DNA of 49,662 nt, from NCBI GenBank assembly GCA_009993955.1, contig JAACSL010000028.1, positions 1-49,662 on the forward strand, given 5' to 3'. This document shows positions 1 through 49,662 of this stretch, one piece after another. This DNA is from Paraglaciecola sp. GTDB taxonomy: Bacteria > Pseudomonadota > Gammaproteobacteria > Enterobacterales > Alteromonadaceae. The position numbers were made by a program, and so were the translations under genes. The notes below the pieces were generated by a model. That model was given only the letters and a program-made list of their open reading frames with translations. It did not search any database and had not been told where the DNA came from. Numbering within the stretch: position 1 is the stretch's first letter; each line of letters opens with the position of its first letter.

Positions 1-73
1 CCAAAGCCAGTGGAAACGGGCAATAAACCTGTTCCATGCCAACGCAGATGAGGCTTGGCATGGGGCGATATAA
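1..73 (+). CDS. C-terminal end of an unidentified protein (partial)
   Basis: A reading frame open from the window edge (first full codon at base 2) ends at TAA 71-73 and would encode the tail QWKRAINLFHANADEAWHGAI. A clear Rho-independent terminator follows about 20 bases later on the same strand, which is the main reason to believe a gene ends here. Only 23 codons are visible, so no family can be assigned. A 9-bp inverted repeat (CCATGCCAA / TTGGCATGG, 34-63) lies within this tail and may be chance. Confidence 0.4.
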   Translation, partial: QSQWKRAINLFHANADEAWHGAI

Positions 74-92
74 AATTAATTTCGTGGGGATC

Positions 93-118
93 CCTCAGGC
101 CTGAGGTGGTGTTTTTTT
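93..118 (+). terminator. Rho-independent terminator
   Basis: The perfect palindrome CCTCAGGCCTGAGG (93-106) is followed by a T-rich run (GTTTTTTT, 111-118) on the plus strand. It would end the plus-strand gene that stops at 73. It lies beyond the end of the convergent minus-strand gene at 182 but has no T-run in that direction. Confidence 0.65.
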
Positions 119-181
119 CTTAAACCAACGTTGCCTGAAGCGCTGCTTCACTGGCGCCTCTTCATCGTTTGCTTCTTTTTC

Positions 182-1570
182 TTATGCTTCTTCTATTGGT
201 TTTGGTTTTCTCAGCATATAAAACCATAATAAAAATGAGCCAACGCCGATGATGATTGCATTGACGCCAACAACCAAGGTGATCAGCAGTCCTGTGCTCA
301 TGGACTTTTTGTCCTCTGGTTTTTCTATAGGTTGCATTGATGCTGGTGGGGCAGGTAAATCGGTTGAGGTCGGCGTTTGTGCGTCAGCATTTTGTTCAAC
401 GTCGGGTGTCGCAGCCTCTGCTGTTGATTCGCCATTTGTCGCTGGTGTGAGGGGCTTTGGTGCCTCAGATAAAAAACTGTACTCTGGCACATCCAAGATG
501 AATTCACGACCATCCACTGTATTGCCATAAGCCGTCAGTTTGACTCGGTATACACCAAATTCATAATTGACGATGAGGTACTCACGCACATCAGCTGACA
601 TATCGGTGATGGAAAAGTTTTGGATATCTCCGTTGGGGAACCTGACCTTGCCATCAATAAGCAAGGTCGACATATCAACAAGTTCACGTTCTGCATCAAT
701 GAGTAGTTTGTGAAAACCCTTTCCTCCCCCATCCATTTCAACGGATATCTTGATGGGATTTGGATACAACATTAAATTCGGGTCGACTTGCTCTCGGGTA
801 AACATTGGGGTCGACACCGAAAATTTGGGTGTCCATTCTCCGTCGGCAATGGCTAGATTAAACTGACCAGTAAAAATACCATCTTGCGGCCGTTCATCCA
901 TGCCTTTACCGTTATCTTCAAAGGTAGCAATAAGTTGTGACTGCGCACCAAAATTATTGAAATTAGGATTATTGGTGCTGACAAACTCAATAGACAATTC
1001 AACGACATCACGAAACGCCGTGTAGTCGATGGGTTTGCCATCGTTGGTGAGATAGGCCGTTTGCTTGAGGATCTCCCCTGAAAAGATAATTTTTGGCAGC
1101 GGTTCAGCATGTAAAGAAATATCGCTGATCACCATCACTCGACTGTCAGGTAAAATTTGGCCAACAGCCTGCCATGGCCCTGGCGTAGGTTTTTTCAGGC
1201 TAACCATGTCGTAAGTCACCGTGTCATACCAAAATAATTCGGAGCCATCAGCCTGAGATTGGAATATTTTACTGCCGTCAGGTTTAACTAACACAACAGG
1301 AGGGCTGCCATATTCCCGGAAAAATATCATGGTTACTTCATCAACTTGGTAGTCAATGCGAAAACGGTTTTGTAACAGCTTAATGCTGTTTTGGTATTCG
1401 GAACCTAGTTGAGATAGGGGTGATGCAGGAGCTAGAGGTTTTGCTGGGCTGATGCCACTTACTGCAGATACAGCATCCGCTTGCCTTTGTGTTTGTGGTG
1501 TTAGTTGCTGCCAAGCAAAAGCTGGCGAACACAGCACCTTGCATAGCATGAGCATGAAGACCAGCTTCAT
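182..1570 (-). CDS. TIGR03503-type secreted/membrane-anchored protein
   Basis: This 462-residue protein is best started at the ATG at 1570, because an N-terminal signal sequence (MKLVFMLMLCKVLCSPAFAW) begins there. Starting further upstream adds a basic stretch that overlaps dnaQ. The body is beta-rich. A low-complexity linker rich in T, P, A and E follows, then one C-terminal membrane helix (ITLVVGVNAIIIGVGSFLLW) and a short basic tail (RKPKPIEEA). This fits a periplasmic domain tethered to the inner membrane. Overall appearance matches the TIGR03503 family of Alteromonadales, Vibrio and Shewanella. From memory, that family's distribution follows the GlyGly-CTERM/rhombosortase system; I cannot verify this here, but a GlyGly-CTERM protein is encoded at 15841. 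Molecular function is unknown. Confidence 0.7.
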   Translation of the reverse strand: MKLVFMLMLCKVLCSPAFAWQQLTPQTQRQADAVSAVSGISPAKPLAPASPLSQLGSEYQNSIKLLQNRFRIDYQVDEVTMIFFREYGSPPVVLVKPDGSKIFQSQADGSELFWYDTVTYDMVSLKKPTPGPWQAVGQILPDSRVMVISDISLHAEPLPKIIFSGEILKQTAYLTNDGKPIDYTAFRDVVELSIEFVSTNNPNFNNFGAQSQLIATFEDNGKGMDERPQDGIFTGQFNLAIADGEWTPKFSVSTPMFTREQVDPNLMLYPNPIKISVEMDGGGKGFHKLLIDAERELVDMSTLLIDGKVRFPNGDIQNFSITDMSADVREYLIVNYEFGVYRVKLTAYGNTVDGREFILDVPEYSFLSEAPKPLTPATNGESTAEAATPDVEQNADAQTPTSTDLPAPPASMQPIEKPEDKKSMSTGLLITLVVGVNAIIIGVGSFLLWFYMLRKPKPIEEA

Positions 1571-1640
1571 CCAACTGGCTTGACGGTTTATCACCAATGT
1601 TAGCCGTGACTTTTGCACAACGCGTACATCCGCCCTGAGT

Positions 1641-2348
1641 TTATTGACGCCAAATACAACTGCCACCTTTTTTCATCACCAAATCAAGTCGCTTTTCATG
1701 CTGTGCTAATTCATCGGCTGAAGCCATGACAACCTTTAGTGGTTTTCTATTAGTGGACAAACGTCGAATTGTTTCGACTTGCACGCCCCCTTGGTGATTG
1801 GCTTTACCACTTAAATTCAAGTCGGTTTGGCCACCAGTGATCATCAAATAAACATCAGCAAGAATTTCAGCGTCTAATAAAGCGCCATGTTTTTCACGAT
1901 GAGAGTTGTCGATGCCATACCGTTTACAAAGTGCATCTAGATTATTTTTTTGACCAGGGTGCAGCTGACGAGCCAGTTCTAAAGTATCCAGTACCGTACA
2001 AAACTCGGTGGTTTTTTGTAAGGCCATGCCACTCAAGCGCGCAAATTCAGCATCCATAAACCCCACATCAAAAGGGGCATTGTGAATCACTAATTGTGCA
2101 CCGCTAATAAACTCAACAAAATCTTTGGCAATCCGCTCAAAAACAGGCTTATCGGCCAAGTATTCATTGGTAATGCCGTGTACCTGAATCGCTTCTTGTT
2201 CAACGATGCGCTGCGGATTGATGTATACATGAAAGGTATTGCCGGTGAGTCGACGATTGAGCAGCTCCACACAGCCGATTTCGATAATTCGATGTCCCTG
2301 CTTGGGATCTAAACCTGTGGTTTCGGTATCAAGTACAATTTGGCGCAT
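1641..2348 (-). CDS. dnaQ: DNA polymerase III epsilon subunit (3'-5' proofreading exonuclease)
   Basis: DnaQ is the proofreading exonuclease of the replicative polymerase core and works with DnaE and HolE. All DEDDh exonuclease motifs are visible. Exo I is DTETTGLD near residue 7, Exo II is VIHNAPFDVGFMDAEF near residues 90-105, and Exo III is the HGALLDAEILADVY stretch with its His and Asp. The C-terminal region after about residue 185 corresponds to the part that binds DnaE. At 235 residues the length is normal. The gene is divergent from rnhA with about 80 bases between starts, the arrangement also known in E. coli, so the two probably share a promoter region. Confidence 0.97.
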   Translation of the reverse strand: MRQIVLDTETTGLDPKQGHRIIEIGCVELLNRRLTGNTFHVYINPQRIVEQEAIQVHGITNEYLADKPVFERIAKDFVEFISGAQLVIHNAPFDVGFMDAEFARLSGMALQKTTEFCTVLDTLELARQLHPGQKNNLDALCKRYGIDNSHREKHGALLDAEILADVYLMITGGQTDLNLSGKANHQGGVQVETIRRLSTNRKPLKVVMASADELAQHEKRLDLVMKKGGSCIWRQ

Positions 2349-2428
2349 AAACGTCTCTAATAAAATGTGCTAGTAATGCAAGTCGAGGTCATTATACTGC
2401 GCTCACTATATTTTTTTTGTATAAAACC

Positions 2429-2896
2429 ATGAAACACGTCGAAATTTTTACGGATGGCTCTTGCTTGGGGAATCCCGGCCCTGGAGGCTACGGAGCGGTG
2501 CTAAAATTTGCTAATCATCGCAAAACCCTGAGCCAAGGCTTTGTGCACACCACCAATAACCGTATGGAGTTACTGGCTACCATCGAAGCCTTGGCCTGTT
2601 TGACAGAAACCTGCAATGTGGATCTCACCACAGATAGTCAGTACGTGAAAAATGGCATTAACCAATGGATAAAAAATTGGCGCAAAAATGGCTGGCGCAC
2701 CGCCGACAAAAAACCGGTTAAAAACGTCGACTTATGGCAACGGTTGGATGAACAAGTTAATCGGCATAAGGTGAATTGGCATTGGGTGAAAGGACACTCT
2801 GGGCATCCTGAGAACGAAGCCTGTGACCAACTGGCCAGACAAGCAGCAGAGAGCAAAAACCAACTAGAGGACAAAGGGTTTAGTGCGTCGCTATAA
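2429..2896 (+). CDS. rnhA: Ribonuclease HI
   Basis: RNase HI cuts the RNA strand of RNA-DNA hybrids, removing primers and R-loops in the cytoplasm. The protein begins [20 protein letters not shown], the classic motif with the first catalytic Asp. [14 protein letters not shown] supplies the catalytic Glu, [10 protein letters not shown] the next Asp, and [15 protein letters not shown] the final Asp region. I chose the ATG at 2429 over a TTG four codons upstream because it gives the usual N-terminus; the product is 155 residues. It is divergent from dnaQ. Confidence 0.97.
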
Positions 2897-3041
2897 GCTT
2901 AGATAAGACGTTTAATCAATTAAAAGCGCTGCATTTGTCTGCCACTAAAATCATTTAGCCAGCAGTTATTAGCCGTTAGATTTTACAAATTGTGTTATCC
3001 GCTGTTTCACTGCGCCGCACATGTCCGTTTGCCCCAACTGA

Positions 3042-3410
3042 CTATTTATCACTCCAAACAGCAAATTCGTTGCCGTTTACATCGCAAAAGTGAAAACGAC
3101 GACCGCCGGGGAACTCAAACACAGGTTTGATAATACTGCCACCGGCATGGATGATAGCTTGTTCTGTTTTAGCTAAATCTGCACTGTACAAAACCACCAA
3201 TACACTGCCTTGTTGCACACTCACTTGCTTATCTGATGAATATAAACCACCGTCTATTCCTGCCCCGACAATAGCGGCATAGTCATCGCCATAATCAACA
3301 AATGTCCAAGCAAATACTTGATTGAAAAAGGCTTTACTGGACGCCAGCGCTTTGACTGGAATTTCGATGTAATTAATTTTATGGTGGGCTTGCGATAAGT
3401 CTGTAGACAT
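3042..3410 (-). CDS. VOC (glyoxalase/bleomycin-resistance fold) family protein
   Basis: A 122-residue single-module vicinal-oxygen-chelate protein. It opens with INYIEIPVKALASSKAFFNQVFAW, typical of the first beta-alpha-beta unit, and ends with FPGGRRFHFCDVNGNEFAVW, where the Glu/His-type metal ligand usually lies. Members include glyoxalases, dioxygenases and resistance proteins. This short form usually dimerises. Nothing nearby indicates the substrate; the gene stands alone between rnhA and the NasS-like gene. Confidence 0.85.
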   Translation of the reverse strand: MSTDLSQAHHKINYIEIPVKALASSKAFFNQVFAWTFVDYGDDYAAIVGAGIDGGLYSSDKQVSVQQGSVLVVLYSADLAKTEQAIIHAGGSIIKPVFEFPGGRRFHFCDVNGNEFAVWSDK

Positions 3411-3571
3411 AAATAAAGGCTCGTAAATAAATTCAACTGGCCTAGCTTAGCGCGCTCAGCGAGTTCTTTCCCGCTTTTTTCAACACCCGACTTAACTTTT
3501 TCAATCCTGTTTTGCCCACCTAAAGTAGCAGCACATGTCAATTAAGTGGGGCATGGGTAGCGGGCGGTGGT

Positions 3572-4681
3572 TTACCCTGAGTGGCGAAAATAGCGCACTT
3601 GTTGATCCTCAAGATGTAAGCGCATTTGCTGATAGATATCTGGACGAAAAACGCGTTTAACCAGGTCATTTGGCACATTCACAGCACGCAATTGCCCCGC
3701 TTTCGACATGTGACTTAACAGCCACTCACCACGGATATATTCTGGCACATTGATGGATCCGTTGTTCGATTTGGAGAACTGGTTGTAGGAAGGAATGGCT
3801 CTGGGTGGCATGGAAATATGGGTCAAACAACTGCCGATCAACGATGGAGCAATCACGTCAACCGAGGTGTCTAGATAGTGGTCACTGGCCAACATGCGTG
3901 CGGCCTCAAATCGATTGGGAATCGACTCTAACCACATGCATGCTTGCTTCAATGCAGCACTTAGGGCAAGGACAGTATTGGGATGGCGTTTGTACCACGA
4001 TTCAACTATGCCAAGGACTTTTTCGGGTGAATCTTGCCAGATATCAAAAGATGTCAAAGCCGTCAAACCACAACCTGCCCTAACCGCCTTGGCATTCCAT
4101 GGCCCCCCAACACAACACCCGTCTATTTCACCGCTTTGCAAATAGGCAACCATGTTAGCCGGCGGCACAATACAAATTTCCACCTCGTCAGCGGTAATAT
4201 TGGCGGCAGCTAACCAATCCATTAACTGATAATAATGACAACTGTAGGGAAAAACCGTCGCAAACTTTAATTTGGCTAGTCCACGTTCTTGACGTTTAGC
4301 GATGACACGTTGCAGTAAATAAGCGGCAAGTGGCAGGGTTAAATGGCTGATCAGGTTGGCCTCAATAATTTCCTTGTGCAGTTTTTCCGACAAGGTGATG
4401 GCATTGCCATTTAAACTCAGTACCAAAGGCGTGATCACGGTACAGGCATCACATGCCAATCCCAAGGTGCTGGCCAAGGGCATCGGAGATAGCATTTGCG
4501 CAGCATGCAATACACCGTTGTGCAAATTATCCCGCAACGTTGTCCATGTATGCTGTTTTTGCAGTGTGACGTTTAGACCCCATTGACTAAAAAAACCCAA
4601 TTCTTTCGCCACCACCAATGGCGCAGAATCGGTTAAGGGGACAAACCCCAACGTAATATCAGTCTGCTCAGGCACAATCAT
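3572..4681 (-). CDS. CmpA/NrtA-family substrate-binding protein without signal peptide (NasS-like)
   Basis: The 369-residue product has the NrtA/CmpA nitrate/bicarbonate-binding fold: DITLGFVPLTDSAPLVVAKE at the N-terminus, then the FFSQWGLNV and EIDGCCVGGPWN stretches. It lacks a signal peptide, twin-arginine motif or lipobox, so it should be cytosolic. That matches NasS, the nitrate/nitrite sensor that holds the antiterminator NasT inactive, rather than an ABC-transporter periplasmic component. No nasT and no permease or ATPase gene lies within the window. The start is set at the ATG at 4681; a TTG four codons upstream (4693) is the alternative. Family assignment is firm, NasS function is inference. 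Confidence 0.75.
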   Translation of the reverse strand: MIVPEQTDITLGFVPLTDSAPLVVAKELGFFSQWGLNVTLQKQHTWTTLRDNLHNGVLHAAQMLSPMPLASTLGLACDACTVITPLVLSLNGNAITLSEKLHKEIIEANLISHLTLPLAAYLLQRVIAKRQERGLAKLKFATVFPYSCHYYQLMDWLAAANITADEVEICIVPPANMVAYLQSGEIDGCCVGGPWNAKAVRAGCGLTALTSFDIWQDSPEKVLGIVESWYKRHPNTVLALSAALKQACMWLESIPNRFEAARMLASDHYLDTSVDVIAPSLIGSCLTHISMPPRAIPSYNQFSKSNNGSINVPEYIRGEWLLSHMSKAGQLRAVNVPNDLVKRVFRPDIYQQMRLHLEDQQVRYFRHSG

Positions 4682-5145
4682 AGTCTGGTCCAATTAACGC
4701 TACGTTTACGACGTAACCACAACAAGTAATAAGACACCGCCACACTATTAAAGTTTGCTCCAAGACCCGAGTATTATTATGTCTACTGGTGTGGCATTTT
4801 GTCTGCTTTATTCAGTCAAGTGCAGGGGCATCTATTAAGCTAACATTCCGCATTCAACCTTTGTCCAGATTACATTGCAATCCTTGCGCCAATAGTCTTT
4901 AGCCCCTTTTGCTGATACAGAGAAGCGAAGTCCCGCTTGTCAGCGACTAAATACGTGCGAATGCACCAAACTGAAGCAGGTGTTTCGATGCTCTTCGCCA
5001 AAACGGGGTGGCGGCAAATAGTACAGTTTTCAAGCAACCCCAGACTATTTACCGCATCATGATCAAATCTAGATTGCTCTTGGTCTGTTGCTCAAGCTAT
5101 GCTGCGACCTTTATTACACCAATCTCTTTAGGAATTTGCACTAAC
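4682..5145. other. 464-bp intergenic region
   Basis: This stretch separates the divergent NasS-like and TraB genes and presumably holds both promoters. I see no convincing open frame, no RNA gene and no strong hairpin. A frame open upstream of the TraB start (from about 5008) lacks a plausible N-terminus and is treated as non-coding. Confidence 0.5.
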
Positions 5146-6006
5146 ATGAAGTTGATCAAAATTACCGCCCTTGCTGCTTTAGCGTCCCTCACTTTCACTG
5201 CACACGCAGCCTCAGTATGGAAAGTCAGCAATGACAAACACAGCCTTTACATCGGTGGCACCATTCACCTGCTCGCCCCAGAAGATTATCCTCTGCCAAC
5301 TGAATATGACACGGCGTTTGCTCAGGCTGACAAAGTGGTATTTGAAACCGATATGGTGGCAGTCAACAGTGTTGAATTTCAACAACAAATGTTTGCCAGT
5401 TTAATGTATTCCGATGGCACCACGGTGGACAAGGTATTAACAGCCCAAACCTATGCTGCACTTAAACAACATCTTGCCGAGCGCAATATTCCCATTGAGG
5501 CCATGGCAAGTCTGAAACCAAGTTTAATTGCGGTCACGCTCAGCGTGATTGAAATGCAAGCCCTCGGATTTACCAGTGAAGGCGTCGACCAATTTTACTC
5601 GAATAAAGCCACAGTAGCGGGCAAACCCCAAGCATGGCTTGAAACCCCCGAGCAGCAAATTGCCTTTCTTGCTGATCTTGGCAAAGAAGATGAGAGTGGC
5701 ATGATTGATTATTCATTGCGTGACATCAAGAAAATGCCAACCATGATCAATGACTTGCGCACAAGTTGGCGCGACGGAGACATGCAAACCATGGCAAAGG
5801 TTGCTATCGATAGTTTCAAAGCCGATTATCCACAAATCTATGAAGATTTATTGGTGGCGCGTAACCAAAACTGGTTACCACAAATCGAAACAATGTTGGG
5901 CGACCAAGCTGTTGAGTTCATTATGGTCGGTGCCCTGCACTTAGCCGGTCCAGACAGCGTACTGACCCAGCTTGCCGCCAAGGGTTATAAAATCGAAAAA
6001 CTCTAG
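5146..6006 (+). CDS. TraB/GumN family protein, secreted
   Basis: The start at 5146 gives an ideal signal peptide (MKLIKITALAALASLTFTAHA) directly followed by SVWKVSNDKHSLYIGGTIHLL. The two hallmarks of the TraB/GumN/PrgY family are present: the GGTIHLL motif near the N-terminus and MVGALHLAGPDSVL near the C-terminus. The Tiki branch of this fold consists of metalloproteases, so a periplasmic hydrolase is possible, but bacterial members are uncharacterised. The product is 286 residues, a usual length. It converges on the DJ-1 gene with only 12 bases between the stops. Confidence 0.85.
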   Translation: MKLIKITALAALASLTFTAHAASVWKVSNDKHSLYIGGTIHLLAPEDYPLPTEYDTAFAQADKVVFETDMVAVNSVEFQQQMFASLMYSDGTTVDKVLTAQTYAALKQHLAERNIPIEAMASLKPSLIAVTLSVIEMQALGFTSEGVDQFYSNKATVAGKPQAWLETPEQQIAFLADLGKEDESGMIDYSLRDIKKMPTMINDLRTSWRDGDMQTMAKVAIDSFKADYPQIYEDLLVARNQNWLPQIETMLGDQAVEFIMVGALHLAGPDSVLTQLAAKGYKIEKL

Positions 6007-6018
6007 GTACTCTATCGC

Positions 6019-6600
6019 TTAATCTGGCTGCCAAGCATAATCCATTTGCCTGGCAGTTTTTATGGCTAACAATTGCCCAGCAAGGGTTGTCAGCAAATGC
6101 AAACTCATATCGATACCTGCGGAAATCCCGGCTGAGGTTATCACCCGTCCCTGTTCTACCCATCTTTGCTGCTCAACGACATGTAAGTTTGGATAGGCCT
6201 CGCGTAAATCGGCAATGTCTTCCCAATGTGTGGTCACGCTCAGGTTGTTAAGCACACCGGCTTGTGCCAATAAAAAAGCCCCCGTGCATACTGAAGCCAC
6301 ATAAGTAGATTGTGCCGCTGTATGTTTAATCCATTGAATCACTTGTGGTTTTTGTAGTTCAGCGCTGTGTATCCCACCCACGACTATTAACACATCAATG
6401 TGCGGATGTTGCTGGATGCTGAAATGCGGATTCACACTGTAGCTCGCGCGGGCAATAACAGGTGAAGTCGATTCAGCCACTAAAAACACCTGGCTTATGT
6501 TTGCCGCTGATTGAAGGCGCTTGGCCGTGGCAAACACCTCAAATGGTCCAGAAAAATCTAAAACTTCAGCGTGCTCATAAATGTAAATACCAATATTCAT
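6019..6600 (-). CDS. DJ-1/PfpI family protein
   Basis: A 193-residue protein of the class I glutamine amidotransferase-like fold. The nucleophile elbow is SVCTGAFLLAQAG with the conserved Cys. The segment VTTHWEDIADLREAYPNLHV and the ending RVITSAGISAGIDMSLHLL match the GlxA/isocyanide-hydratase branch. No AraC-type DNA-binding domain is attached, so it is an enzyme or redox/glyoxalase-like protein rather than a regulator. The ATG at 6600 is preferred over a GTG two codons upstream. It is divergent from moeA. Confidence 0.85.
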   Translation of the reverse strand: MNIGIYIYEHAEVLDFSGPFEVFATAKRLQSAANISQVFLVAESTSPVIARASYSVNPHFSIQQHPHIDVLIVVGGIHSAELQKPQVIQWIKHTAAQSTYVASVCTGAFLLAQAGVLNNLSVTTHWEDIADLREAYPNLHVVEQQRWVEQGRVITSAGISAGIDMSLHLLTTLAGQLLAIKTARQMDYAWQPD

Positions 6601-6682
6601 TGCCACCTAAACCCTGCGTCGTTTGCTCCTAACATACTAAAACTTACCCTATCGTCGAACGCGATTTTTTGCCATAGTACGC

Positions 6683-6697
6683 AGCTAAATTTTAGCT
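6683..6697. promoter_or_regulatory. Palindrome between DJ-1 and moeA genes
   Basis: AGCTAAATTTTAGCT is a 7-bp inverted repeat around one central base, about 20 bases upstream of the moeA ATG and 80 bases from the divergent DJ-1 gene. It could be an operator or a 5' UTR hairpin. I see no known molybdenum cofactor riboswitch fold here. AT-rich palindromes also arise by chance. Confidence 0.25.
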
Positions 6698-6717
6698 GAA
6701 TAATAAAAATCCTGAGA

Positions 6718-7965
6718 ATGTCTGTGAGTACAGTTGAACATTGTGAAATGCCTGGTCTGTTGCCCCTTAACGCAGCTATTCGCCGTATCGTTGAGCAAGT
6801 AGATGCGGTACTAGACACCGAGTATGTGTCGTTGTACGCCGCCAACAATCGAGTCATCGCCCACGATGTTGTGTCGACGATTAATGTGCCACCGGCGGAT
6901 AACTCTGCCATGGACGGTTATGCCTTGCGGGCGGCCGATTTAAACACTCATGCAACACTCACCCAAGTAGGCACCGCTTTGGCTGGTTTACCCTTTGTGG
7001 GCGAGTTACAGACTGGGCAATGTGTGCGCATTATGACGGGGGCCATTATCCCTCATGGGGCAGACAGCGTTGAGATGCAAGAAAATACCGAAGTCAGGGA
7101 TCAGCAAGTTAGGTTTTTACAAAACATCGACGTCGGTCAGAATATTCGTCGCTCGGGCAGTGACATTGCTAACCAGCAATTAGTCATTCAGGCAGGTACC
7201 CGCTTACACGGGGCTCACCTAGCCTTACTCGCGTCTATCGGCCAAGCACAAGTGCTACTGCGTCGTAAACTACGCGTGGCTCTCTTAGCCACTGGCGACG
7301 AATTAAAACCGCCGGGCATGCCCTTGACCCCCGGTGCGATTTTTGAAACCAACAGTTATGCCTTGCACGCATTATTGCAAGATCTCAATGTCGAGGTGCT
7401 CAATTATGGCATAGTCGGTGATGACAAAGACAGTTTACGGCAAGCTTTCAACACCGCTGACCAACAGTGTGATTTAGTGATTTCATGTGGTGGCGTATCA
7501 GTGGGTGATGCCGACTTTGTGAAAGATATTCTTGCTGAACTTGGCAACATCAATTTTTGGAAAGTCGCCATTAAACCGGGTAAACCTTTTGCTTTTGGGC
7601 GTCTCAGACAAGCTTGGTTCTGTGGTCTGCCAGGGAATCCCGTATCGAGTTTTGTGACATTTGAACAACTCGTTACCCCGTTGATCAAAGTATTGAGTGG
7701 TCAAAAAGACAGTGCCGCAATGCCACGTTACTATGCGGCTAAAGCAGCCACTACTATCCGTAAACGCCCTGGTCGCATGGATTTTCAGCGTGCGTGGAGT
7801 CAATACGACGAACTCGGAACACTTCGGGTAACGCCCGTGGGGAGTCAAAGTTCTGGGGTAATGAGTTCGTTAACCAATGCCAATTGCTACGTGGTGCTGG
7901 AGCAGGAACAAGGTGATGTAGAGGCCAACAGCATGGTGAATATCCTCCCTTTTAAGCATAATTAA
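6718..7965 (+). CDS. moeA: Molybdopterin molybdotransferase
   Basis: MoeA inserts molybdate into adenylylated molybdopterin, the last common step of molybdenum cofactor synthesis. Seen motifs are PPADNSAMDGYAL near residue 60, the MPT-binding SCGGVSVGDADF near residue 260, and GLPGNPVSSFVTF near residue 300. These are followed by the C-terminal domain. The length of 415 residues is normal. Its stop overlaps the start of the following MATE gene (TAATG), so the two are translationally coupled. The ATG at 6718 sits just before the usual N-terminal segment. Confidence 0.95.
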   Translation: MSVSTVEHCEMPGLLPLNAAIRRIVEQVDAVLDTEYVSLYAANNRVIAHDVVSTINVPPADNSAMDGYALRAADLNTHATLTQVGTALAGLPFVGELQTGQCVRIMTGAIIPHGADSVEMQENTEVRDQQVRFLQNIDVGQNIRRSGSDIANQQLVIQAGTRLHGAHLALLASIGQAQVLLRRKLRVALLATGDELKPPGMPLTPGAIFETNSYALHALLQDLNVEVLNYGIVGDDKDSLRQAFNTADQQCDLVISCGGVSVGDADFVKDILAELGNINFWKVAIKPGKPFAFGRLRQAWFCGLPGNPVSSFVTFEQLVTPLIKVLSGQKDSAAMPRYYAAKAATTIRKRPGRMDFQRAWSQYDELGTLRVTPVGSQSSGVMSSLTNANCYVVLEQEQGDVEANSMVNILPFKHN

Positions 7966-9392
7966 TGTTTAAGGTGACACCGGCAAAACATCAGTATCCA
8001 CTTTTAACTCTGACTAATAAGAAGAATGGTGTGGCATTTAAATCTGAATTAAAAACCATTGTACAACTGGCTTGGCCCTTATTGATTGCGCAGATCACAC
8101 AAACCTTGATGGGCGTATCTGATACCATTATGGCCGGTCGTTATTCGGCCGACGATATGGCCGCCGTTGCCATTGGTTTTGGTTTTACTCTCCCTGTCAT
8201 TGTTTTTATCCAAGGTATCACCTTGGCTCTACCGCCAATTTTGTCGCGCTTTAATGGCGCCAAACAAGGTGACAAAGTGGCAAATTACACACAACAAATG
8301 GCTTGGTTAAGTCTGTTGTTTGCCAGTGGCGCCGTGTTATTTGCCTTCATGTTTGAGCCCATTTTGTATTGGGTGCCCATGGATGAACATTTACGTTCCA
8401 TCACCATTAATTACATCCAATATTTGCTCTACAGCATGCCTGCTTTTGCTTTGTATCAGGTATTGCGCAATTACTGTGAAGGATTATCAATTACCAAACC
8501 CAGCATGATCATAATGGGCATTGGCTTATTGGTGAATATTCCCGCTAATTATGTGCTGATCTATGGCAAGTTTGGCTTACCTGAACTTGGCGGCGCTGGT
8601 TGTGGGCTGGCAACCGCGCTGGTGTTTGTGGCGATGCTTATCGCTACTTTGTTTTACAGTCTCGGCTCAACAACACTAAAGCCTTATGCACTGCTGACCA
8701 AACTCTACCTACCGAGTTGGCAACCACTGAGAGAATGTTTGGCACTCGGTTTACCCATCGCGATGACGATTTTGTTTGAAGTGACCTTGTTTGCTGTGGT
8801 GGCGGTGTTGCTCGCGCCCTTTGGCTCCACTGCCGTGGCGGCACATCAAATAGCCTTAAATTTCTCAGCCCTGATGTTTATGATCCCCTTAAGCATTGGT
8901 ATGGCAACCAGCATTCGTATTGGTTTTCTATTGGGCGAACGGCGTGCCGACCAAGCTAAAGTCGCCACCCAGTGTGCTTTTGTCTTAGGCGTCAGTATTG
9001 CGTTGTTTACTGCATCGTTTACCGTGGTGGCGAGGCATTATATTGCGCGTTTATACAGCATTGATCTTGCTGTGGTTGAACTCGCCGCCAGTTTATTGCT
9101 ATTGGCCTCTATGTTCCAATTCTCCGACGCTATTCAAGTGATTTCGGGTACCGCACTACGCGGTTACAAAGATACTAAGTGGATGTTTTATTTGAGTTTT
9201 ATATCCTACTGGTTAGTAGGCATGACCATCGGATGTATTCTGGGCCTAACTGATTGGATTGTGCCGAAAATGGCGGGCGCTGGCTTCTGGATTGGATTTA
9301 TCTGCGGTTTGAGCACCGCCGCCGTATTACTGGGTTTACGCCTTAAACATATTCAAAAACACCCTATGGAACATATCTATGCAGCTAATTGA
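7965..9392 (+). CDS. MATE family multidrug efflux transporter (NorM-like)
   Basis: A 475-residue inner-membrane protein with about 12 hydrophobic segments. The N-terminal motif ELKTIVQLAWPLLIAQITQT followed by MGVSDTIMAGRYSADDMAAVAIG is typical of NorM-type Na+ or H+ coupled exporters. It starts on the ATG that overlaps moeA's stop, and its 3' end overlaps the MOSC gene by 14 bases. Co-transcription with two molybdenum-cofactor-related genes is unusual for a drug exporter, but nothing in the protein itself points to a Mo-related substrate. Confidence 0.92.
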   Translation: MFKVTPAKHQYPLLTLTNKKNGVAFKSELKTIVQLAWPLLIAQITQTLMGVSDTIMAGRYSADDMAAVAIGFGFTLPVIVFIQGITLALPPILSRFNGAKQGDKVANYTQQMAWLSLLFASGAVLFAFMFEPILYWVPMDEHLRSITINYIQYLLYSMPAFALYQVLRNYCEGLSITKPSMIIMGIGLLVNIPANYVLIYGKFGLPELGGAGCGLATALVFVAMLIATLFYSLGSTTLKPYALLTKLYLPSWQPLRECLALGLPIAMTILFEVTLFAVVAVLLAPFGSTAVAAHQIALNFSALMFMIPLSIGMATSIRIGFLLGERRADQAKVATQCAFVLGVSIALFTASFTVVARHYIARLYSIDLAVVELAASLLLLASMFQFSDAIQVISGTALRGYKDTKWMFYLSFISYWLVGMTIGCILGLTDWIVPKMAGAGFWIGFICGLSTAAVLLGLRLKHIQKHPMEHIYAAN

Positions 9393-9813
9393 TATTGCCT
9401 ATCGCCCGCAAGTCAAAGCCCCGATGCAAACGACAGCCGAGACCATGATTACTCGTATAATGGGCGTGAGTGGCGATGCACGGGGCAAACCAGGTAAACG
9501 TCAGATAACCGTTTTAAGTGTAGAGCAGTGGCAGCAAGCCTGTGCCGAGTTAAACATGGAACTCCCTTGGACAATACGCAGAGCCAACCTCTTGGTACAG
9601 GGCATGGTTTTTGGTCCGGAATCAGTGGGCAAACAGATAAAAATTGGTCAGGTAATTTTACTGGTGACGGGTGAAACCGATCCTTGCCACAAAATGGATG
9701 CGCAACAAGCAGGACTTAGACAAGCACTAACCCCGCATTGGCGAGGCGGTGTGTGTTGCACCGTGCTTGCTGATGGTCGGGTTTGTCGGGGTGATGCAGT
9801 GCAAGTCTACTAG
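9379..9813 (+). CDS. MOSC domain-containing protein
   Basis: A 144-residue stand-alone MOSC (Moco sulfurase C-terminal) domain. The conserved cysteine lies in VTGETDPCHKMDAQQAGL, and the body GMVFGPESVGKQIKIGQVIL fits the domain core. MOSC proteins carry sulfur or bind molybdenum cofactor; the stand-alone YiiM/MOSC type acts in reductase systems. It overlaps the MATE gene by 14 bases and shares an operon with moeA, which supports a role in cofactor maturation. The exact reaction is not predictable. Confidence 0.88.
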   Translation: MQLIDIAYRPQVKAPMQTTAETMITRIMGVSGDARGKPGKRQITVLSVEQWQQACAELNMELPWTIRRANLLVQGMVFGPESVGKQIKIGQVILLVTGETDPCHKMDAQQAGLRQALTPHWRGGVCCTVLADGRVCRGDAVQVY

Positions 9814-10259
9814 TCGCTAGTATCCACCGCGCTTGACCCAGCTCCTTGGCTGATAATCGATAAAAAATCGCTGTTATGCCGATTTCGCATATTTGGGTGC
9901 ATCGCATACTTGTACTCAAGAGAATCCAAGTTATACGAGCAAGTTAGCTATTAAGCGGAGTAATCGACGCCATCACCAACACAACTGATGTTGCCCATTC
10001 GAGCATGGAACAGCGCTGGTATTACGCACAAAAAATGAAAGTACCGTGAAAAAATTACAAACCGAGTGGAATTTATTGCAGCTCTCAAAAATTTGCAAAA
10101 TGAAGAATGTATCACTAATCAGCACGTAGCGCCCATTGAGCCTGCGTGTTGCGGATAATATTGCGGTTGGTCTACTTGTTGCTAAGCTCTTGTATCTGCA
10201 AAAAAGCATCATCAAGCAAAAAGCTCGTTGAGTATCACCACAAAAGAGGAAAGGTCAAA
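9814..10259. other. 446-bp intergenic region, possibly with decayed coding sequence
   Basis: No intact gene is visible. Two short unrelated frames (about 9957-10049 and 10129-10230, plus strand) read like protein fragments but lack starts and continuity, so they may be remnants or chance. A good Shine-Dalgarno (AGAGGAAAGG) at about 10245-10254 belongs to the next gene. Confidence 0.35.
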
Positions 10260-10631
10260 ATGACAAAACCATTAAAAACTATCTTTGCTGCGTCGTTATT
10301 AATCATAGGTTTAGGTCAAGCCACGGCGGGGGTTTATACTTCAGAACAGGCTATGGCAAGTCAACAACTGCAATACAATAAACAACAGGTGTTGGATTTA
10401 GTTGACCGCGTGGATGTGCAACAGAAACTGACCGATTTGGGTGTGAGTGCTGACGATGCTCGTTTGCGCGTAGAAAGCATGACCAATGCAGAATTGCTCG
10501 CCTTTAATCAACAAATGAACGAAACACCGGCTGGCGGAATCATTGGCACAATTGTGACGGTGATGGTGGTGGTGGCGGTACTGGATCTTATGGGCATTAC
10601 CGACGTTTATCCTTTCATTCGCCCCATCTAA
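10260..10631 (+). CDS. PA2779 family protein
   Basis: The 123-residue product starts at the ATG at 10260, which has a strong upstream Shine-Dalgarno and begins a signal peptide (MTKPLKTIFAASLLIIGLGQ). The middle is helical (QVLDLVDRVDVQQKLTDLGV). The C-terminus is a glycine-led hydrophobic helix ending in a short tail (GGIIGTIVTVMVVVAVLDLM then GITDVYPFIRPI), the hallmark of the PA2779 family. It is followed after a few bases by the PA2778-type peptidase, its constant partner in other genomes. The role is unknown; an envelope location is likely. Confidence 0.85.
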   Translation: MTKPLKTIFAASLLIIGLGQATAGVYTSEQAMASQQLQYNKQQVLDLVDRVDVQQKLTDLGVSADDARLRVESMTNAELLAFNQQMNETPAGGIIGTIVTVMVVVAVLDLMGITDVYPFIRPI

Positions 10632-10639
10632 GGTTGTTT

Positions 10640-11605
10640 GTGCAGTGTATTCGTCTGATCGCTGGCCTGATGGCCAGCGTGTTTTTTTTAACCAGTTGTC
10701 AAACGCCTCCACAGACTAGCGCCTTATTGCTCGACCCGCCCAATATCGCCAAGCAACATGCAATTAAAAATGTGCCTTTTTATGCGCAACAAGCATTTTA
10801 TTGTGGTCCCACAACCTTAGCCGAAGTGGCAAATTTCAACGGAGTAGCCAGCACCCCCAATGCCATTGCGCCACTGACCTTTGTTCCCGGTTTAGAAGGG
10901 AGTCTGCAGGTTGAGATGTTGGCGGCAACCCGGACACTAGGCATGGTGGCTTATTCTCAACGAGGTTCAATGGCGCTGCTGCTGCGCTTACTTGCCGACA
11001 ATATCCCCGTCATTGTGCTGCAAAATAACGCCATCGCTTTGCTACCTCAGTGGCACTATGCGGTAATCACCGGTTACGACTTAGATGCGCAAGAGGTGAT
11101 CATGCATAGCGTTATTACCGAAGACCACCGCCTGAACTTTTCGACTTTCGAGCGGACGTGGCAAAGGGGGAATTTTTGGATGTTAGCCATGTTACCTGCC
11201 GACAAAACCAGTGGATCACTTGAGCCATTTACCTACCTTAAAGCCTGTCAAGATCTACTCGACACAGGCCACGAAAGAACGGGACTAGAGGCACTGCATA
11301 GCGCTATCAGACAATGGCCAGATTATTGGTTGGGTTATTTCCTGTTGGGCAATCATTATTTACCTAGCGCTCCACAAAAGGCGGTAGAAGTCTACCGTGA
11401 AGGCTATTCAAGCGCGAAAAATGAAGCACTATATTTAAACAATTACGCCTACGCCCTCGGTGAACTGCATTGTTATACCAAGGCTGAAGCGATTATTTTA
11501 GAAGGCTTAGTGTTAAGCCCCGATGACGCCACTCTGCAAGACACGCAACAGCAACTGCTGCAAGCTAGCAAAAATAACCCCGACAAACACTGTGGTATGT
11601 TGTAA
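10640..11605 (+). CDS. PA2778 family cysteine peptidase, lipoprotein with TPRs
   Basis: A 321-residue protein started at the GTG at 10640, which has AAGG six bases upstream; a TTG two codons earlier is the alternative. The N-terminus is a lipoprotein signal (lipobox FLTSC, Cys 20). A C39-like papain-fold domain follows: YAQQAFYCGPTTLAEVANFN holds the nucleophile Cys 55, and QWHYAVITGYD holds the His. The C-terminal half (about 195-310) is TPR-like (LGYFLLGNHYL, EALYLNNYAYALGEL). C39 relatives cleave double-glycine leaders, but no ABC exporter is nearby and substrates of this family are unknown. The signal-peptide codons contain a terminator-like hairpin. Confidence 0.85.
   Translation: MQCIRLIAGLMASVFFLTSCQTPPQTSALLLDPPNIAKQHAIKNVPFYAQQAFYCGPTTLAEVANFNGVASTPNAIAPLTFVPGLEGSLQVEMLAATRTLGMVAYSQRGSMALLLRLLADNIPVIVLQNNAIALLPQWHYAVITGYDLDAQEVIMHSVITEDHRLNFSTFERTWQRGNFWMLAMLPADKTSGSLEPFTYLKACQDLLDTGHERTGLEALHSAIRQWPDYWLGYFLLGNHYLPSAPQKAVEVYREGYSSAKNEALYLNNYAYALGELHCYTKAEAIILEGLVLSPDDATLQDTQQQLLQASKNNPDKHCGML
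10660..10688 (+). terminator. Terminator-like hairpin inside the start of the PA2778-type gene
   Basis: The perfect 8-bp stem CGCTGGCC / GGCCAGCG (10660-10667 and 10672-10679) with a TGAT loop is followed by TG and a run of seven or more T. It has the form of an intrinsic terminator yet lies within the lipoprotein signal codons, where the T-run encodes the Phe-Phe of FFLTSC. It could attenuate transcription between the PA2779 and PA2778 genes unless a ribosome is translating it. Confidence 0.5.
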
Positions 11606-11628
11606 GCACCAGCGTTAACTGAGCCACT

Positions 11629-12657
11629 TTACACGTGTTCCTCTTTGAACCAGTAACGTGTGCGGTTAACAAACCATACCAGCGACAGCATCACAGGCAC
11701 TTCCACCAACACGCCGACAACGGTGGCTAATGCTGCACCAGAATGCAATCCAAACAAGGAAATCGCCACCGCGACGGCTAATTCAAAAAAGTTAGAGGTG
11801 CCAATCATGCAGGCAGGAGCAGCGACCTTATGTGGCAGTTTCATTTGTTTTGCCATGAAATAAGCAAGGGCAAAAATACCATAAGTCTGGATCAGCAAAG
11901 GAATAGCAATCAGCACAATCGCTAGTGGTTTCGCTAAAATTAACTGTGACTGAAAGGCAAAGAGCAAAACGACCGTTGCCAGTAAGCTGATGATTGACCA
12001 AGGTTTCATTGTTGCTAAAAACTGTTGCAATCTTACGTGGTCATTTATCTTGTCTAATTTTTTACGTGTCAGCGCACCAGCAACAAGGGGGATAAGGACA
12101 TATAAAACAACTGACAAAAACAGCGTAGCCCACGGTACTACAATATCCGTGACGCCCAACAACATCCCTGCAATCGGCGCAAAGGCGAAGATCATGATAA
12201 TGTCGTTGATGGATACCTGCACTAGGGTGTAGTTGGCATCACCTTTTGTAAGCTGACTCCAGACAAACACCATAGCGGTACAAGGTGCAACGCCAAGAAG
12301 TATCATACCTGCGATGTATTCAGTTGCCGTTTGTGGGTCAACCCACTCAGCAAACAGTCCTTTAAAAAATAACCAGCCAAGAAACGCCATGGTGAATGGT
12401 TTGATTAACCAATTGATCACCAATGTGAGGGCAAGCCCCTTGGGGTTTTTACCCACATTTTTCAGCGAAGAAAAATCAATCTGTACCATCATGGGATAAA
12501 TCATTAACCAGATCAGCACCGCCATGACTAAATTTACGTGCGCGAATTCAATCTTGGCAATGACAGTAAAGACCTCAGGCACTGCACTGCCAAGCAGGAT
12601 CCCCACCACGATGGCAATAGCCACCCATAGCGATAAATAGCGTTCAAATAAACCCAT
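11629..12657 (-). CDS. acr3: ACR3 family arsenite efflux transporter
   Basis: A 342-residue inner-membrane carrier with about ten hydrophobic segments, opening [21 protein letters not shown]. The segment [19 protein letters not shown] contains the conserved Cys of Acr3 exporters, which extrude As(III). A perfect Shine-Dalgarno (AAGGAGGT) lies just upstream of the ATG at 12657. It is the last gene of arsR-arsC-acr3. A 121-base gap separates it from arsC, in which I see no further gene. Confidence 0.95.
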
Positions 12658-12778
12658 AGTACCTCCTTAAGTTGTACGCTGACTAACACGCTGGTTTAGC
12701 TGCACAGCCTGTATGCTGTGGCATGTATCAAAGGTTGGGATCGCAGAAATTTGCAAGCGTGACGTCCTGACTGATTGT

Positions 12779-13249
12779 TTACTGGGCGCCCAACTTCGCT
12801 AATGCGCATTTAAGATCAGCTGGCGCAAGGTTTTTCTCTGCTATTGGAATTAATTGATTAACCCGCTCGGTAATTTTGGCAATACAAACATGGAAGCCTT
12901 GAGCTATGTCGGCTTCACTGCCTGCAATTTTGGAGGGATCAGCCAACCCCCAATGCACTTTGACAGCATGACCAAACCACACAGGGCAGACTTCTGCGGC
13001 TGCAGAATCACACACGGTGATCACCACATCAGGTTTGAACGCTTCAAACTCATCCCATGACTGACTTTGCAGGCCTTCGACAGGAATGTTGGCTTCTCGC
13101 AGGTACTGAATAGACAGAGGATGTACCCTGCCTGAAGGCTGACTTCCAGCACTTTTAGCGACAATTCGACCGCCAGCCACATGATTTGTGATGGCTTCCG
13201 ATAAGATACTCCTGCAACGATTATGCGTGCAGATATAGAGAATTTTCAT
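12779..13249 (-). CDS. arsC: Arsenate reductase, low-molecular-weight phosphatase type
   Basis: A 156-residue cytosolic enzyme reducing arsenate to arsenite for export. The P-loop CTHNRCRS (CX5R) sits at residues 8-15. The segment WFGHAVKVHWGLADPSKIAG carries the general-acid DP loop, and ITVCDSAA supplies a further conserved Cys. This is the thioredoxin-coupled LMW-PTP type, not the glutaredoxin-dependent R773 type. It follows arsR by 15 bases and precedes acr3. Confidence 0.94.
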   Translation of the reverse strand: MKILYICTHNRCRSILSEAITNHVAGGRIVAKSAGSQPSGRVHPLSIQYLREANIPVEGLQSQSWDEFEAFKPDVVITVCDSAAAEVCPVWFGHAVKVHWGLADPSKIAGSEADIAQGFHVCIAKITERVNQLIPIAEKNLAPADLKCALAKLGAQ

Positions 13250-13264
13250 GTATAGACCATTTGC

Positions 13265-13597
13265 TTAACAAGATGCATCTTGTTGTTTGAAGAGACTCAG
13301 TTTTGTCAACGCATTAGCGATATAAAGAGGATTATTTTCCGCTGTTTGCCTGATTACGGCTCTCGCCCAGTCGGGTAACTGCTCATGGAGCTGGTAATAT
13401 ACCCACTTGCCTCGGCGCTCATCCCGCAAAATATTGGATTTGCGCAGCTCAGCTAAATGACGGGAAACCTTGGGTTGATCAAGCGCAAGGGCAGCCATCA
13501 GATCACACACACACGCTTCTTTGAGTTGATTGATAATCAGCACTGACTTCAGTCTGGTGTCATCAGACATACATTTAAAAAACGCTAGTGGATCCAC
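13265..13597 (-). CDS. arsR: ArsR family arsenic-responsive repressor
   Basis: A winged-helix repressor of about 110 residues. The ELKEACVCDLMAALALDQPKVSRHL-type region (here LKEACVCDLM then ALDQPKVSRHLAELR) has the paired Cys of the CVCDL arsenite site in the recognition-helix region, as in E. coli ArsR. I prefer the GTG at 13597, preceded by GAGGTGG, giving MDPLAFFKCMSDDTRLK; a GTG three codons upstream (13606) is possible. Arsenite binding should release it from the promoter at 13630-13657 and induce arsC and acr3. Confidence 0.92.
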   Translation of the reverse strand: MDPLAFFKCMSDDTRLKSVLIINQLKEACVCDLMAALALDQPKVSRHLAELRKSNILRDERRGKWVYYQLHEQLPDWARAVIRQTAENNPLYIANALTKLSLFKQQDASC

Positions 13598-13629
13598 ATT
13601 TGCCACCTCAGCTTAATCACATGCGGATT

Positions 13630-13657
13630 ATCATACATATGAAATATCACATGTCAA
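13630..13657 (-). promoter_or_regulatory. Sigma-70 promoter of the ars operon with ArsR operator candidate
   Basis: Read on the minus strand, TTGACA (13657-13652) and TATGAT (13635-13630) are separated by 16 bases. The dyad TCATACATATGA (13631-13642) overlaps the -10 and spacer, placed well for ArsR repression. The arsR start lies about 33 bases downstream. Confidence 0.6.
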
Positions 13658-13791
13658 CATCAGCCTCACCGCGCAGCGACACTCGCCAATGATTTGCCAC
13701 CGTATTGATTGTGTGGCACAGACGTAGCAGACAAGAACAAGCCTAGCACAGGCCTTATTTATTGATTGATGTCGGAGGATATTAAGTGAGT

Positions 13792-14718
13792 TTAGTCTTG
13801 GGCGGGCACTAACACCGCAAGTCGTTTTTGTTCGTTTGCAGTAAACAGCGTGGAACGCAGTTGTTGTCTGGCCTCTTTGTCGTGCGCAGGTATTGCCGCC
13901 AACACGCGTTTAAAATCATCTACACGCTCGGCCCATTGCGCGTCTTCTTGTTGCAAGGCAAGTAATCGCTCCGCAGCCTCAGCGCCAAACTGCCCAGCTA
14001 ACTCATTGTAATTCGCCTGACGTTGCAGCAACGAGGAGGCTTTTTGCAGTTGCAAAGTCGGCGCTATCGCTTGCTGAAGCGCTTCTGGCAAGCGTTGCAG
14101 TTGTTCCACTATCAGCGCTGATTTAGCTTGTTCAGATAAGGTAGCGTCTTGACGGATGGCCAATCGTTCAATGGCGTAGTTGTCCCAATCATCGTTAGCA
14201 AAAAATAAGCTGGCGATTTCTTCTGCTGAAAATAAGGTATTGCGCAGATGATTAATGCCTTCTTGACGACGATAAAAGTCATCTGCAGAGTTGATAACAT
14301 CAGTATCAAAGCGCTGCAGTTGGGTTTTATAATCAACATAACGACTAAATAAATGCTGTAAGGCCGGGCAGTATAGCTTGCTTTGGCAATAGGCATTGAA
14401 CTGCGCCCACATCTGCTCTTCGCCTTGCTCGTAAAAGCCTATAAAATAGGCAAATAAATCCTGTATTCCTGCATTGAGCCATGTTTCATCAGCCAGTGTT
14501 GCGTCTACGTCACTATCCATGGTGTGTTCATAAATTACGTCTCCATCAATGGCCGGTGAAATGTCTTCCTCCACTGTGACCAACTCAGACTTTGGCAGGT
14601 TGCCTTCCTCACGAGCTATCGTTGTAGTGTCTGCCTCAAAAGTTGGACGTAGCCACACAACAAGGCTAACAGCCATAAGCACAGCAAGCACTGTCAGCCA
14701 AAAACTACGGTTTAACAT
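13792..14718 (-). CDS. Lipase-specific foldase (lipase chaperone)
   Basis: A 308-residue steric chaperone that folds the secreted lipase in the periplasm. The start at 14718 begins an N-terminal membrane anchor (SFWLTVLAVLMAVSLVVWL). A variable acidic linker follows, then a long alpha-helical domain rich in Q, E, A and L. LFAYFIGFYEQGE corresponds in position to the conserved RxxFDY-type motif of Lif proteins, though in a diverged form. It lies 4 bases after the lipase stop, the standard lipase-foldase operon order. Confidence 0.88.
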   Translation of the reverse strand: MLNRSFWLTVLAVLMAVSLVVWLRPTFEADTTTIAREEGNLPKSELVTVEEDISPAIDGDVIYEHTMDSDVDATLADETWLNAGIQDLFAYFIGFYEQGEEQMWAQFNAYCQSKLYCPALQHLFSRYVDYKTQLQRFDTDVINSADDFYRRQEGINHLRNTLFSAEEIASLFFANDDWDNYAIERLAIRQDATLSEQAKSALIVEQLQRLPEALQQAIAPTLQLQKASSLLQRQANYNELAGQFGAEAAERLLALQQEDAQWAERVDDFKRVLAAIPAHDKEARQQLRSTLFTANEQKRLAVLVPAQD

Positions 14719-14722
14719 CCCA

Positions 14723-15643
14723 TTACAAACCGCGTTGTTGCAGGCGATTTGCATGTTGGCGATACACCGTAACGGGGTCAGTTTCAAACAAGTGACGAAT
14801 GCCAAAGGTATGGTTGACTTCATCAATGTGATTCATGCGGTAGTTGTCTTTTAGTACTTTACCTAGATGGCTGCTACAGGCAGACACTAAGCCGTCATTT
14901 GGTTCGTTAAAAGCGAGACTTGTGGCTAATAGTGGACCATCAAGTGGATCAAGAATATTGGTCCAAGGACTCGCGCCGCTCCACGAATAATACGTCACCC
15001 CATTGTTGGCCACTAAGCTACCACTGCCACAATAACTGCTTGGCACACCTTCAGGATATTTAGCATTAAAGGCTAAGGTTTTTTCGGTAGTGAGGGCTTC
15101 AACGGCAGCCAATGCGTTTTGCCCTAAATTGCCATTGCCCGATACAAAACTTAATACACTAGCTAGGGTGTTAGTGGTAGCGGCCAGCAGGGATTCTGGC
15201 ACACTGCCGCGCGGCAATTTGTTACGCACGATATCTGCCACTCGCGACCCCCAATTTACACCACCAATACTGGTTACTGATGCAACTAGGTCAGGCCTCA
15301 CGGAGGCAACATAACGTGCGGTGGGTGCGCCTTGGCTATGACCAAATAAATTAACTTTTTTGGCCCCACTGATGGCAAGAATTTGACGCACTTGCTGCAA
15401 TAATTGTTCACCGCGGATTTCGGAACTATTCGCTGCCGAGACTGCTACGATGTAGACCTTGGCACCACTACGACTCAAGTTGTAGGGTACTTGATAAAAA
15501 TAATCGATGCCGAATACGTCATCAAACCCGAATAAGCCATGCACCAGTACAATAGGGTATTTAGTTTGGGTATAGCCCGCAGCCTGTGATGAGGACGAAA
15601 AAAGCGTAAAAAATCCGAGCAGCAAAACAAACAAAAACTTCAT
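14723..15643 (-). CDS. Secreted triacylglycerol lipase (family I)
   Basis: A 306-residue alpha/beta hydrolase resembling Pseudomonas LipA. A signal peptide (MKFLFVLLLGFFTLFSSSSQ) ends at AA near residue 22. The oxyanion-hole HGLFG is at 35-39, the nucleophile elbow GHSQG has Ser 103, the Asp is in NDGLVSACSSHLG and the His in NHIDEVNHTFG. Two cysteines (SSYCGSGS and VSACSSH) match the disulfide of this family. It is exported by Sec and, by family precedent, released through type II secretion after folding with the downstream foldase. It is divergent from the protease gene. Confidence 0.94.
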   Translation of the reverse strand: MKFLFVLLLGFFTLFSSSSQAAGYTQTKYPIVLVHGLFGFDDVFGIDYFYQVPYNLSRSGAKVYIVAVSAANSSEIRGEQLLQQVRQILAISGAKKVNLFGHSQGAPTARYVASVRPDLVASVTSIGGVNWGSRVADIVRNKLPRGSVPESLLAATTNTLASVLSFVSGNGNLGQNALAAVEALTTEKTLAFNAKYPEGVPSSYCGSGSLVANNGVTYYSWSGASPWTNILDPLDGPLLATSLAFNEPNDGLVSACSSHLGKVLKDNYRMNHIDEVNHTFGIRHLFETDPVTVYRQHANRLQQRGL

Positions 15644-15840
15644 ATATGTGAACCAATTAGCTAATTAATGTTAACAAAATGTAACAGTTATTTACCTGAG
15701 TTCAATCCAACACACATTTTTGTGATGAATGTCGAGTATAGGCTTAACGTTTGAGTTGCTTTAAGGCTACAAATAATAACAGTTTACAGTTGTGAAGTTG
15801 TTTATAACTATGCATCTTGTATTGATAACCTTGGCTGATT

Positions 15841-18800
15841 ATGAAAAAAATTGCGCTGTTTCTTGGTGTGTTAATGGCTTACTCGGGTATCGTTTTCTCG
15901 CAGCCCGCCTTCATCAAAACGCAGCAGACAAAGCAATTAACGTCCCCTGCCAATTCTAATGTTCTGCGTCAGGGGCAGCCGCGTAAATTACGTTATCAGG
16001 CTGAGGATTTTTGGCTGAATAGCGACCAACGCATGCCCAAACAGCAACTAAGTTTGCAAATTGACGATATCAATTTAGTGTTCAAACGTACACGCTATTT
16101 CACCCAAGCAAATGGCAAACTGCTGTGGCTGGGCAAGCTACAAGGTAAGCAAAGTGGATCGTTGGCCATTGTAGAGCACCATGGCAGTGTCACGGGAACC
16201 TTGTCCTATCAAGGGAAATTATGGCATCTAGTGCATGATCATCAAGGCGAGTTTTGGCTGATAGATCAAGCGGCAACACTGGCGACGATATCTCCAGATG
16301 ATGCAAGTCGTGCGACATGGCCACTTTTGGCAAAAGGCTCGGCGGCTAGCTCAGAACAGAACATTACCACGGTAAAAAAACCACAAGGTTTTAGCGCAAG
16401 CGAACACATTAAGATGTTGGTCTACTACCCCAGCACCGCTACAGAGAGTTTTCCTGATTTACTCAATTTAATCGATATCGAAGTAGCCCAGGCGAATATG
16501 GCATTTGAAAATAATCAGTTGTCCTTGCGTCTATCCGTCACGGCCGTATTGCCCCTAGATATTCGTGATAGTGACGACATTTTGCCTTTAATGCTGCAGC
16601 GAAGCGGGCCTTTTCAAAATATGGAAAGGGTTCGAAACAAGTATCAGGCTGATCTTGTGCACTTTTTTACACCCAATATTATTACCATTGGCGATAATCG
16701 AGCATATTGCGGTTATGCCTACTATGCAGCTTTTCCCGACGGTAGCGTGAGTGCTGCATCGGCAGTAGGGGCCAGTTCACTTAACTGTGCAGGAAGTATG
16801 GTTTTTGCCCATGAAATTGGCCATAACTTGGGGGCTAAACACGATCGTTACCAAGAAAATGGTGGGGATGCTCGGGCGTCCAATTATGGCTATGTGAATT
16901 TAGAAGAAGGCGTCAGAACCATCATGTCCTACCCAGATGCCTGTGGCGCAAACGGCATTGACTGCCAACGACTAGATTATTTTTCTACACCTGATTTGCA
17001 GCCTGATGGTCATGTTATTGGTGTCGCGGAAGGCTCTCCAGATGCAGCTGACAATGCCGCGATGTTTAGGTTGTCAGCCTTGAGTGTCGCAAATTTTTCC
17101 GGCCCAGAGCGCCCCATTGGACTGACGGCAAGTAACGGGCAATTCGCTGATAAAATTGTTGTGGACTGGCAAGCTTATCCGGGTGCCGACGGTTATCAAT
17201 TGACACGATTAACTGCCTTGAATCAAGGCTCTCAGGGTTTTCCCTGTACGTCCGGGTTTATTCCTGAAATTATTACGTTTTTTGTGGAGGGAACCCAGTA
17301 CGTCGATGAAGATGTTGAGCAAGGTAAGCAATACTGTTATTGGCTGGAGGCGGTGAATAATAAACTACTACGTGGCGGTAATACCTCGCCTGGCAGCTTT
17401 GTAGATTCAGGTTACAGCGGTGTGAATCAGGGTGAGCAAATTGGCAAAATGCCTGATGTGCTGATAGACGATAACAGCGCTATTACGACCCTCAACATCC
17501 CAGTGGCTAAGCAGGTAGAGATCGTTTATTCCCTTGATCCACAGATGTCTTCGGTATTGCCAGACATTGACATTTCCCAAGATGAAGCGGGGCAACGTTT
17601 TATCACCATCAACAATACTCAAAGACAAAATGGCAGTGCGCAAATACTTCTTGCAAGCCCCGACCACTCGGAAATTTTCACCATCACCTACACAGGGTTC
17701 GAAGCAGTTTTGCCACAAATTAGTGCCATTGCCGAGCAAAATATTGCGCCTGCTGAGCCACTTGTTGTTGATTTTAACATTACGCCCTACGACAGCCGTT
17801 ATCTCACTCCAGTGCAAATTTATAGCGATAATCATCAAGTGATTGATCCTAAGTTTATCCAGCTTGAAGAAGGCGACGCGGGCAGTTTTCGTTTACGTAT
17901 TGAGCGCAATATCGTAAGCCCAGGTTCAGCCATGCTCACTCTTGTGGTGGGTAATTCGGAGCAAACCGTCAGTCAAAGTTTTGTCGTGAACTATGTACGT
18001 AACCAGTTCACTAAACCGATTGTGCAAAATATTGAATTGAGTGTGCAGCCAGGCAAAAGCCTGCAACGCTTGTTACCTGCCTTTGACGCAGATGACGACC
18101 GCTTGGATTTTGTTATTGTCACTCAACCACAACATGGCAGCTTAAACCTGTTGAAAGGCGGAGAGTTCACTTATCTCGCCAATGAGGATTTTAGCGCTGA
18201 TAGCTTTCAGTTTTACGCGCTTGATGGCTTTGATGGGCAAACAGAAGTAGCCACGGTGTCCCTCGTTAAACCCAACAATAGTTTGCTGGCGCCGCAGCAG
18301 AACATTGTGGCAGCAAGTGGCAATGTGATGTTGCTGACTCACGCTGGTGATGTATGGAGCTGGGGCAAAAATGAAGTGAATACAGCAGGGATGGGACGAA
18401 TGGGCCAGGCAGACAATATTCCGGTGAAAACTAACTTGTCTGCGATTGCCCAACTCGTGCCCGGGGAGCTGAGTTATTACATTAAACAAGACGGCACGTT
18501 ATGGTTTATGGGGCAAACCTATGCCGAGCAGGGCCCCATTTATGTTGACGAACTAACCCAAGTGGGCACTGAAAATGATTGGGTAGACATGGCCTGTGTT
18601 GCCAATCAATGTATGTTACTCAAACAAGATGGCAGTGCGTGGCACATGGAAAGGTTTGCTGGTGAAGATGTGCGAGATGAAATACAGCATTATTTCATCC
18701 AACATAACCCCTTATATCACTGGCAGACCATTCATCTAACTAGCCAAGGTGGCGTATTGCAAAACGATGCTCACCAGCTCTGGTCGTGGGCCAATGCAGA

Positions 18801-19701
18801 TCAAACACCGCCTGGCAGAACAAAAACGGTTGCAGCGCTTGCGCCGCTCAACTTACCCGCCCTACCCGCGCAGGTATATTTACATGAGCAAGGTGGCATC
18901 GTGCGCTACGCCTCAACAACGTGGGCCTGGGGGCAGGGTTTGCACTATTTAACTGGGCAAGATGAAGAGATATTGTTGCCAGAACAAATTGACAGTAGCG
19001 CTTGGCAAAGTGTTACCAGTGACGTACATGGTTTTGCTCGAATTATTAATGGAAAAATATCGACTTGGGGCTTGGAATCTGGGCGTTTACGTCCCCCCTA
19101 TGCACATCTCGCCAGAGGTGAAGCACCTGATTTGTATGTTGCAGAGGTAGACAGCACTCAACAATGGCTTGAAGTGTTTATGCCCGATAGTGATCTTTTG
19201 TTCGCCATCAACCAGGATGGCAGTTTGTGGTCAGCGGGTGCGGTATTTGACGGCGTGATCATCTTTACGCAACCCGTCGGTTGGCAGGGAGGACCACAGT
19301 TGGGTATCGGTGAAAATGCAGAGATTGTTGACCAACTCACGCAACTTAGTAGCTTGGCGAGTGACCTGTTAGGCACCGACGATACCGACCATGACGGTTT
19401 ATTTGACTATCAAGATTTAGACGATGATGCAGACGGCATAAACGATACACAAGACGCCAAACCCTATGATACCGATAACGATGGCCTCAATAACAGTGTC
19501 GACTTGGATGATGATAACGACGGGATACCTGACCTAAGTGATCCCTTTCCTCTTGATCCACTGCGTCCAGGTCCTCCCCCTGTAATGCTGCAACAGGGTG
19601 GAAGTCTCAACCACATAGTGTTTTTCATGCTTTCACTATTGTTAGTCATGCGGCTAAAACGCGGTAATAGCTGCAGGGACGCAACGCGCTACCCCACTTG
19701 A
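15841..19701 (+). CDS. Secreted reprolysin-like metallopeptidase with RCC1-like repeats and GlyGly-CTERM
   Basis: A 1286-residue multidomain protein. Signal peptide 1-20; pro-region to about 185; metzincin domain with HEIGHNLGAKHD (324-335) and Met-turn TIMSYP (360-365). These give the three zinc His and catalytic Glu. Then a fibronectin-like segment (about 425-510), Ig/cadherin-like regions, and from about 820 to 1150 repeats reading DVWSWGKNE, GTLWFMGQ, GSAWHMER, GSLWSAGAV that resemble RCC1 blades. Residues about 1180-1240 are calcium-binding thrombospondin-3-type repeats (DTDNDGLNN, DDDNDGIPD). The tail GGSLNHIVFFMLSLLLVMRL plus Arg is a GlyGly-CTERM signal, so rhombosortase processing and type II secretion are expected. 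Confidence 0.9.
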   Translation: MKKIALFLGVLMAYSGIVFSQPAFIKTQQTKQLTSPANSNVLRQGQPRKLRYQAEDFWLNSDQRMPKQQLSLQIDDINLVFKRTRYFTQANGKLLWLGKLQGKQSGSLAIVEHHGSVTGTLSYQGKLWHLVHDHQGEFWLIDQAATLATISPDDASRATWPLLAKGSAASSEQNITTVKKPQGFSASEHIKMLVYYPSTATESFPDLLNLIDIEVAQANMAFENNQLSLRLSVTAVLPLDIRDSDDILPLMLQRSGPFQNMERVRNKYQADLVHFFTPNIITIGDNRAYCGYAYYAAFPDGSVSAASAVGASSLNCAGSMVFAHEIGHNLGAKHDRYQENGGDARASNYGYVNLEEGVRTIMSYPDACGANGIDCQRLDYFSTPDLQPDGHVIGVAEGSPDAADNAAMFRLSALSVANFSGPERPIGLTASNGQFADKIVVDWQAYPGADGYQLTRLTALNQGSQGFPCTSGFIPEIITFFVEGTQYVDEDVEQGKQYCYWLEAVNNKLLRGGNTSPGSFVDSGYSGVNQGEQIGKMPDVLIDDNSAITTLNIPVAKQVEIVYSLDPQMSSVLPDIDISQDEAGQRFITINNTQRQNGSAQILLASPDHSEIFTITYTGFEAVLPQISAIAEQNIAPAEPLVVDFNITPYDSRYLTPVQIYSDNHQVIDPKFIQLEEGDAGSFRLRIERNIVSPGSAMLTLVVGNSEQTVSQSFVVNYVRNQFTKPIVQNIELSVQPGKSLQRLLPAFDADDDRLDFVIVTQPQHGSLNLLKGGEFTYLANEDFSADSFQFYALDGFDGQTEVATVSLVKPNNSLLAPQQNIVAASGNVMLLTHAGDVWSWGKNEVNTAGMGRMGQADNIPVKTNLSAIAQLVPGELSYYIKQDGTLWFMGQTYAEQGPIYVDELTQVGTENDWVDMACVANQCMLLKQDGSAWHMERFAGEDVRDEIQHYFIQHNPLYHWQTIHLTSQGGVLQNDAHQLWSWANADQTPPGRTKTVAALAPLNLPALPAQVYLHEQGGIVRYASTTWAWGQGLHYLTGQDEEILLPEQIDSSAWQSVTSDVHGFARIINGKISTWGLESGRLRPPYAHLARGEAPDLYVAEVDSTQQWLEVFMPDSDLLFAINQDGSLWSAGAVFDGVIIFTQPVGWQGGPQLGIGENAEIVDQLTQLSSLASDLLGTDDTDHDGLFDYQDLDDDADGINDTQDAKPYDTDNDGLNNSVDLDDDNDGIPDLSDPFPLDPLRPGPPPVMLQQGGSLNHIVFFMLSLLLVMRLKRGNSCRDATRYPT

Positions 19702-19857
19702 ACATTGTTCAACAACTCAGCAATGCACAAACAGTTTGGGGCAGATTGTTCACCACATTCTACGTAGATTGGATCGAAGAGAATAAGCATCACTATGCAA
19801 TCACATCAGCGGTGTTACCTACAGAAACGCTCAACGATCCAAGAGTAAATCCAAGGC

Positions 19858-20013
19858 TTATTTACCCAGTCCCAAGAGTTCTATGATGATTTCATAGGTG
19901 GTTGGCTGTGGATCGGGCTCTGCAGGTGGATCTTGTTTGGTTGGTCCAGCTACTACGCTGGTTGAAAGTAAACAAAATGCAAGTGAAATCAATGTAACTT
20001 TTAACTTTTTCAT
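19858..20013 (-). CDS. Small secreted proline-rich peptide, 51 residues
   Basis: An ATG at 20013 opens a 51-codon frame ending at TAA 19858-19860. The first 22 residues are a textbook Sec signal (MKKLKVTLISLAFCLLSTSV then VA). The mature part is GPTKQDPPAEPDPQPTTYEI followed by the hydrophobic end IIELLGLGK. AAGGT lies about nine bases upstream. The clean signal peptide, ribosome site and two inverted repeats upstream argue that it is real. No family is recognised. Export to the periplasm or outside is predicted; signal, bacteriocin-like or structural roles are all open. Confidence 0.65.
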   Translation of the reverse strand: MKKLKVTLISLAFCLLSTSVVAGPTKQDPPAEPDPQPTTYEIIIELLGLGK

Positions 20014-20032
20014 GAGTACATACCTTGTGTTA

Positions 20033-20081
20033 AATGTGGAACAATTTCCACATTATCAAGATTATGTCATGAAAATCATGA
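20033..20081. promoter_or_regulatory. Two inverted repeats upstream of the small peptide gene
   Basis: AATGTGGAA (20033-20041) and TTCCACATT (20046-20054) form a perfect 9-bp inverted repeat only about 20 bases upstream of the peptide's ATG. TCATGA-AAA-TCATGA (20067-20081) lies next to it. The first may be a 5' UTR hairpin or operator, the second an operator near the promoter (TGATAAT lies between them on the minus strand). Confidence 0.4.
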
Positions 20082-20136
20082 GGTTACTTATTGATTAAAA
20101 TATAATCAACCATCACTAAAATTGTTTGCCTTGGCT

Positions 20137-20844
20137 TCAAGCCATTAGGTAAGATTTTGCCTTATAGTGAAAGAAAACCATAAAGATTACCGCCATGGTC
20201 GCCGCCGATAATAGGGCTGACAACACTGGAAACCAGGTATAAATGAGCAGCATATCTTTTTGCCCAAACAAATGACGGAGAAAATACTCTGACAAGTTTA
20301 AGTAATGCAGTATCAGGTAGGCCTTTAAGATAGCCGCCACGCGATAATCTAAGGCATTTCTGCCACTCAAATGCTTAAACCACTCTGCCATCAACTGTAA
20401 GCGCATGGACAATACTTGAATGGCTAAGTTGGTCATGGCGATCATGCCAACATAGTAATAAAGTCGGGCGTTTAATTGATAGTCAATGACATACCAGTAG
20501 ACTTCAGTACACAGGGTGAATAAAACGAAAAACAGCGATACCTTGGCCAAGGTACGTCGCAAAAAGCTGCAACAGATCCACACGGAGAGAGCATAAACCA
20601 TTACTTTGGCAAACCAACCCTGAGAGTCAAATAGCGCTTCAGAGCCTAACCAATAGAGCAGTAATATGCCTATACAGCTGAGGCTGTCCTTGTCATTAAT
20701 ACAAAAAAAACTCAGTACCAGCAGAGATATGGTGTAGATCCGATCAAAATATACGGGATTGTCACCAAATTGAAAAAACAGGAAGAGAATTATTGGGACA
20801 GTTAAATACATTAACCCAGTATTGAGTAAAAAAAGAAACCTCAC
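20137..20844 (-). CDS. Integral membrane protein, unknown function
   Basis: A 235-residue protein with roughly six to seven hydrophobic helices, for example LMYLTVPIILFLFFQF near the start and WFPVLSALLSAATMAVIFMV near the end. It starts at GTG 20844, overlapping the stop of the upstream XRE regulator (GTGA), so the two are translationally coupled. Tyr-, Phe- and Leu-rich composition is typical of inner-membrane proteins. No family is recognised. The coupling suggests that the regulator and membrane protein form one functional unit. Confidence 0.75.
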   Translation of the reverse strand: MRFLFLLNTGLMYLTVPIILFLFFQFGDNPVYFDRIYTISLLVLSFFCINDKDSLSCIGILLLYWLGSEALFDSQGWFAKVMVYALSVWICCSFLRRTLAKVSLFFVLFTLCTEVYWYVIDYQLNARLYYYVGMIAMTNLAIQVLSMRLQLMAEWFKHLSGRNALDYRVAAILKAYLILHYLNLSEYFLRHLFGQKDMLLIYTWFPVLSALLSAATMAVIFMVFFHYKAKSYLMA

Positions 20845-21122
20845 TGCTTGTTGTTGAATTCAAAATTAAAAAAGTTGACGATATTTTGCGCAAACTGAGA
20901 CTTGATTTTCTGTGAGGATGTTTTACCACACACACGCCACCACTTTTCGATGAGCTCAATGGACAAGCTCGCCACCGTCTCTGGTTTTTCATTTTCTATG
21001 GCTGAGATGGTTTCTCGACTCACACCAAGCCTGGTGGCTAACTCTGCTTGAGTTAAACCCGCCTCTTTGCGCATTATTTTGAGCAGTTGAATATTGATTT
21101 TCTTTTTACTCGCCACGCCCAT
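20841..21122 (-). CDS. XRE family helix-turn-helix regulator
   Basis: A 93-residue DNA-binding protein. The HTH is at about residues 16-45: IMRKEAGLTQAELATRLGVS then RETISAIENEKPETVASLS. The remaining 45 residues are charged and helical and may serve dimerisation. It is the first gene of a two-gene unit with the membrane protein, which it overlaps by four bases. It probably represses its own promoter in the 21123-21297 gap. The target set is unknown. Confidence 0.88.
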   Translation of the reverse strand: MGVASKKKINIQLLKIMRKEAGLTQAELATRLGVSRETISAIENEKPETVASLSIELIEKWWRVCGKTSSQKIKSQFAQNIVNFFNFEFNNKQ

Positions 21123-21297
21123 GACCTCACAGATTAACGCTAATCGCGCAATGATATTGGATTGTCTGAGCTGAGTATAGGTAATTTTAAGACTCGTGTT
21201 GATTATTTAATGGGCTGCAATCCGGGTGACAGGCATGTGATGAGATGACAAGCCCTCACCCACGCTCAAGTGGGGCTTGTGAATTGTGTCTAACGTA

Positions 21298-23841
21298 TCA
21301 ATTAATCGAGATGGTTTGGTTTGCCTGCCACATAAACTTCATGTAAAGCGTACGAGTGCTTTCTTCCCAACGCATCGCGGCTTTGGACTCATCTAACACG
21401 CCAAGATCTGCCACTTGTGGCAGCGAGGCACTTATTGCGATGCCCTTAGCTTGTTGCTGTTGCAGATTTGCATGCTCCGTCACTTCAGCCTTTAGGGGTG
21501 GCGTCAACCAGTTATGCACAATTAAACGCACTTCACGCGCCGCTGGCATACCGTCGTAATGACCTTGGCGTTGCAGGGAAATTTTTAATTGTCCCTCTAA
21601 GTGTTCGGCATTAAAACTTAAGGTTTCATAGGCTTGACGACTAATAGCATGTGGGTCCTTGCCATCATCATCGTACATGGTGGCCGTCGTGTTTGTGACT
21701 GATTGTTCGGCATAATAATGCAGATCAAGCTGTTTGGTTGTGTAGTTGTCGGTGCTTTGTACCGCTTGTACCATAGGAACAAAGGCTCCGGCTTTAACCA
21801 TAACTGGCAAATTCTCTAAGCTGGTTGCCAATTCAATACGCTGACCACCGCTGTATTGCTCATCACTCCAAAAATCAAACCACTGACCTGCTGGTAGATC
21901 AATACTCACCGCCTGAAGACCGGGTTGGGTAATGGGTTTGATTAAAAATGCGTCGCCCCACATATAGGCATTTTTTATGTCGATCAGGGCCAGATTGCTC
22001 TCGTCACTGAAAAATAGCGGGCGCATAAGTGGCATGCCCGTTAAGCTATTTTCGTAAGCCAAAGAATAATTATACGGCAGCATGGCATAACGTAATTTGA
22101 TGTACTGTCGCACGATGTCTTTGGTTTGTTCATCGTGAAAAACCGGCTCAGAGGCAATATGATCCTGGCCATGAGGGCGAAAAACAGGTTGGAAGGCACC
22201 AAACTGTAACCAACGGGTGTAAAGTTTTGGCAAAAATTTCTCGCCACCCGCAAAACCACCCAAATCAGAATGGATATAACCCAGACCCAATAAGCCCATT
22301 TGTAAACCCAGTTCAACCTGCGGTTTTAGGCCTTCCCAGGAGCGACTTACATCCCCTGTCCAAGGGATCATGCCATAGCGTCCTGAACCAACAAATCCTG
22401 AGCGCATCATGATAAATGGGCGCTGCTGAGGGGCAATAGCCAGTTGATTTTCATACACGCGCTTAGCCCACATATGGCCATAAGCATTATGTATTTCGTC
22501 ACCTAAAACAGGCTCGCCCAACTGATTATGTATACTGTCGGCGGGATGCACTTCTGGCTCACCTAAATCTCCCCACCAACCTGCCACACCTTGTTGGTAC
22601 AGTGAGCTATAAATACCGTTAAACCATGCGCTGGCTTGTTCATCAAACACATCAATTAAACCTGTGTTACCAAAATAAAAGTCAAAGCGTTTTGCTTCCC
22701 CTCGCAAATTTTTCGCCAGTACTTGCTGCTCTATCGCCTCTTGCCAACGTTTCGAGGTAGACAAAATAAAGGGCTCAGTGATCAACACCGTTTTTACCCC
22801 TTGGTTTTTTAAATCAGCGAGCATTTTTTCTGGGGTAGGAAAGGTGGTAGCGTCCCAATCCAAATTCCCCATAAAACCTTTGATCTCATTGCCAAACCAA
22901 TACAGATCTAACACCACGGCGTCCAAGGGAATATCTTCATCAAGGTATTTTTGCACCGTATCGCGTACTTCTTGCTCCGAACGATAACCAAAGCGTGAGG
23001 CAAAATTGCCCAAGGCCCAGCGCGGTGGCAAGGGTTGTCTGCCGGTCACTGCCGAAGTATTGCTGATCAACTCTGGATACGTGTCGCCAGCCACCACTAT
23101 GTAGGCAGTACGACCAGCAACGGCATCAAATTGCATAATGTTGGCTTCACTGTGACCCAAGTCCATGTAACCGTTGGCAGCATTGTCGAAAATCAGGGTG
23201 TAATGCTGACTTGACATCACCGCCGACAAACCAAAATACATTTGTTTGGATTCAGTGGTGTAGCCGTAGTGCGCTTTATTATACAAGGGAAAGCGCTGAC
23301 CACGCCTGTCCATACCCATGATCCTCTCTCCGCCACCAATTAATTTTTCACCGTCTTGTAATTTGAAGCGAAAACCACGTTTAGTGGCATAGTTGAACAA
23401 TCCTTGTTCTTCTGCGAGTAATAATTTGCCATTCTGATAATAACTAATTTGCAAGGGTGACTTACTCACCACCGCATTTAACTTACCGGCATTAACTAAC
23501 AAAAAATCAGGATGACTGGCAACATCTACCGGCGTTACTTGGGCACTTTCGGCAATAGCAAATGACATCATCTGCTTGGTGTCGCGTGGCTGGTAAAACA
23601 CCTCTAGAGCCGACTCACCATAGGCACTAATGCGCACGGCCCCCTCATCGGTATTGATGAGCAATTGATTATTATCAATATGGTGATTGAGGTAGTTGGC
23701 CGCAAACGTTGACTGACTGCAAAAAATAACCCACAACAAAAACAGAAACTGGCAATGCCGGTTTTTGACTTGGCATAGTTGTCGTTGTTGTTTGGCGTGT
23801 TTTTGCCATTTGACCCACTGCATAACTGCACCATTAAACAT
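21298..23841 (-). CDS. Glycoside hydrolase family 31 alpha-glucosidase or 4-alpha-glucosyltransferase
   Basis: An 847-residue secreted enzyme. The ATG at 23841 has AAAGGAAG upstream and a signal with a long basic n-region, then FLFLLWVIFCSQSTFAA. The GH31 N-domain is followed by the barrel. GVAGWWGDLGEPE holds the nucleophile Asp (about 425) and PWTGDVSRSW the acid/base Asp (about 497). The DLGEPE form of the nucleophile motif recalls transglucosylases such as Cellvibrio Agd31B, so oligosaccharide transglycosylation is as likely as hydrolysis. It is the third gene of the amylase-esterase-GH31 operon, 49 bases after the esterase, and probably periplasmic. Confidence 0.9.
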   Translation of the reverse strand: MFNGAVMQWVKWQKHAKQQRQLCQVKNRHCQFLFLLWVIFCSQSTFAANYLNHHIDNNQLLINTDEGAVRISAYGESALEVFYQPRDTKQMMSFAIAESAQVTPVDVASHPDFLLVNAGKLNAVVSKSPLQISYYQNGKLLLAEEQGLFNYATKRGFRFKLQDGEKLIGGGERIMGMDRRGQRFPLYNKAHYGYTTESKQMYFGLSAVMSSQHYTLIFDNAANGYMDLGHSEANIMQFDAVAGRTAYIVVAGDTYPELISNTSAVTGRQPLPPRWALGNFASRFGYRSEQEVRDTVQKYLDEDIPLDAVVLDLYWFGNEIKGFMGNLDWDATTFPTPEKMLADLKNQGVKTVLITEPFILSTSKRWQEAIEQQVLAKNLRGEAKRFDFYFGNTGLIDVFDEQASAWFNGIYSSLYQQGVAGWWGDLGEPEVHPADSIHNQLGEPVLGDEIHNAYGHMWAKRVYENQLAIAPQQRPFIMMRSGFVGSGRYGMIPWTGDVSRSWEGLKPQVELGLQMGLLGLGYIHSDLGGFAGGEKFLPKLYTRWLQFGAFQPVFRPHGQDHIASEPVFHDEQTKDIVRQYIKLRYAMLPYNYSLAYENSLTGMPLMRPLFFSDESNLALIDIKNAYMWGDAFLIKPITQPGLQAVSIDLPAGQWFDFWSDEQYSGGQRIELATSLENLPVMVKAGAFVPMVQAVQSTDNYTTKQLDLHYYAEQSVTNTTATMYDDDGKDPHAISRQAYETLSFNAEHLEGQLKISLQRQGHYDGMPAAREVRLIVHNWLTPPLKAEVTEHANLQQQQAKGIAISASLPQVADLGVLDESKAAMRWEESTRTLYMKFMWQANQTISIN

Positions 23842-23890
23842 GCAAACTTCCTTTAAAAGTACCTGTAACTCAGAGACAAGGGCTCTGATC

Positions 23891-24772
23891 TTATTCGCTG
23901 AATAACCATTGCACCGCATCGGCAAACTCCTGTCGCCACAAGGCTTCATTGTGTTCACCACCCGCCACTCGTTTGAATACCATGAGCTCGCGAGGATGGC
24001 CTTGGCTGAGCAATTGGCGCTGCATTTTACCTGTATCAACTATCATGCCGTCACCTTCTTCATCACCAAACATCACATAAAGACGGGCATCGAGAGCAAC
24101 TTTATGCTCTTGTGTATAATCAAATACGCTGTCTGAGTACCAATAAGAGGGGGAAAATAGCCCAGCCTTACTAAATACTTGTGGATAGGCATGAATGGCA
24201 TAATGAGAAATTAACGCCCCCATGGAACTGCCCATGATCGCCGTATGTTGTCGCTCTGGTTTGGTTCGATAATTTGTATCAATATAGGGTTTGACTACCT
24301 CGACTATAAAATCCATGTACTGCTTGCCTTGCGCTTCACCAAAGCGTTTGTTTGGCCACGGTGACAGTTCGTTCATGCGGTACTCGCCACCATTGTCAAT
24401 GCCCACCACAATCAGCTTTAACTTCGCAGCCTGCGCTAGGCCGTCAAGGGTTTCATCAACACCCCACTCCCCCGCATAACTGCTTGCGGCATCAAATAAA
24501 TTTTGCCCGTCGTGCATGTACAATACCGGATAACTGTCAGTGGACTCTGTGTAATCAGGGGGTAAATACAAACGGATGGTACGTTGCCTATCCAAACCAT
24601 CAATTAAAAAAGCAAAGGGCAATACGCTCACAGACGCGCTAGCCGTTGACATTTTTAGCGGAGCCGGGCTTGCTGCGCTGTCTTTGGGGTCAATGTTATC
24701 ACAAGCAGCGACAGCTAAAATGATGCTGCAAATCACAAAAAATCGTACGCTCATCAGGTAGTACAAGCTCAT
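23891..24772 (-). CDS. Lipoprotein esterase (esterase D/CE1-like alpha/beta hydrolase)
   Basis: A 293-residue protein with a lipoprotein signal (lipobox LAVAAC, Cys 24). The alpha/beta-hydrolase core has YPVLYMHDGQNLFD (residues 81-94), nucleophile elbow GSSMG with Ser 183, and a likely catalytic His in AGGEHNEALW near the C-terminus. The fold is that of the PF00756 family (EstD, ferulate/acetyl xylan esterases, Fes). The start overlaps the amylase stop by four bases (ATGA), so both are co-translated. In a glucan operon it may remove acyl groups from the polysaccharide, but the substrate is inference. Confidence 0.85.
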   Translation of the reverse strand: MSLYYLMSVRFFVICSIILAVAACDNIDPKDSAASPAPLKMSTASASVSVLPFAFLIDGLDRQRTIRLYLPPDYTESTDSYPVLYMHDGQNLFDAASSYAGEWGVDETLDGLAQAAKLKLIVVGIDNGGEYRMNELSPWPNKRFGEAQGKQYMDFIVEVVKPYIDTNYRTKPERQHTAIMGSSMGALISHYAIHAYPQVFSKAGLFSPSYWYSDSVFDYTQEHKVALDARLYVMFGDEEGDGMIVDTGKMQRQLLSQGHPRELMVFKRVAGGEHNEALWRQEFADAVQWLFSE

Positions 24773-26739
24773 AGTTGGATAACCACCGATTGCACGGGGC
24801 CTAAAATCAGGCTGACCAAAGCTTGTTGGTTTGCCGCTTGCACGTCAATAGTTTCCCCCGTCAACAGATCGTGGCCACTGAGCACACCGCTGGGCAAGGT
24901 CAAGTTAACAAACGCTTGACCAATAATGGGCAGATCAAGTGCTACCCTTGCTGTCTGAGAAAAATGGCTGATAACCAGTAATTTACCCTTGGCTGAGGTG
25001 CGCACAAAGGCGATTAATTTGTCAGCATCGGCTTGAACAGCCCCTTGAACGCTGTTGTCATCGTGCAAAATACTGACATTTTCTTTGCGCACTGGCACAG
25101 GAACATAAGCCCCTAACATCGCCGGATGATAAGCAGAAATACGCATGACTTTGAGATAATACTCTCGTAAGGCGCTTTCTTCTGCACTGAGCTGGCCGCC
25201 ATCAAATTTGCCACCATTCATCCACCGTTGGTGAGCAGGTACGCCACCATAATCAAAAATACTGGTACGACTGGGATCACCAAAACCTAAATCTTCACTG
25301 CCGTCTTCCCCTACTTCTTGGCCAAAATACAGCATAGTAGGAGAAGCACTGATCAGGGCAGATACCACTAATGCGGGTTTACCCATGCTGGCGCCCCCCA
25401 CTTGACCAGCAAACTCTTGGCTGGCAATGCGTTGTTCATCATGGTTCTCGAGAAAATGCAGCATATGCGCTGAGATGTCTGCAACACCAGCTTGAACTTT
25501 ATGCAAGGTGGCAGCACGCTCTTTGCCCTGCATGATGCCTTTGAGGCTGTCGTAAAAATCAACTTTGTCATACAGGTAATCCATCAAGCCCAATTGAATG
25601 TAGTCTCGATATAAATCTCGGTTGTACACTTCGGCCAACAAAAACGCCTTAGGGTTTTGCGTTTTAATGGCTGAATTTAAATAACTCCAAAACTCCACTG
25701 GCACCATCTCGGCCATGTCATAACGAAAACCGTCCACGCTTTTATCTAACCAATATAAAGCGATATCTCGAAACTTGCGCCACGAACTTGGCACATCTTT
25801 GTCACTCCAAAAAGCATGGTGTTCTGCATAAGCAAGTTTCATATATTGTTCTGGTAAGCGCACAAAATCGTAGCTACCGTCAGGACGCACACCATAGTTA
25901 ACTTTGACAGTTTCATACCAATCGTCGGCATTCGGTTGGGCCAACCTAGAGCCATTGCCTGTCCATTTGGCCGGTGATTCAGCAAACTTACCATCAGCGA
26001 GTGGGTGAGCTTCCCCACCCAGAGCTTGGTAGCTATTTTTCCCTTCTGGCACCTTAAAATCCTGCCCCACAACATAATAAAAGTTGTTGTCTCTGGCGTA
26101 CTCCACGCTGCTATCGTCACTGGCGCCAAAATCTTCCACCCCGGCAGGTTTGGCGAGACTTTGGTAACCGCGAGCCACATGATTGGGCACAATATCAATA
26201 ATCACCTGCATACCGTGTTCATGGGTACGTTTAATCAGCGACTCAAATTCAGCCAGTCGATTGGCAGGATCATCGGCCAAATCAGGGTTAACAGTGTAAT
26301 AGTCTTTCACCGCATAGGGTGAGCCGGCACGTCCCTTCACTACATCGGGATCATCCTGGCTAATGCCGATAGCGCTATAGTCGTTAATGACGGCGTGATG
26401 CGGTATGCCTGTATACCAAATGTGTGTTGTGCCTAATTCTTTGATACCTTGCAGCGCAGCATCGTTAAAGTCACTGAACTTTCCGACACCATTTTGTGCA
26501 ATCGTACCCCAGGCTTGGTTAGTGGTATTTTTATTGCCAAATAAACGCGTGAACACCTGATATACCACCGCTTTGCCTTGTGGCTGCGTGGGTAATAAGG
26601 TTATGGGGTCAACAGCATTTGCCATGGTAGAGGTCGTATCCTGATTGGCGGGCTGGCATGCTAACAAACCACCCATGACACAGGCAGTAAGGGCCAACCA
26701 AGCGGGCGATAAGGGCTTTGCAGATCGTGTAACAGACAT
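24769..26739 (-). CDS. Alpha-amylase family (GH13) lipoprotein
   Basis: A 656-residue endo-acting alpha-glucanase. The lipobox LLAC puts Cys 28 at the mature N-terminus. GH13 regions: I DIVPNH (182-187); II GFRYDMAEM with nucleophile Asp 341; III AFLLAEVYN with acid Glu 370; IV FLENHDEQR with Asp 434. A C-terminal beta domain ends the protein. All catalytic residues are intact. It is the first gene of the operon, and a palindromic operator candidate lies about 120 bases upstream. It probably acts at the outer membrane or in the periplasm on maltodextrins brought in by the receptor at 44611. Confidence 0.94.
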   Translation of the reverse strand: MSVTRSAKPLSPAWLALTACVMGGLLACQPANQDTTSTMANAVDPITLLPTQPQGKAVVYQVFTRLFGNKNTTNQAWGTIAQNGVGKFSDFNDAALQGIKELGTTHIWYTGIPHHAVINDYSAIGISQDDPDVVKGRAGSPYAVKDYYTVNPDLADDPANRLAEFESLIKRTHEHGMQVIIDIVPNHVARGYQSLAKPAGVEDFGASDDSSVEYARDNNFYYVVGQDFKVPEGKNSYQALGGEAHPLADGKFAESPAKWTGNGSRLAQPNADDWYETVKVNYGVRPDGSYDFVRLPEQYMKLAYAEHHAFWSDKDVPSSWRKFRDIALYWLDKSVDGFRYDMAEMVPVEFWSYLNSAIKTQNPKAFLLAEVYNRDLYRDYIQLGLMDYLYDKVDFYDSLKGIMQGKERAATLHKVQAGVADISAHMLHFLENHDEQRIASQEFAGQVGGASMGKPALVVSALISASPTMLYFGQEVGEDGSEDLGFGDPSRTSIFDYGGVPAHQRWMNGGKFDGGQLSAEESALREYYLKVMRISAYHPAMLGAYVPVPVRKENVSILHDDNSVQGAVQADADKLIAFVRTSAKGKLLVISHFSQTARVALDLPIIGQAFVNLTLPSGVLSGHDLLTGETIDVQAANQQALVSLILGPVQSVVIQL

Positions 26740-26856
26740 AATAGGTTCACTCTGTAAGTGGGCTTATGCTAACACGCCACTTCGATAGTTTAGTGGGCTT
26801 TTGTTAACAAAATAATCACAAATAATACCTGTCTCATTGCTTTTAAAACAGCGCCT

Positions 26857-26872
26857 TACATACGTATTCACC
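26857..26872. promoter_or_regulatory. LacI-type operator candidate upstream of the alpha-amylase operon
   Basis: The TACGTA palindrome (26861-26866) is embedded in GAATACGTATG read on the minus strand. The same 11-base core recurs upstream of the TonB-dependent receptor at 47676. A central CG within a palindrome is typical of LacI-family operators. It lies between the amylase gene and the divergent RRM gene. Confidence 0.5.
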
Positions 26873-26986
26873 CCATAGATGGACTTATCTGTGAGATGCA
26901 GTGCCGTCTTGATCAACTTGCGCACGTTTAGGTATTACCTGATAGAATAGCGTCCAACCTTAGTAATGTGCCGCAAGAAAGCAAAG

Positions 26987-27289
26987 ATGAAAATACTTGT
27001 CAGAAATTTAGATCGTGAAACCACAGACCAAGAGCTACGAGAGGCCTTTGCCCAATTTGGTAAAGTGCAATCGGCCACGGTTGTGCGTGAAAAATCCAAC
27101 GACCTCTCGAAAGGCTTTGGCTTTGTGGAAATGCCCAAGCCCGGTGATGCAAAAGCCGCCATCAAAAACCTTAACAACAGCAAACTGGGCTTTAATGTCA
27201 TCCGTGTTAAATATGCAGAGCCCACTAGCCCAGCGGCAACAACACCGCGCGACTTACCCAGTCAAGCCCCCAGTGACGGACAAGAGTGA
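26987..27289 (+). CDS. RNA-binding protein with one RRM domain
   Basis: A 100-residue cytosolic protein. RNP2 is ILVRNL near the N-terminus and RNP1 is KGFGFVEM near residue 43, so the single RRM fold is complete. A short unstructured tail (SPAATTPRDLPSQAPSDGQE) follows. Such small RRM proteins in proteobacteria and cyanobacteria are linked to cold response and RNA chaperoning; the target here is unknown. The ATG at 26987 gives the usual MKILVRNL start; one seven codons upstream (26966) is possible. Confidence 0.88.
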   Translation: MKILVRNLDRETTDQELREAFAQFGKVQSATVVREKSNDLSKGFGFVEMPKPGDAKAAIKNLNNSKLGFNVIRVKYAEPTSPAATTPRDLPSQAPSDGQE

Positions 27290-27342
27290 AGGTCTTTAGT
27301 CAATAATCCTTACGTCGTGTTAGTTACGCATCAGAGAGTCGT

Positions 27343-27909
27343 ATGAATAAGATTTTATCATTATCAATCAAAGGGTTAGTTGCAGTACTCCCCCTCAGTT
27401 TAACCTTGTATTTTGTCTACTGGTTTGTGGAAGGCACTGAAGGTTTGTTACAACCGTATGTGCCCGCCGAATTTTATTTTCCTGGCTTAGGCATCTTGTT
27501 AGCGGTGAGCATCATATTAGTGGCTGGGCTTTTGATGAATCTGTATTTCGTCAACGGCGTAGTGGCATTTTTCAATCGCCAAGTCGAAAAAATCCCCTTG
27601 GTAAAATCCGTTTACGGTGCCATCAAAGACATCATGACGGTCTTTTCAATCAAAGATAAAGGCAACAGTAAAGGTGTGGTGTCAGTTGAACTTAAACCTG
27701 GCATGCATGTAATAGGTTTTGTCACGGGTGAACAAACCGGGAGAGAATTGTTTGGTGATGAAAATAAGATTGGGGTCTATGTGCCTGTTAGCTACCAAAT
27801 AGGTGGTTACACGGTGTACGTTGACCGTGAACTCGTCAGCCCCCTGAACATCAGCGTTGAGCAAGCCATGCGCATAGCCTTAACGGGTGGTGTTAAGGCG
27901 AAAGTTTAG
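27343..27909 (+). CDS. DUF502 family membrane protein
   Basis: A 188-residue protein with two N-terminal membrane helices (LVAVLPLSLTLYFVYWFV and PGLGILLAVSIILVAGLLM). The conserved stretch VEKIPLVKSVYGAIKDI follows, then a C-terminal beta domain (VVSVELKPGMHVIGFVTGE). This architecture and motif define DUF502. Function is unknown; some relatives affect envelope integrity. It lies 53 bases after the RRM gene on the same strand and may be co-transcribed. Confidence 0.9.
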   Translation: MNKILSLSIKGLVAVLPLSLTLYFVYWFVEGTEGLLQPYVPAEFYFPGLGILLAVSIILVAGLLMNLYFVNGVVAFFNRQVEKIPLVKSVYGAIKDIMTVFSIKDKGNSKGVVSVELKPGMHVIGFVTGEQTGRELFGDENKIGVYVPVSYQIGGYTVYVDRELVSPLNISVEQAMRIALTGGVKAKV

Positions 27910-28087
27910 GTAATACATAGACGACTTACCCACGAAGCTTGCAATTGACAACAACAAGCGCACAGATCTGGCGTTTCGATAGCTTGCTTTTTCTTGTTGC
28001 TCTGATGACAAAGCCGGTTGAATAGCATCCATTGCCTCGGTTTACGTTCCCGTCTATGCTGCCAAGTACTCATTTATAAGGGGCTTT

Positions 28088-28840
28088 ATGCGTTTAACCT
28101 CACGCTCACTATTATATGTTGTTTGCCTAGTTTTATCATGGTGGACCGTGGCACAAGACATGTTGCAAACCAAGTTATTGGCCGTAGCTAACAATAGCAG
28201 CCAACTACAGTATTATGATAACGGTGAAAATAAAGACCCTTCCATTGGTATTCTTAAGGCCGTTTTACAACAAGCACAACTCGAGGCAAATGTTGAGTTT
28301 ATGCCTTGGGTGCGGGCCTTTTCCATCGCCAAAAATAAGCCGAATACCCTGATTTTAAGCATGATTAGAACACCCGACAGAGAAGCGGATTTCCATTGGA
28401 TTATTAAAGTCAGTAATTTATCCAGAGTATTTATTTCGCTGCGCGACAAACCCGAAAATAAAGTTGATGACATGCAGCAAGCCAAACAAAAACTGATAGC
28501 GGTAGTGCAAGGCTCAGCCAGTTATAACGAACTCACTGCCAATGGATTTTCCGAACAGCAAAACTTATATGTGGTGACAGATTCAGAATTGATGGTCACC
28601 TTACTCGAAAGCGGACGGGTTGACCTCGTGTATGATGATCCCATCAATATTAGGAGTACCCTAGACAAACGCGGTAAAAAAGACCTGGCTATTCGCTATA
28701 AAACCATTGAAGCAGAAAATGAACGTAGCAGTTACATCGCCATAAACAAGGCATCTGATATGCAGATTGTTAATCGATTAGAGCAAGCCGCCCGTGAATT
28801 TGAAAAAACCGCCGAATACACACGTTTGCTCTTAGAGTGA
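28088..28840 (+). CDS. Periplasmic substrate-binding-like protein (SBP_bac_3 type)
   Basis: A 250-residue protein with a signal peptide (SLLYVVCLVLSWWTVAQ) and a two-lobe solute-binding fold. Characteristic stretches are FMPWVRAFSIAKNKPNTLIL and GRVDLVYDDPINIRSTLDK. No permease or ATPase gene adjoins it, as is common for the many orphan members in Alteromonadales, which may act as sensors' ligand binders. The ligand is not predictable. Confidence 0.8.
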   Translation: MRLTSRSLLYVVCLVLSWWTVAQDMLQTKLLAVANNSSQLQYYDNGENKDPSIGILKAVLQQAQLEANVEFMPWVRAFSIAKNKPNTLILSMIRTPDREADFHWIIKVSNLSRVFISLRDKPENKVDDMQQAKQKLIAVVQGSASYNELTANGFSEQQNLYVVTDSELMVTLLESGRVDLVYDDPINIRSTLDKRGKKDLAIRYKTIEAENERSSYIAINKASDMQIVNRLEQAAREFEKTAEYTRLLLE

Positions 28841-28924
28841 CGTGCTGCTTAGGGTGCAGATTTAGCACGCAAATCAAGCATGTTGCCATGTACATGCCGT
28901 CACCTGAATTGCACACTTCGTGGC

Positions 28925-29572
28925 TTATGCCCCTATTTTCTGTGCGGCGTAATAATGATTGCCACCTCGATCTTGATAGGTACACAGCAGGCGCATGCCG
29001 GCCTCTTTCAGGAGTGAGACATAAGCCTGATGGCCCAGTGAAAGACTGTCGATACCCGTACTGAGATCTCGCCAACTAGCCACTTGGCTGGGCGCACTAA
29101 ACAGCAAGTGGCCATGGGGTTTGAGAGCTGATGACATTTTCTGAAGCAATATTTTTTGCTCGTCCTCTGCCAGCAAAAAAATCAACCCAACCGCCACTGC
29201 TGCATCAAAGCGTTGACCAAAAAAATCGCTATCTTGGAAGCGCTCGCAGCGAATGGGAATGTCTGGAAAGCGTTGCTGAAATGCTGTGACGAGGGTCTTG
29301 GCTGAATCGATGGCCCAAAGTTTCAAATTTTTACGCTGTAATTCCCGGGTGATGGGTTCTCCTCCACCACAGGCCACTTCTAACACGCTGGCGCCACGGT
29401 GTAAGCAAGTTGCCCACTCTCCTATCACCTCAGCGCCAATGTTAGATGCATCGCGCTGGCGCAAAAACTCACGGGCATATAGCTCATAAGCCGTTGCAGC
29501 GTCCAGATTTACGCCGTTTTCTGCGCCAGGCTTTTTGCCCAAGGTTGACTGAGCATGTTCATCATCAGCCAT
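28925..29572 (-). CDS. Class I SAM-dependent methyltransferase
   Basis: A 215-residue cytosolic methyltransferase. Motif I is VLEVACGGGEPITREL (about residues 59-74), followed by LWAIDSAKTLVTAFQQRFPD, and a post-motif region FDAAVAVGLIFLLAEDEQ. The methyl acceptor is unknown. It overlaps the upstream acetyltransferase gene by eight bases, so it is the last gene of the carbamoyltransferase operon. That position suggests tailoring of the same product, though it could be an unrelated passenger. Confidence 0.87.
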   Translation of the reverse strand: MADDEHAQSTLGKKPGAENGVNLDAATAYELYAREFLRQRDASNIGAEVIGEWATCLHRGASVLEVACGGGEPITRELQRKNLKLWAIDSAKTLVTAFQQRFPDIPIRCERFQDSDFFGQRFDAAVAVGLIFLLAEDEQKILLQKMSSALKPHGHLLFSAPSQVASWRDLSTGIDSLSLGHQAYVSLLKEAGMRLLCTYQDRGGNHYYAAQKIGA

Positions 29573-30086
29573 CGATGGGTGCCAAGGGTGTCGGCAACAT
29601 CAATTGATAAAAACCAACATCTAACCAACGGCCAAATTTAAACCCAGCCTGTTTAATGGTACCGGTGTGCACAAAACCAAATTTCTCGTGCAAGGCGATA
29701 CTGACCGTATTTTCCATGTCAATACCCCCAATCATGGTGTGGTAATCCTGTTCAATGGCCTTGTTGATGATGGCGTCTAACAGTTGCTTACCCAAACCTT
29801 GACCGCGAAAATCCTGATGGACGTAGAGTGAATGCTCTACACAATATTTATAGGCCGGACGTGGTCGAAAACTGCCGTAACTGGCAAAACCAGCCAAGGT
29901 ATTGGCCTCATCACACAGGCCAATAACCGGTTGGTTAGCGGCGTGTTTACTGGCAAACCATTCTGCCATGGTGGCCATGCTGCGCGGATGATAATCGTAC
30001 AAGGCGGTGGAATTGATAATGGCCTCGTTGAAAATGGCTAAAATGGCCTGGGCATGGTTGTGGTAATCACAAGATATAAGCTGCAT
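29565..30086 (-). CDS. GNAT family N-acetyltransferase (phosphinothricin acetyltransferase-like)
   Basis: A 173-residue acetyltransferase. The acetyl-CoA loop is YVHQDFRGQGLGKQLLDAII (about residues 90-109). The segments ALYDYHPRSMATMAEWFASK and HEKFGFVHTGTIKQAGFKFG match the Pat/Bar branch that acetylates amino groups of small amino-acid-like compounds. It starts 12 bases after the SxtK-like peptide gene and overlaps the methyltransferase, so it belongs to the same operon. The substrate is unknown. Confidence 0.9.
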   Translation of the reverse strand: MQLISCDYHNHAQAILAIFNEAIINSTALYDYHPRSMATMAEWFASKHAANQPVIGLCDEANTLAGFASYGSFRPRPAYKYCVEHSLYVHQDFRGQGLGKQLLDAIINKAIEQDYHTMIGGIDMENTVSIALHEKFGFVHTGTIKQAGFKFGRWLDVGFYQLMLPTPLAPIDG

Positions 30087-30098
30087 CGCCGACCTTGC

Positions 30099-30251
30099 TC
30101 AAAATAGGGTATAAATAAAGGTCGCCAGCGCAGACTGTTGCGTCGCCACAACCAAACCGCCTAACAAAGCTAAAATGACAATGATGGGCAATAACCAGAC
30201 TTTTTTACGTACCCGCAAAAAGGCCCATAAATCTTGTACAAATTCCCACAT
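30099..30251 (-). CDS. SxtK/DUF5989-like small membrane protein, 50 residues
   Basis: The frame from ATG 30251 to TGA 30099 encodes a short amphipathic start (MWEFVQDLWAFLRVRKK), then VWLLPIIVILALLGGLVVAT as one membrane helix, and the tail ALATFIYTLF. The basic VRKK before WLLP and the ALATFIYTLF end match what I know of DUF5989 proteins, related to SxtK of saxitoxin clusters. The ATG shares a base with the stop of the SxtJ-type gene (TAATG), so translation is coupled. Its place directly after carbamoyltransferase and SxtJ supports the assignment. Function is unknown. Confidence 0.85.
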   Translation of the reverse strand: MWEFVQDLWAFLRVRKKVWLLPIIVILALLGGLVVATQQSALATFIYTLF

Positions 30252-30682
30252 TAAAAGGGCTTCTCCAAATCTTCTTTATTGTTGTTGTCTTGGCTATCTT
30301 GCCAAAAACTCGCATGACGTTTATTCCCGTACAGCCGACCTTGATACTGCAAATTGCCAAAAACACGCAATACCACGCCTATGGGAAAGATCAGCAAATA
30401 AAATGCTGCGGCCAGAATAATTCGTGTATTGATCCAGCCTACAATACTGGCGATGGCCATCCACAATCGATAAGGGTAAATGAGGGCGGGCGCATAGACT
30501 ACACGCACACTCAACAAACTTAGACTGATTAACAGGGGCCAGCAATACCCTAGGCTTAACTCGGGGCTACGCGCAAACAACCACGGGATTAATCCCATAA
30601 ACAACACGGGAAATACCCAGCTTAGGGTGATAGCAAAATCATCTAAGCTGGCTTTATCAACCTGTTTAAGGTGACTAAACAT
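30251..30682 (-). CDS. SxtJ family membrane protein
   Basis: A 143-residue protein with about four hydrophobic segments, including LSWVFPVLFMGLIPWLFA and TRIILAAAFYLLIFPIGVVL. A polar tail ends in DSQDNNNKEDLEKPF. The conserved WINTRIILAAAFYLLIFPIG then LRVFG matches SxtJ, a membrane protein of unknown role encoded next to the carbamoyltransferase SxtI. It follows the carbamoyltransferase stop by five bases and overlaps the next gene by one base. Confidence 0.85.
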   Translation of the reverse strand: MFSHLKQVDKASLDDFAITLSWVFPVLFMGLIPWLFARSPELSLGYCWPLLISLSLLSVRVVYAPALIYPYRLWMAIASIVGWINTRIILAAAFYLLIFPIGVVLRVFGNLQYQGRLYGNKRHASFWQDSQDNNNKEDLEKPF

Positions 30683-30687
30683 TGGGC

Positions 30688-32586
30688 CTAATCCTCCGCA
30701 AAGCTCACCGCTTTAGCGGCCGTAATGGCGGCAAAGGGCATGGCTTTTTTGTCGAGTACTATATTGTTCATGATCAAATAATCCATGTCAGTGGCCAGAA
30801 AACAACGAATAGCATCTTTTGGTGAACACACCGGCGGCTCACCGCGCACATTGAACGAGGTGTTGATCAGCACACCACAACCACTTAGCGTTTTAAAGGC
30901 TTGGAGCAGCGCATAAAATGCTGGATTGGTATGCTGGTGCACGGTCTGCACTCGTGCCGAATTATCAACATGAGTAATAGCGGGCAAGGTTGAGCGTATT
31001 TGATTGAGTTTGTCGATACCAAAAAAGCCTTCTACTTCACTTTTCACCCGCAAGTGCTCTTTCACATCTGCCACCAGCAACATGTAGGGGCTGGCGCAGC
31101 TTATATCAAAATATTCACTCACGTCTTCAGCCAATACAGCCGGGGCAAAGGGCCGAAATGATTCACGTTGTTTAATTTTAAGATTCATGATCGACTGCAT
31201 CTTTTGGTTGCGTGGATCACCAATGATGGAGCGATTCCCCAGGGCTCGTGGTCCAAACTCCATACGCCCTTGAAACCAACCAATCACCGAACCAGCTTCA
31301 ATGAGGGCGGCAGTGTGGTGAAATATGGTTGCCGTATCGATGACCTGATGACTCAACTGCTGCCTAGCCAGCTCATCAAGGATGGCCTCATTGCTGAATT
31401 GAGGACCGAGGTAAGCGCCTTGCATAGCATCGTTACTCAGGTCAATTTGCTGCGTTTTTCGTTCTGCACCGAAATATTGATGCCATGCGATGAGCGCTGC
31501 ACCGAGCGCCCCGCCAGCATCACCCGCCGCCGGTTGAACCCAAATATTCGCAAATAAACCAGAACGTAAAATCCGCCCATTTGCCACACAGTTAAGGGCT
31601 ACGCCCCCTGCTAAACACAGGTTTTTACACCCAGTTTTGCGTTGCGCGTGGCGAGCGATGTTTAATACGATGTTTTCTGTCACCACTTGAATGGAGCGCG
31701 CTAAATCCATTTCTTTTTGACTAACCGGGTAACGGCTTGATTTGGGCGGCCCGCCAAATAGTTCGGCAAAATGCTCATTCACCATGGTGGCACCCGCCGG
31801 ATAATCAAAATAATGCATATTGAGGGCAAAGCTGCCGTCTTCCCGCACATCAATTAAATGCTGATAAATTAAGTCTGCATAGATGGGTTCACCATAGGGT
31901 GCCAAACCCATGAGCTTGTATTCACCCGAGTTGACTTTAAAACCACAATAATAGGTAAACGCGGAGTACAACAAACCCAACGAATGGGGAAATTGAATTT
32001 CCCACAATGCGGTGAGCTCTTTTCCCTTGCCCAGCCAAGCCGAAGAGGTAGCCCATTCACCAACCCCGTCTAAACACAATACCAAGGCTTCATCAAAAGG
32101 ACTGGGGTAAAAAGCCGACGCAGCATGGCTACGATGATGCTCACTGAATAATAAGTTTGGCAGTGTTGGTTTTTTATCGTGCTGTATTTCCTCATCGAGA
32201 CTGCTTTTATGGCGATGTGCGCGTTGTTGATGCACGAGCTTTCTGCACTCACAGCGCAATACCGACTTCAGATAGAGTTTCTCTTTTAACCACACAGGCA
32301 TGGCACGCAAAAACGATAAAAAACCCTTAGGGGCAGTAGCGAGGTAGGTTTCTAATAAGCGTTCAAATTTTAATAAGGGTTTGTCGTAGAAAATGATGGC
32401 ATCTAGTTCTTCTAATTCGCATTGCGCCTCTTGTAGACAGTATTCAATGGCCAGAGCCGGAAACGATGGGTCATGTTTAATTCGACTAAAACGCTCTTCC
32501 TGAGCCGCCGCGACAATTTTTCCATCTACCACGATACAGGCTGCGCTATCGTGGTAATAAGCAGAAATGCCCAAAATGCGCGTCAT
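30688..32586 (-). CDS. O-carbamoyltransferase (NodU/CmcH/SxtI type)
   Basis: A 632-residue two-domain enzyme that moves a carbamoyl group from carbamoyl phosphate through carbamoyl-AMP to a hydroxyl. The N-terminal Kae1-like domain opens MTRILGISAYYHDSAACIVV and has the metal-binding HHRSHAASAFYPSPF (about 150-164) and GVGEWATSS. EFGPRALGNRSIIGDP starts the YrdC-like C-terminal region, which ends with NTSFNVRGEPPVCSP. All key motifs are present and the length is normal. It is first in a five-gene operon with SxtJ, SxtK-like, GNAT and methyltransferase genes. The acceptor could be a sugar, lipid or secondary metabolite. Confidence 0.92.
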   Translation of the reverse strand: MTRILGISAYYHDSAACIVVDGKIVAAAQEERFSRIKHDPSFPALAIEYCLQEAQCELEELDAIIFYDKPLLKFERLLETYLATAPKGFLSFLRAMPVWLKEKLYLKSVLRCECRKLVHQQRAHRHKSSLDEEIQHDKKPTLPNLLFSEHHRSHAASAFYPSPFDEALVLCLDGVGEWATSSAWLGKGKELTALWEIQFPHSLGLLYSAFTYYCGFKVNSGEYKLMGLAPYGEPIYADLIYQHLIDVREDGSFALNMHYFDYPAGATMVNEHFAELFGGPPKSSRYPVSQKEMDLARSIQVVTENIVLNIARHAQRKTGCKNLCLAGGVALNCVANGRILRSGLFANIWVQPAAGDAGGALGAALIAWHQYFGAERKTQQIDLSNDAMQGAYLGPQFSNEAILDELARQQLSHQVIDTATIFHHTAALIEAGSVIGWFQGRMEFGPRALGNRSIIGDPRNQKMQSIMNLKIKQRESFRPFAPAVLAEDVSEYFDISCASPYMLLVADVKEHLRVKSEVEGFFGIDKLNQIRSTLPAITHVDNSARVQTVHQHTNPAFYALLQAFKTLSGCGVLINTSFNVRGEPPVCSPKDAIRCFLATDMDYLIMNNIVLDKKAMPFAAITAAKAVSFAED

Positions 32587-32761
32587 GAAATATGCTGTCT
32601 CACTGTTTAATTAGTCGCTCACTATGCCGTAAAAAAAGGTCTGGCTGCATTGAATACGATTGCAAAACAGTCAGCAGTGACCCCGGCCAAAAATTGATGA
32701 TAATATGCCCGAGTGAATGAATACAAATATTTAAAATTCAAGGCGTTAATGCGATATTCCC

Positions 32762-34645
32762 ATGACAATTAAAAAATCTCAGCGTCCTCCAGTAGCCTCT
32801 GATCCTAGGTCGCAGCCTAGCAACATGCGCAAGCCTAACCAAACCAAGCTTTTTTACATCATTATGCTGCTGATCCCCTTTGTTTTGCTGGGGACAGTGG
32901 AAGGCGTATTAAGGCTGACAGGCTTTGGACATAGCTATGCCTTATTTATTCCCGCCGCGGGCATTGCCGACTTTATGCAACCAAACCCCGAGTTAATTAA
33001 GCGCTATTTTCATCAGCCCGAACTCGCCCCCGATGTCAGCCCCGATACCGTATTGTTTAAACAACAAAAAAGTCCTAATAGCTTTCGTATTGTGATCCAA
33101 GGGGGCTCAACGGCAGCGGGCTTTCCCTTTGGCCGTTTTGGCTCACTCACAGGACAGCTGCAAACTCGGCTGAAACGTCTGTATCCTGATAAAAATATTG
33201 AAGTCATCTCTACCGCAATGGCCAGTATCAATAGCTATACCCTGCTCGACACAGTCGACGAGATCATCGCCATTCAACCTGATCTAGTATTGATTTATGC
33301 AGGGCATAACGAATATTTAGGCGTCATGGGGCTTGGCTCGGTTTATGCGGGTAAAGGCGGCCACGCTGCTAACTTACTGTTCTTGAAATTAAAAGAATTG
33401 CGTTTATTTCAATTGGTGCAACTTGCCTACTATCACCTTTTTGCCACTGCTGATGCCACTGGCATCACGACCGCCAAGGGCAGTTCACATACCTTGATGG
33501 CCCAGGTCGCCAAAGAAAAAAATATTCCCTACAACAGTCCACTCTATCAGGCCGGCCTAACACAATTTACCGACAACTTAGATCGCATCTTAAGCAAGTA
33601 TCAGCAAGCAGACATTCCGGTCTTAATTGGCACCTTGGCGGCCAACGAGGTGGATCAAGCCCCCTTTGCCTCAGCCCCAGATTTGGATTTCTCAAAAGTG
33701 GATGCACTCTGGAAACAAGGGCAGTTAGCGGCGGCAAAACAGCAATTGCAACAACAGCTAAACGACCATCCTGATAATGCAGACAGTCATTTCATGCTAG
33801 CAAAAACCCTGATGTTTGAAGGCGATCTGCCTACTGCACAAACACACTTTACCGCGGCCATGGATCGCGATTTATTGCGCTTTCGCGCGCCGAGTGAATT
33901 TAACACCATCATTCGCCACCAAGCTAAGGCTCATGGGGCGTGGCTAGTCGACAGTCAAGCTTTTATCCGACAAAACAATCAAGGTTGGTTAGACAATCGG
34001 GTGATGTACGAACACCTTCATCCCAATCAATTGGGGTATTTTTTATTGGCTGAAGCCTACTTGCAGCATATTGTTGAACGGCAATTACTCGGCTCACCGC
34101 CACTAGCAGTGAGTACTCAACAAGCCTGGCAAGACATGCCCATCACCGACACCGACATCGTCTACGCTGATTTCAAAATCAAAAGCTTAAAAGCTGACTA
34201 TCCCTTCTCGAAAACGCCACAAAAAGTCGAGTTTGGCGAAGCGACAAGTTTTGCCGAAAAAACCGCACTCAGCTGGCTCTCGGGGCGGGCTTGGTTGCAA
34301 ATTCAGCAAGATCAACTGGCGTATTACCAGCAGCAACAACAACTGCCACAGGCAGCAAAAGTAGCGGGCATTCTGTTTGATGCCCTGCCCAATAACAGCA
34401 AAATTGCTGAGGTAGCGAGCTTGCTGTACCGCGATATTCAAGACCCAAACATGGCGTATTATTACGCACGTAAGGCCCATGAGCTGCAGCCCGACAATAC
34501 CGAATACTTGATGAATCTGGCCCAAATGCAGTTTCAGTTGAAACGCCGAGAGGCGGCCATTAGCAGTTTACAACAGGTACTGCATATCGACCCAAACCAT
34601 GCCAAGGCCCAATACTACTTGCGCCAATTGCAGGCTGAGCAATGA
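32762..34645 (+). CDS. Membrane-anchored SGNH hydrolase with TPR repeats (paralogue 1)
   Basis: A 627-residue protein with a basic N-terminus and one membrane helix (LFYIIMLLIPFVLLGTVEGV, about 30-49), so the rest is probably periplasmic. The SGNH esterase core has VIQGGSTAAGFP (Ser 116), YAGHNEYLG (Asn 183) and YEHLHPNQLGYFLLAE supplying the catalytic Asp/His-type end block. A TPR pair is inserted between these (about 305-365), and more TPRs close the protein (about 540-627). It is divergent from the carbamoyltransferase operon and overlaps its paralogue by four bases. Acyl transfer or deacylation of a glycan is plausible. Confidence 0.88.
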   Translation: MTIKKSQRPPVASDPRSQPSNMRKPNQTKLFYIIMLLIPFVLLGTVEGVLRLTGFGHSYALFIPAAGIADFMQPNPELIKRYFHQPELAPDVSPDTVLFKQQKSPNSFRIVIQGGSTAAGFPFGRFGSLTGQLQTRLKRLYPDKNIEVISTAMASINSYTLLDTVDEIIAIQPDLVLIYAGHNEYLGVMGLGSVYAGKGGHAANLLFLKLKELRLFQLVQLAYYHLFATADATGITTAKGSSHTLMAQVAKEKNIPYNSPLYQAGLTQFTDNLDRILSKYQQADIPVLIGTLAANEVDQAPFASAPDLDFSKVDALWKQGQLAAAKQQLQQQLNDHPDNADSHFMLAKTLMFEGDLPTAQTHFTAAMDRDLLRFRAPSEFNTIIRHQAKAHGAWLVDSQAFIRQNNQGWLDNRVMYEHLHPNQLGYFLLAEAYLQHIVERQLLGSPPLAVSTQQAWQDMPITDTDIVYADFKIKSLKADYPFSKTPQKVEFGEATSFAEKTALSWLSGRAWLQIQQDQLAYYQQQQQLPQAAKVAGILFDALPNNSKIAEVASLLYRDIQDPNMAYYYARKAHELQPDNTEYLMNLAQMQFQLKRREAAISSLQQVLHIDPNHAKAQYYLRQLQAEQ

Positions 34646-36450
34646 GTCAACATCACCACACCTCCCGCAAAAAAACTGGCGATACAAGAGCTAAAAAAAA
34701 CGCGGATAAGCTAATCCAAAGCCCTGCATTAGCCCCACGGCGCAAAGCGCTCATGTGGTTAATTACCCTAAGCATTCCCATCGTATTTTTTGTTGTCAGT
34801 GAGCTGCTGTTACGGCTGTTTGCTTATGGTCAATCACTGCCGCTGTTTATTGCAAACCCAGCCAACAGCCATTACATATTGCCCCGTCCTGACATTGTTA
34901 GACGTTATTTTGCCCAAGATGCAGACCTGCCTAGCGTGACCATGGAAGCCAACTTTTTACTCAAAGAAAAACCCAGCAATGGCTATCGGGTGTTTGTGCA
35001 AGGAGGATCCACCGCGGCTGGTTTCCCTTACGGCTTGGGTGCTTCACTGGCCGGCATGTTAGACAAACGCTTACGTGCCAGTTTGCCGCAGCACCATGTG
35101 GAAGTGGTGAATACCGCCCTCGCCGCCGTGAACTCTTACACGGTATTAGACTTAGCTGACGAAATCATTGCCCAACAACCTGACGCCATTTTACTGTACA
35201 TGGGCCACAACGAATATTTAGGCTTGCTGGGCGTTGGCTCAAATTACACCGCCGCCAATTCACAGGCCAGCACCCTGTTGTTTTTGCAACTCCAAGAGCT
35301 GCGACTCTTTCAACTGCTGCAAAACACTTATCAACAATTAAGCCATCAAGACCGTGATGCCGAGGCAAAAACCTCAAGCAGTCAATCTCGAACCTTTATG
35401 GCCAAAGTGGCCAAACACAAAGATATTGCCATGGATTCGGATCTTTACCGCGCTGGCCTTGAGCAGTTTTCCACCAATCTCACTCTGCTGCTCGACAAGT
35501 ACCAGGCGGCGGGCATTCAGGTGTTCTTAGCCACCATAGCCAGCAATATTGCCGACCAAAAACCGTTTGCCAGTGCTGAATTGACCGCGCAGCAGCAGGC
35601 TGCTTTAGGCAATATTCAAAGCCTGGTCGCGGCACAACAAACTCAATCAGCCATCAGTGCCAGTGATGAGTTAGCTCAGCGCTGGAACAGCGATAACTCT
35701 GCCCTCGCCCACTTTGCCTTGGGACAAATCTACCGACAGCTTGGCCAAGCATCAGCAGCACAGCAACAGTTAACCCTTGCAAAAGATCTCGATTTGCTGC
35801 GATTTCGCGCCCCCAGTGAGATCAATCACATCATCAAACAACATGCTGCGCGATACAGCAATGTGGTGTTGGTAGATGTTGAATCCGGCTGGCAGCAGCA
35901 GTCACCCCTCGGGCTGATTGGTGACAACCTGATGTTGGAGCACCTCCACCCTAATGTGCAGGGCTATTTTTTATTGGCTGATACCTTTTACGCAGCCATG
36001 CAAACAAAACAGAATTTCGCTGACTGGCAGAGCATAGATACCGCGCAAGCGTGGAAGGAACGCCCGCTGTTACCCGCTGAGGAATATTTAGGTTTTGCGA
36101 AAATTTTACAGCTGAAGAACGACTACCCCTTTACTCAACTCAGTGCAGATCGAAAGGTACAAGCATTACGTTTGCCCCCAGCTGACGATTGGCAACTTGC
36201 CTTGGGCAAAAGCCATTTTTTAAAACAAATTGATTGGTTAACCATGATGCAGCGATGTCTCAGTCAATACCAAGCTGAAAATAACCTAGCCATGACCTTA
36301 AAAACGGCGGTGTTATTGGCTGATGCCCTGCCCCATGACCCAGTGATTAATGCCTTTGTGGCAAATTTGTACGTGGGTTTGAAACAACCTGCATTGGCCG
36401 ACTATTACAAAAAGCGCAGTGAATTAGCGACACCTTCTAGCAACTCATAG
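34642..36450 (+). CDS. Membrane-anchored SGNH hydrolase with TPR repeats (paralogue 2)
   Basis: A 602-residue homologue of the preceding protein with the same plan. It has a membrane helix (WLITLSIPIVFFVVSELLL), VQGGSTAAGFPYG (Ser 123), MGHNEYLG (Asn 190) and LEHLHPNVQGYFLLAD. The middle TPR-like insert is present, but the C-terminal TPR part is shorter. Catalytic motifs are intact in both copies, so neither is a decayed duplicate. It starts within the stop of paralogue 1 (ATGA), and the two are surely co-expressed. They may act on different acyl groups or as a heterodimer. Confidence 0.88.
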   Translation: MSQHHHTSRKKTGDTRAKKNADKLIQSPALAPRRKALMWLITLSIPIVFFVVSELLLRLFAYGQSLPLFIANPANSHYILPRPDIVRRYFAQDADLPSVTMEANFLLKEKPSNGYRVFVQGGSTAAGFPYGLGASLAGMLDKRLRASLPQHHVEVVNTALAAVNSYTVLDLADEIIAQQPDAILLYMGHNEYLGLLGVGSNYTAANSQASTLLFLQLQELRLFQLLQNTYQQLSHQDRDAEAKTSSSQSRTFMAKVAKHKDIAMDSDLYRAGLEQFSTNLTLLLDKYQAAGIQVFLATIASNIADQKPFASAELTAQQQAALGNIQSLVAAQQTQSAISASDELAQRWNSDNSALAHFALGQIYRQLGQASAAQQQLTLAKDLDLLRFRAPSEINHIIKQHAARYSNVVLVDVESGWQQQSPLGLIGDNLMLEHLHPNVQGYFLLADTFYAAMQTKQNFADWQSIDTAQAWKERPLLPAEEYLGFAKILQLKNDYPFTQLSADRKVQALRLPPADDWQLALGKSHFLKQIDWLTMMQRCLSQYQAENNLAMTLKTAVLLADALPHDPVINAFVANLYVGLKQPALADYYKKRSELATPSSNS

Positions 36451-36561
36451 TGATTGTATTAAAATTACCACCGCTCATAGCGCACTCAAACCAAGGATAG
36501 CTTTCATTTACATGGCCTTGCCATGTCAATATTCTTCCACTTGCAGACAAGTACACACACT

Positions 36562-38367
36562 TTATTTATGCTGGTAGTAATCGTGTAAAACTTGCCAAGC
36601 CTGTTTTTTAACACCCGTTTCAGACAGTATGCCTTTGCGATTCCAAAAATCTTGAATTTGCTGCAAAGGCCGCCGAGGTGAGCGGAAATCCTTGAGGATC
36701 CATGGGGTTAAACCCCTTAAAAAGCTTATGTTATCAATCATCTTAAGGTTGTTGCGGTAAACGTCTGCTTGATATTCCTCGGTCCAACGCTGCCCAGCCT
36801 CACCATGCAAACCTTGCAGTGCCCCCGCGCCTAACTCACTCATGATCATCGGTTTGTGGTACTCACTTTGCCATTGGATCTGTGCGCAACTTTGTGGAGT
36901 GCCGCCATACCAGCCGCAATAACTATTAATACCAATCACATCCACTACTGCGGCCAGCGGATCATCAATCAGCTTGCCCTTTGCGCTGTTACTTTGTGTA
37001 TCGAGGGCGGCGGTGATAAGACGACTAGGATCAAGGGTTCGCGCGTGTGCCGCGAGTTTAGTGAGAAAATTTAAGCGCTAAGCGCCTTGAGGTGTTTCGT
37101 TGGCAACCGACCATAAAATAATGGCCGCGCGGTTTTTATCGCGACTGATCATGTCAGAAAGTTGCTGTTCGGCCAACAAATACACCGCTGGCTCAGCAAA
37201 TAACACTGTCCAATAAACCAGGATTTCTGCCCACACCAGCAAACCCAATTCATCGGCCATGCGCAGCATGCTTTCATTGTGGGGATAATGGGCCAAACGC
37301 ACAAAATTGCAGCCTAGTTCGAGGGCTGCTTGCAGTGTGGCGCGGGCGTCGGCTTCACTCCATTCACGCCCCGGGTGCAAGAAAGACTCCTCGTGAATGG
37401 CGATACCTTTGAGAAAAATCGCTTGGCCGTTAAGCAAAATATCTTCAGCTTGCGTGCTGATGTGGCGAAAGCCTATTTTATCACTGATAAGCTCTGATCC
37501 TGCCCGCAGCTGAATGTCATACAACTTAGGCGAAGATGGCGACCACAAGCTCGGCGTTGCCGAAATAACAACCTGTCCGTGACCCTGCTCATCAATAGCA
37601 ATAGCTTGTTTGATGCCAAGTTCAGGGATGGTTATGTAAGCCTTATCTGGGTTTCCAGCCACACTGAGATTCAGTGAAATTTGATCGTAACGGCCGGGGC
37701 TAAGGGCAATTTGATAATCCTTAACATGAATGTTGTCGAGGGTAGTTAAACTCACTGAACGGGTGATGCCACCGTAATTCCACCAATCAGTATTCACGGT
37801 GGGGATCTGCTGGCGCTCACGTTTATTATCTACTTTCACCACCACAAAATTGTGACCTGCACGCAGGTGTTGACTGACATCAAATTCAAAAGGTGTGAAA
37901 CCGCCCACATGCTCGCCCACGCGTTGACCATTTACGTAAACTATTGCGTGGTAGTTGACCGCAGCAAAATGTAACAGATAGGTTTTATCTTGTTGTGGAG
38001 TCAGGGTGAATGGCTTGTGGTACCACACCGTGCCTTCATAAAAAAACAATGTGTCATCTTGGCTATTCCAATCCCCCGGCACCTGCAGCTTTTGGGCTTT
38101 GTCAAAATTGTATTCAATTAAGTCACTGGGTGTTTTGGCGGTTTCAGCCAAAAAATAACCATCATCCTTGGCTTCATAGCGGTGATTGTAATAACCATTT
38201 TCATAGGGGTCAGGAATAATGTCCCATGCACCGTTGAGACTTACATGCACCCGATTATTGCTATTTTGCAGAAGGGAGTTACTCGACGCTGCCGCGACAA
38301 ATGATGACAAAAACAAAACTAAGCAAAAACTTGTTACACGTATACCCAAGGAGATAATGTGAATCAT
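36562..38367 (-). pseudogene. GH2 beta-glucuronidase/beta-galactosidase-like gene with one in-frame amber stop
   Basis: Reading from ATG 38367, a signal peptide and the GH2 sugar-binding, Ig-like and barrel domains follow. Codon 430 is TAG (37080-37078). After it the same frame continues as GH2 without any shift (FLTKLAAHARTLDPSRLITA ... MIMSELGAG ... LRGLTPWILKDF) to the TAA at 36562. Ignoring the stop, the gene has 601 codons, close to the 603 of E. coli GusA. The acid/base Glu (WSVANE, residue 424) lies before the stop and the nucleophile Glu (SELG, residue 511) after it, so the truncated product would be inactive. It is a very recent nonsense mutation, a read-through case or an assembly error. 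Confidence 0.88.
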
Positions 38368-38504
38368 TGCCGCACCCTTATCTAGGCTTTGATAGTCATG
38401 GCTTAACTATACACGGCGAGGCTGGCTAAACAATGTTAAGAAGAAAGATGGCATCACAGACCTTGCCATATCGTTCGAGTTTTAAGTTAAGCGTGACCCG
38501 AGTT

Positions 38505-38628
38505 ATTTTAACCACGTAACACTAGCGCTCCTATCATCGTCGCTGGCAAAGATGACCTGCCGATTATTACCGCGCTGGATAATATGTTCAGGCACACCGG
38601 CTAACGACACTCTCGGTTTTCTTGGCAT
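38505..38628 (-). pseudogene. RAYT (REP-associated tyrosine transposase) N-terminal fragment
   Basis: ATG 38628 opens MPRKPRVSLAGVPEHIIQRG followed by NNRQVIFASDDD, the conserved N-terminus of RAYT/Y1 transposases with the metal-binding HIIQRG. Homology then ends abruptly at about 38535 and the frame stops at 38503-38505. The catalytic Tyr and the rest of the protein are absent. It lies upstream of the PrlF/YhaV pair, and a matching C-terminal fragment lies on the other side. Confidence 0.75.
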
Positions 38629-38670
38629 AACTCTCTACCGTCACCACTGGTGGTTTAATCGTTGTAGTAG

Positions 38671-38683
38671 TTAATTTGGAACT
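38671..38683 (+). repeat. Left copy of 13-bp inverted repeat flanking the toxin-antitoxin pair
   Basis: TTAATTTGGAACT here is, in inverse orientation, a 12 of 13 match to AGTTCCAAACTAA at 39750-39762. The left copy lies about 43 bases upstream of the RAYT N-terminal fragment, the right copy overlaps the RAYT C-terminal stop codon. They may be the two natural ends of a RAYT element. Confidence 0.4.
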
Positions 38684-38802
38684 GACCCTGATGGAACCAA
38701 ATCTAGCCCCCTGTCTCTCGCTCGAAGCTGACTGAAGTGTATGGCAAGTCCCATCCTCACGTATTAAGTGATCAGAGCATCTTTTAGCCACCTATAAAAG
38801 GC

Positions 38803-38838
38803 AATGCATTTGCATTACCTCTCTTTTGTGCATAAAAT
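38803..38838 (+). promoter_or_regulatory. prlF promoter with palindromic operator candidate
   Basis: TTGCAT (38810-38815) and TAAAAT (38833-38838) are spaced by 17 bases, a good sigma-70 promoter 35 bases upstream of prlF. The palindrome AATGCATTTGCATT (38803-38816) covers the -35 box, the place expected for autorepression by the AbrB-type antitoxin. Confidence 0.5.
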
Positions 38839-38873
38839 ATCACAATTCGTTACGTAAACCTGTGGAGAACATT

Positions 38874-39206
38874 ATGCTAGCGCAAATGGCATTAGAAGCA
38901 GAATCAACATTGACAGACCGTTTTCAGACCACAGTGCCAAGCCCTGTTCGTCAGGCTTTGCATTTGGGTAAGAAAGATAAGATTAAATACGTCATTCAAT
39001 CTGATGGCAGTGTGCTTATGAAGCGCTTCGAAGCTGAGGATGGCGATCCTGTGCTTGATCAATTTCTATCCTTCTTGGCGGCTGATATGCAGAAGCACCC
39101 TGAAAAGCTACAACCACTAACTGACAGTATGCGTCAAAGCGTGGCATCGCTGGTTGCAGACGTTGATATTGATTTGGATACTGCGCTGTCTGATGAGGAT
39201 GCATAA
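38874..39206 (+). CDS. prlF: Type II antitoxin PrlF (SohA), AbrB-like
   Basis: A 110-residue antitoxin with a SpoVT/AbrB swapped-hairpin domain at the N-terminus (TLTDRFQTTVPSPVRQALHL then KKDKIKYVIQSDGSVLMKRF). The acidic C-terminus (DVDIDLDTALSDEDA) probably wraps the toxin. The ATG at 38874 has GGAG at the right distance. In E. coli, PrlF neutralises the YhaV nuclease and represses the operon. The toxin gene starts two bases after its stop. Confidence 0.92.
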   Translation: MLAQMALEAESTLTDRFQTTVPSPVRQALHLGKKDKIKYVIQSDGSVLMKRFEAEDGDPVLDQFLSFLAADMQKHPEKLQPLTDSMRQSVASLVADVDIDLDTALSDEDA

Positions 39207-39208
39207 AT

Positions 39209-39682
39209 TTGCCTGATAACGTCCCGATAGTAGTCAACGGTTGGACGCTATTTACCCATCCTCTTTTTGCTGAGCAATATCAAATACGGAAAGCAAAGGT
39301 CGAAGCGTTGAAGGCAAAAGATCCGAAGGGCTATACCAAGAAGAATGACACAAAACGCTTAGCAGCTATCCATAAACTGGCCTATGAAATTATTCCCCGA
39401 GACCCAACGTTACCGGATTATCGACAAGGGAAGACATTAGGCGAAAATAATAAACACTGGTTTCGAGCTAAGTTTTTTCAGCAGTATCGGCTGTTTTTTC
39501 GATACCACCTCGAATCCAAAATCATCGTTTATGCGTGGGTCAATGATGAAGGAAATAAACGAGCCTACGACAGCAAAACAGATGCTTACAAAGTGTTCGC
39601 AAAGATGCTTAAGTCAGGCGATCCCCCGGATGATTGGGATGCTCTTTTAAAAGCTGCCACGGACGCGAAAGTAGCACTTTAA
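39209..39682 (+). CDS. yhaV: Type II toxin YhaV, ribonuclease
   Basis: A 157-residue YhaV family toxin of the RelE-like group that cleaves mRNA. Typical stretches are VNGWTLFTHPLFAEQY at the N-terminus, IPRDPTLPDYRQGKTLG in the middle and FFQQYRLFFRYHLESKIIVY with YAWVNDEGNKRAYDSKTDAY at the end. It is complete and uninterrupted, so the module may be functional. It starts with TTG, with GAGG upstream, two bases after prlF. Confidence 0.93.
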   Translation: MPDNVPIVVNGWTLFTHPLFAEQYQIRKAKVEALKAKDPKGYTKKNDTKRLAAIHKLAYEIIPRDPTLPDYRQGKTLGENNKHWFRAKFFQQYRLFFRYHLESKIIVYAWVNDEGNKRAYDSKTDAYKVFAKMLKSGDPPDDWDALLKAATDAKVAL

Positions 39683-39758
39683 GTATCTAACTTCCTCTTT
39701 TTCAAAAGAAAATAAATAAAAGGGAGCTGCCCCTGAGAGATCCACTGAGAGTTCCAAA

Positions 39759-40114
39759 CTAAACCGACTGATTCGATTTCCGCCATCCAATCTGTCGACC
39801 TCGTTTTCCTTCTTGCAGTCGTTTTCCCGTTAGTGCTTCCACTTCTTCGATAAATCGCTCGTTACCTAATATCAATCCTTTGTTCGCAGCATTGCGGATA
39901 TCGTCTAACAGTTTTCCTTCGACCTGATATTTAAATAGTTCAAGATAATGTGACTGCCTTTCTTCATCTGTCTTACCCAATCTTTGGTATAAGGTGTGAG
40001 GAGTATTACCTGCTTTCCCAAGCCATTACTTTGGTAACTAGACCAACTGTAGTGAGCCGGATCCTTCACCATAGCGGCTCTGACCGGATTTAACTCAATG
40101 TAGCGAATCTGCAT
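39759..40114 (-). pseudogene. RAYT C-terminal fragment, 5'-truncated and frameshifted
   Basis: From 40114 the frame reads RYIELNPVRAAMVKDPAHYS and WSSYQSNGLGKQVILLTPYT, the conserved C-terminal half of RAYT transposases. Near 39983-39986 it shifts by one base, apparently a lost A in a short A-run. RAYT sequence then continues in another frame (LGKTDEERQSHYLELF ... GNERFIEEVEALTGKRL ... GKRGRQIGW) to the stop at 39759. The part upstream of RYIELNP is missing and the break falls at the pullulanase terminator. It cannot encode an active enzyme. Confidence 0.8.
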
Positions 40115-40143
40115 AAAAAAACCGCTCGTTTGAGCGGCTTTTT
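40114..40143 (-). terminator. Rho-independent terminator of the pullulanase gene
   Basis: CCGCTC (40122-40127) and GAGCGG (40132-40137) form a stem with a GTTT loop, flanked by A-runs on one side and T-runs on the other. It can act in both directions. On the minus strand it lies about 20 bases past the pullulanase stop. Confidence 0.75.
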
Positions 40144-40162
40144 GATGGGTAAGATTACTGGT

Positions 40163-43100
40163 TTATGGGGTAACTTCCGTAACCGTGACCTTTGGTGAGC
40201 TGGGGTCAGGGCCAGAGACTGTAAACTTATATGTGCCTGAATTTTCAATTGAAATGGCTAAGTTTGGTCCTGAGCGCCCGAGGCTGGTTGCATTGTCTAG
40301 GGTAACTGCGGTGTTGCCACCTAAGCCACCGAAGTCAACGGTTGACCAGTCAGATGAAGCCACTTTGAACTCATAGCTGCCTGCATCGATGGCTAATTCA
40401 GCCTCGTACGTGCTACTCCCTGTGTATGTTAAGGGATCGGATTCCCCCCAACCGTTCATGCCACCACGAATAAACACAGTCGTATCACCAAACATCTTGG
40501 CATTAAACACGGCCACGGTGGGTGCCGTTAAATCAGCAGCATTAAACAAGAAGGTGTACTCGCCATCCACTGGGATAGTAATAGCTAAGTTACTTGCTCC
40601 ACGGGCTAGATCTTTAGGTTCGCCAACTGTGGTTGTATTGTCACTATCCGCAGAGCCAAAGTCGACGGTTGACCAATCTGATGAAGCGACTTTGAATTCG
40701 TAAGAGCCAGCAGCGATTTCCATACTTGCTGTATACTGGCCACCAACGGCATAAGTCATGGGATTACCTTCACCCCAGCCATTCATGCCACCACGAATAA
40801 ATACTGTGGTACCAAAGAAAGGCTCTTCATTGTCAACGGTCAATATTGGCGCTTCTGGTTCTGAAGCATCCACACTGAACTTCAAGGTACGCTCTTCCGC
40901 TAAGGTAAGTTTCAGGTTAGGACCGCCACGTGACAATTGTTTATCTTCACCCAAGGTTACGTCTTGAACGCTAGAGCTAAAGTCAACTGTAGACCAGTCG
41001 GAAGACGCGATCTTAAATTCATAAGAACCCGGTGCGATGGTAATAACAGATTCATACACGCCGCTACCTGCATAGGTCATCGGATTGCCTTCACCCCAAC
41101 CATTCATACTTCCGCGTACAAATACAGTAGTACTGCCGTAAGGTACGACATCTGGCGCGCCTGAGGTTGCGTATGCAGACAAGCCCATGCCCTGGGCACC
41201 GCTTTGTGCTTTAACAAATACCGCCGTCGTTAGCGCTGGAACAGTAAACGTACCCTCGCCTTCACCGGCTGTAAAATAAGCACCACGTACGGTGGGGTCA
41301 ACCGAACTCGCTTGGGTTGAGTGCAAGGTAAAACCTGCTGCGGTAGCCACTGTATGACTTTGCTCTTCGTAACTACTGTTAATGACCACAACTAGGGCGT
41401 CGACCATGGGATCTAGATCAGCACGTGGTGCTGTTTCATCCATCGACATACCGTCATCAATGCTCATCACAATCAGCCCTTGAGTTTGACGTTTACCAAT
41501 ATTGTGGAAGCCAACGCGGTCGATAATATCGGCACCCGTTGTCAACTTAAACAACGGTGAACCGCTGCGAATACTGAGCATTTCATCAAATACAGCAGAG
41601 GCAAACTCAATATCAGTCATGGCTGCAGCACGTTCTGGGCTGTTAGCAAATTGACCGATTTCGTTCCACTTACTTTGATTATCTTCAGCTAATGGTAAAC
41701 CGACATTCCAGTTATTGGTGGCAAACGTGAAATCAACGTAACTAAACCAGTCGCCTGAATCATAGGTGTTTCTGTCCATTGACTTGGAGCGTAAGAAGTC
41801 ACCGCCAACTTGTAAGAATGGTATACCTTGGGCCATCAATGGAATTGTTGCCCCGATATTTTGCGCTCTAACCCGTTGTGCCAAGGTTAAATCAGCTGGC
41901 AACACATAGTTAAATTGATCCCATAAGGTTTCATTATCATGTTTCGACACATAGTTAATGATATCGGCTGGATCAGTGGCGTAACCGCCGATGCTGCTGG
42001 TGGTTGAGGCGATACCATTAAAATCTTCCAACACATAATCAGTAAGTGTACCTGCCAAACTCATTTTCACTTTGTCTTGGGCGGCGAGTGCACCGTCACT
42101 GGCGGTTTTGCTGAAGATTTGCCCTTGACGCACGGCTTCACGAATACGGTCGTTGTAAGTACCGATTTGTGTGCCAGCCATATTTGGCTGATTTGCTTGC
42201 TCATAACCACGGTCAGTACGAGTCCAACCTTCACCATAGAAATACGTGTCTTCATCAACGGCTTTTACCACGTCAAATAAACGCACCATGGTCGCTTTTG
42301 ATGCCTGGCTCATGATATCAAAACGGAAAGAATCGAATTTATATTGCGTGGCCCACTGAGTCAGCGAGTCTTGCATCAATTTTTCCATCATGGCATTACG
42401 TGGTTCTGTGTCGTCACAACAGGTCTCACGCACTATGGCACCTGAGTCCGTTTCATAACGATGGTAGTAACCGGGCACTACTTTATCTAATACTGATTTT
42501 GCATTCAGTTCAGAGGCGTTGGTATGGTTGTACACCACATCAAGTGCCACGCGTAAGCCCATCTCATGTAAAGCTTGGTTCATGGCGCGCATTTCTTTGA
42601 TGCGAGCTACGCCTTCTGGATCACTGGCATAGCTGCCTTCTGGCACGCTGAAATGGAAGGGATCATAACCCCAGTTGAATTGATCATAACCACGCATAGC
42701 CTGAGCTAACTCTTGGGCTTTACCGGCTTCTGACACAGGGTCGAAACTTGCAAATAAATCGCCTAATGTGATGGTTTTAGCAATTGATGCATCTTTACAA
42801 ATCGCTGCACTCTTGTTGAGTTTACATAAATCTGCAAAGGTACTGTCGAAGTTAACGGTTTTACTGACGTCTTCTTCAATGGTTGCAATGTCGTTAGCTG
42901 GCAACATATGAAAATGCGTTAAGCCTTTTTCAGCCAGTTTCTTCAAGTGCATAACAGGGGCTGAATCTGCTTCTGTGAAAGCCAGATATTTGCCACGATT
43001 TGTTGAGCTGGTGCTTTCATCACGTACGCTGAAATCACGAATCGACCCTTCATAAATCACTGCATCTTCATAATGTGCAATCGTCGGTATCGTCTGGGTA

Positions 43101-44497
43101 TCCCAGCCCTCTGGTTTGAGATCATCATCATTTAAATTAACAAACTGCGAGAAGCGGCTGTTAGTAGACAAACTCACAGAATAAGGGTCAGTGACCAATA
43201 ACGTTTGTAGGCCTTTGGCTTTTGGATGATACACCACCACTTCAAAACGGTAGTACGTGCGGTCTAATGCACTGCTGCCTGTATAAGACCAGATCCCCGT
43301 TGCATCGTCGTACATCATGTCTTGGGTGGACGCTAAGGTTTTGTCGTTATTGTACAGCTTCAATTTAACTGACTGAGCGGTTGGTGCCCATAACGCGGCG
43401 GTAATGGTACCGTCGGCATTATAAATCGGACCCAACTGGGCTTCGTCGGCATCATCTTCACCTGCGGTGTATAACTGATCAAGGGCGTTAGCCAGCTGTA
43501 TGCCGGTTGCGGCGGTAATCTTGCCTTCATTGTCATAGGTGGCGATAACCGCTTGCGTTTTCATCACTTGTTTAGCATCTGCAACCGACCATTCACCATG
43601 GAAAGCATGCAAATTGGCTAAATGCGGTGCGATGGATTTTTGCTCGTCAGTTAAGCTTATTTCTTCAAGCTCTACCGCCGTGCCGTTTAGACCAGTGTCT
43701 AAATCTGCAACCAAGTCAGCGGCCGCTGAGTAATGTAATTTAACCGCGCCGACATTGCTTAAATCTACATCCCACAACAAGGTGTTGGCATCTAACCAAT
43801 GAGCAGCCTGACCGTCAATCTTGACAGGTTGTGGGCCCAAAGACACGATGGGATATTCGAAAATTGATGCAACACCTGAGAAAGTAAAGTTCATGCGTGC
43901 AAACGTTGGATCATCTTGGGATAACGGCATTTTAAAGTCGCCGCCGCCCAACTCTTTACCCGCATCGTCGGTGCCAATGTGAATAATGAAGTTACCGCAG
44001 GCTCCTGCTGTACCTGCATAACCAGGCTTCAGATCTAAAATCCAGTACGCACCATAGTTAGGGTCAACACCGTTGTGCACACGACCGTTCGCCCAATCAG
44101 TATCTGACGCTGAATAGGCATTACAGGCATCATTGCTCCAGGTATGTAAGCGATAGCCTTCGTAAGAAGGATCACCTGAGGCATTTGTAGCCCCCACTGC
44201 TGCGCGGTTGTAGTAAAGCACCGCTTGATTTTCACCCGGGAAAACTGAGGGTGCAGGCGCGTTAGGATCAGCCCCCACCACACAAGCGTCGTTGGTTTCA
44301 TTTGGTACTGTAGGTGGCGCACAAGCAATAGGCGGTGGCGCCACACACATGGTGCCAGCCGCATTGGGTACCGTTGGCACACTACAAGTTAATAATTGGT
44401 TGGTGCCAGATTCAATACCTGACCCACCACATCCTGCTAGTATAAAAGCAGTCAACATTAGGCCAAACAGGCCGAATGTTTTAGTTGGTTTAAACAT
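40163..44497 (-). CDS. Pullulanase-type alpha-1,6-glucosidase lipoprotein with three C-terminal modules
   Basis: A 1444-residue debranching enzyme for pullulan, starch and glycogen. I chose the ATG at 44497, preceded by GGAG, because it opens a lipoprotein signal (FILAGC, Cys 23). Domains: CBM41-like (about 85-215), pullulanase N2, CBM48-like (about 355-425), GH13 barrel with QFNWGYDP, DVVYNH (653-658), nucleophile FRFDIMSQ (Asp 727), YFYGEGWTR (Glu 756) and SKHDNE (Asp 854). A C-terminal beta domain and three tandem copies of a roughly 108-residue MNGWGEG module follow. It is 113 bases after the TonB receptor stop. It is probably attached to the outer membrane. Confidence 0.94.
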   Translation of the reverse strand: MFKPTKTFGLFGLMLTAFILAGCGGSGIESGTNQLLTCSVPTVPNAAGTMCVAPPPIACAPPTVPNETNDACVVGADPNAPAPSVFPGENQAVLYYNRAAVGATNASGDPSYEGYRLHTWSNDACNAYSASDTDWANGRVHNGVDPNYGAYWILDLKPGYAGTAGACGNFIIHIGTDDAGKELGGGDFKMPLSQDDPTFARMNFTFSGVASIFEYPIVSLGPQPVKIDGQAAHWLDANTLLWDVDLSNVGAVKLHYSAAADLVADLDTGLNGTAVELEEISLTDEQKSIAPHLANLHAFHGEWSVADAKQVMKTQAVIATYDNEGKITAATGIQLANALDQLYTAGEDDADEAQLGPIYNADGTITAALWAPTAQSVKLKLYNNDKTLASTQDMMYDDATGIWSYTGSSALDRTYYRFEVVVYHPKAKGLQTLLVTDPYSVSLSTNSRFSQFVNLNDDDLKPEGWDTQTIPTIAHYEDAVIYEGSIRDFSVRDESTSSTNRGKYLAFTEADSAPVMHLKKLAEKGLTHFHMLPANDIATIEEDVSKTVNFDSTFADLCKLNKSAAICKDASIAKTITLGDLFASFDPVSEAGKAQELAQAMRGYDQFNWGYDPFHFSVPEGSYASDPEGVARIKEMRAMNQALHEMGLRVALDVVYNHTNASELNAKSVLDKVVPGYYHRYETDSGAIVRETCCDDTEPRNAMMEKLMQDSLTQWATQYKFDSFRFDIMSQASKATMVRLFDVVKAVDEDTYFYGEGWTRTDRGYEQANQPNMAGTQIGTYNDRIREAVRQGQIFSKTASDGALAAQDKVKMSLAGTLTDYVLEDFNGIASTTSSIGGYATDPADIINYVSKHDNETLWDQFNYVLPADLTLAQRVRAQNIGATIPLMAQGIPFLQVGGDFLRSKSMDRNTYDSGDWFSYVDFTFATNNWNVGLPLAEDNQSKWNEIGQFANSPERAAAMTDIEFASAVFDEMLSIRSGSPLFKLTTGADIIDRVGFHNIGKRQTQGLIVMSIDDGMSMDETAPRADLDPMVDALVVVINSSYEEQSHTVATAAGFTLHSTQASSVDPTVRGAYFTAGEGEGTFTVPALTTAVFVKAQSGAQGMGLSAYATSGAPDVVPYGSTTVFVRGSMNGWGEGNPMTYAGSGVYESVITIAPGSYEFKIASSDWSTVDFSSSVQDVTLGEDKQLSRGGPNLKLTLAEERTLKFSVDASEPEAPILTVDNEEPFFGTTVFIRGGMNGWGEGNPMTYAVGGQYTASMEIAAGSYEFKVASSDWSTVDFGSADSDNTTTVGEPKDLARGASNLAITIPVDGEYTFLFNAADLTAPTVAVFNAKMFGDTTVFIRGGMNGWGESDPLTYTGSSTYEAELAIDAGSYEFKVASSDWSTVDFGGLGGNTAVTLDNATSLGRSGPNLAISIENSGTYKFTVSGPDPSSPKVTVTEVTP
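40165..41139 (-). repeat. Three tandem 321/327-bp coding repeats in the pullulanase gene
   Basis: Each unit encodes TTVFIRGGMNGWGEGNPMTY-like sequence, then AGSYEFKVASSDWSTVDFG, and an NLAITI-like strand. The MNGWG codons lie near 41100, 40780 and 40453, giving a pitch of 321 and 327 bases. Similarity is visible at DNA level, so duplication is fairly recent or maintained by gene conversion. The modules probably bind starch. Confidence 0.85.
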
Positions 44498-44610
44498 AGG
44501 TTGTTGCTCCGATGTCACATTTTTTCCGACTATGGTCATTTTGCTGGGGCGCAAGGAGGTCAAACGTAAACGTGACAACATTGCACTGGCTGAGTTTAAG
44601 AATTGAATGT

Positions 44611-47600
44611 TCATAGTGAATACGTTACCCCTAAGAAGTACTGGGTACCGAAAAACTGTACCGTGCCCGTTAAGTCTTCTTGACCAAAATAACTCTTAGT
44701 AGGCTCATCTGTTAAGTTGTTGATCTGGAATACCACTCCCAACTCTTCACTAATGTCATAAGACATTTGGAAATCCATAACGACCTCTGAGTCAAAATTA
44801 ACTGTTTGGTCGTTAACGGCTACCTGTTTAGATACAAAGGCATCACGATAACGGGTACTCAAACGCGTTTCGAAGCCTTCGTAAGTCCAAAATACCGTGG
44901 CTTGTGCCACGTTTTCAGATAGACCGGGTAACTGGATAGAAAAGACCGAATCCGTGAGCGTGCGGGTAATTTCACTCTCAGTGAATGAATAACTTGCGCT
45001 CACACCTAAGCCGGACCAAGCACCGGGAAGGAAGTCATAAATCTGCGTATAGGTTAATTCTAATCCGCGAATATAACCGCCGTTAGCGTTGTTCACAGCC
45101 GTGTCATAACGACCATTTTCAGTCGGTACAATCACTGACAAGGGATCACCATTGGCATCCACTGCGCGTACCGGTGTTTCACCAGGTGCATCAGGCTCAA
45201 CAAACACTGGTACCGATACTTCTGTGGGCACAATAAAGCCGTTACCCGCAAAGTCATAAGGTTCTAGTGATACATCATCAATGAAGGACTTAATGTCTTT
45301 GTAGAATACTGCCGCAACAAAGGCACCTTCGGTCTCCTCGAAATAATATTCATAAGATAGATCGTACTGGTCTGCGTAAAACGGCCGTAAATATGGACTA
45401 TTTCGGCTGTTACCACTGATCTTAGCCGTTGGCGTTGACAAACTAATTTCGCCAGTATCTGGGTTTTGGCTTGCCGTAACGGTGGCAACGGTGGTGGTGG
45501 TATTGGCCGCAAAACGGTTAATTGGCGCACGCCCCATTACTTTCGCTGCAGCAAAACGCAACTGCTGGTTAGTGGTCAATTTGAAGTTTAAGTTTAATGA
45601 AGGTAGATAATCCGTGTATGTATCAGACAATAAAGCTGGGCGATAGAAACTGTTGATCAAACCAGCATCATCGGTAATGTATTGCGCACCGCGAGTTGGG
45701 TCGCCTACCGTGACTTGGACTTCATCACCGTTTTCATCAAATACCGTTACCGTGGTACTCACGTCTTGCAAGGTAGTCGAACTTTGTTTGGACTCAACAC
45801 GACGAATACCGACGTTACCAGAAATAGGCAGTCCGGCTATTTCCATATCCAGATTTGCCATAATGTATGCGGCGGTTACTTCTTCAAACACATCGCCACT
45901 TTCTTGCACAGACCAAGCAGTATTGGGGCCTTCGTTACCCGTTGGGCTATTAATTACGCCAGGATGGCCCACACCCCAGGTTTGCACCGGCTGTGGAATA
46001 CCACTTGGGAACCAAGCGTTTAATGCTTTATCTAGGTCAATAGACAAGTAACTTGGAAAATAGCCAAATTCACCCTGCCAGTCGACAACTTGCACCATGT
46101 CTTGGGTCAAGCGTAAGGGCGGTTGACTGACTGAAAACGCAGAGTCGTTACCATACTCATATACGGAACGATCGTTGTTGTATTCACGATCTGAGTAACG
46201 CACACCAAATTCAATGGACGAAACATATTCATTATCGAGATCGTATTTTAAATCAAAGCGATACGCTTTCAGTTCGTCTTTGTTTTCATAGGGATAAATG
46301 CCGTATTTACTGACCATCACGCGATCAATATCGGCAAAGGCACCCTGCTGATTAAAGGCCAAATCCGGTAGATCCAAACCATTCAATAAATAGGAAATCG
46401 AGATATTTTCATCAAACTGCGGGTTGCCCGCATTGGCGTCTTCACCCACCAAGCTCCATAACAAACCATTGCGGAAGTTACTCTCGGCTTTAGACAAACT
46501 CACATCAAAGGTCATCGACAAATTGTCTGTTGCTTGCCAATCCGCTTTAATCCCTGCACTAAACACTTGGTCAAAATCTTGGTTGTCGTCATTCACCAAC
46601 TCAACACGGGTAAAGCTGTTGGCCGTGCGATTGAAGGTACCACCAATCACATTGTTCCCAGACAATATCGGGTTTGTAATGGAAACCTGATTGCCACCGA
46701 GTTTTACCCGAAAACCGCGCGCAAATTCCTTAGAATCAAACTTAGACAGGAATACATCGGTTTTTAAGGTGAAATTATCCGTCGGTGCCCACTGTAAGGC
46801 CGCCATATAACCGTTACGGGTTTCTTCGCCACCTTGGTGTTGCATCTCGAAGCCTTCACTGATTTTTTCACAGTTCGGACAGGTGGCGGAGCCATCGGTA
46901 TCGTTTGGTTTATTGTCAACGTCTACTTCGGCGTTATAGGCCAAACCGATAAACTGGGTAGATACACTCGGTTGAAATAAACGCGCATAACCTAAGGCTA
47001 AACCTAAGGTGTCATCCAAAAACTTAGTTTGAAAAGAGACACTTAAGCGATTACCAAACTCTTTGGCATCTGATACTTCACTCGCACGGTCATTAAACAT
47101 ACCACGCGCATTTAAACTGAGTTTGTACGGCTCACTGATGCTTAAAGGGTTGGCCGTTTCTAGTTCGACAGTACCTGCAACACCGCCTTCAATCAGCGAA
47201 GCCTTGGGTGATTTATATACGGCTGCTGAACTGATCAATTCAGAAGGATACTGGTCAAACTCGATGGAACGGGAACCACTTGTGGATACTTGCTCACGAC
47301 CGTTTAAGGTTGAAAAGACAAAATCCCCCGACAAACCACGTATGTTAATTTCTGCTGCTTGTCCGCCAGTTCGCACTGCGGAAATACCCGGCAAACGGGT
47401 TAAGGCATCGGCCATAGATACATCAGGCAAGCCACCCAGATCGTCGGCTGATATCTGTTCTGATACCGTATCACCAAAACGCTTTTGGTTGAGTGATTGA
47501 ATAAGGCTCGTAGCAAAACCACGTACCTCAATTTTTTCAATTTCATTACCGGCTTGCTCTGGGGCAGCTTGTTCTACTTCGACTGCGGCTTCTTGTGCGA

Positions 47601-47676
47601 GCAAAGGCAAGCTAGCAAAAGCAAAGCCACTGGTCATTAACGCAGCGGTAATTAAACTGGGTCTGAATTTTCTCAT
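44611..47676 (-). CDS. TonB-dependent outer-membrane receptor (alpha-glucan uptake likely)
   Basis: A 1021-residue receptor. The signal peptide ends near SLPLLAQ. A TonB-box-like EIEKIEVRGFATSL follows, then a plug domain (LGGLPDVSMADALTRLPGIS, EINIRGLSGDFVFSTLNGRE, GGVAGTVELETANPL) and a 22-stranded barrel ending FLGVTYSL with the usual aromatic-rich last strand. It resembles the large TIGR01782 group for oligosaccharides. The pullulanase gene follows directly and an operator candidate shared with the amylase operon precedes it, so maltodextrin import is the best inference. Confidence 0.93.
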   Translation of the reverse strand: MRKFRPSLITAALMTSGFAFASLPLLAQEAAVEVEQAAPEQAGNEIEKIEVRGFATSLIQSLNQKRFGDTVSEQISADDLGGLPDVSMADALTRLPGISAVRTGGQAAEINIRGLSGDFVFSTLNGREQVSTSGSRSIEFDQYPSELISSAAVYKSPKASLIEGGVAGTVELETANPLSISEPYKLSLNARGMFNDRASEVSDAKEFGNRLSVSFQTKFLDDTLGLALGYARLFQPSVSTQFIGLAYNAEVDVDNKPNDTDGSATCPNCEKISEGFEMQHQGGEETRNGYMAALQWAPTDNFTLKTDVFLSKFDSKEFARGFRVKLGGNQVSITNPILSGNNVIGGTFNRTANSFTRVELVNDDNQDFDQVFSAGIKADWQATDNLSMTFDVSLSKAESNFRNGLLWSLVGEDANAGNPQFDENISISYLLNGLDLPDLAFNQQGAFADIDRVMVSKYGIYPYENKDELKAYRFDLKYDLDNEYVSSIEFGVRYSDREYNNDRSVYEYGNDSAFSVSQPPLRLTQDMVQVVDWQGEFGYFPSYLSIDLDKALNAWFPSGIPQPVQTWGVGHPGVINSPTGNEGPNTAWSVQESGDVFEEVTAAYIMANLDMEIAGLPISGNVGIRRVESKQSSTTLQDVSTTVTVFDENGDEVQVTVGDPTRGAQYITDDAGLINSFYRPALLSDTYTDYLPSLNLNFKLTTNQQLRFAAAKVMGRAPINRFAANTTTTVATVTASQNPDTGEISLSTPTAKISGNSRNSPYLRPFYADQYDLSYEYYFEETEGAFVAAVFYKDIKSFIDDVSLEPYDFAGNGFIVPTEVSVPVFVEPDAPGETPVRAVDANGDPLSVIVPTENGRYDTAVNNANGGYIRGLELTYTQIYDFLPGAWSGLGVSASYSFTESEITRTLTDSVFSIQLPGLSENVAQATVFWTYEGFETRLSTRYRDAFVSKQVAVNDQTVNFDSEVVMDFQMSYDISEELGVVFQINNLTDEPTKSYFGQEDLTGTVQFFGTQYFLGVTYSL

Positions 47677-47797
47677 TTGTGTGTCCCGTTCCCGTTGTAA
47701 TCAGCTAATCACAGATTTTTAGCTTAGCTAAAAAATTGTAACTAACCCTATTTTTCAGTGTCGAATATTAACGCTGAGTTAACAAATGACACAATGT

Positions 47798-47814
47798 CAT
47801 GCATACGTATTCAA
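47798..47814. promoter_or_regulatory. LacI-type operator candidate upstream of the TonB-dependent receptor
   Basis: TACGTA (47804-47809) lies within GAATACGTATG read on the minus strand, identical over 11 bases to the site at 26857-26872. It is about 125 bases upstream of the receptor ATG, in the 250-base gap after the halogenase gene. A partial copy, GAATACGTTACC, is seen near 44618-44629 at the end of the receptor gene, upstream of pullulanase. Confidence 0.5.
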
Positions 47815-47926
47815 TAATGATAAATTACAAATGATTAACAATACGGGGGTTGACGGGCATTATCTGGCACATGAAGCAGACTAAAAGTTTGTCATGTTTT
47901 TACGCACTGTTACAGCTTGTTAACAA

Positions 47927-49432
47927 CTAGGCTTTGTACTGCTTAGCCCTCAACTGCTGCAAATTATGCTGATGTGATTGAAAATTGAGAGCACAGCCGT
48001 GTAAAAGTTTAGCGATGTGTTGTTCTTTATACAGATCCCCCTGCCCTGGCTGTTTGGCGGCAAGAGCGGGAAATGCGCCATAACCAGCCAGTAAACAGTG
48101 CCAAGATAGGCTGCTAAAATGCTCGCCGATGTTCTGCCGCTGAATTTCTTGCTCCAAATCATCACGTCGATACCATGTTTCAAGCAATTGGATCAATGAA
48201 TCAGACAAGGTTTCATTGTTACGATTGGCCTGCCAATAGTCACTATCGGTGCGGGTATTCAATTTGTAGTGGGCAACAATGTAGTCCCGCACCCGTGCAT
48301 AACGTTCGGCTACTTGCTGGTTATAGGTTTGTTGCTGTGAGCGCGTGAAATTCCCTGCCTCAAAATGCTCCATGAATAACTCAATGCTAATTTGCACCAA
48401 GTGCAAGGCGGTGGCTTCTAAAGGCTCGATGAATCCCTGAGTTAGACCAAGGGCGACACAGTTGTGATGCCACTGCTTTTCTAGACACCCTACTTGCATT
48501 CGCAATCTTCGGCATTCTTGCTCAGCATCGAGTAAACCTAAATGTTGCCGAAATTGCAGTTCGGCAGCTTCGTGATCAATAAAATCACTGCTATACACAT
48601 AACCATTGCCCGTGCGATTTTGCAGCGGTATGCGCCAACACCAACCATGACTTAATGCCGTTGCCGTTGTCTCTACTGGTAGGGGTTCTTGCACAGGTGT
48701 TGGCATGACCAAGGCCGAATCATTAAATAAATTGGCTTTATAAGGCGTGAATTTCACACCCAGTTGTTGTTGCATCAGTAGGGCCGCGAATCCCGAACAA
48801 TCAACAAACCAGTCGGCGGTGATACGTTGTTGCTGATCGGTGATAACAGCTGCGATATCACCATTGGTGGCGCGTTCAACATCAGTTATTTCGGCTTGAA
48901 CATGCTCAACGCCATGCTGTCTAGCTCGTTCGGCCAAAAAGCTGCCAAGCAAATAAGCATCAAAGTGATAGCCGTATTCCATGCGAAAAGGAAAGTTGTC
49001 GGGTGCAAGAGGTCCTTTGTTTTGTTTGGCTAATATACCATTCAATAAAAAATCTTCTGGATAAGTATTGGTATCCAATCCCAAACGACGGGTACGACAA
49101 TTGACCACAAAGGCACGTTGCGTGAGTGTATCTACCTGTGAAATAAAGGGATGACTGTAACTGCTGATCCCAGATTGAGGGCTCCAATCGTTGAACCGAA
49201 TATTGAGTTTATAGGTAGCATTACAGCGTGACATCCACTGCTCTTCGCTGATACCTAAGAGTTGAAAAAAGCGTTTTAACGTTGGTGTCGAGCCTTCGCC
49301 TACCCCAATAATGCCGATTTCAGGTGATTCAACTAAGACTATTTCAAGCTGTTGACCTGACCACTGATTGGCAAATAAATTGGCAGCCATCCAGCCCGCG
49401 GTGCCACCACCAACGATACAAATTCTAAGCAA
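47927..49432 (-). CDS. Flavin-dependent tryptophan-halogenase family protein
   Basis: A 501-residue FAD enzyme. The dinucleotide motif IVGGGTAGWMAA is at 6-17, GVGEGSTPTLKRFF holds the Lys (53) that corresponds to the halogenase catalytic Lys, and the family motif GWCWRIP is at 263-269. GLTQGFIEPLEATALHL is also typical. It starts at TTG 49432, with AGGA nine bases upstream; no ATG lies between it and the upstream in-frame stop. Homologues regularly sit beside TonB-dependent receptors in Alteromonadales and Caulobacter carbohydrate loci, where their substrate is unknown. Confidence 0.9.
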   Translation of the reverse strand: MLRICIVGGGTAGWMAANLFANQWSGQQLEIVLVESPEIGIIGVGEGSTPTLKRFFQLLGISEEQWMSRCNATYKLNIRFNDWSPQSGISSYSHPFISQVDTLTQRAFVVNCRTRRLGLDTNTYPEDFLLNGILAKQNKGPLAPDNFPFRMEYGYHFDAYLLGSFLAERARQHGVEHVQAEITDVERATNGDIAAVITDQQQRITADWFVDCSGFAALLMQQQLGVKFTPYKANLFNDSALVMPTPVQEPLPVETTATALSHGWCWRIPLQNRTGNGYVYSSDFIDHEAAELQFRQHLGLLDAEQECRRLRMQVGCLEKQWHHNCVALGLTQGFIEPLEATALHLVQISIELFMEHFEAGNFTRSQQQTYNQQVAERYARVRDYIVAHYKLNTRTDSDYWQANRNNETLSDSLIQLLETWYRRDDLEQEIQRQNIGEHFSSLSWHCLLAGYGAFPALAAKQPGQGDLYKEQHIAKLLHGCALNFQSHQHNLQQLRAKQYKA

Positions 49433-49565
49433 AATCTTGTGTCCTGACTAAACGAAATAAGGGCAAGGTTGGCAATACAATAAACAAGGGTGTCTCGCTG
49501 AGCAAATCAATTAACCAAATAAGCCCATCTTCGTCTTAACCAACTGAACAAAAGTGATAGGTGCT

Positions 49566-49606
49566 AAAAATAAAGGACCTCAGTCGTCGTTTGACGACTG
49601 AAGTCC
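49566..49606 (-). terminator. Strong Rho-independent terminator
   Basis: A long stem, GGACCTCAGTCGTC (49575-49588) with GACGACTGAAGTCC (49593-49606) and a GTTT loop, has one mismatch. On the minus strand it is followed by TTTATTTTTAG. It ends the receptor gene entering from the right edge and separates it from the halogenase gene. Confidence 0.85.
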
Positions 49607-49621
49607 CAACGGGAACGCGGT

Positions 49622-49662
49622 TTAGTAGAACGAGTAGTTGAAGTTCAGCATGTACGATGGGC
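49622..49662 (-). CDS. C-terminus of an outer-membrane receptor (partial)
   Basis: The minus-strand frame from the window edge reads PSYMLNFNYSFY and stops at TAA (49622-49624), 15 bases before a strong terminator. Alternating aromatic residues ending in an aromatic residue are typical of the last strand of a TonB-dependent receptor, recognised by the BAM complex. Only 12 residues are visible. Confidence 0.6.
   Translation of the reverse strand, partial: PSYMLNFNYSFY

What the first reader, a model, noticed from the sequence alone, without database searches (positions are those of the whole stretch)
28925..36450. Uncharacterised carbamoyltransferase / SxtJ / SxtK-like cassette facing two membrane-anchored SGNH-TPR proteins
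Five tightly packed minus-strand genes (O-carbamoyltransferase, SxtJ-type membrane protein, 50-residue SxtK/DUF5989-like membrane peptide, acetyltransferase, methyltransferase) lie divergent to two overlapping SGNH hydrolase/TPR paralogues. All catalytic motifs are intact. SxtI-SxtJ-SxtK are known together from saxitoxin clusters, where J and K have no assigned role, but no other saxitoxin-type genes are here. My inference: an envelope-associated module that carbamoylates and acyl-modifies a glycan, lipid or small molecule, with SxtJ/SxtK as membrane partners of the transferase and SGNH proteins acting on the periplasmic side.
Basis: partly seen in the sequence, partly recalled or inferred. 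Interest (0 to 1): 0.75.

Follow-up and report, generated by a model that had tools for sequence, protein, structure and literature searches.

The report
Likely transmembrane carbamoyl-group relay
A conserved bacterial gene set looks like a machine that makes a carbamoyl group inside the cell, carries it through the membrane on the tail of a 50-residue peptide and hands it to a surface enzyme, which would give a role to membrane proteins so far without one.

Summary
All seven genes are there as described. The acetyltransferase is not part of the cassette (window only, of 172 loci) and the methyltransferase hardly.

New here: DUF5989 ends in xxYxx[F/Y] in 161 of 162 loci (the other is cut by a contig end), mostly FIYTLF. 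That is the FXYXXF acyl-shuttle tail of DltX and MBOAT proteins, whose Tyr passes an acyl group to an SGNH transferase (PMC12148441, passages). The window's genome has no MBOAT match at all; a carbamoyltransferase and SxtJ stand in its place. I propose a carbamoyl relay: carbamoyltransferase/SxtJ, DUF5989 Tyr, SGNH Ser, acceptor outside.

In this family the cassette lies beside alpha-glucan genes (44 of 49 loci) and shares a LacI-type palindrome with them (16 of 41 divergent gaps, 1 of 116 control promoters). The published sxtI-J-K-L order has the same four kinds of gene.

Linkage, tail, topology and fold are shown; every transfer step is inferred; the acceptor is unknown.

The parts
30688..32586 (-). 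O-carbamoyltransferase (632 aa), proposed maker of the activated carbamoyl group
   Evidence: Pfam both domains; solved relatives novobiocin carbamoyltransferase 5.6e-94, GdmN, TobZ; 142 near-invariant positions in 138 relatives
30251..30682 (-). SxtJ membrane protein (143 aa), proposed scaffold or conduit for loading the Tyr
   Evidence: PF19588 2.7e-11; three helices, pLDDT 86.7, pTM 0.64; near DUF5989 in 77 of 81 loci
30099..30251 (-). DUF5989 peptide (50 aa), proposed Tyr carrier; C-terminal FIYTLF
   Evidence: PF19451 1.5e-24; tail in 161 of 162 loci, exception cut by contig end; charges only before the hydrophobic stretch
32762..34645 (+). SGNH1 (627 aa): N-terminal TM helix, SGNH domain with TPR insert, C-terminal TPR; proposed terminal transferase
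34642..36450 (+). SGNH2 (602 aa), old paralogue with intact catalytic residues; proposed second terminal transferase
   Evidence: two clades of 34 and 35 rows
32651..32664 (.). LacI-type palindrome (3 mismatches to TGCATACGTATGCA) in the divergent gap
   Evidence: window count equals chance; conserved in 16 of 41 such gaps
26857..26870 (.). same palindrome (2 mismatches), 118 bases before the alpha-amylase gene
47800..47813 (.). same palindrome (1 mismatch), before the TonB receptor gene 44611-47676
24769..26739 (-). alpha-amylase; in 13 of 49 relatives it starts within 200 bases after DUF5989 (context, not part of the relay)

Best explanation
A transmembrane carbamoyl relay built like the Dlt and PatAB acylation systems but without an MBOAT protein. 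(1) The cytoplasmic carbamoyltransferase activates carbamoyl from carbamoyl phosphate and ATP (known for the enzyme family, recalled; not shown here). (2) Together with SxtJ it loads the Tyr of the C-terminal FIYxxF of DUF5989, which faces the periplasm (inferred). (3) The carbamoyl-Tyr tail moves to the SGNH protein, whose Ser takes the group and gives it to a hydroxyl of a glycan or other exported substrate (inferred). (4) In the window's family the cassette is controlled with alpha-glucan use through a shared LacI-type palindrome (comparative evidence), so the acceptor may be an alpha-glucan or something made when alpha-glucans are present (speculation).
For: DUF5989 ends xxYxx[F/Y] in 161 of 162 loci, strict FxYxxF in 141, and of 14,744 ORFs in those loci two others end FxYxxF, one of them an MBOAT. 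This tail is the known acyl-Tyr shuttle that serves SGNH transferases (PMC12148441, passages; DltX tail FLYFGF in PMC11035591). Only Trp, Pro and this Tyr are invariant in 158 distinct sequences (rows there were chosen by a pattern that needs the Tyr, one search was not). N-in/C-out by charge: 4.27 against 0.05 Lys/Arg per peptide before and after. The window's genome has no MBOAT match, while the control search finds Bacillus subtilis and Lactococcus lactis. Carbamoyltransferase and SxtJ are both near in 146 of 162 loci; SGNH near in 62 of 81 and tied to DUF5989 across the family. DUF5989 copies away from carbamoyltransferase and SxtJ can sit beside an SGNH gene (L047, L069, weakly L202) while the genomes of L047 and L069 hold carbamoyltransferase and SxtJ elsewhere. 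Solved SGNH fold.
Against: No transfer was shown. DUF5989 is not a DltX by Pfam profile (4 sequences). No SGNH gene was recognised near DUF5989 in 19 of 81 loci, some cut by contig ends or badly framed. L115, L152 and L155 are lone copies without a recognised SGNH neighbour. Of 8 further genomes whose DUF5989 stands apart or at a contig end, 5 have a carbamoyltransferase over the cut-off and 5 have SxtJ, but only 3 have both; G803 (97% complete) has SxtJ and no carbamoyltransferase match, the others are incomplete or cut. The best solved matches of SGNH1 are esterases; known SGNH transferases are not among the 50 rows. How a cytoplasmic enzyme reaches a periplasmic Tyr is unexplained; SxtJ shows no likeness to the one MBOAT compared.
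Confidence: 0.6

Rival explanations
1. The carbamoyltransferase acts directly on a cytoplasmic sugar nucleotide, lipid-linked sugar or small molecule, as NodU- or TobZ-type enzymes do; SxtJ and DUF5989 only tether it to the membrane, and the Tyr tail is a docking end and not a covalent carrier.
For: The enzyme is closest by sequence to solved soluble carbamoyltransferases. Some loci lie near NRPS-like or glycosyltransferase genes. No carbamoyl-Tyr has been reported in the searches made.
Against: It leaves unexplained why the tail is that of the acyl shuttle and why an SGNH protein is tied to DUF5989 across the family.
Confidence: 0.22
2. The SGNH proteins are esterases of the alpha-glucan locus (removing acetyl or carbamoyl groups from glycans) and only share a regulon with the carbamoyltransferase trio.
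Against: 61 of 62 SGNH genomes have DUF5989, and SGNH or ALGX-type genes stand beside the trio also outside alpha-glucan loci (L049, L079, L108, L109, L112 over a Pfam cut-off).
Confidence: 0.12
3. DUF5989 is an ordinary acyl carrier for an MBOAT encoded elsewhere, and its place beside the carbamoyltransferase is secondary.
For: The tail is known only from acyl systems; L052 has an MBOAT gene beside the trio.
Against: The window's genome has no MBOAT match. Carbamoyltransferase and SxtJ are the constant partners. The MBOAT in L052 ends in its own FIYFDF.
Confidence: 0.03

Closest known systems
Dlt teichoic-acid D-alanylation (DltB, DltX, DltD)
   Same: Short single-span peptide with the FxYxxF tail, and an SGNH protein to take the group (PMC12148441, PMC11035591, passages)
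   Different: Carbamoyltransferase plus SxtJ instead of DltA/DltC and the MBOAT DltB; DUF5989 does not match a DltX profile; the group would be carbamoyl
PatA-PatB peptidoglycan O-acetylation and other MBOAT-SGNH pairs
   Same: The same tail at a C-terminus and an SGNH partner
   Different: There the tail is fused to the MBOAT; here it is a separate peptide and the genome has no MBOAT match
sxtI-sxtJ-sxtK-sxtL of saxitoxin clusters
   Same: Same four kinds of gene: carbamoyltransferase, SxtJ, SxtK, GDSL-related SxtL (PMC2679770, PMC2885083, passages)
   Different: Here two larger divergent SGNH-TPR proteins and no other genes of that pathway were noted in the window; SxtK's tail was not looked at, as no toxin-cluster DNA was fetched
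NodU/CmcH-type O-carbamoyltransferases (TobZ, GdmN)
   Same: Both domains and their conserved blocks
   Different: Those are known from soluble or lipo-oligosaccharide substrates (recalled); this one travels with two small membrane proteins

Membership tests
O-carbamoyltransferase (PF02543/PF16861) | Both Pfam domains over the curated cut-off | tested here: met
   364.6 and 243.7 bits
O-carbamoyltransferase (PF02543/PF16861) | Carbamoyl transfer activity | not testable with these tools
   needs the enzyme assay
DltX | About 50 residues, one span, C-terminal FxYxxF | tested here: met
DltX | Match to the DltX sequence profile | tested here: not met
   no DltX row at E up to 10 for 4 DUF5989 sequences (filters drop weak hits)
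MBOAT-SGNH acylation system | An MBOAT protein | tested here: not met
   none among the cassette proteins, none in the genome
MBOAT-SGNH acylation system | A membrane-anchored SGNH protein with intact catalytic residues | tested here: met
MBOAT-SGNH acylation system | Covalent group on the tail Tyr | not testable with these tools
   needs mass spectrometry
Sxt I-J-K-L type cassette | Carbamoyltransferase, SxtJ and DUF5989 in a row with an SGNH gene close by | tested here: met
   published order
LacI-type maltodextrin regulon | Shared operator with alpha-glucan genes | tested here: inconclusive
   16 of 41 gaps against 1 of 116 control promoters, but loci are related, the window count equals chance and no binding was tested

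The most novel reading that the evidence does not exclude
A third general way, besides MBOAT and AT3 proteins, to carry an activated group across a bacterial membrane: a soluble carbamoyltransferase with SxtJ loads carbamoyl onto the Tyr of a DltX-like peptide, and SGNH proteins place it on exported substrates. The same four-part relay would underlie sxtI-J-K-L, giving J and K a role and making SxtL the terminal transferase and not a decarbamoylase. In the window's family it is switched with maltodextrin use and modifies an alpha-glucan-linked substrate.
Probability: 0.35. Interest if true: 0.92.

Novelty: new variant of a known kind. Interest (0 to 1): 0.8.

Why it matters
SxtJ and SxtK were described in 2010 as never functionally characterised (PMC2885083, passages), and DUF5989 is still a Pfam family of unknown function. 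If the relay is real it gives both a testable role, extends Tyr-shuttle chemistry from acyl to carbamoyl groups, explains why a cytoplasmic carbamoyltransferase is tied to a membrane and to an SGNH protein in many bacteria, and predicts carbamoylated extracellular glycans. It turns on one residue, so one mass-spectrometry or point-mutant experiment could decide it.

Tried and rejected
Considered and rejected: a five-gene operon with acetyltransferase and methyltransferase (1 of 81 loci; acetyltransferase only in the window of 172 loci, 9 of them duplicates; methyltransferase with one weak extra hit, L158, 4.7e-5). SxtJ as a small MBOAT (one MBOAT compared). DUF5989 as a DltX by profile or with a solved relative (none). 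SGNH as a chance neighbour. RNA elements (none at gathering scores). Promoter and terminator scans of 28800-36700 found no more than chance.

Absence only: DltD, PatB and AlgX are not among the 50 rows; this excludes nothing.

The original DltX-shuttle paper (recalled as Nat Microbiol 2023) is not held and is used only through PMC12148441.

Novelty searches: DUF5989: 0 papers; 0 papers. None of their listings showed a carbamoyl-Tyr relay; the library holds open-licence papers only, no preprints. PMC12148441, PMC2679770, PMC2885083, PMC10157211, PMC4010436, PMC11796379, PMC11035591 and PMC2996990 were read as passages; PMC3544137 (SXTK is a lipase motif there) and PMC9833829 (no occurrence of the terms) proved irrelevant.

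Limits: I chose the loci from the hit lists: 81 first, then 163 without the nine duplicates; not every hit was fetched, and the loci are related, so counts are not independent. ORFs came from a simple script that can pick wrong frames in G+C-rich loci. The 62-of-81 SGNH count is 51 by my profile plus 11 by Pfam or by BLAST cluster with a Pfam-named member; of the Pfam-named ones L052, L060, L107, L110 and L113 are under the curated cut-offs. Searches were compared by eye; they are draws of 395 and 390 genomes that may differ slightly. Five genomes of the DUF5989 list (G524, G609, G694, G790 and the below-cut-off G697) are not on the SGNH list; the one SGNH genome without DUF5989 (G772) has that gene cut by a contig end. 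In one search two lists apply: 11 loci without carbamoyltransferase and 14 without SxtJ within 4 kb; some are contig ends or SxtJ too diverged for my profile.
Full report
One search lists the ORFs at the stated coordinates and names them: carbamoyltransferase 30688-32586, SxtJ 30251-30682 and DUF5989 30099-30251 on the minus strand, followed by a GNAT acetyltransferase and a methyltransferase, and facing them two SGNH proteins at 32762-34645 and 34642-36450. The window is one whole contig of a 4.16 Mb genome in 82 contigs. It seems to lie in the family that holds Rheinheimera: a contig of 194,042 bases named so has the same length as one of an unnamed family member.

Which genes belong together. 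DUF5989 is found in 66 of 395 genomes of the family (65 over the curated cut-off), 8 of 60 relatives, 58 of 398 drawn from the phylum and 60 of 369 from the class. In the window's genus 2 of the 21 other genomes have it, so it is accessory. I read 81 loci, the window and 80 others. A carbamoyltransferase is in 78 of them, SxtJ in 77, and the window-type SGNH in 51; with other SGNH types the count is 62 of 81. The acetyltransferase and methyltransferase are in the window only; in all 172 loci read (nine duplicates) the acetyltransferase still is, and the methyltransferase has one weak extra hit. Of 162 loci, 146 have carbamoyltransferase and SxtJ within 4 kb. Carbamoyltransferase lies upstream of DUF5989 in 86, downstream in 63, and is not near on the same strand in 13.

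With a profile of 75 SGNH proteins, 62 of 390 family genomes match at E 1e-30, and 61 of these 62 are on the DUF5989 list. The exception has its SGNH gene cut by a contig end. The two SGNH copies descend from an old duplication: two clades of 34 and 35 rows (SH-aLRT 99 and 93, quick tree), both with complete catalytic residues. Both copies have been kept active.

The tail. DUF5989 ends in FIYTLF in the window. In 162 loci the last six residues read xxYxx[F/Y] in 161; the other is cut by a contig end. The strict form FxYxxF is in 141. Four of the 34 plasmid records found were read, one of them Gemmatimonadota, and end the same way. Of 14,744 ORFs in the non-duplicate loci two others end FxYxxF: an MBOAT in L052 and a 68-residue ORF in L212. 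Known carriers of this tail are MBOAT proteins and DltX, where its Tyr takes an acyl group and hands it to the Ser of an SGNH transferase (PMC12148441, passages; a DltX tail FLYFGF in PMC11035591). DUF5989 is built like DltX, with charges before and almost none after one hydrophobic stretch, but does not match a DltX profile.

No MBOAT. The window's genome, given as 100% complete, has no MBOAT match, while the same search finds one in Bacillus subtilis and Lactococcus lactis among its controls. So the tail cannot be serving an ordinary MBOAT here. The constant partners are the carbamoyltransferase and SxtJ.

Separated copies. DUF5989 copies without carbamoyltransferase and SxtJ can stand beside an SGNH gene: L047 (second copy in G023), L069 (G524) and, with a weak Pfam hit, L202. 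The genomes of L047, L069 and L115 have carbamoyltransferase and SxtJ elsewhere. Against this, L115, L152 and L155 have no recognised SGNH neighbour. In eight more genomes whose DUF5989 stands apart or at a contig end, carbamoyltransferase is over the cut-off in 5 of 8, SxtJ in 5 of 8, both in 3; G803, 97% complete, has SxtJ but no carbamoyltransferase match.

Context and control. In 44 of 49 loci (48 of the family and L041 of the same order) at least one alpha-glucan gene or the TonB receptor that goes with them lies within about 10 kb; 42 of 49 without counting the receptor. In 13 of the 49 an alpha-amylase gene starts within 200 bases after DUF5989 on the same strand; in the window about 3 kb of other genes lie between. 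The palindrome TGCATACGTATGCA with up to 3 mismatches is in 16 of 41 gaps between carbamoyltransferase and SGNH (shuffles: mean 0.39, largest 3), in 24 of 35 promoters of alpha-glucan-locus genes, and in 1 of 116 other promoters (Fisher 4.9e-10, too small because the loci are related). The window's three matches lie before the alpha-amylase, before the TonB receptor and in the cassette's gap, but 3.21 are expected by chance. A LacI-type MalR regulon is described in Shewanella (PMC2996990, passages); that this palindrome is such a regulator's site is my inference.

Relation to the saxitoxin clusters. The published table lists sxtI (carbamoylation), sxtJ and sxtK (unknown) and sxtL (decarbamoylation) in that order (PMC2679770, passages), and SxtL is described as related to GDSL lipases (PMC2885083, passages). 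These are the same four kinds of gene. I did not fetch those clusters and did not see SxtK's tail. That SxtL is a transferase is a prediction and not a finding.

Verdict. A real, conserved cassette whose most likely working is a carbamoyl relay of the Tyr-shuttle kind without an MBOAT. It works like the Dlt and Pat systems and is a member of neither.

Noticed in passing
window 38826-39682 (+): A PrlF/YhaV toxin-antitoxin pair (PF15937 5.6e-38, PF11663 3.3e-60) stands between short ORFs that look like pieces of a REP-associated transposase (recalled likeness; 39759-39980 and 39905-40114 gave no Pfam hit).
   Followed up: partly
window 36562-38367 (-): A family 2 glycoside hydrolase seems broken: 37078-38367 holds the N-terminal part and part of the barrel, and 36562-36945 in another frame looks like its C-terminal end (recalled likeness; no Pfam hit).
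   Followed up: no
window 29565-30086 (-): The acetyltransferase is nearest to arsinothricin and phosphinothricin N-acetyltransferases, under their cut-offs, and may serve detoxification rather than the cassette.
   Followed up: no
L156, near 5001-5358: Two DUF5989 copies in tandem in one locus.
   Followed up: no
L121 13536-15993 (Sinorhizobium meliloti 1021 pSymB): SxtJ, DUF5989 and carbamoyltransferase in a row in a standard laboratory strain; no window-type SGNH was found by profile in the 28 kb read.
   Followed up: partly
L135, L136, L137: A longer SGNH type (694-725 aa) stands beside a TonB receptor gene without DUF5989, carbamoyltransferase or SxtJ in the 11-12 kb read; those genomes have the trio elsewhere.
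   Followed up: partly
SxtJ alignment A3, last residue: SxtJ ends in Phe almost always (column of F143, 90% or more), usually xxPF or xxQF; unexplained.
   Followed up: no
PMC4010436, pnp1B and pnp1D: A Pantoea antibiotic cluster has an SGNH protein and a carbamoyltransferase close together, both hit in mutants that lost the product (passages); whether a small ORF with this tail lies there was not checked.
   Followed up: no
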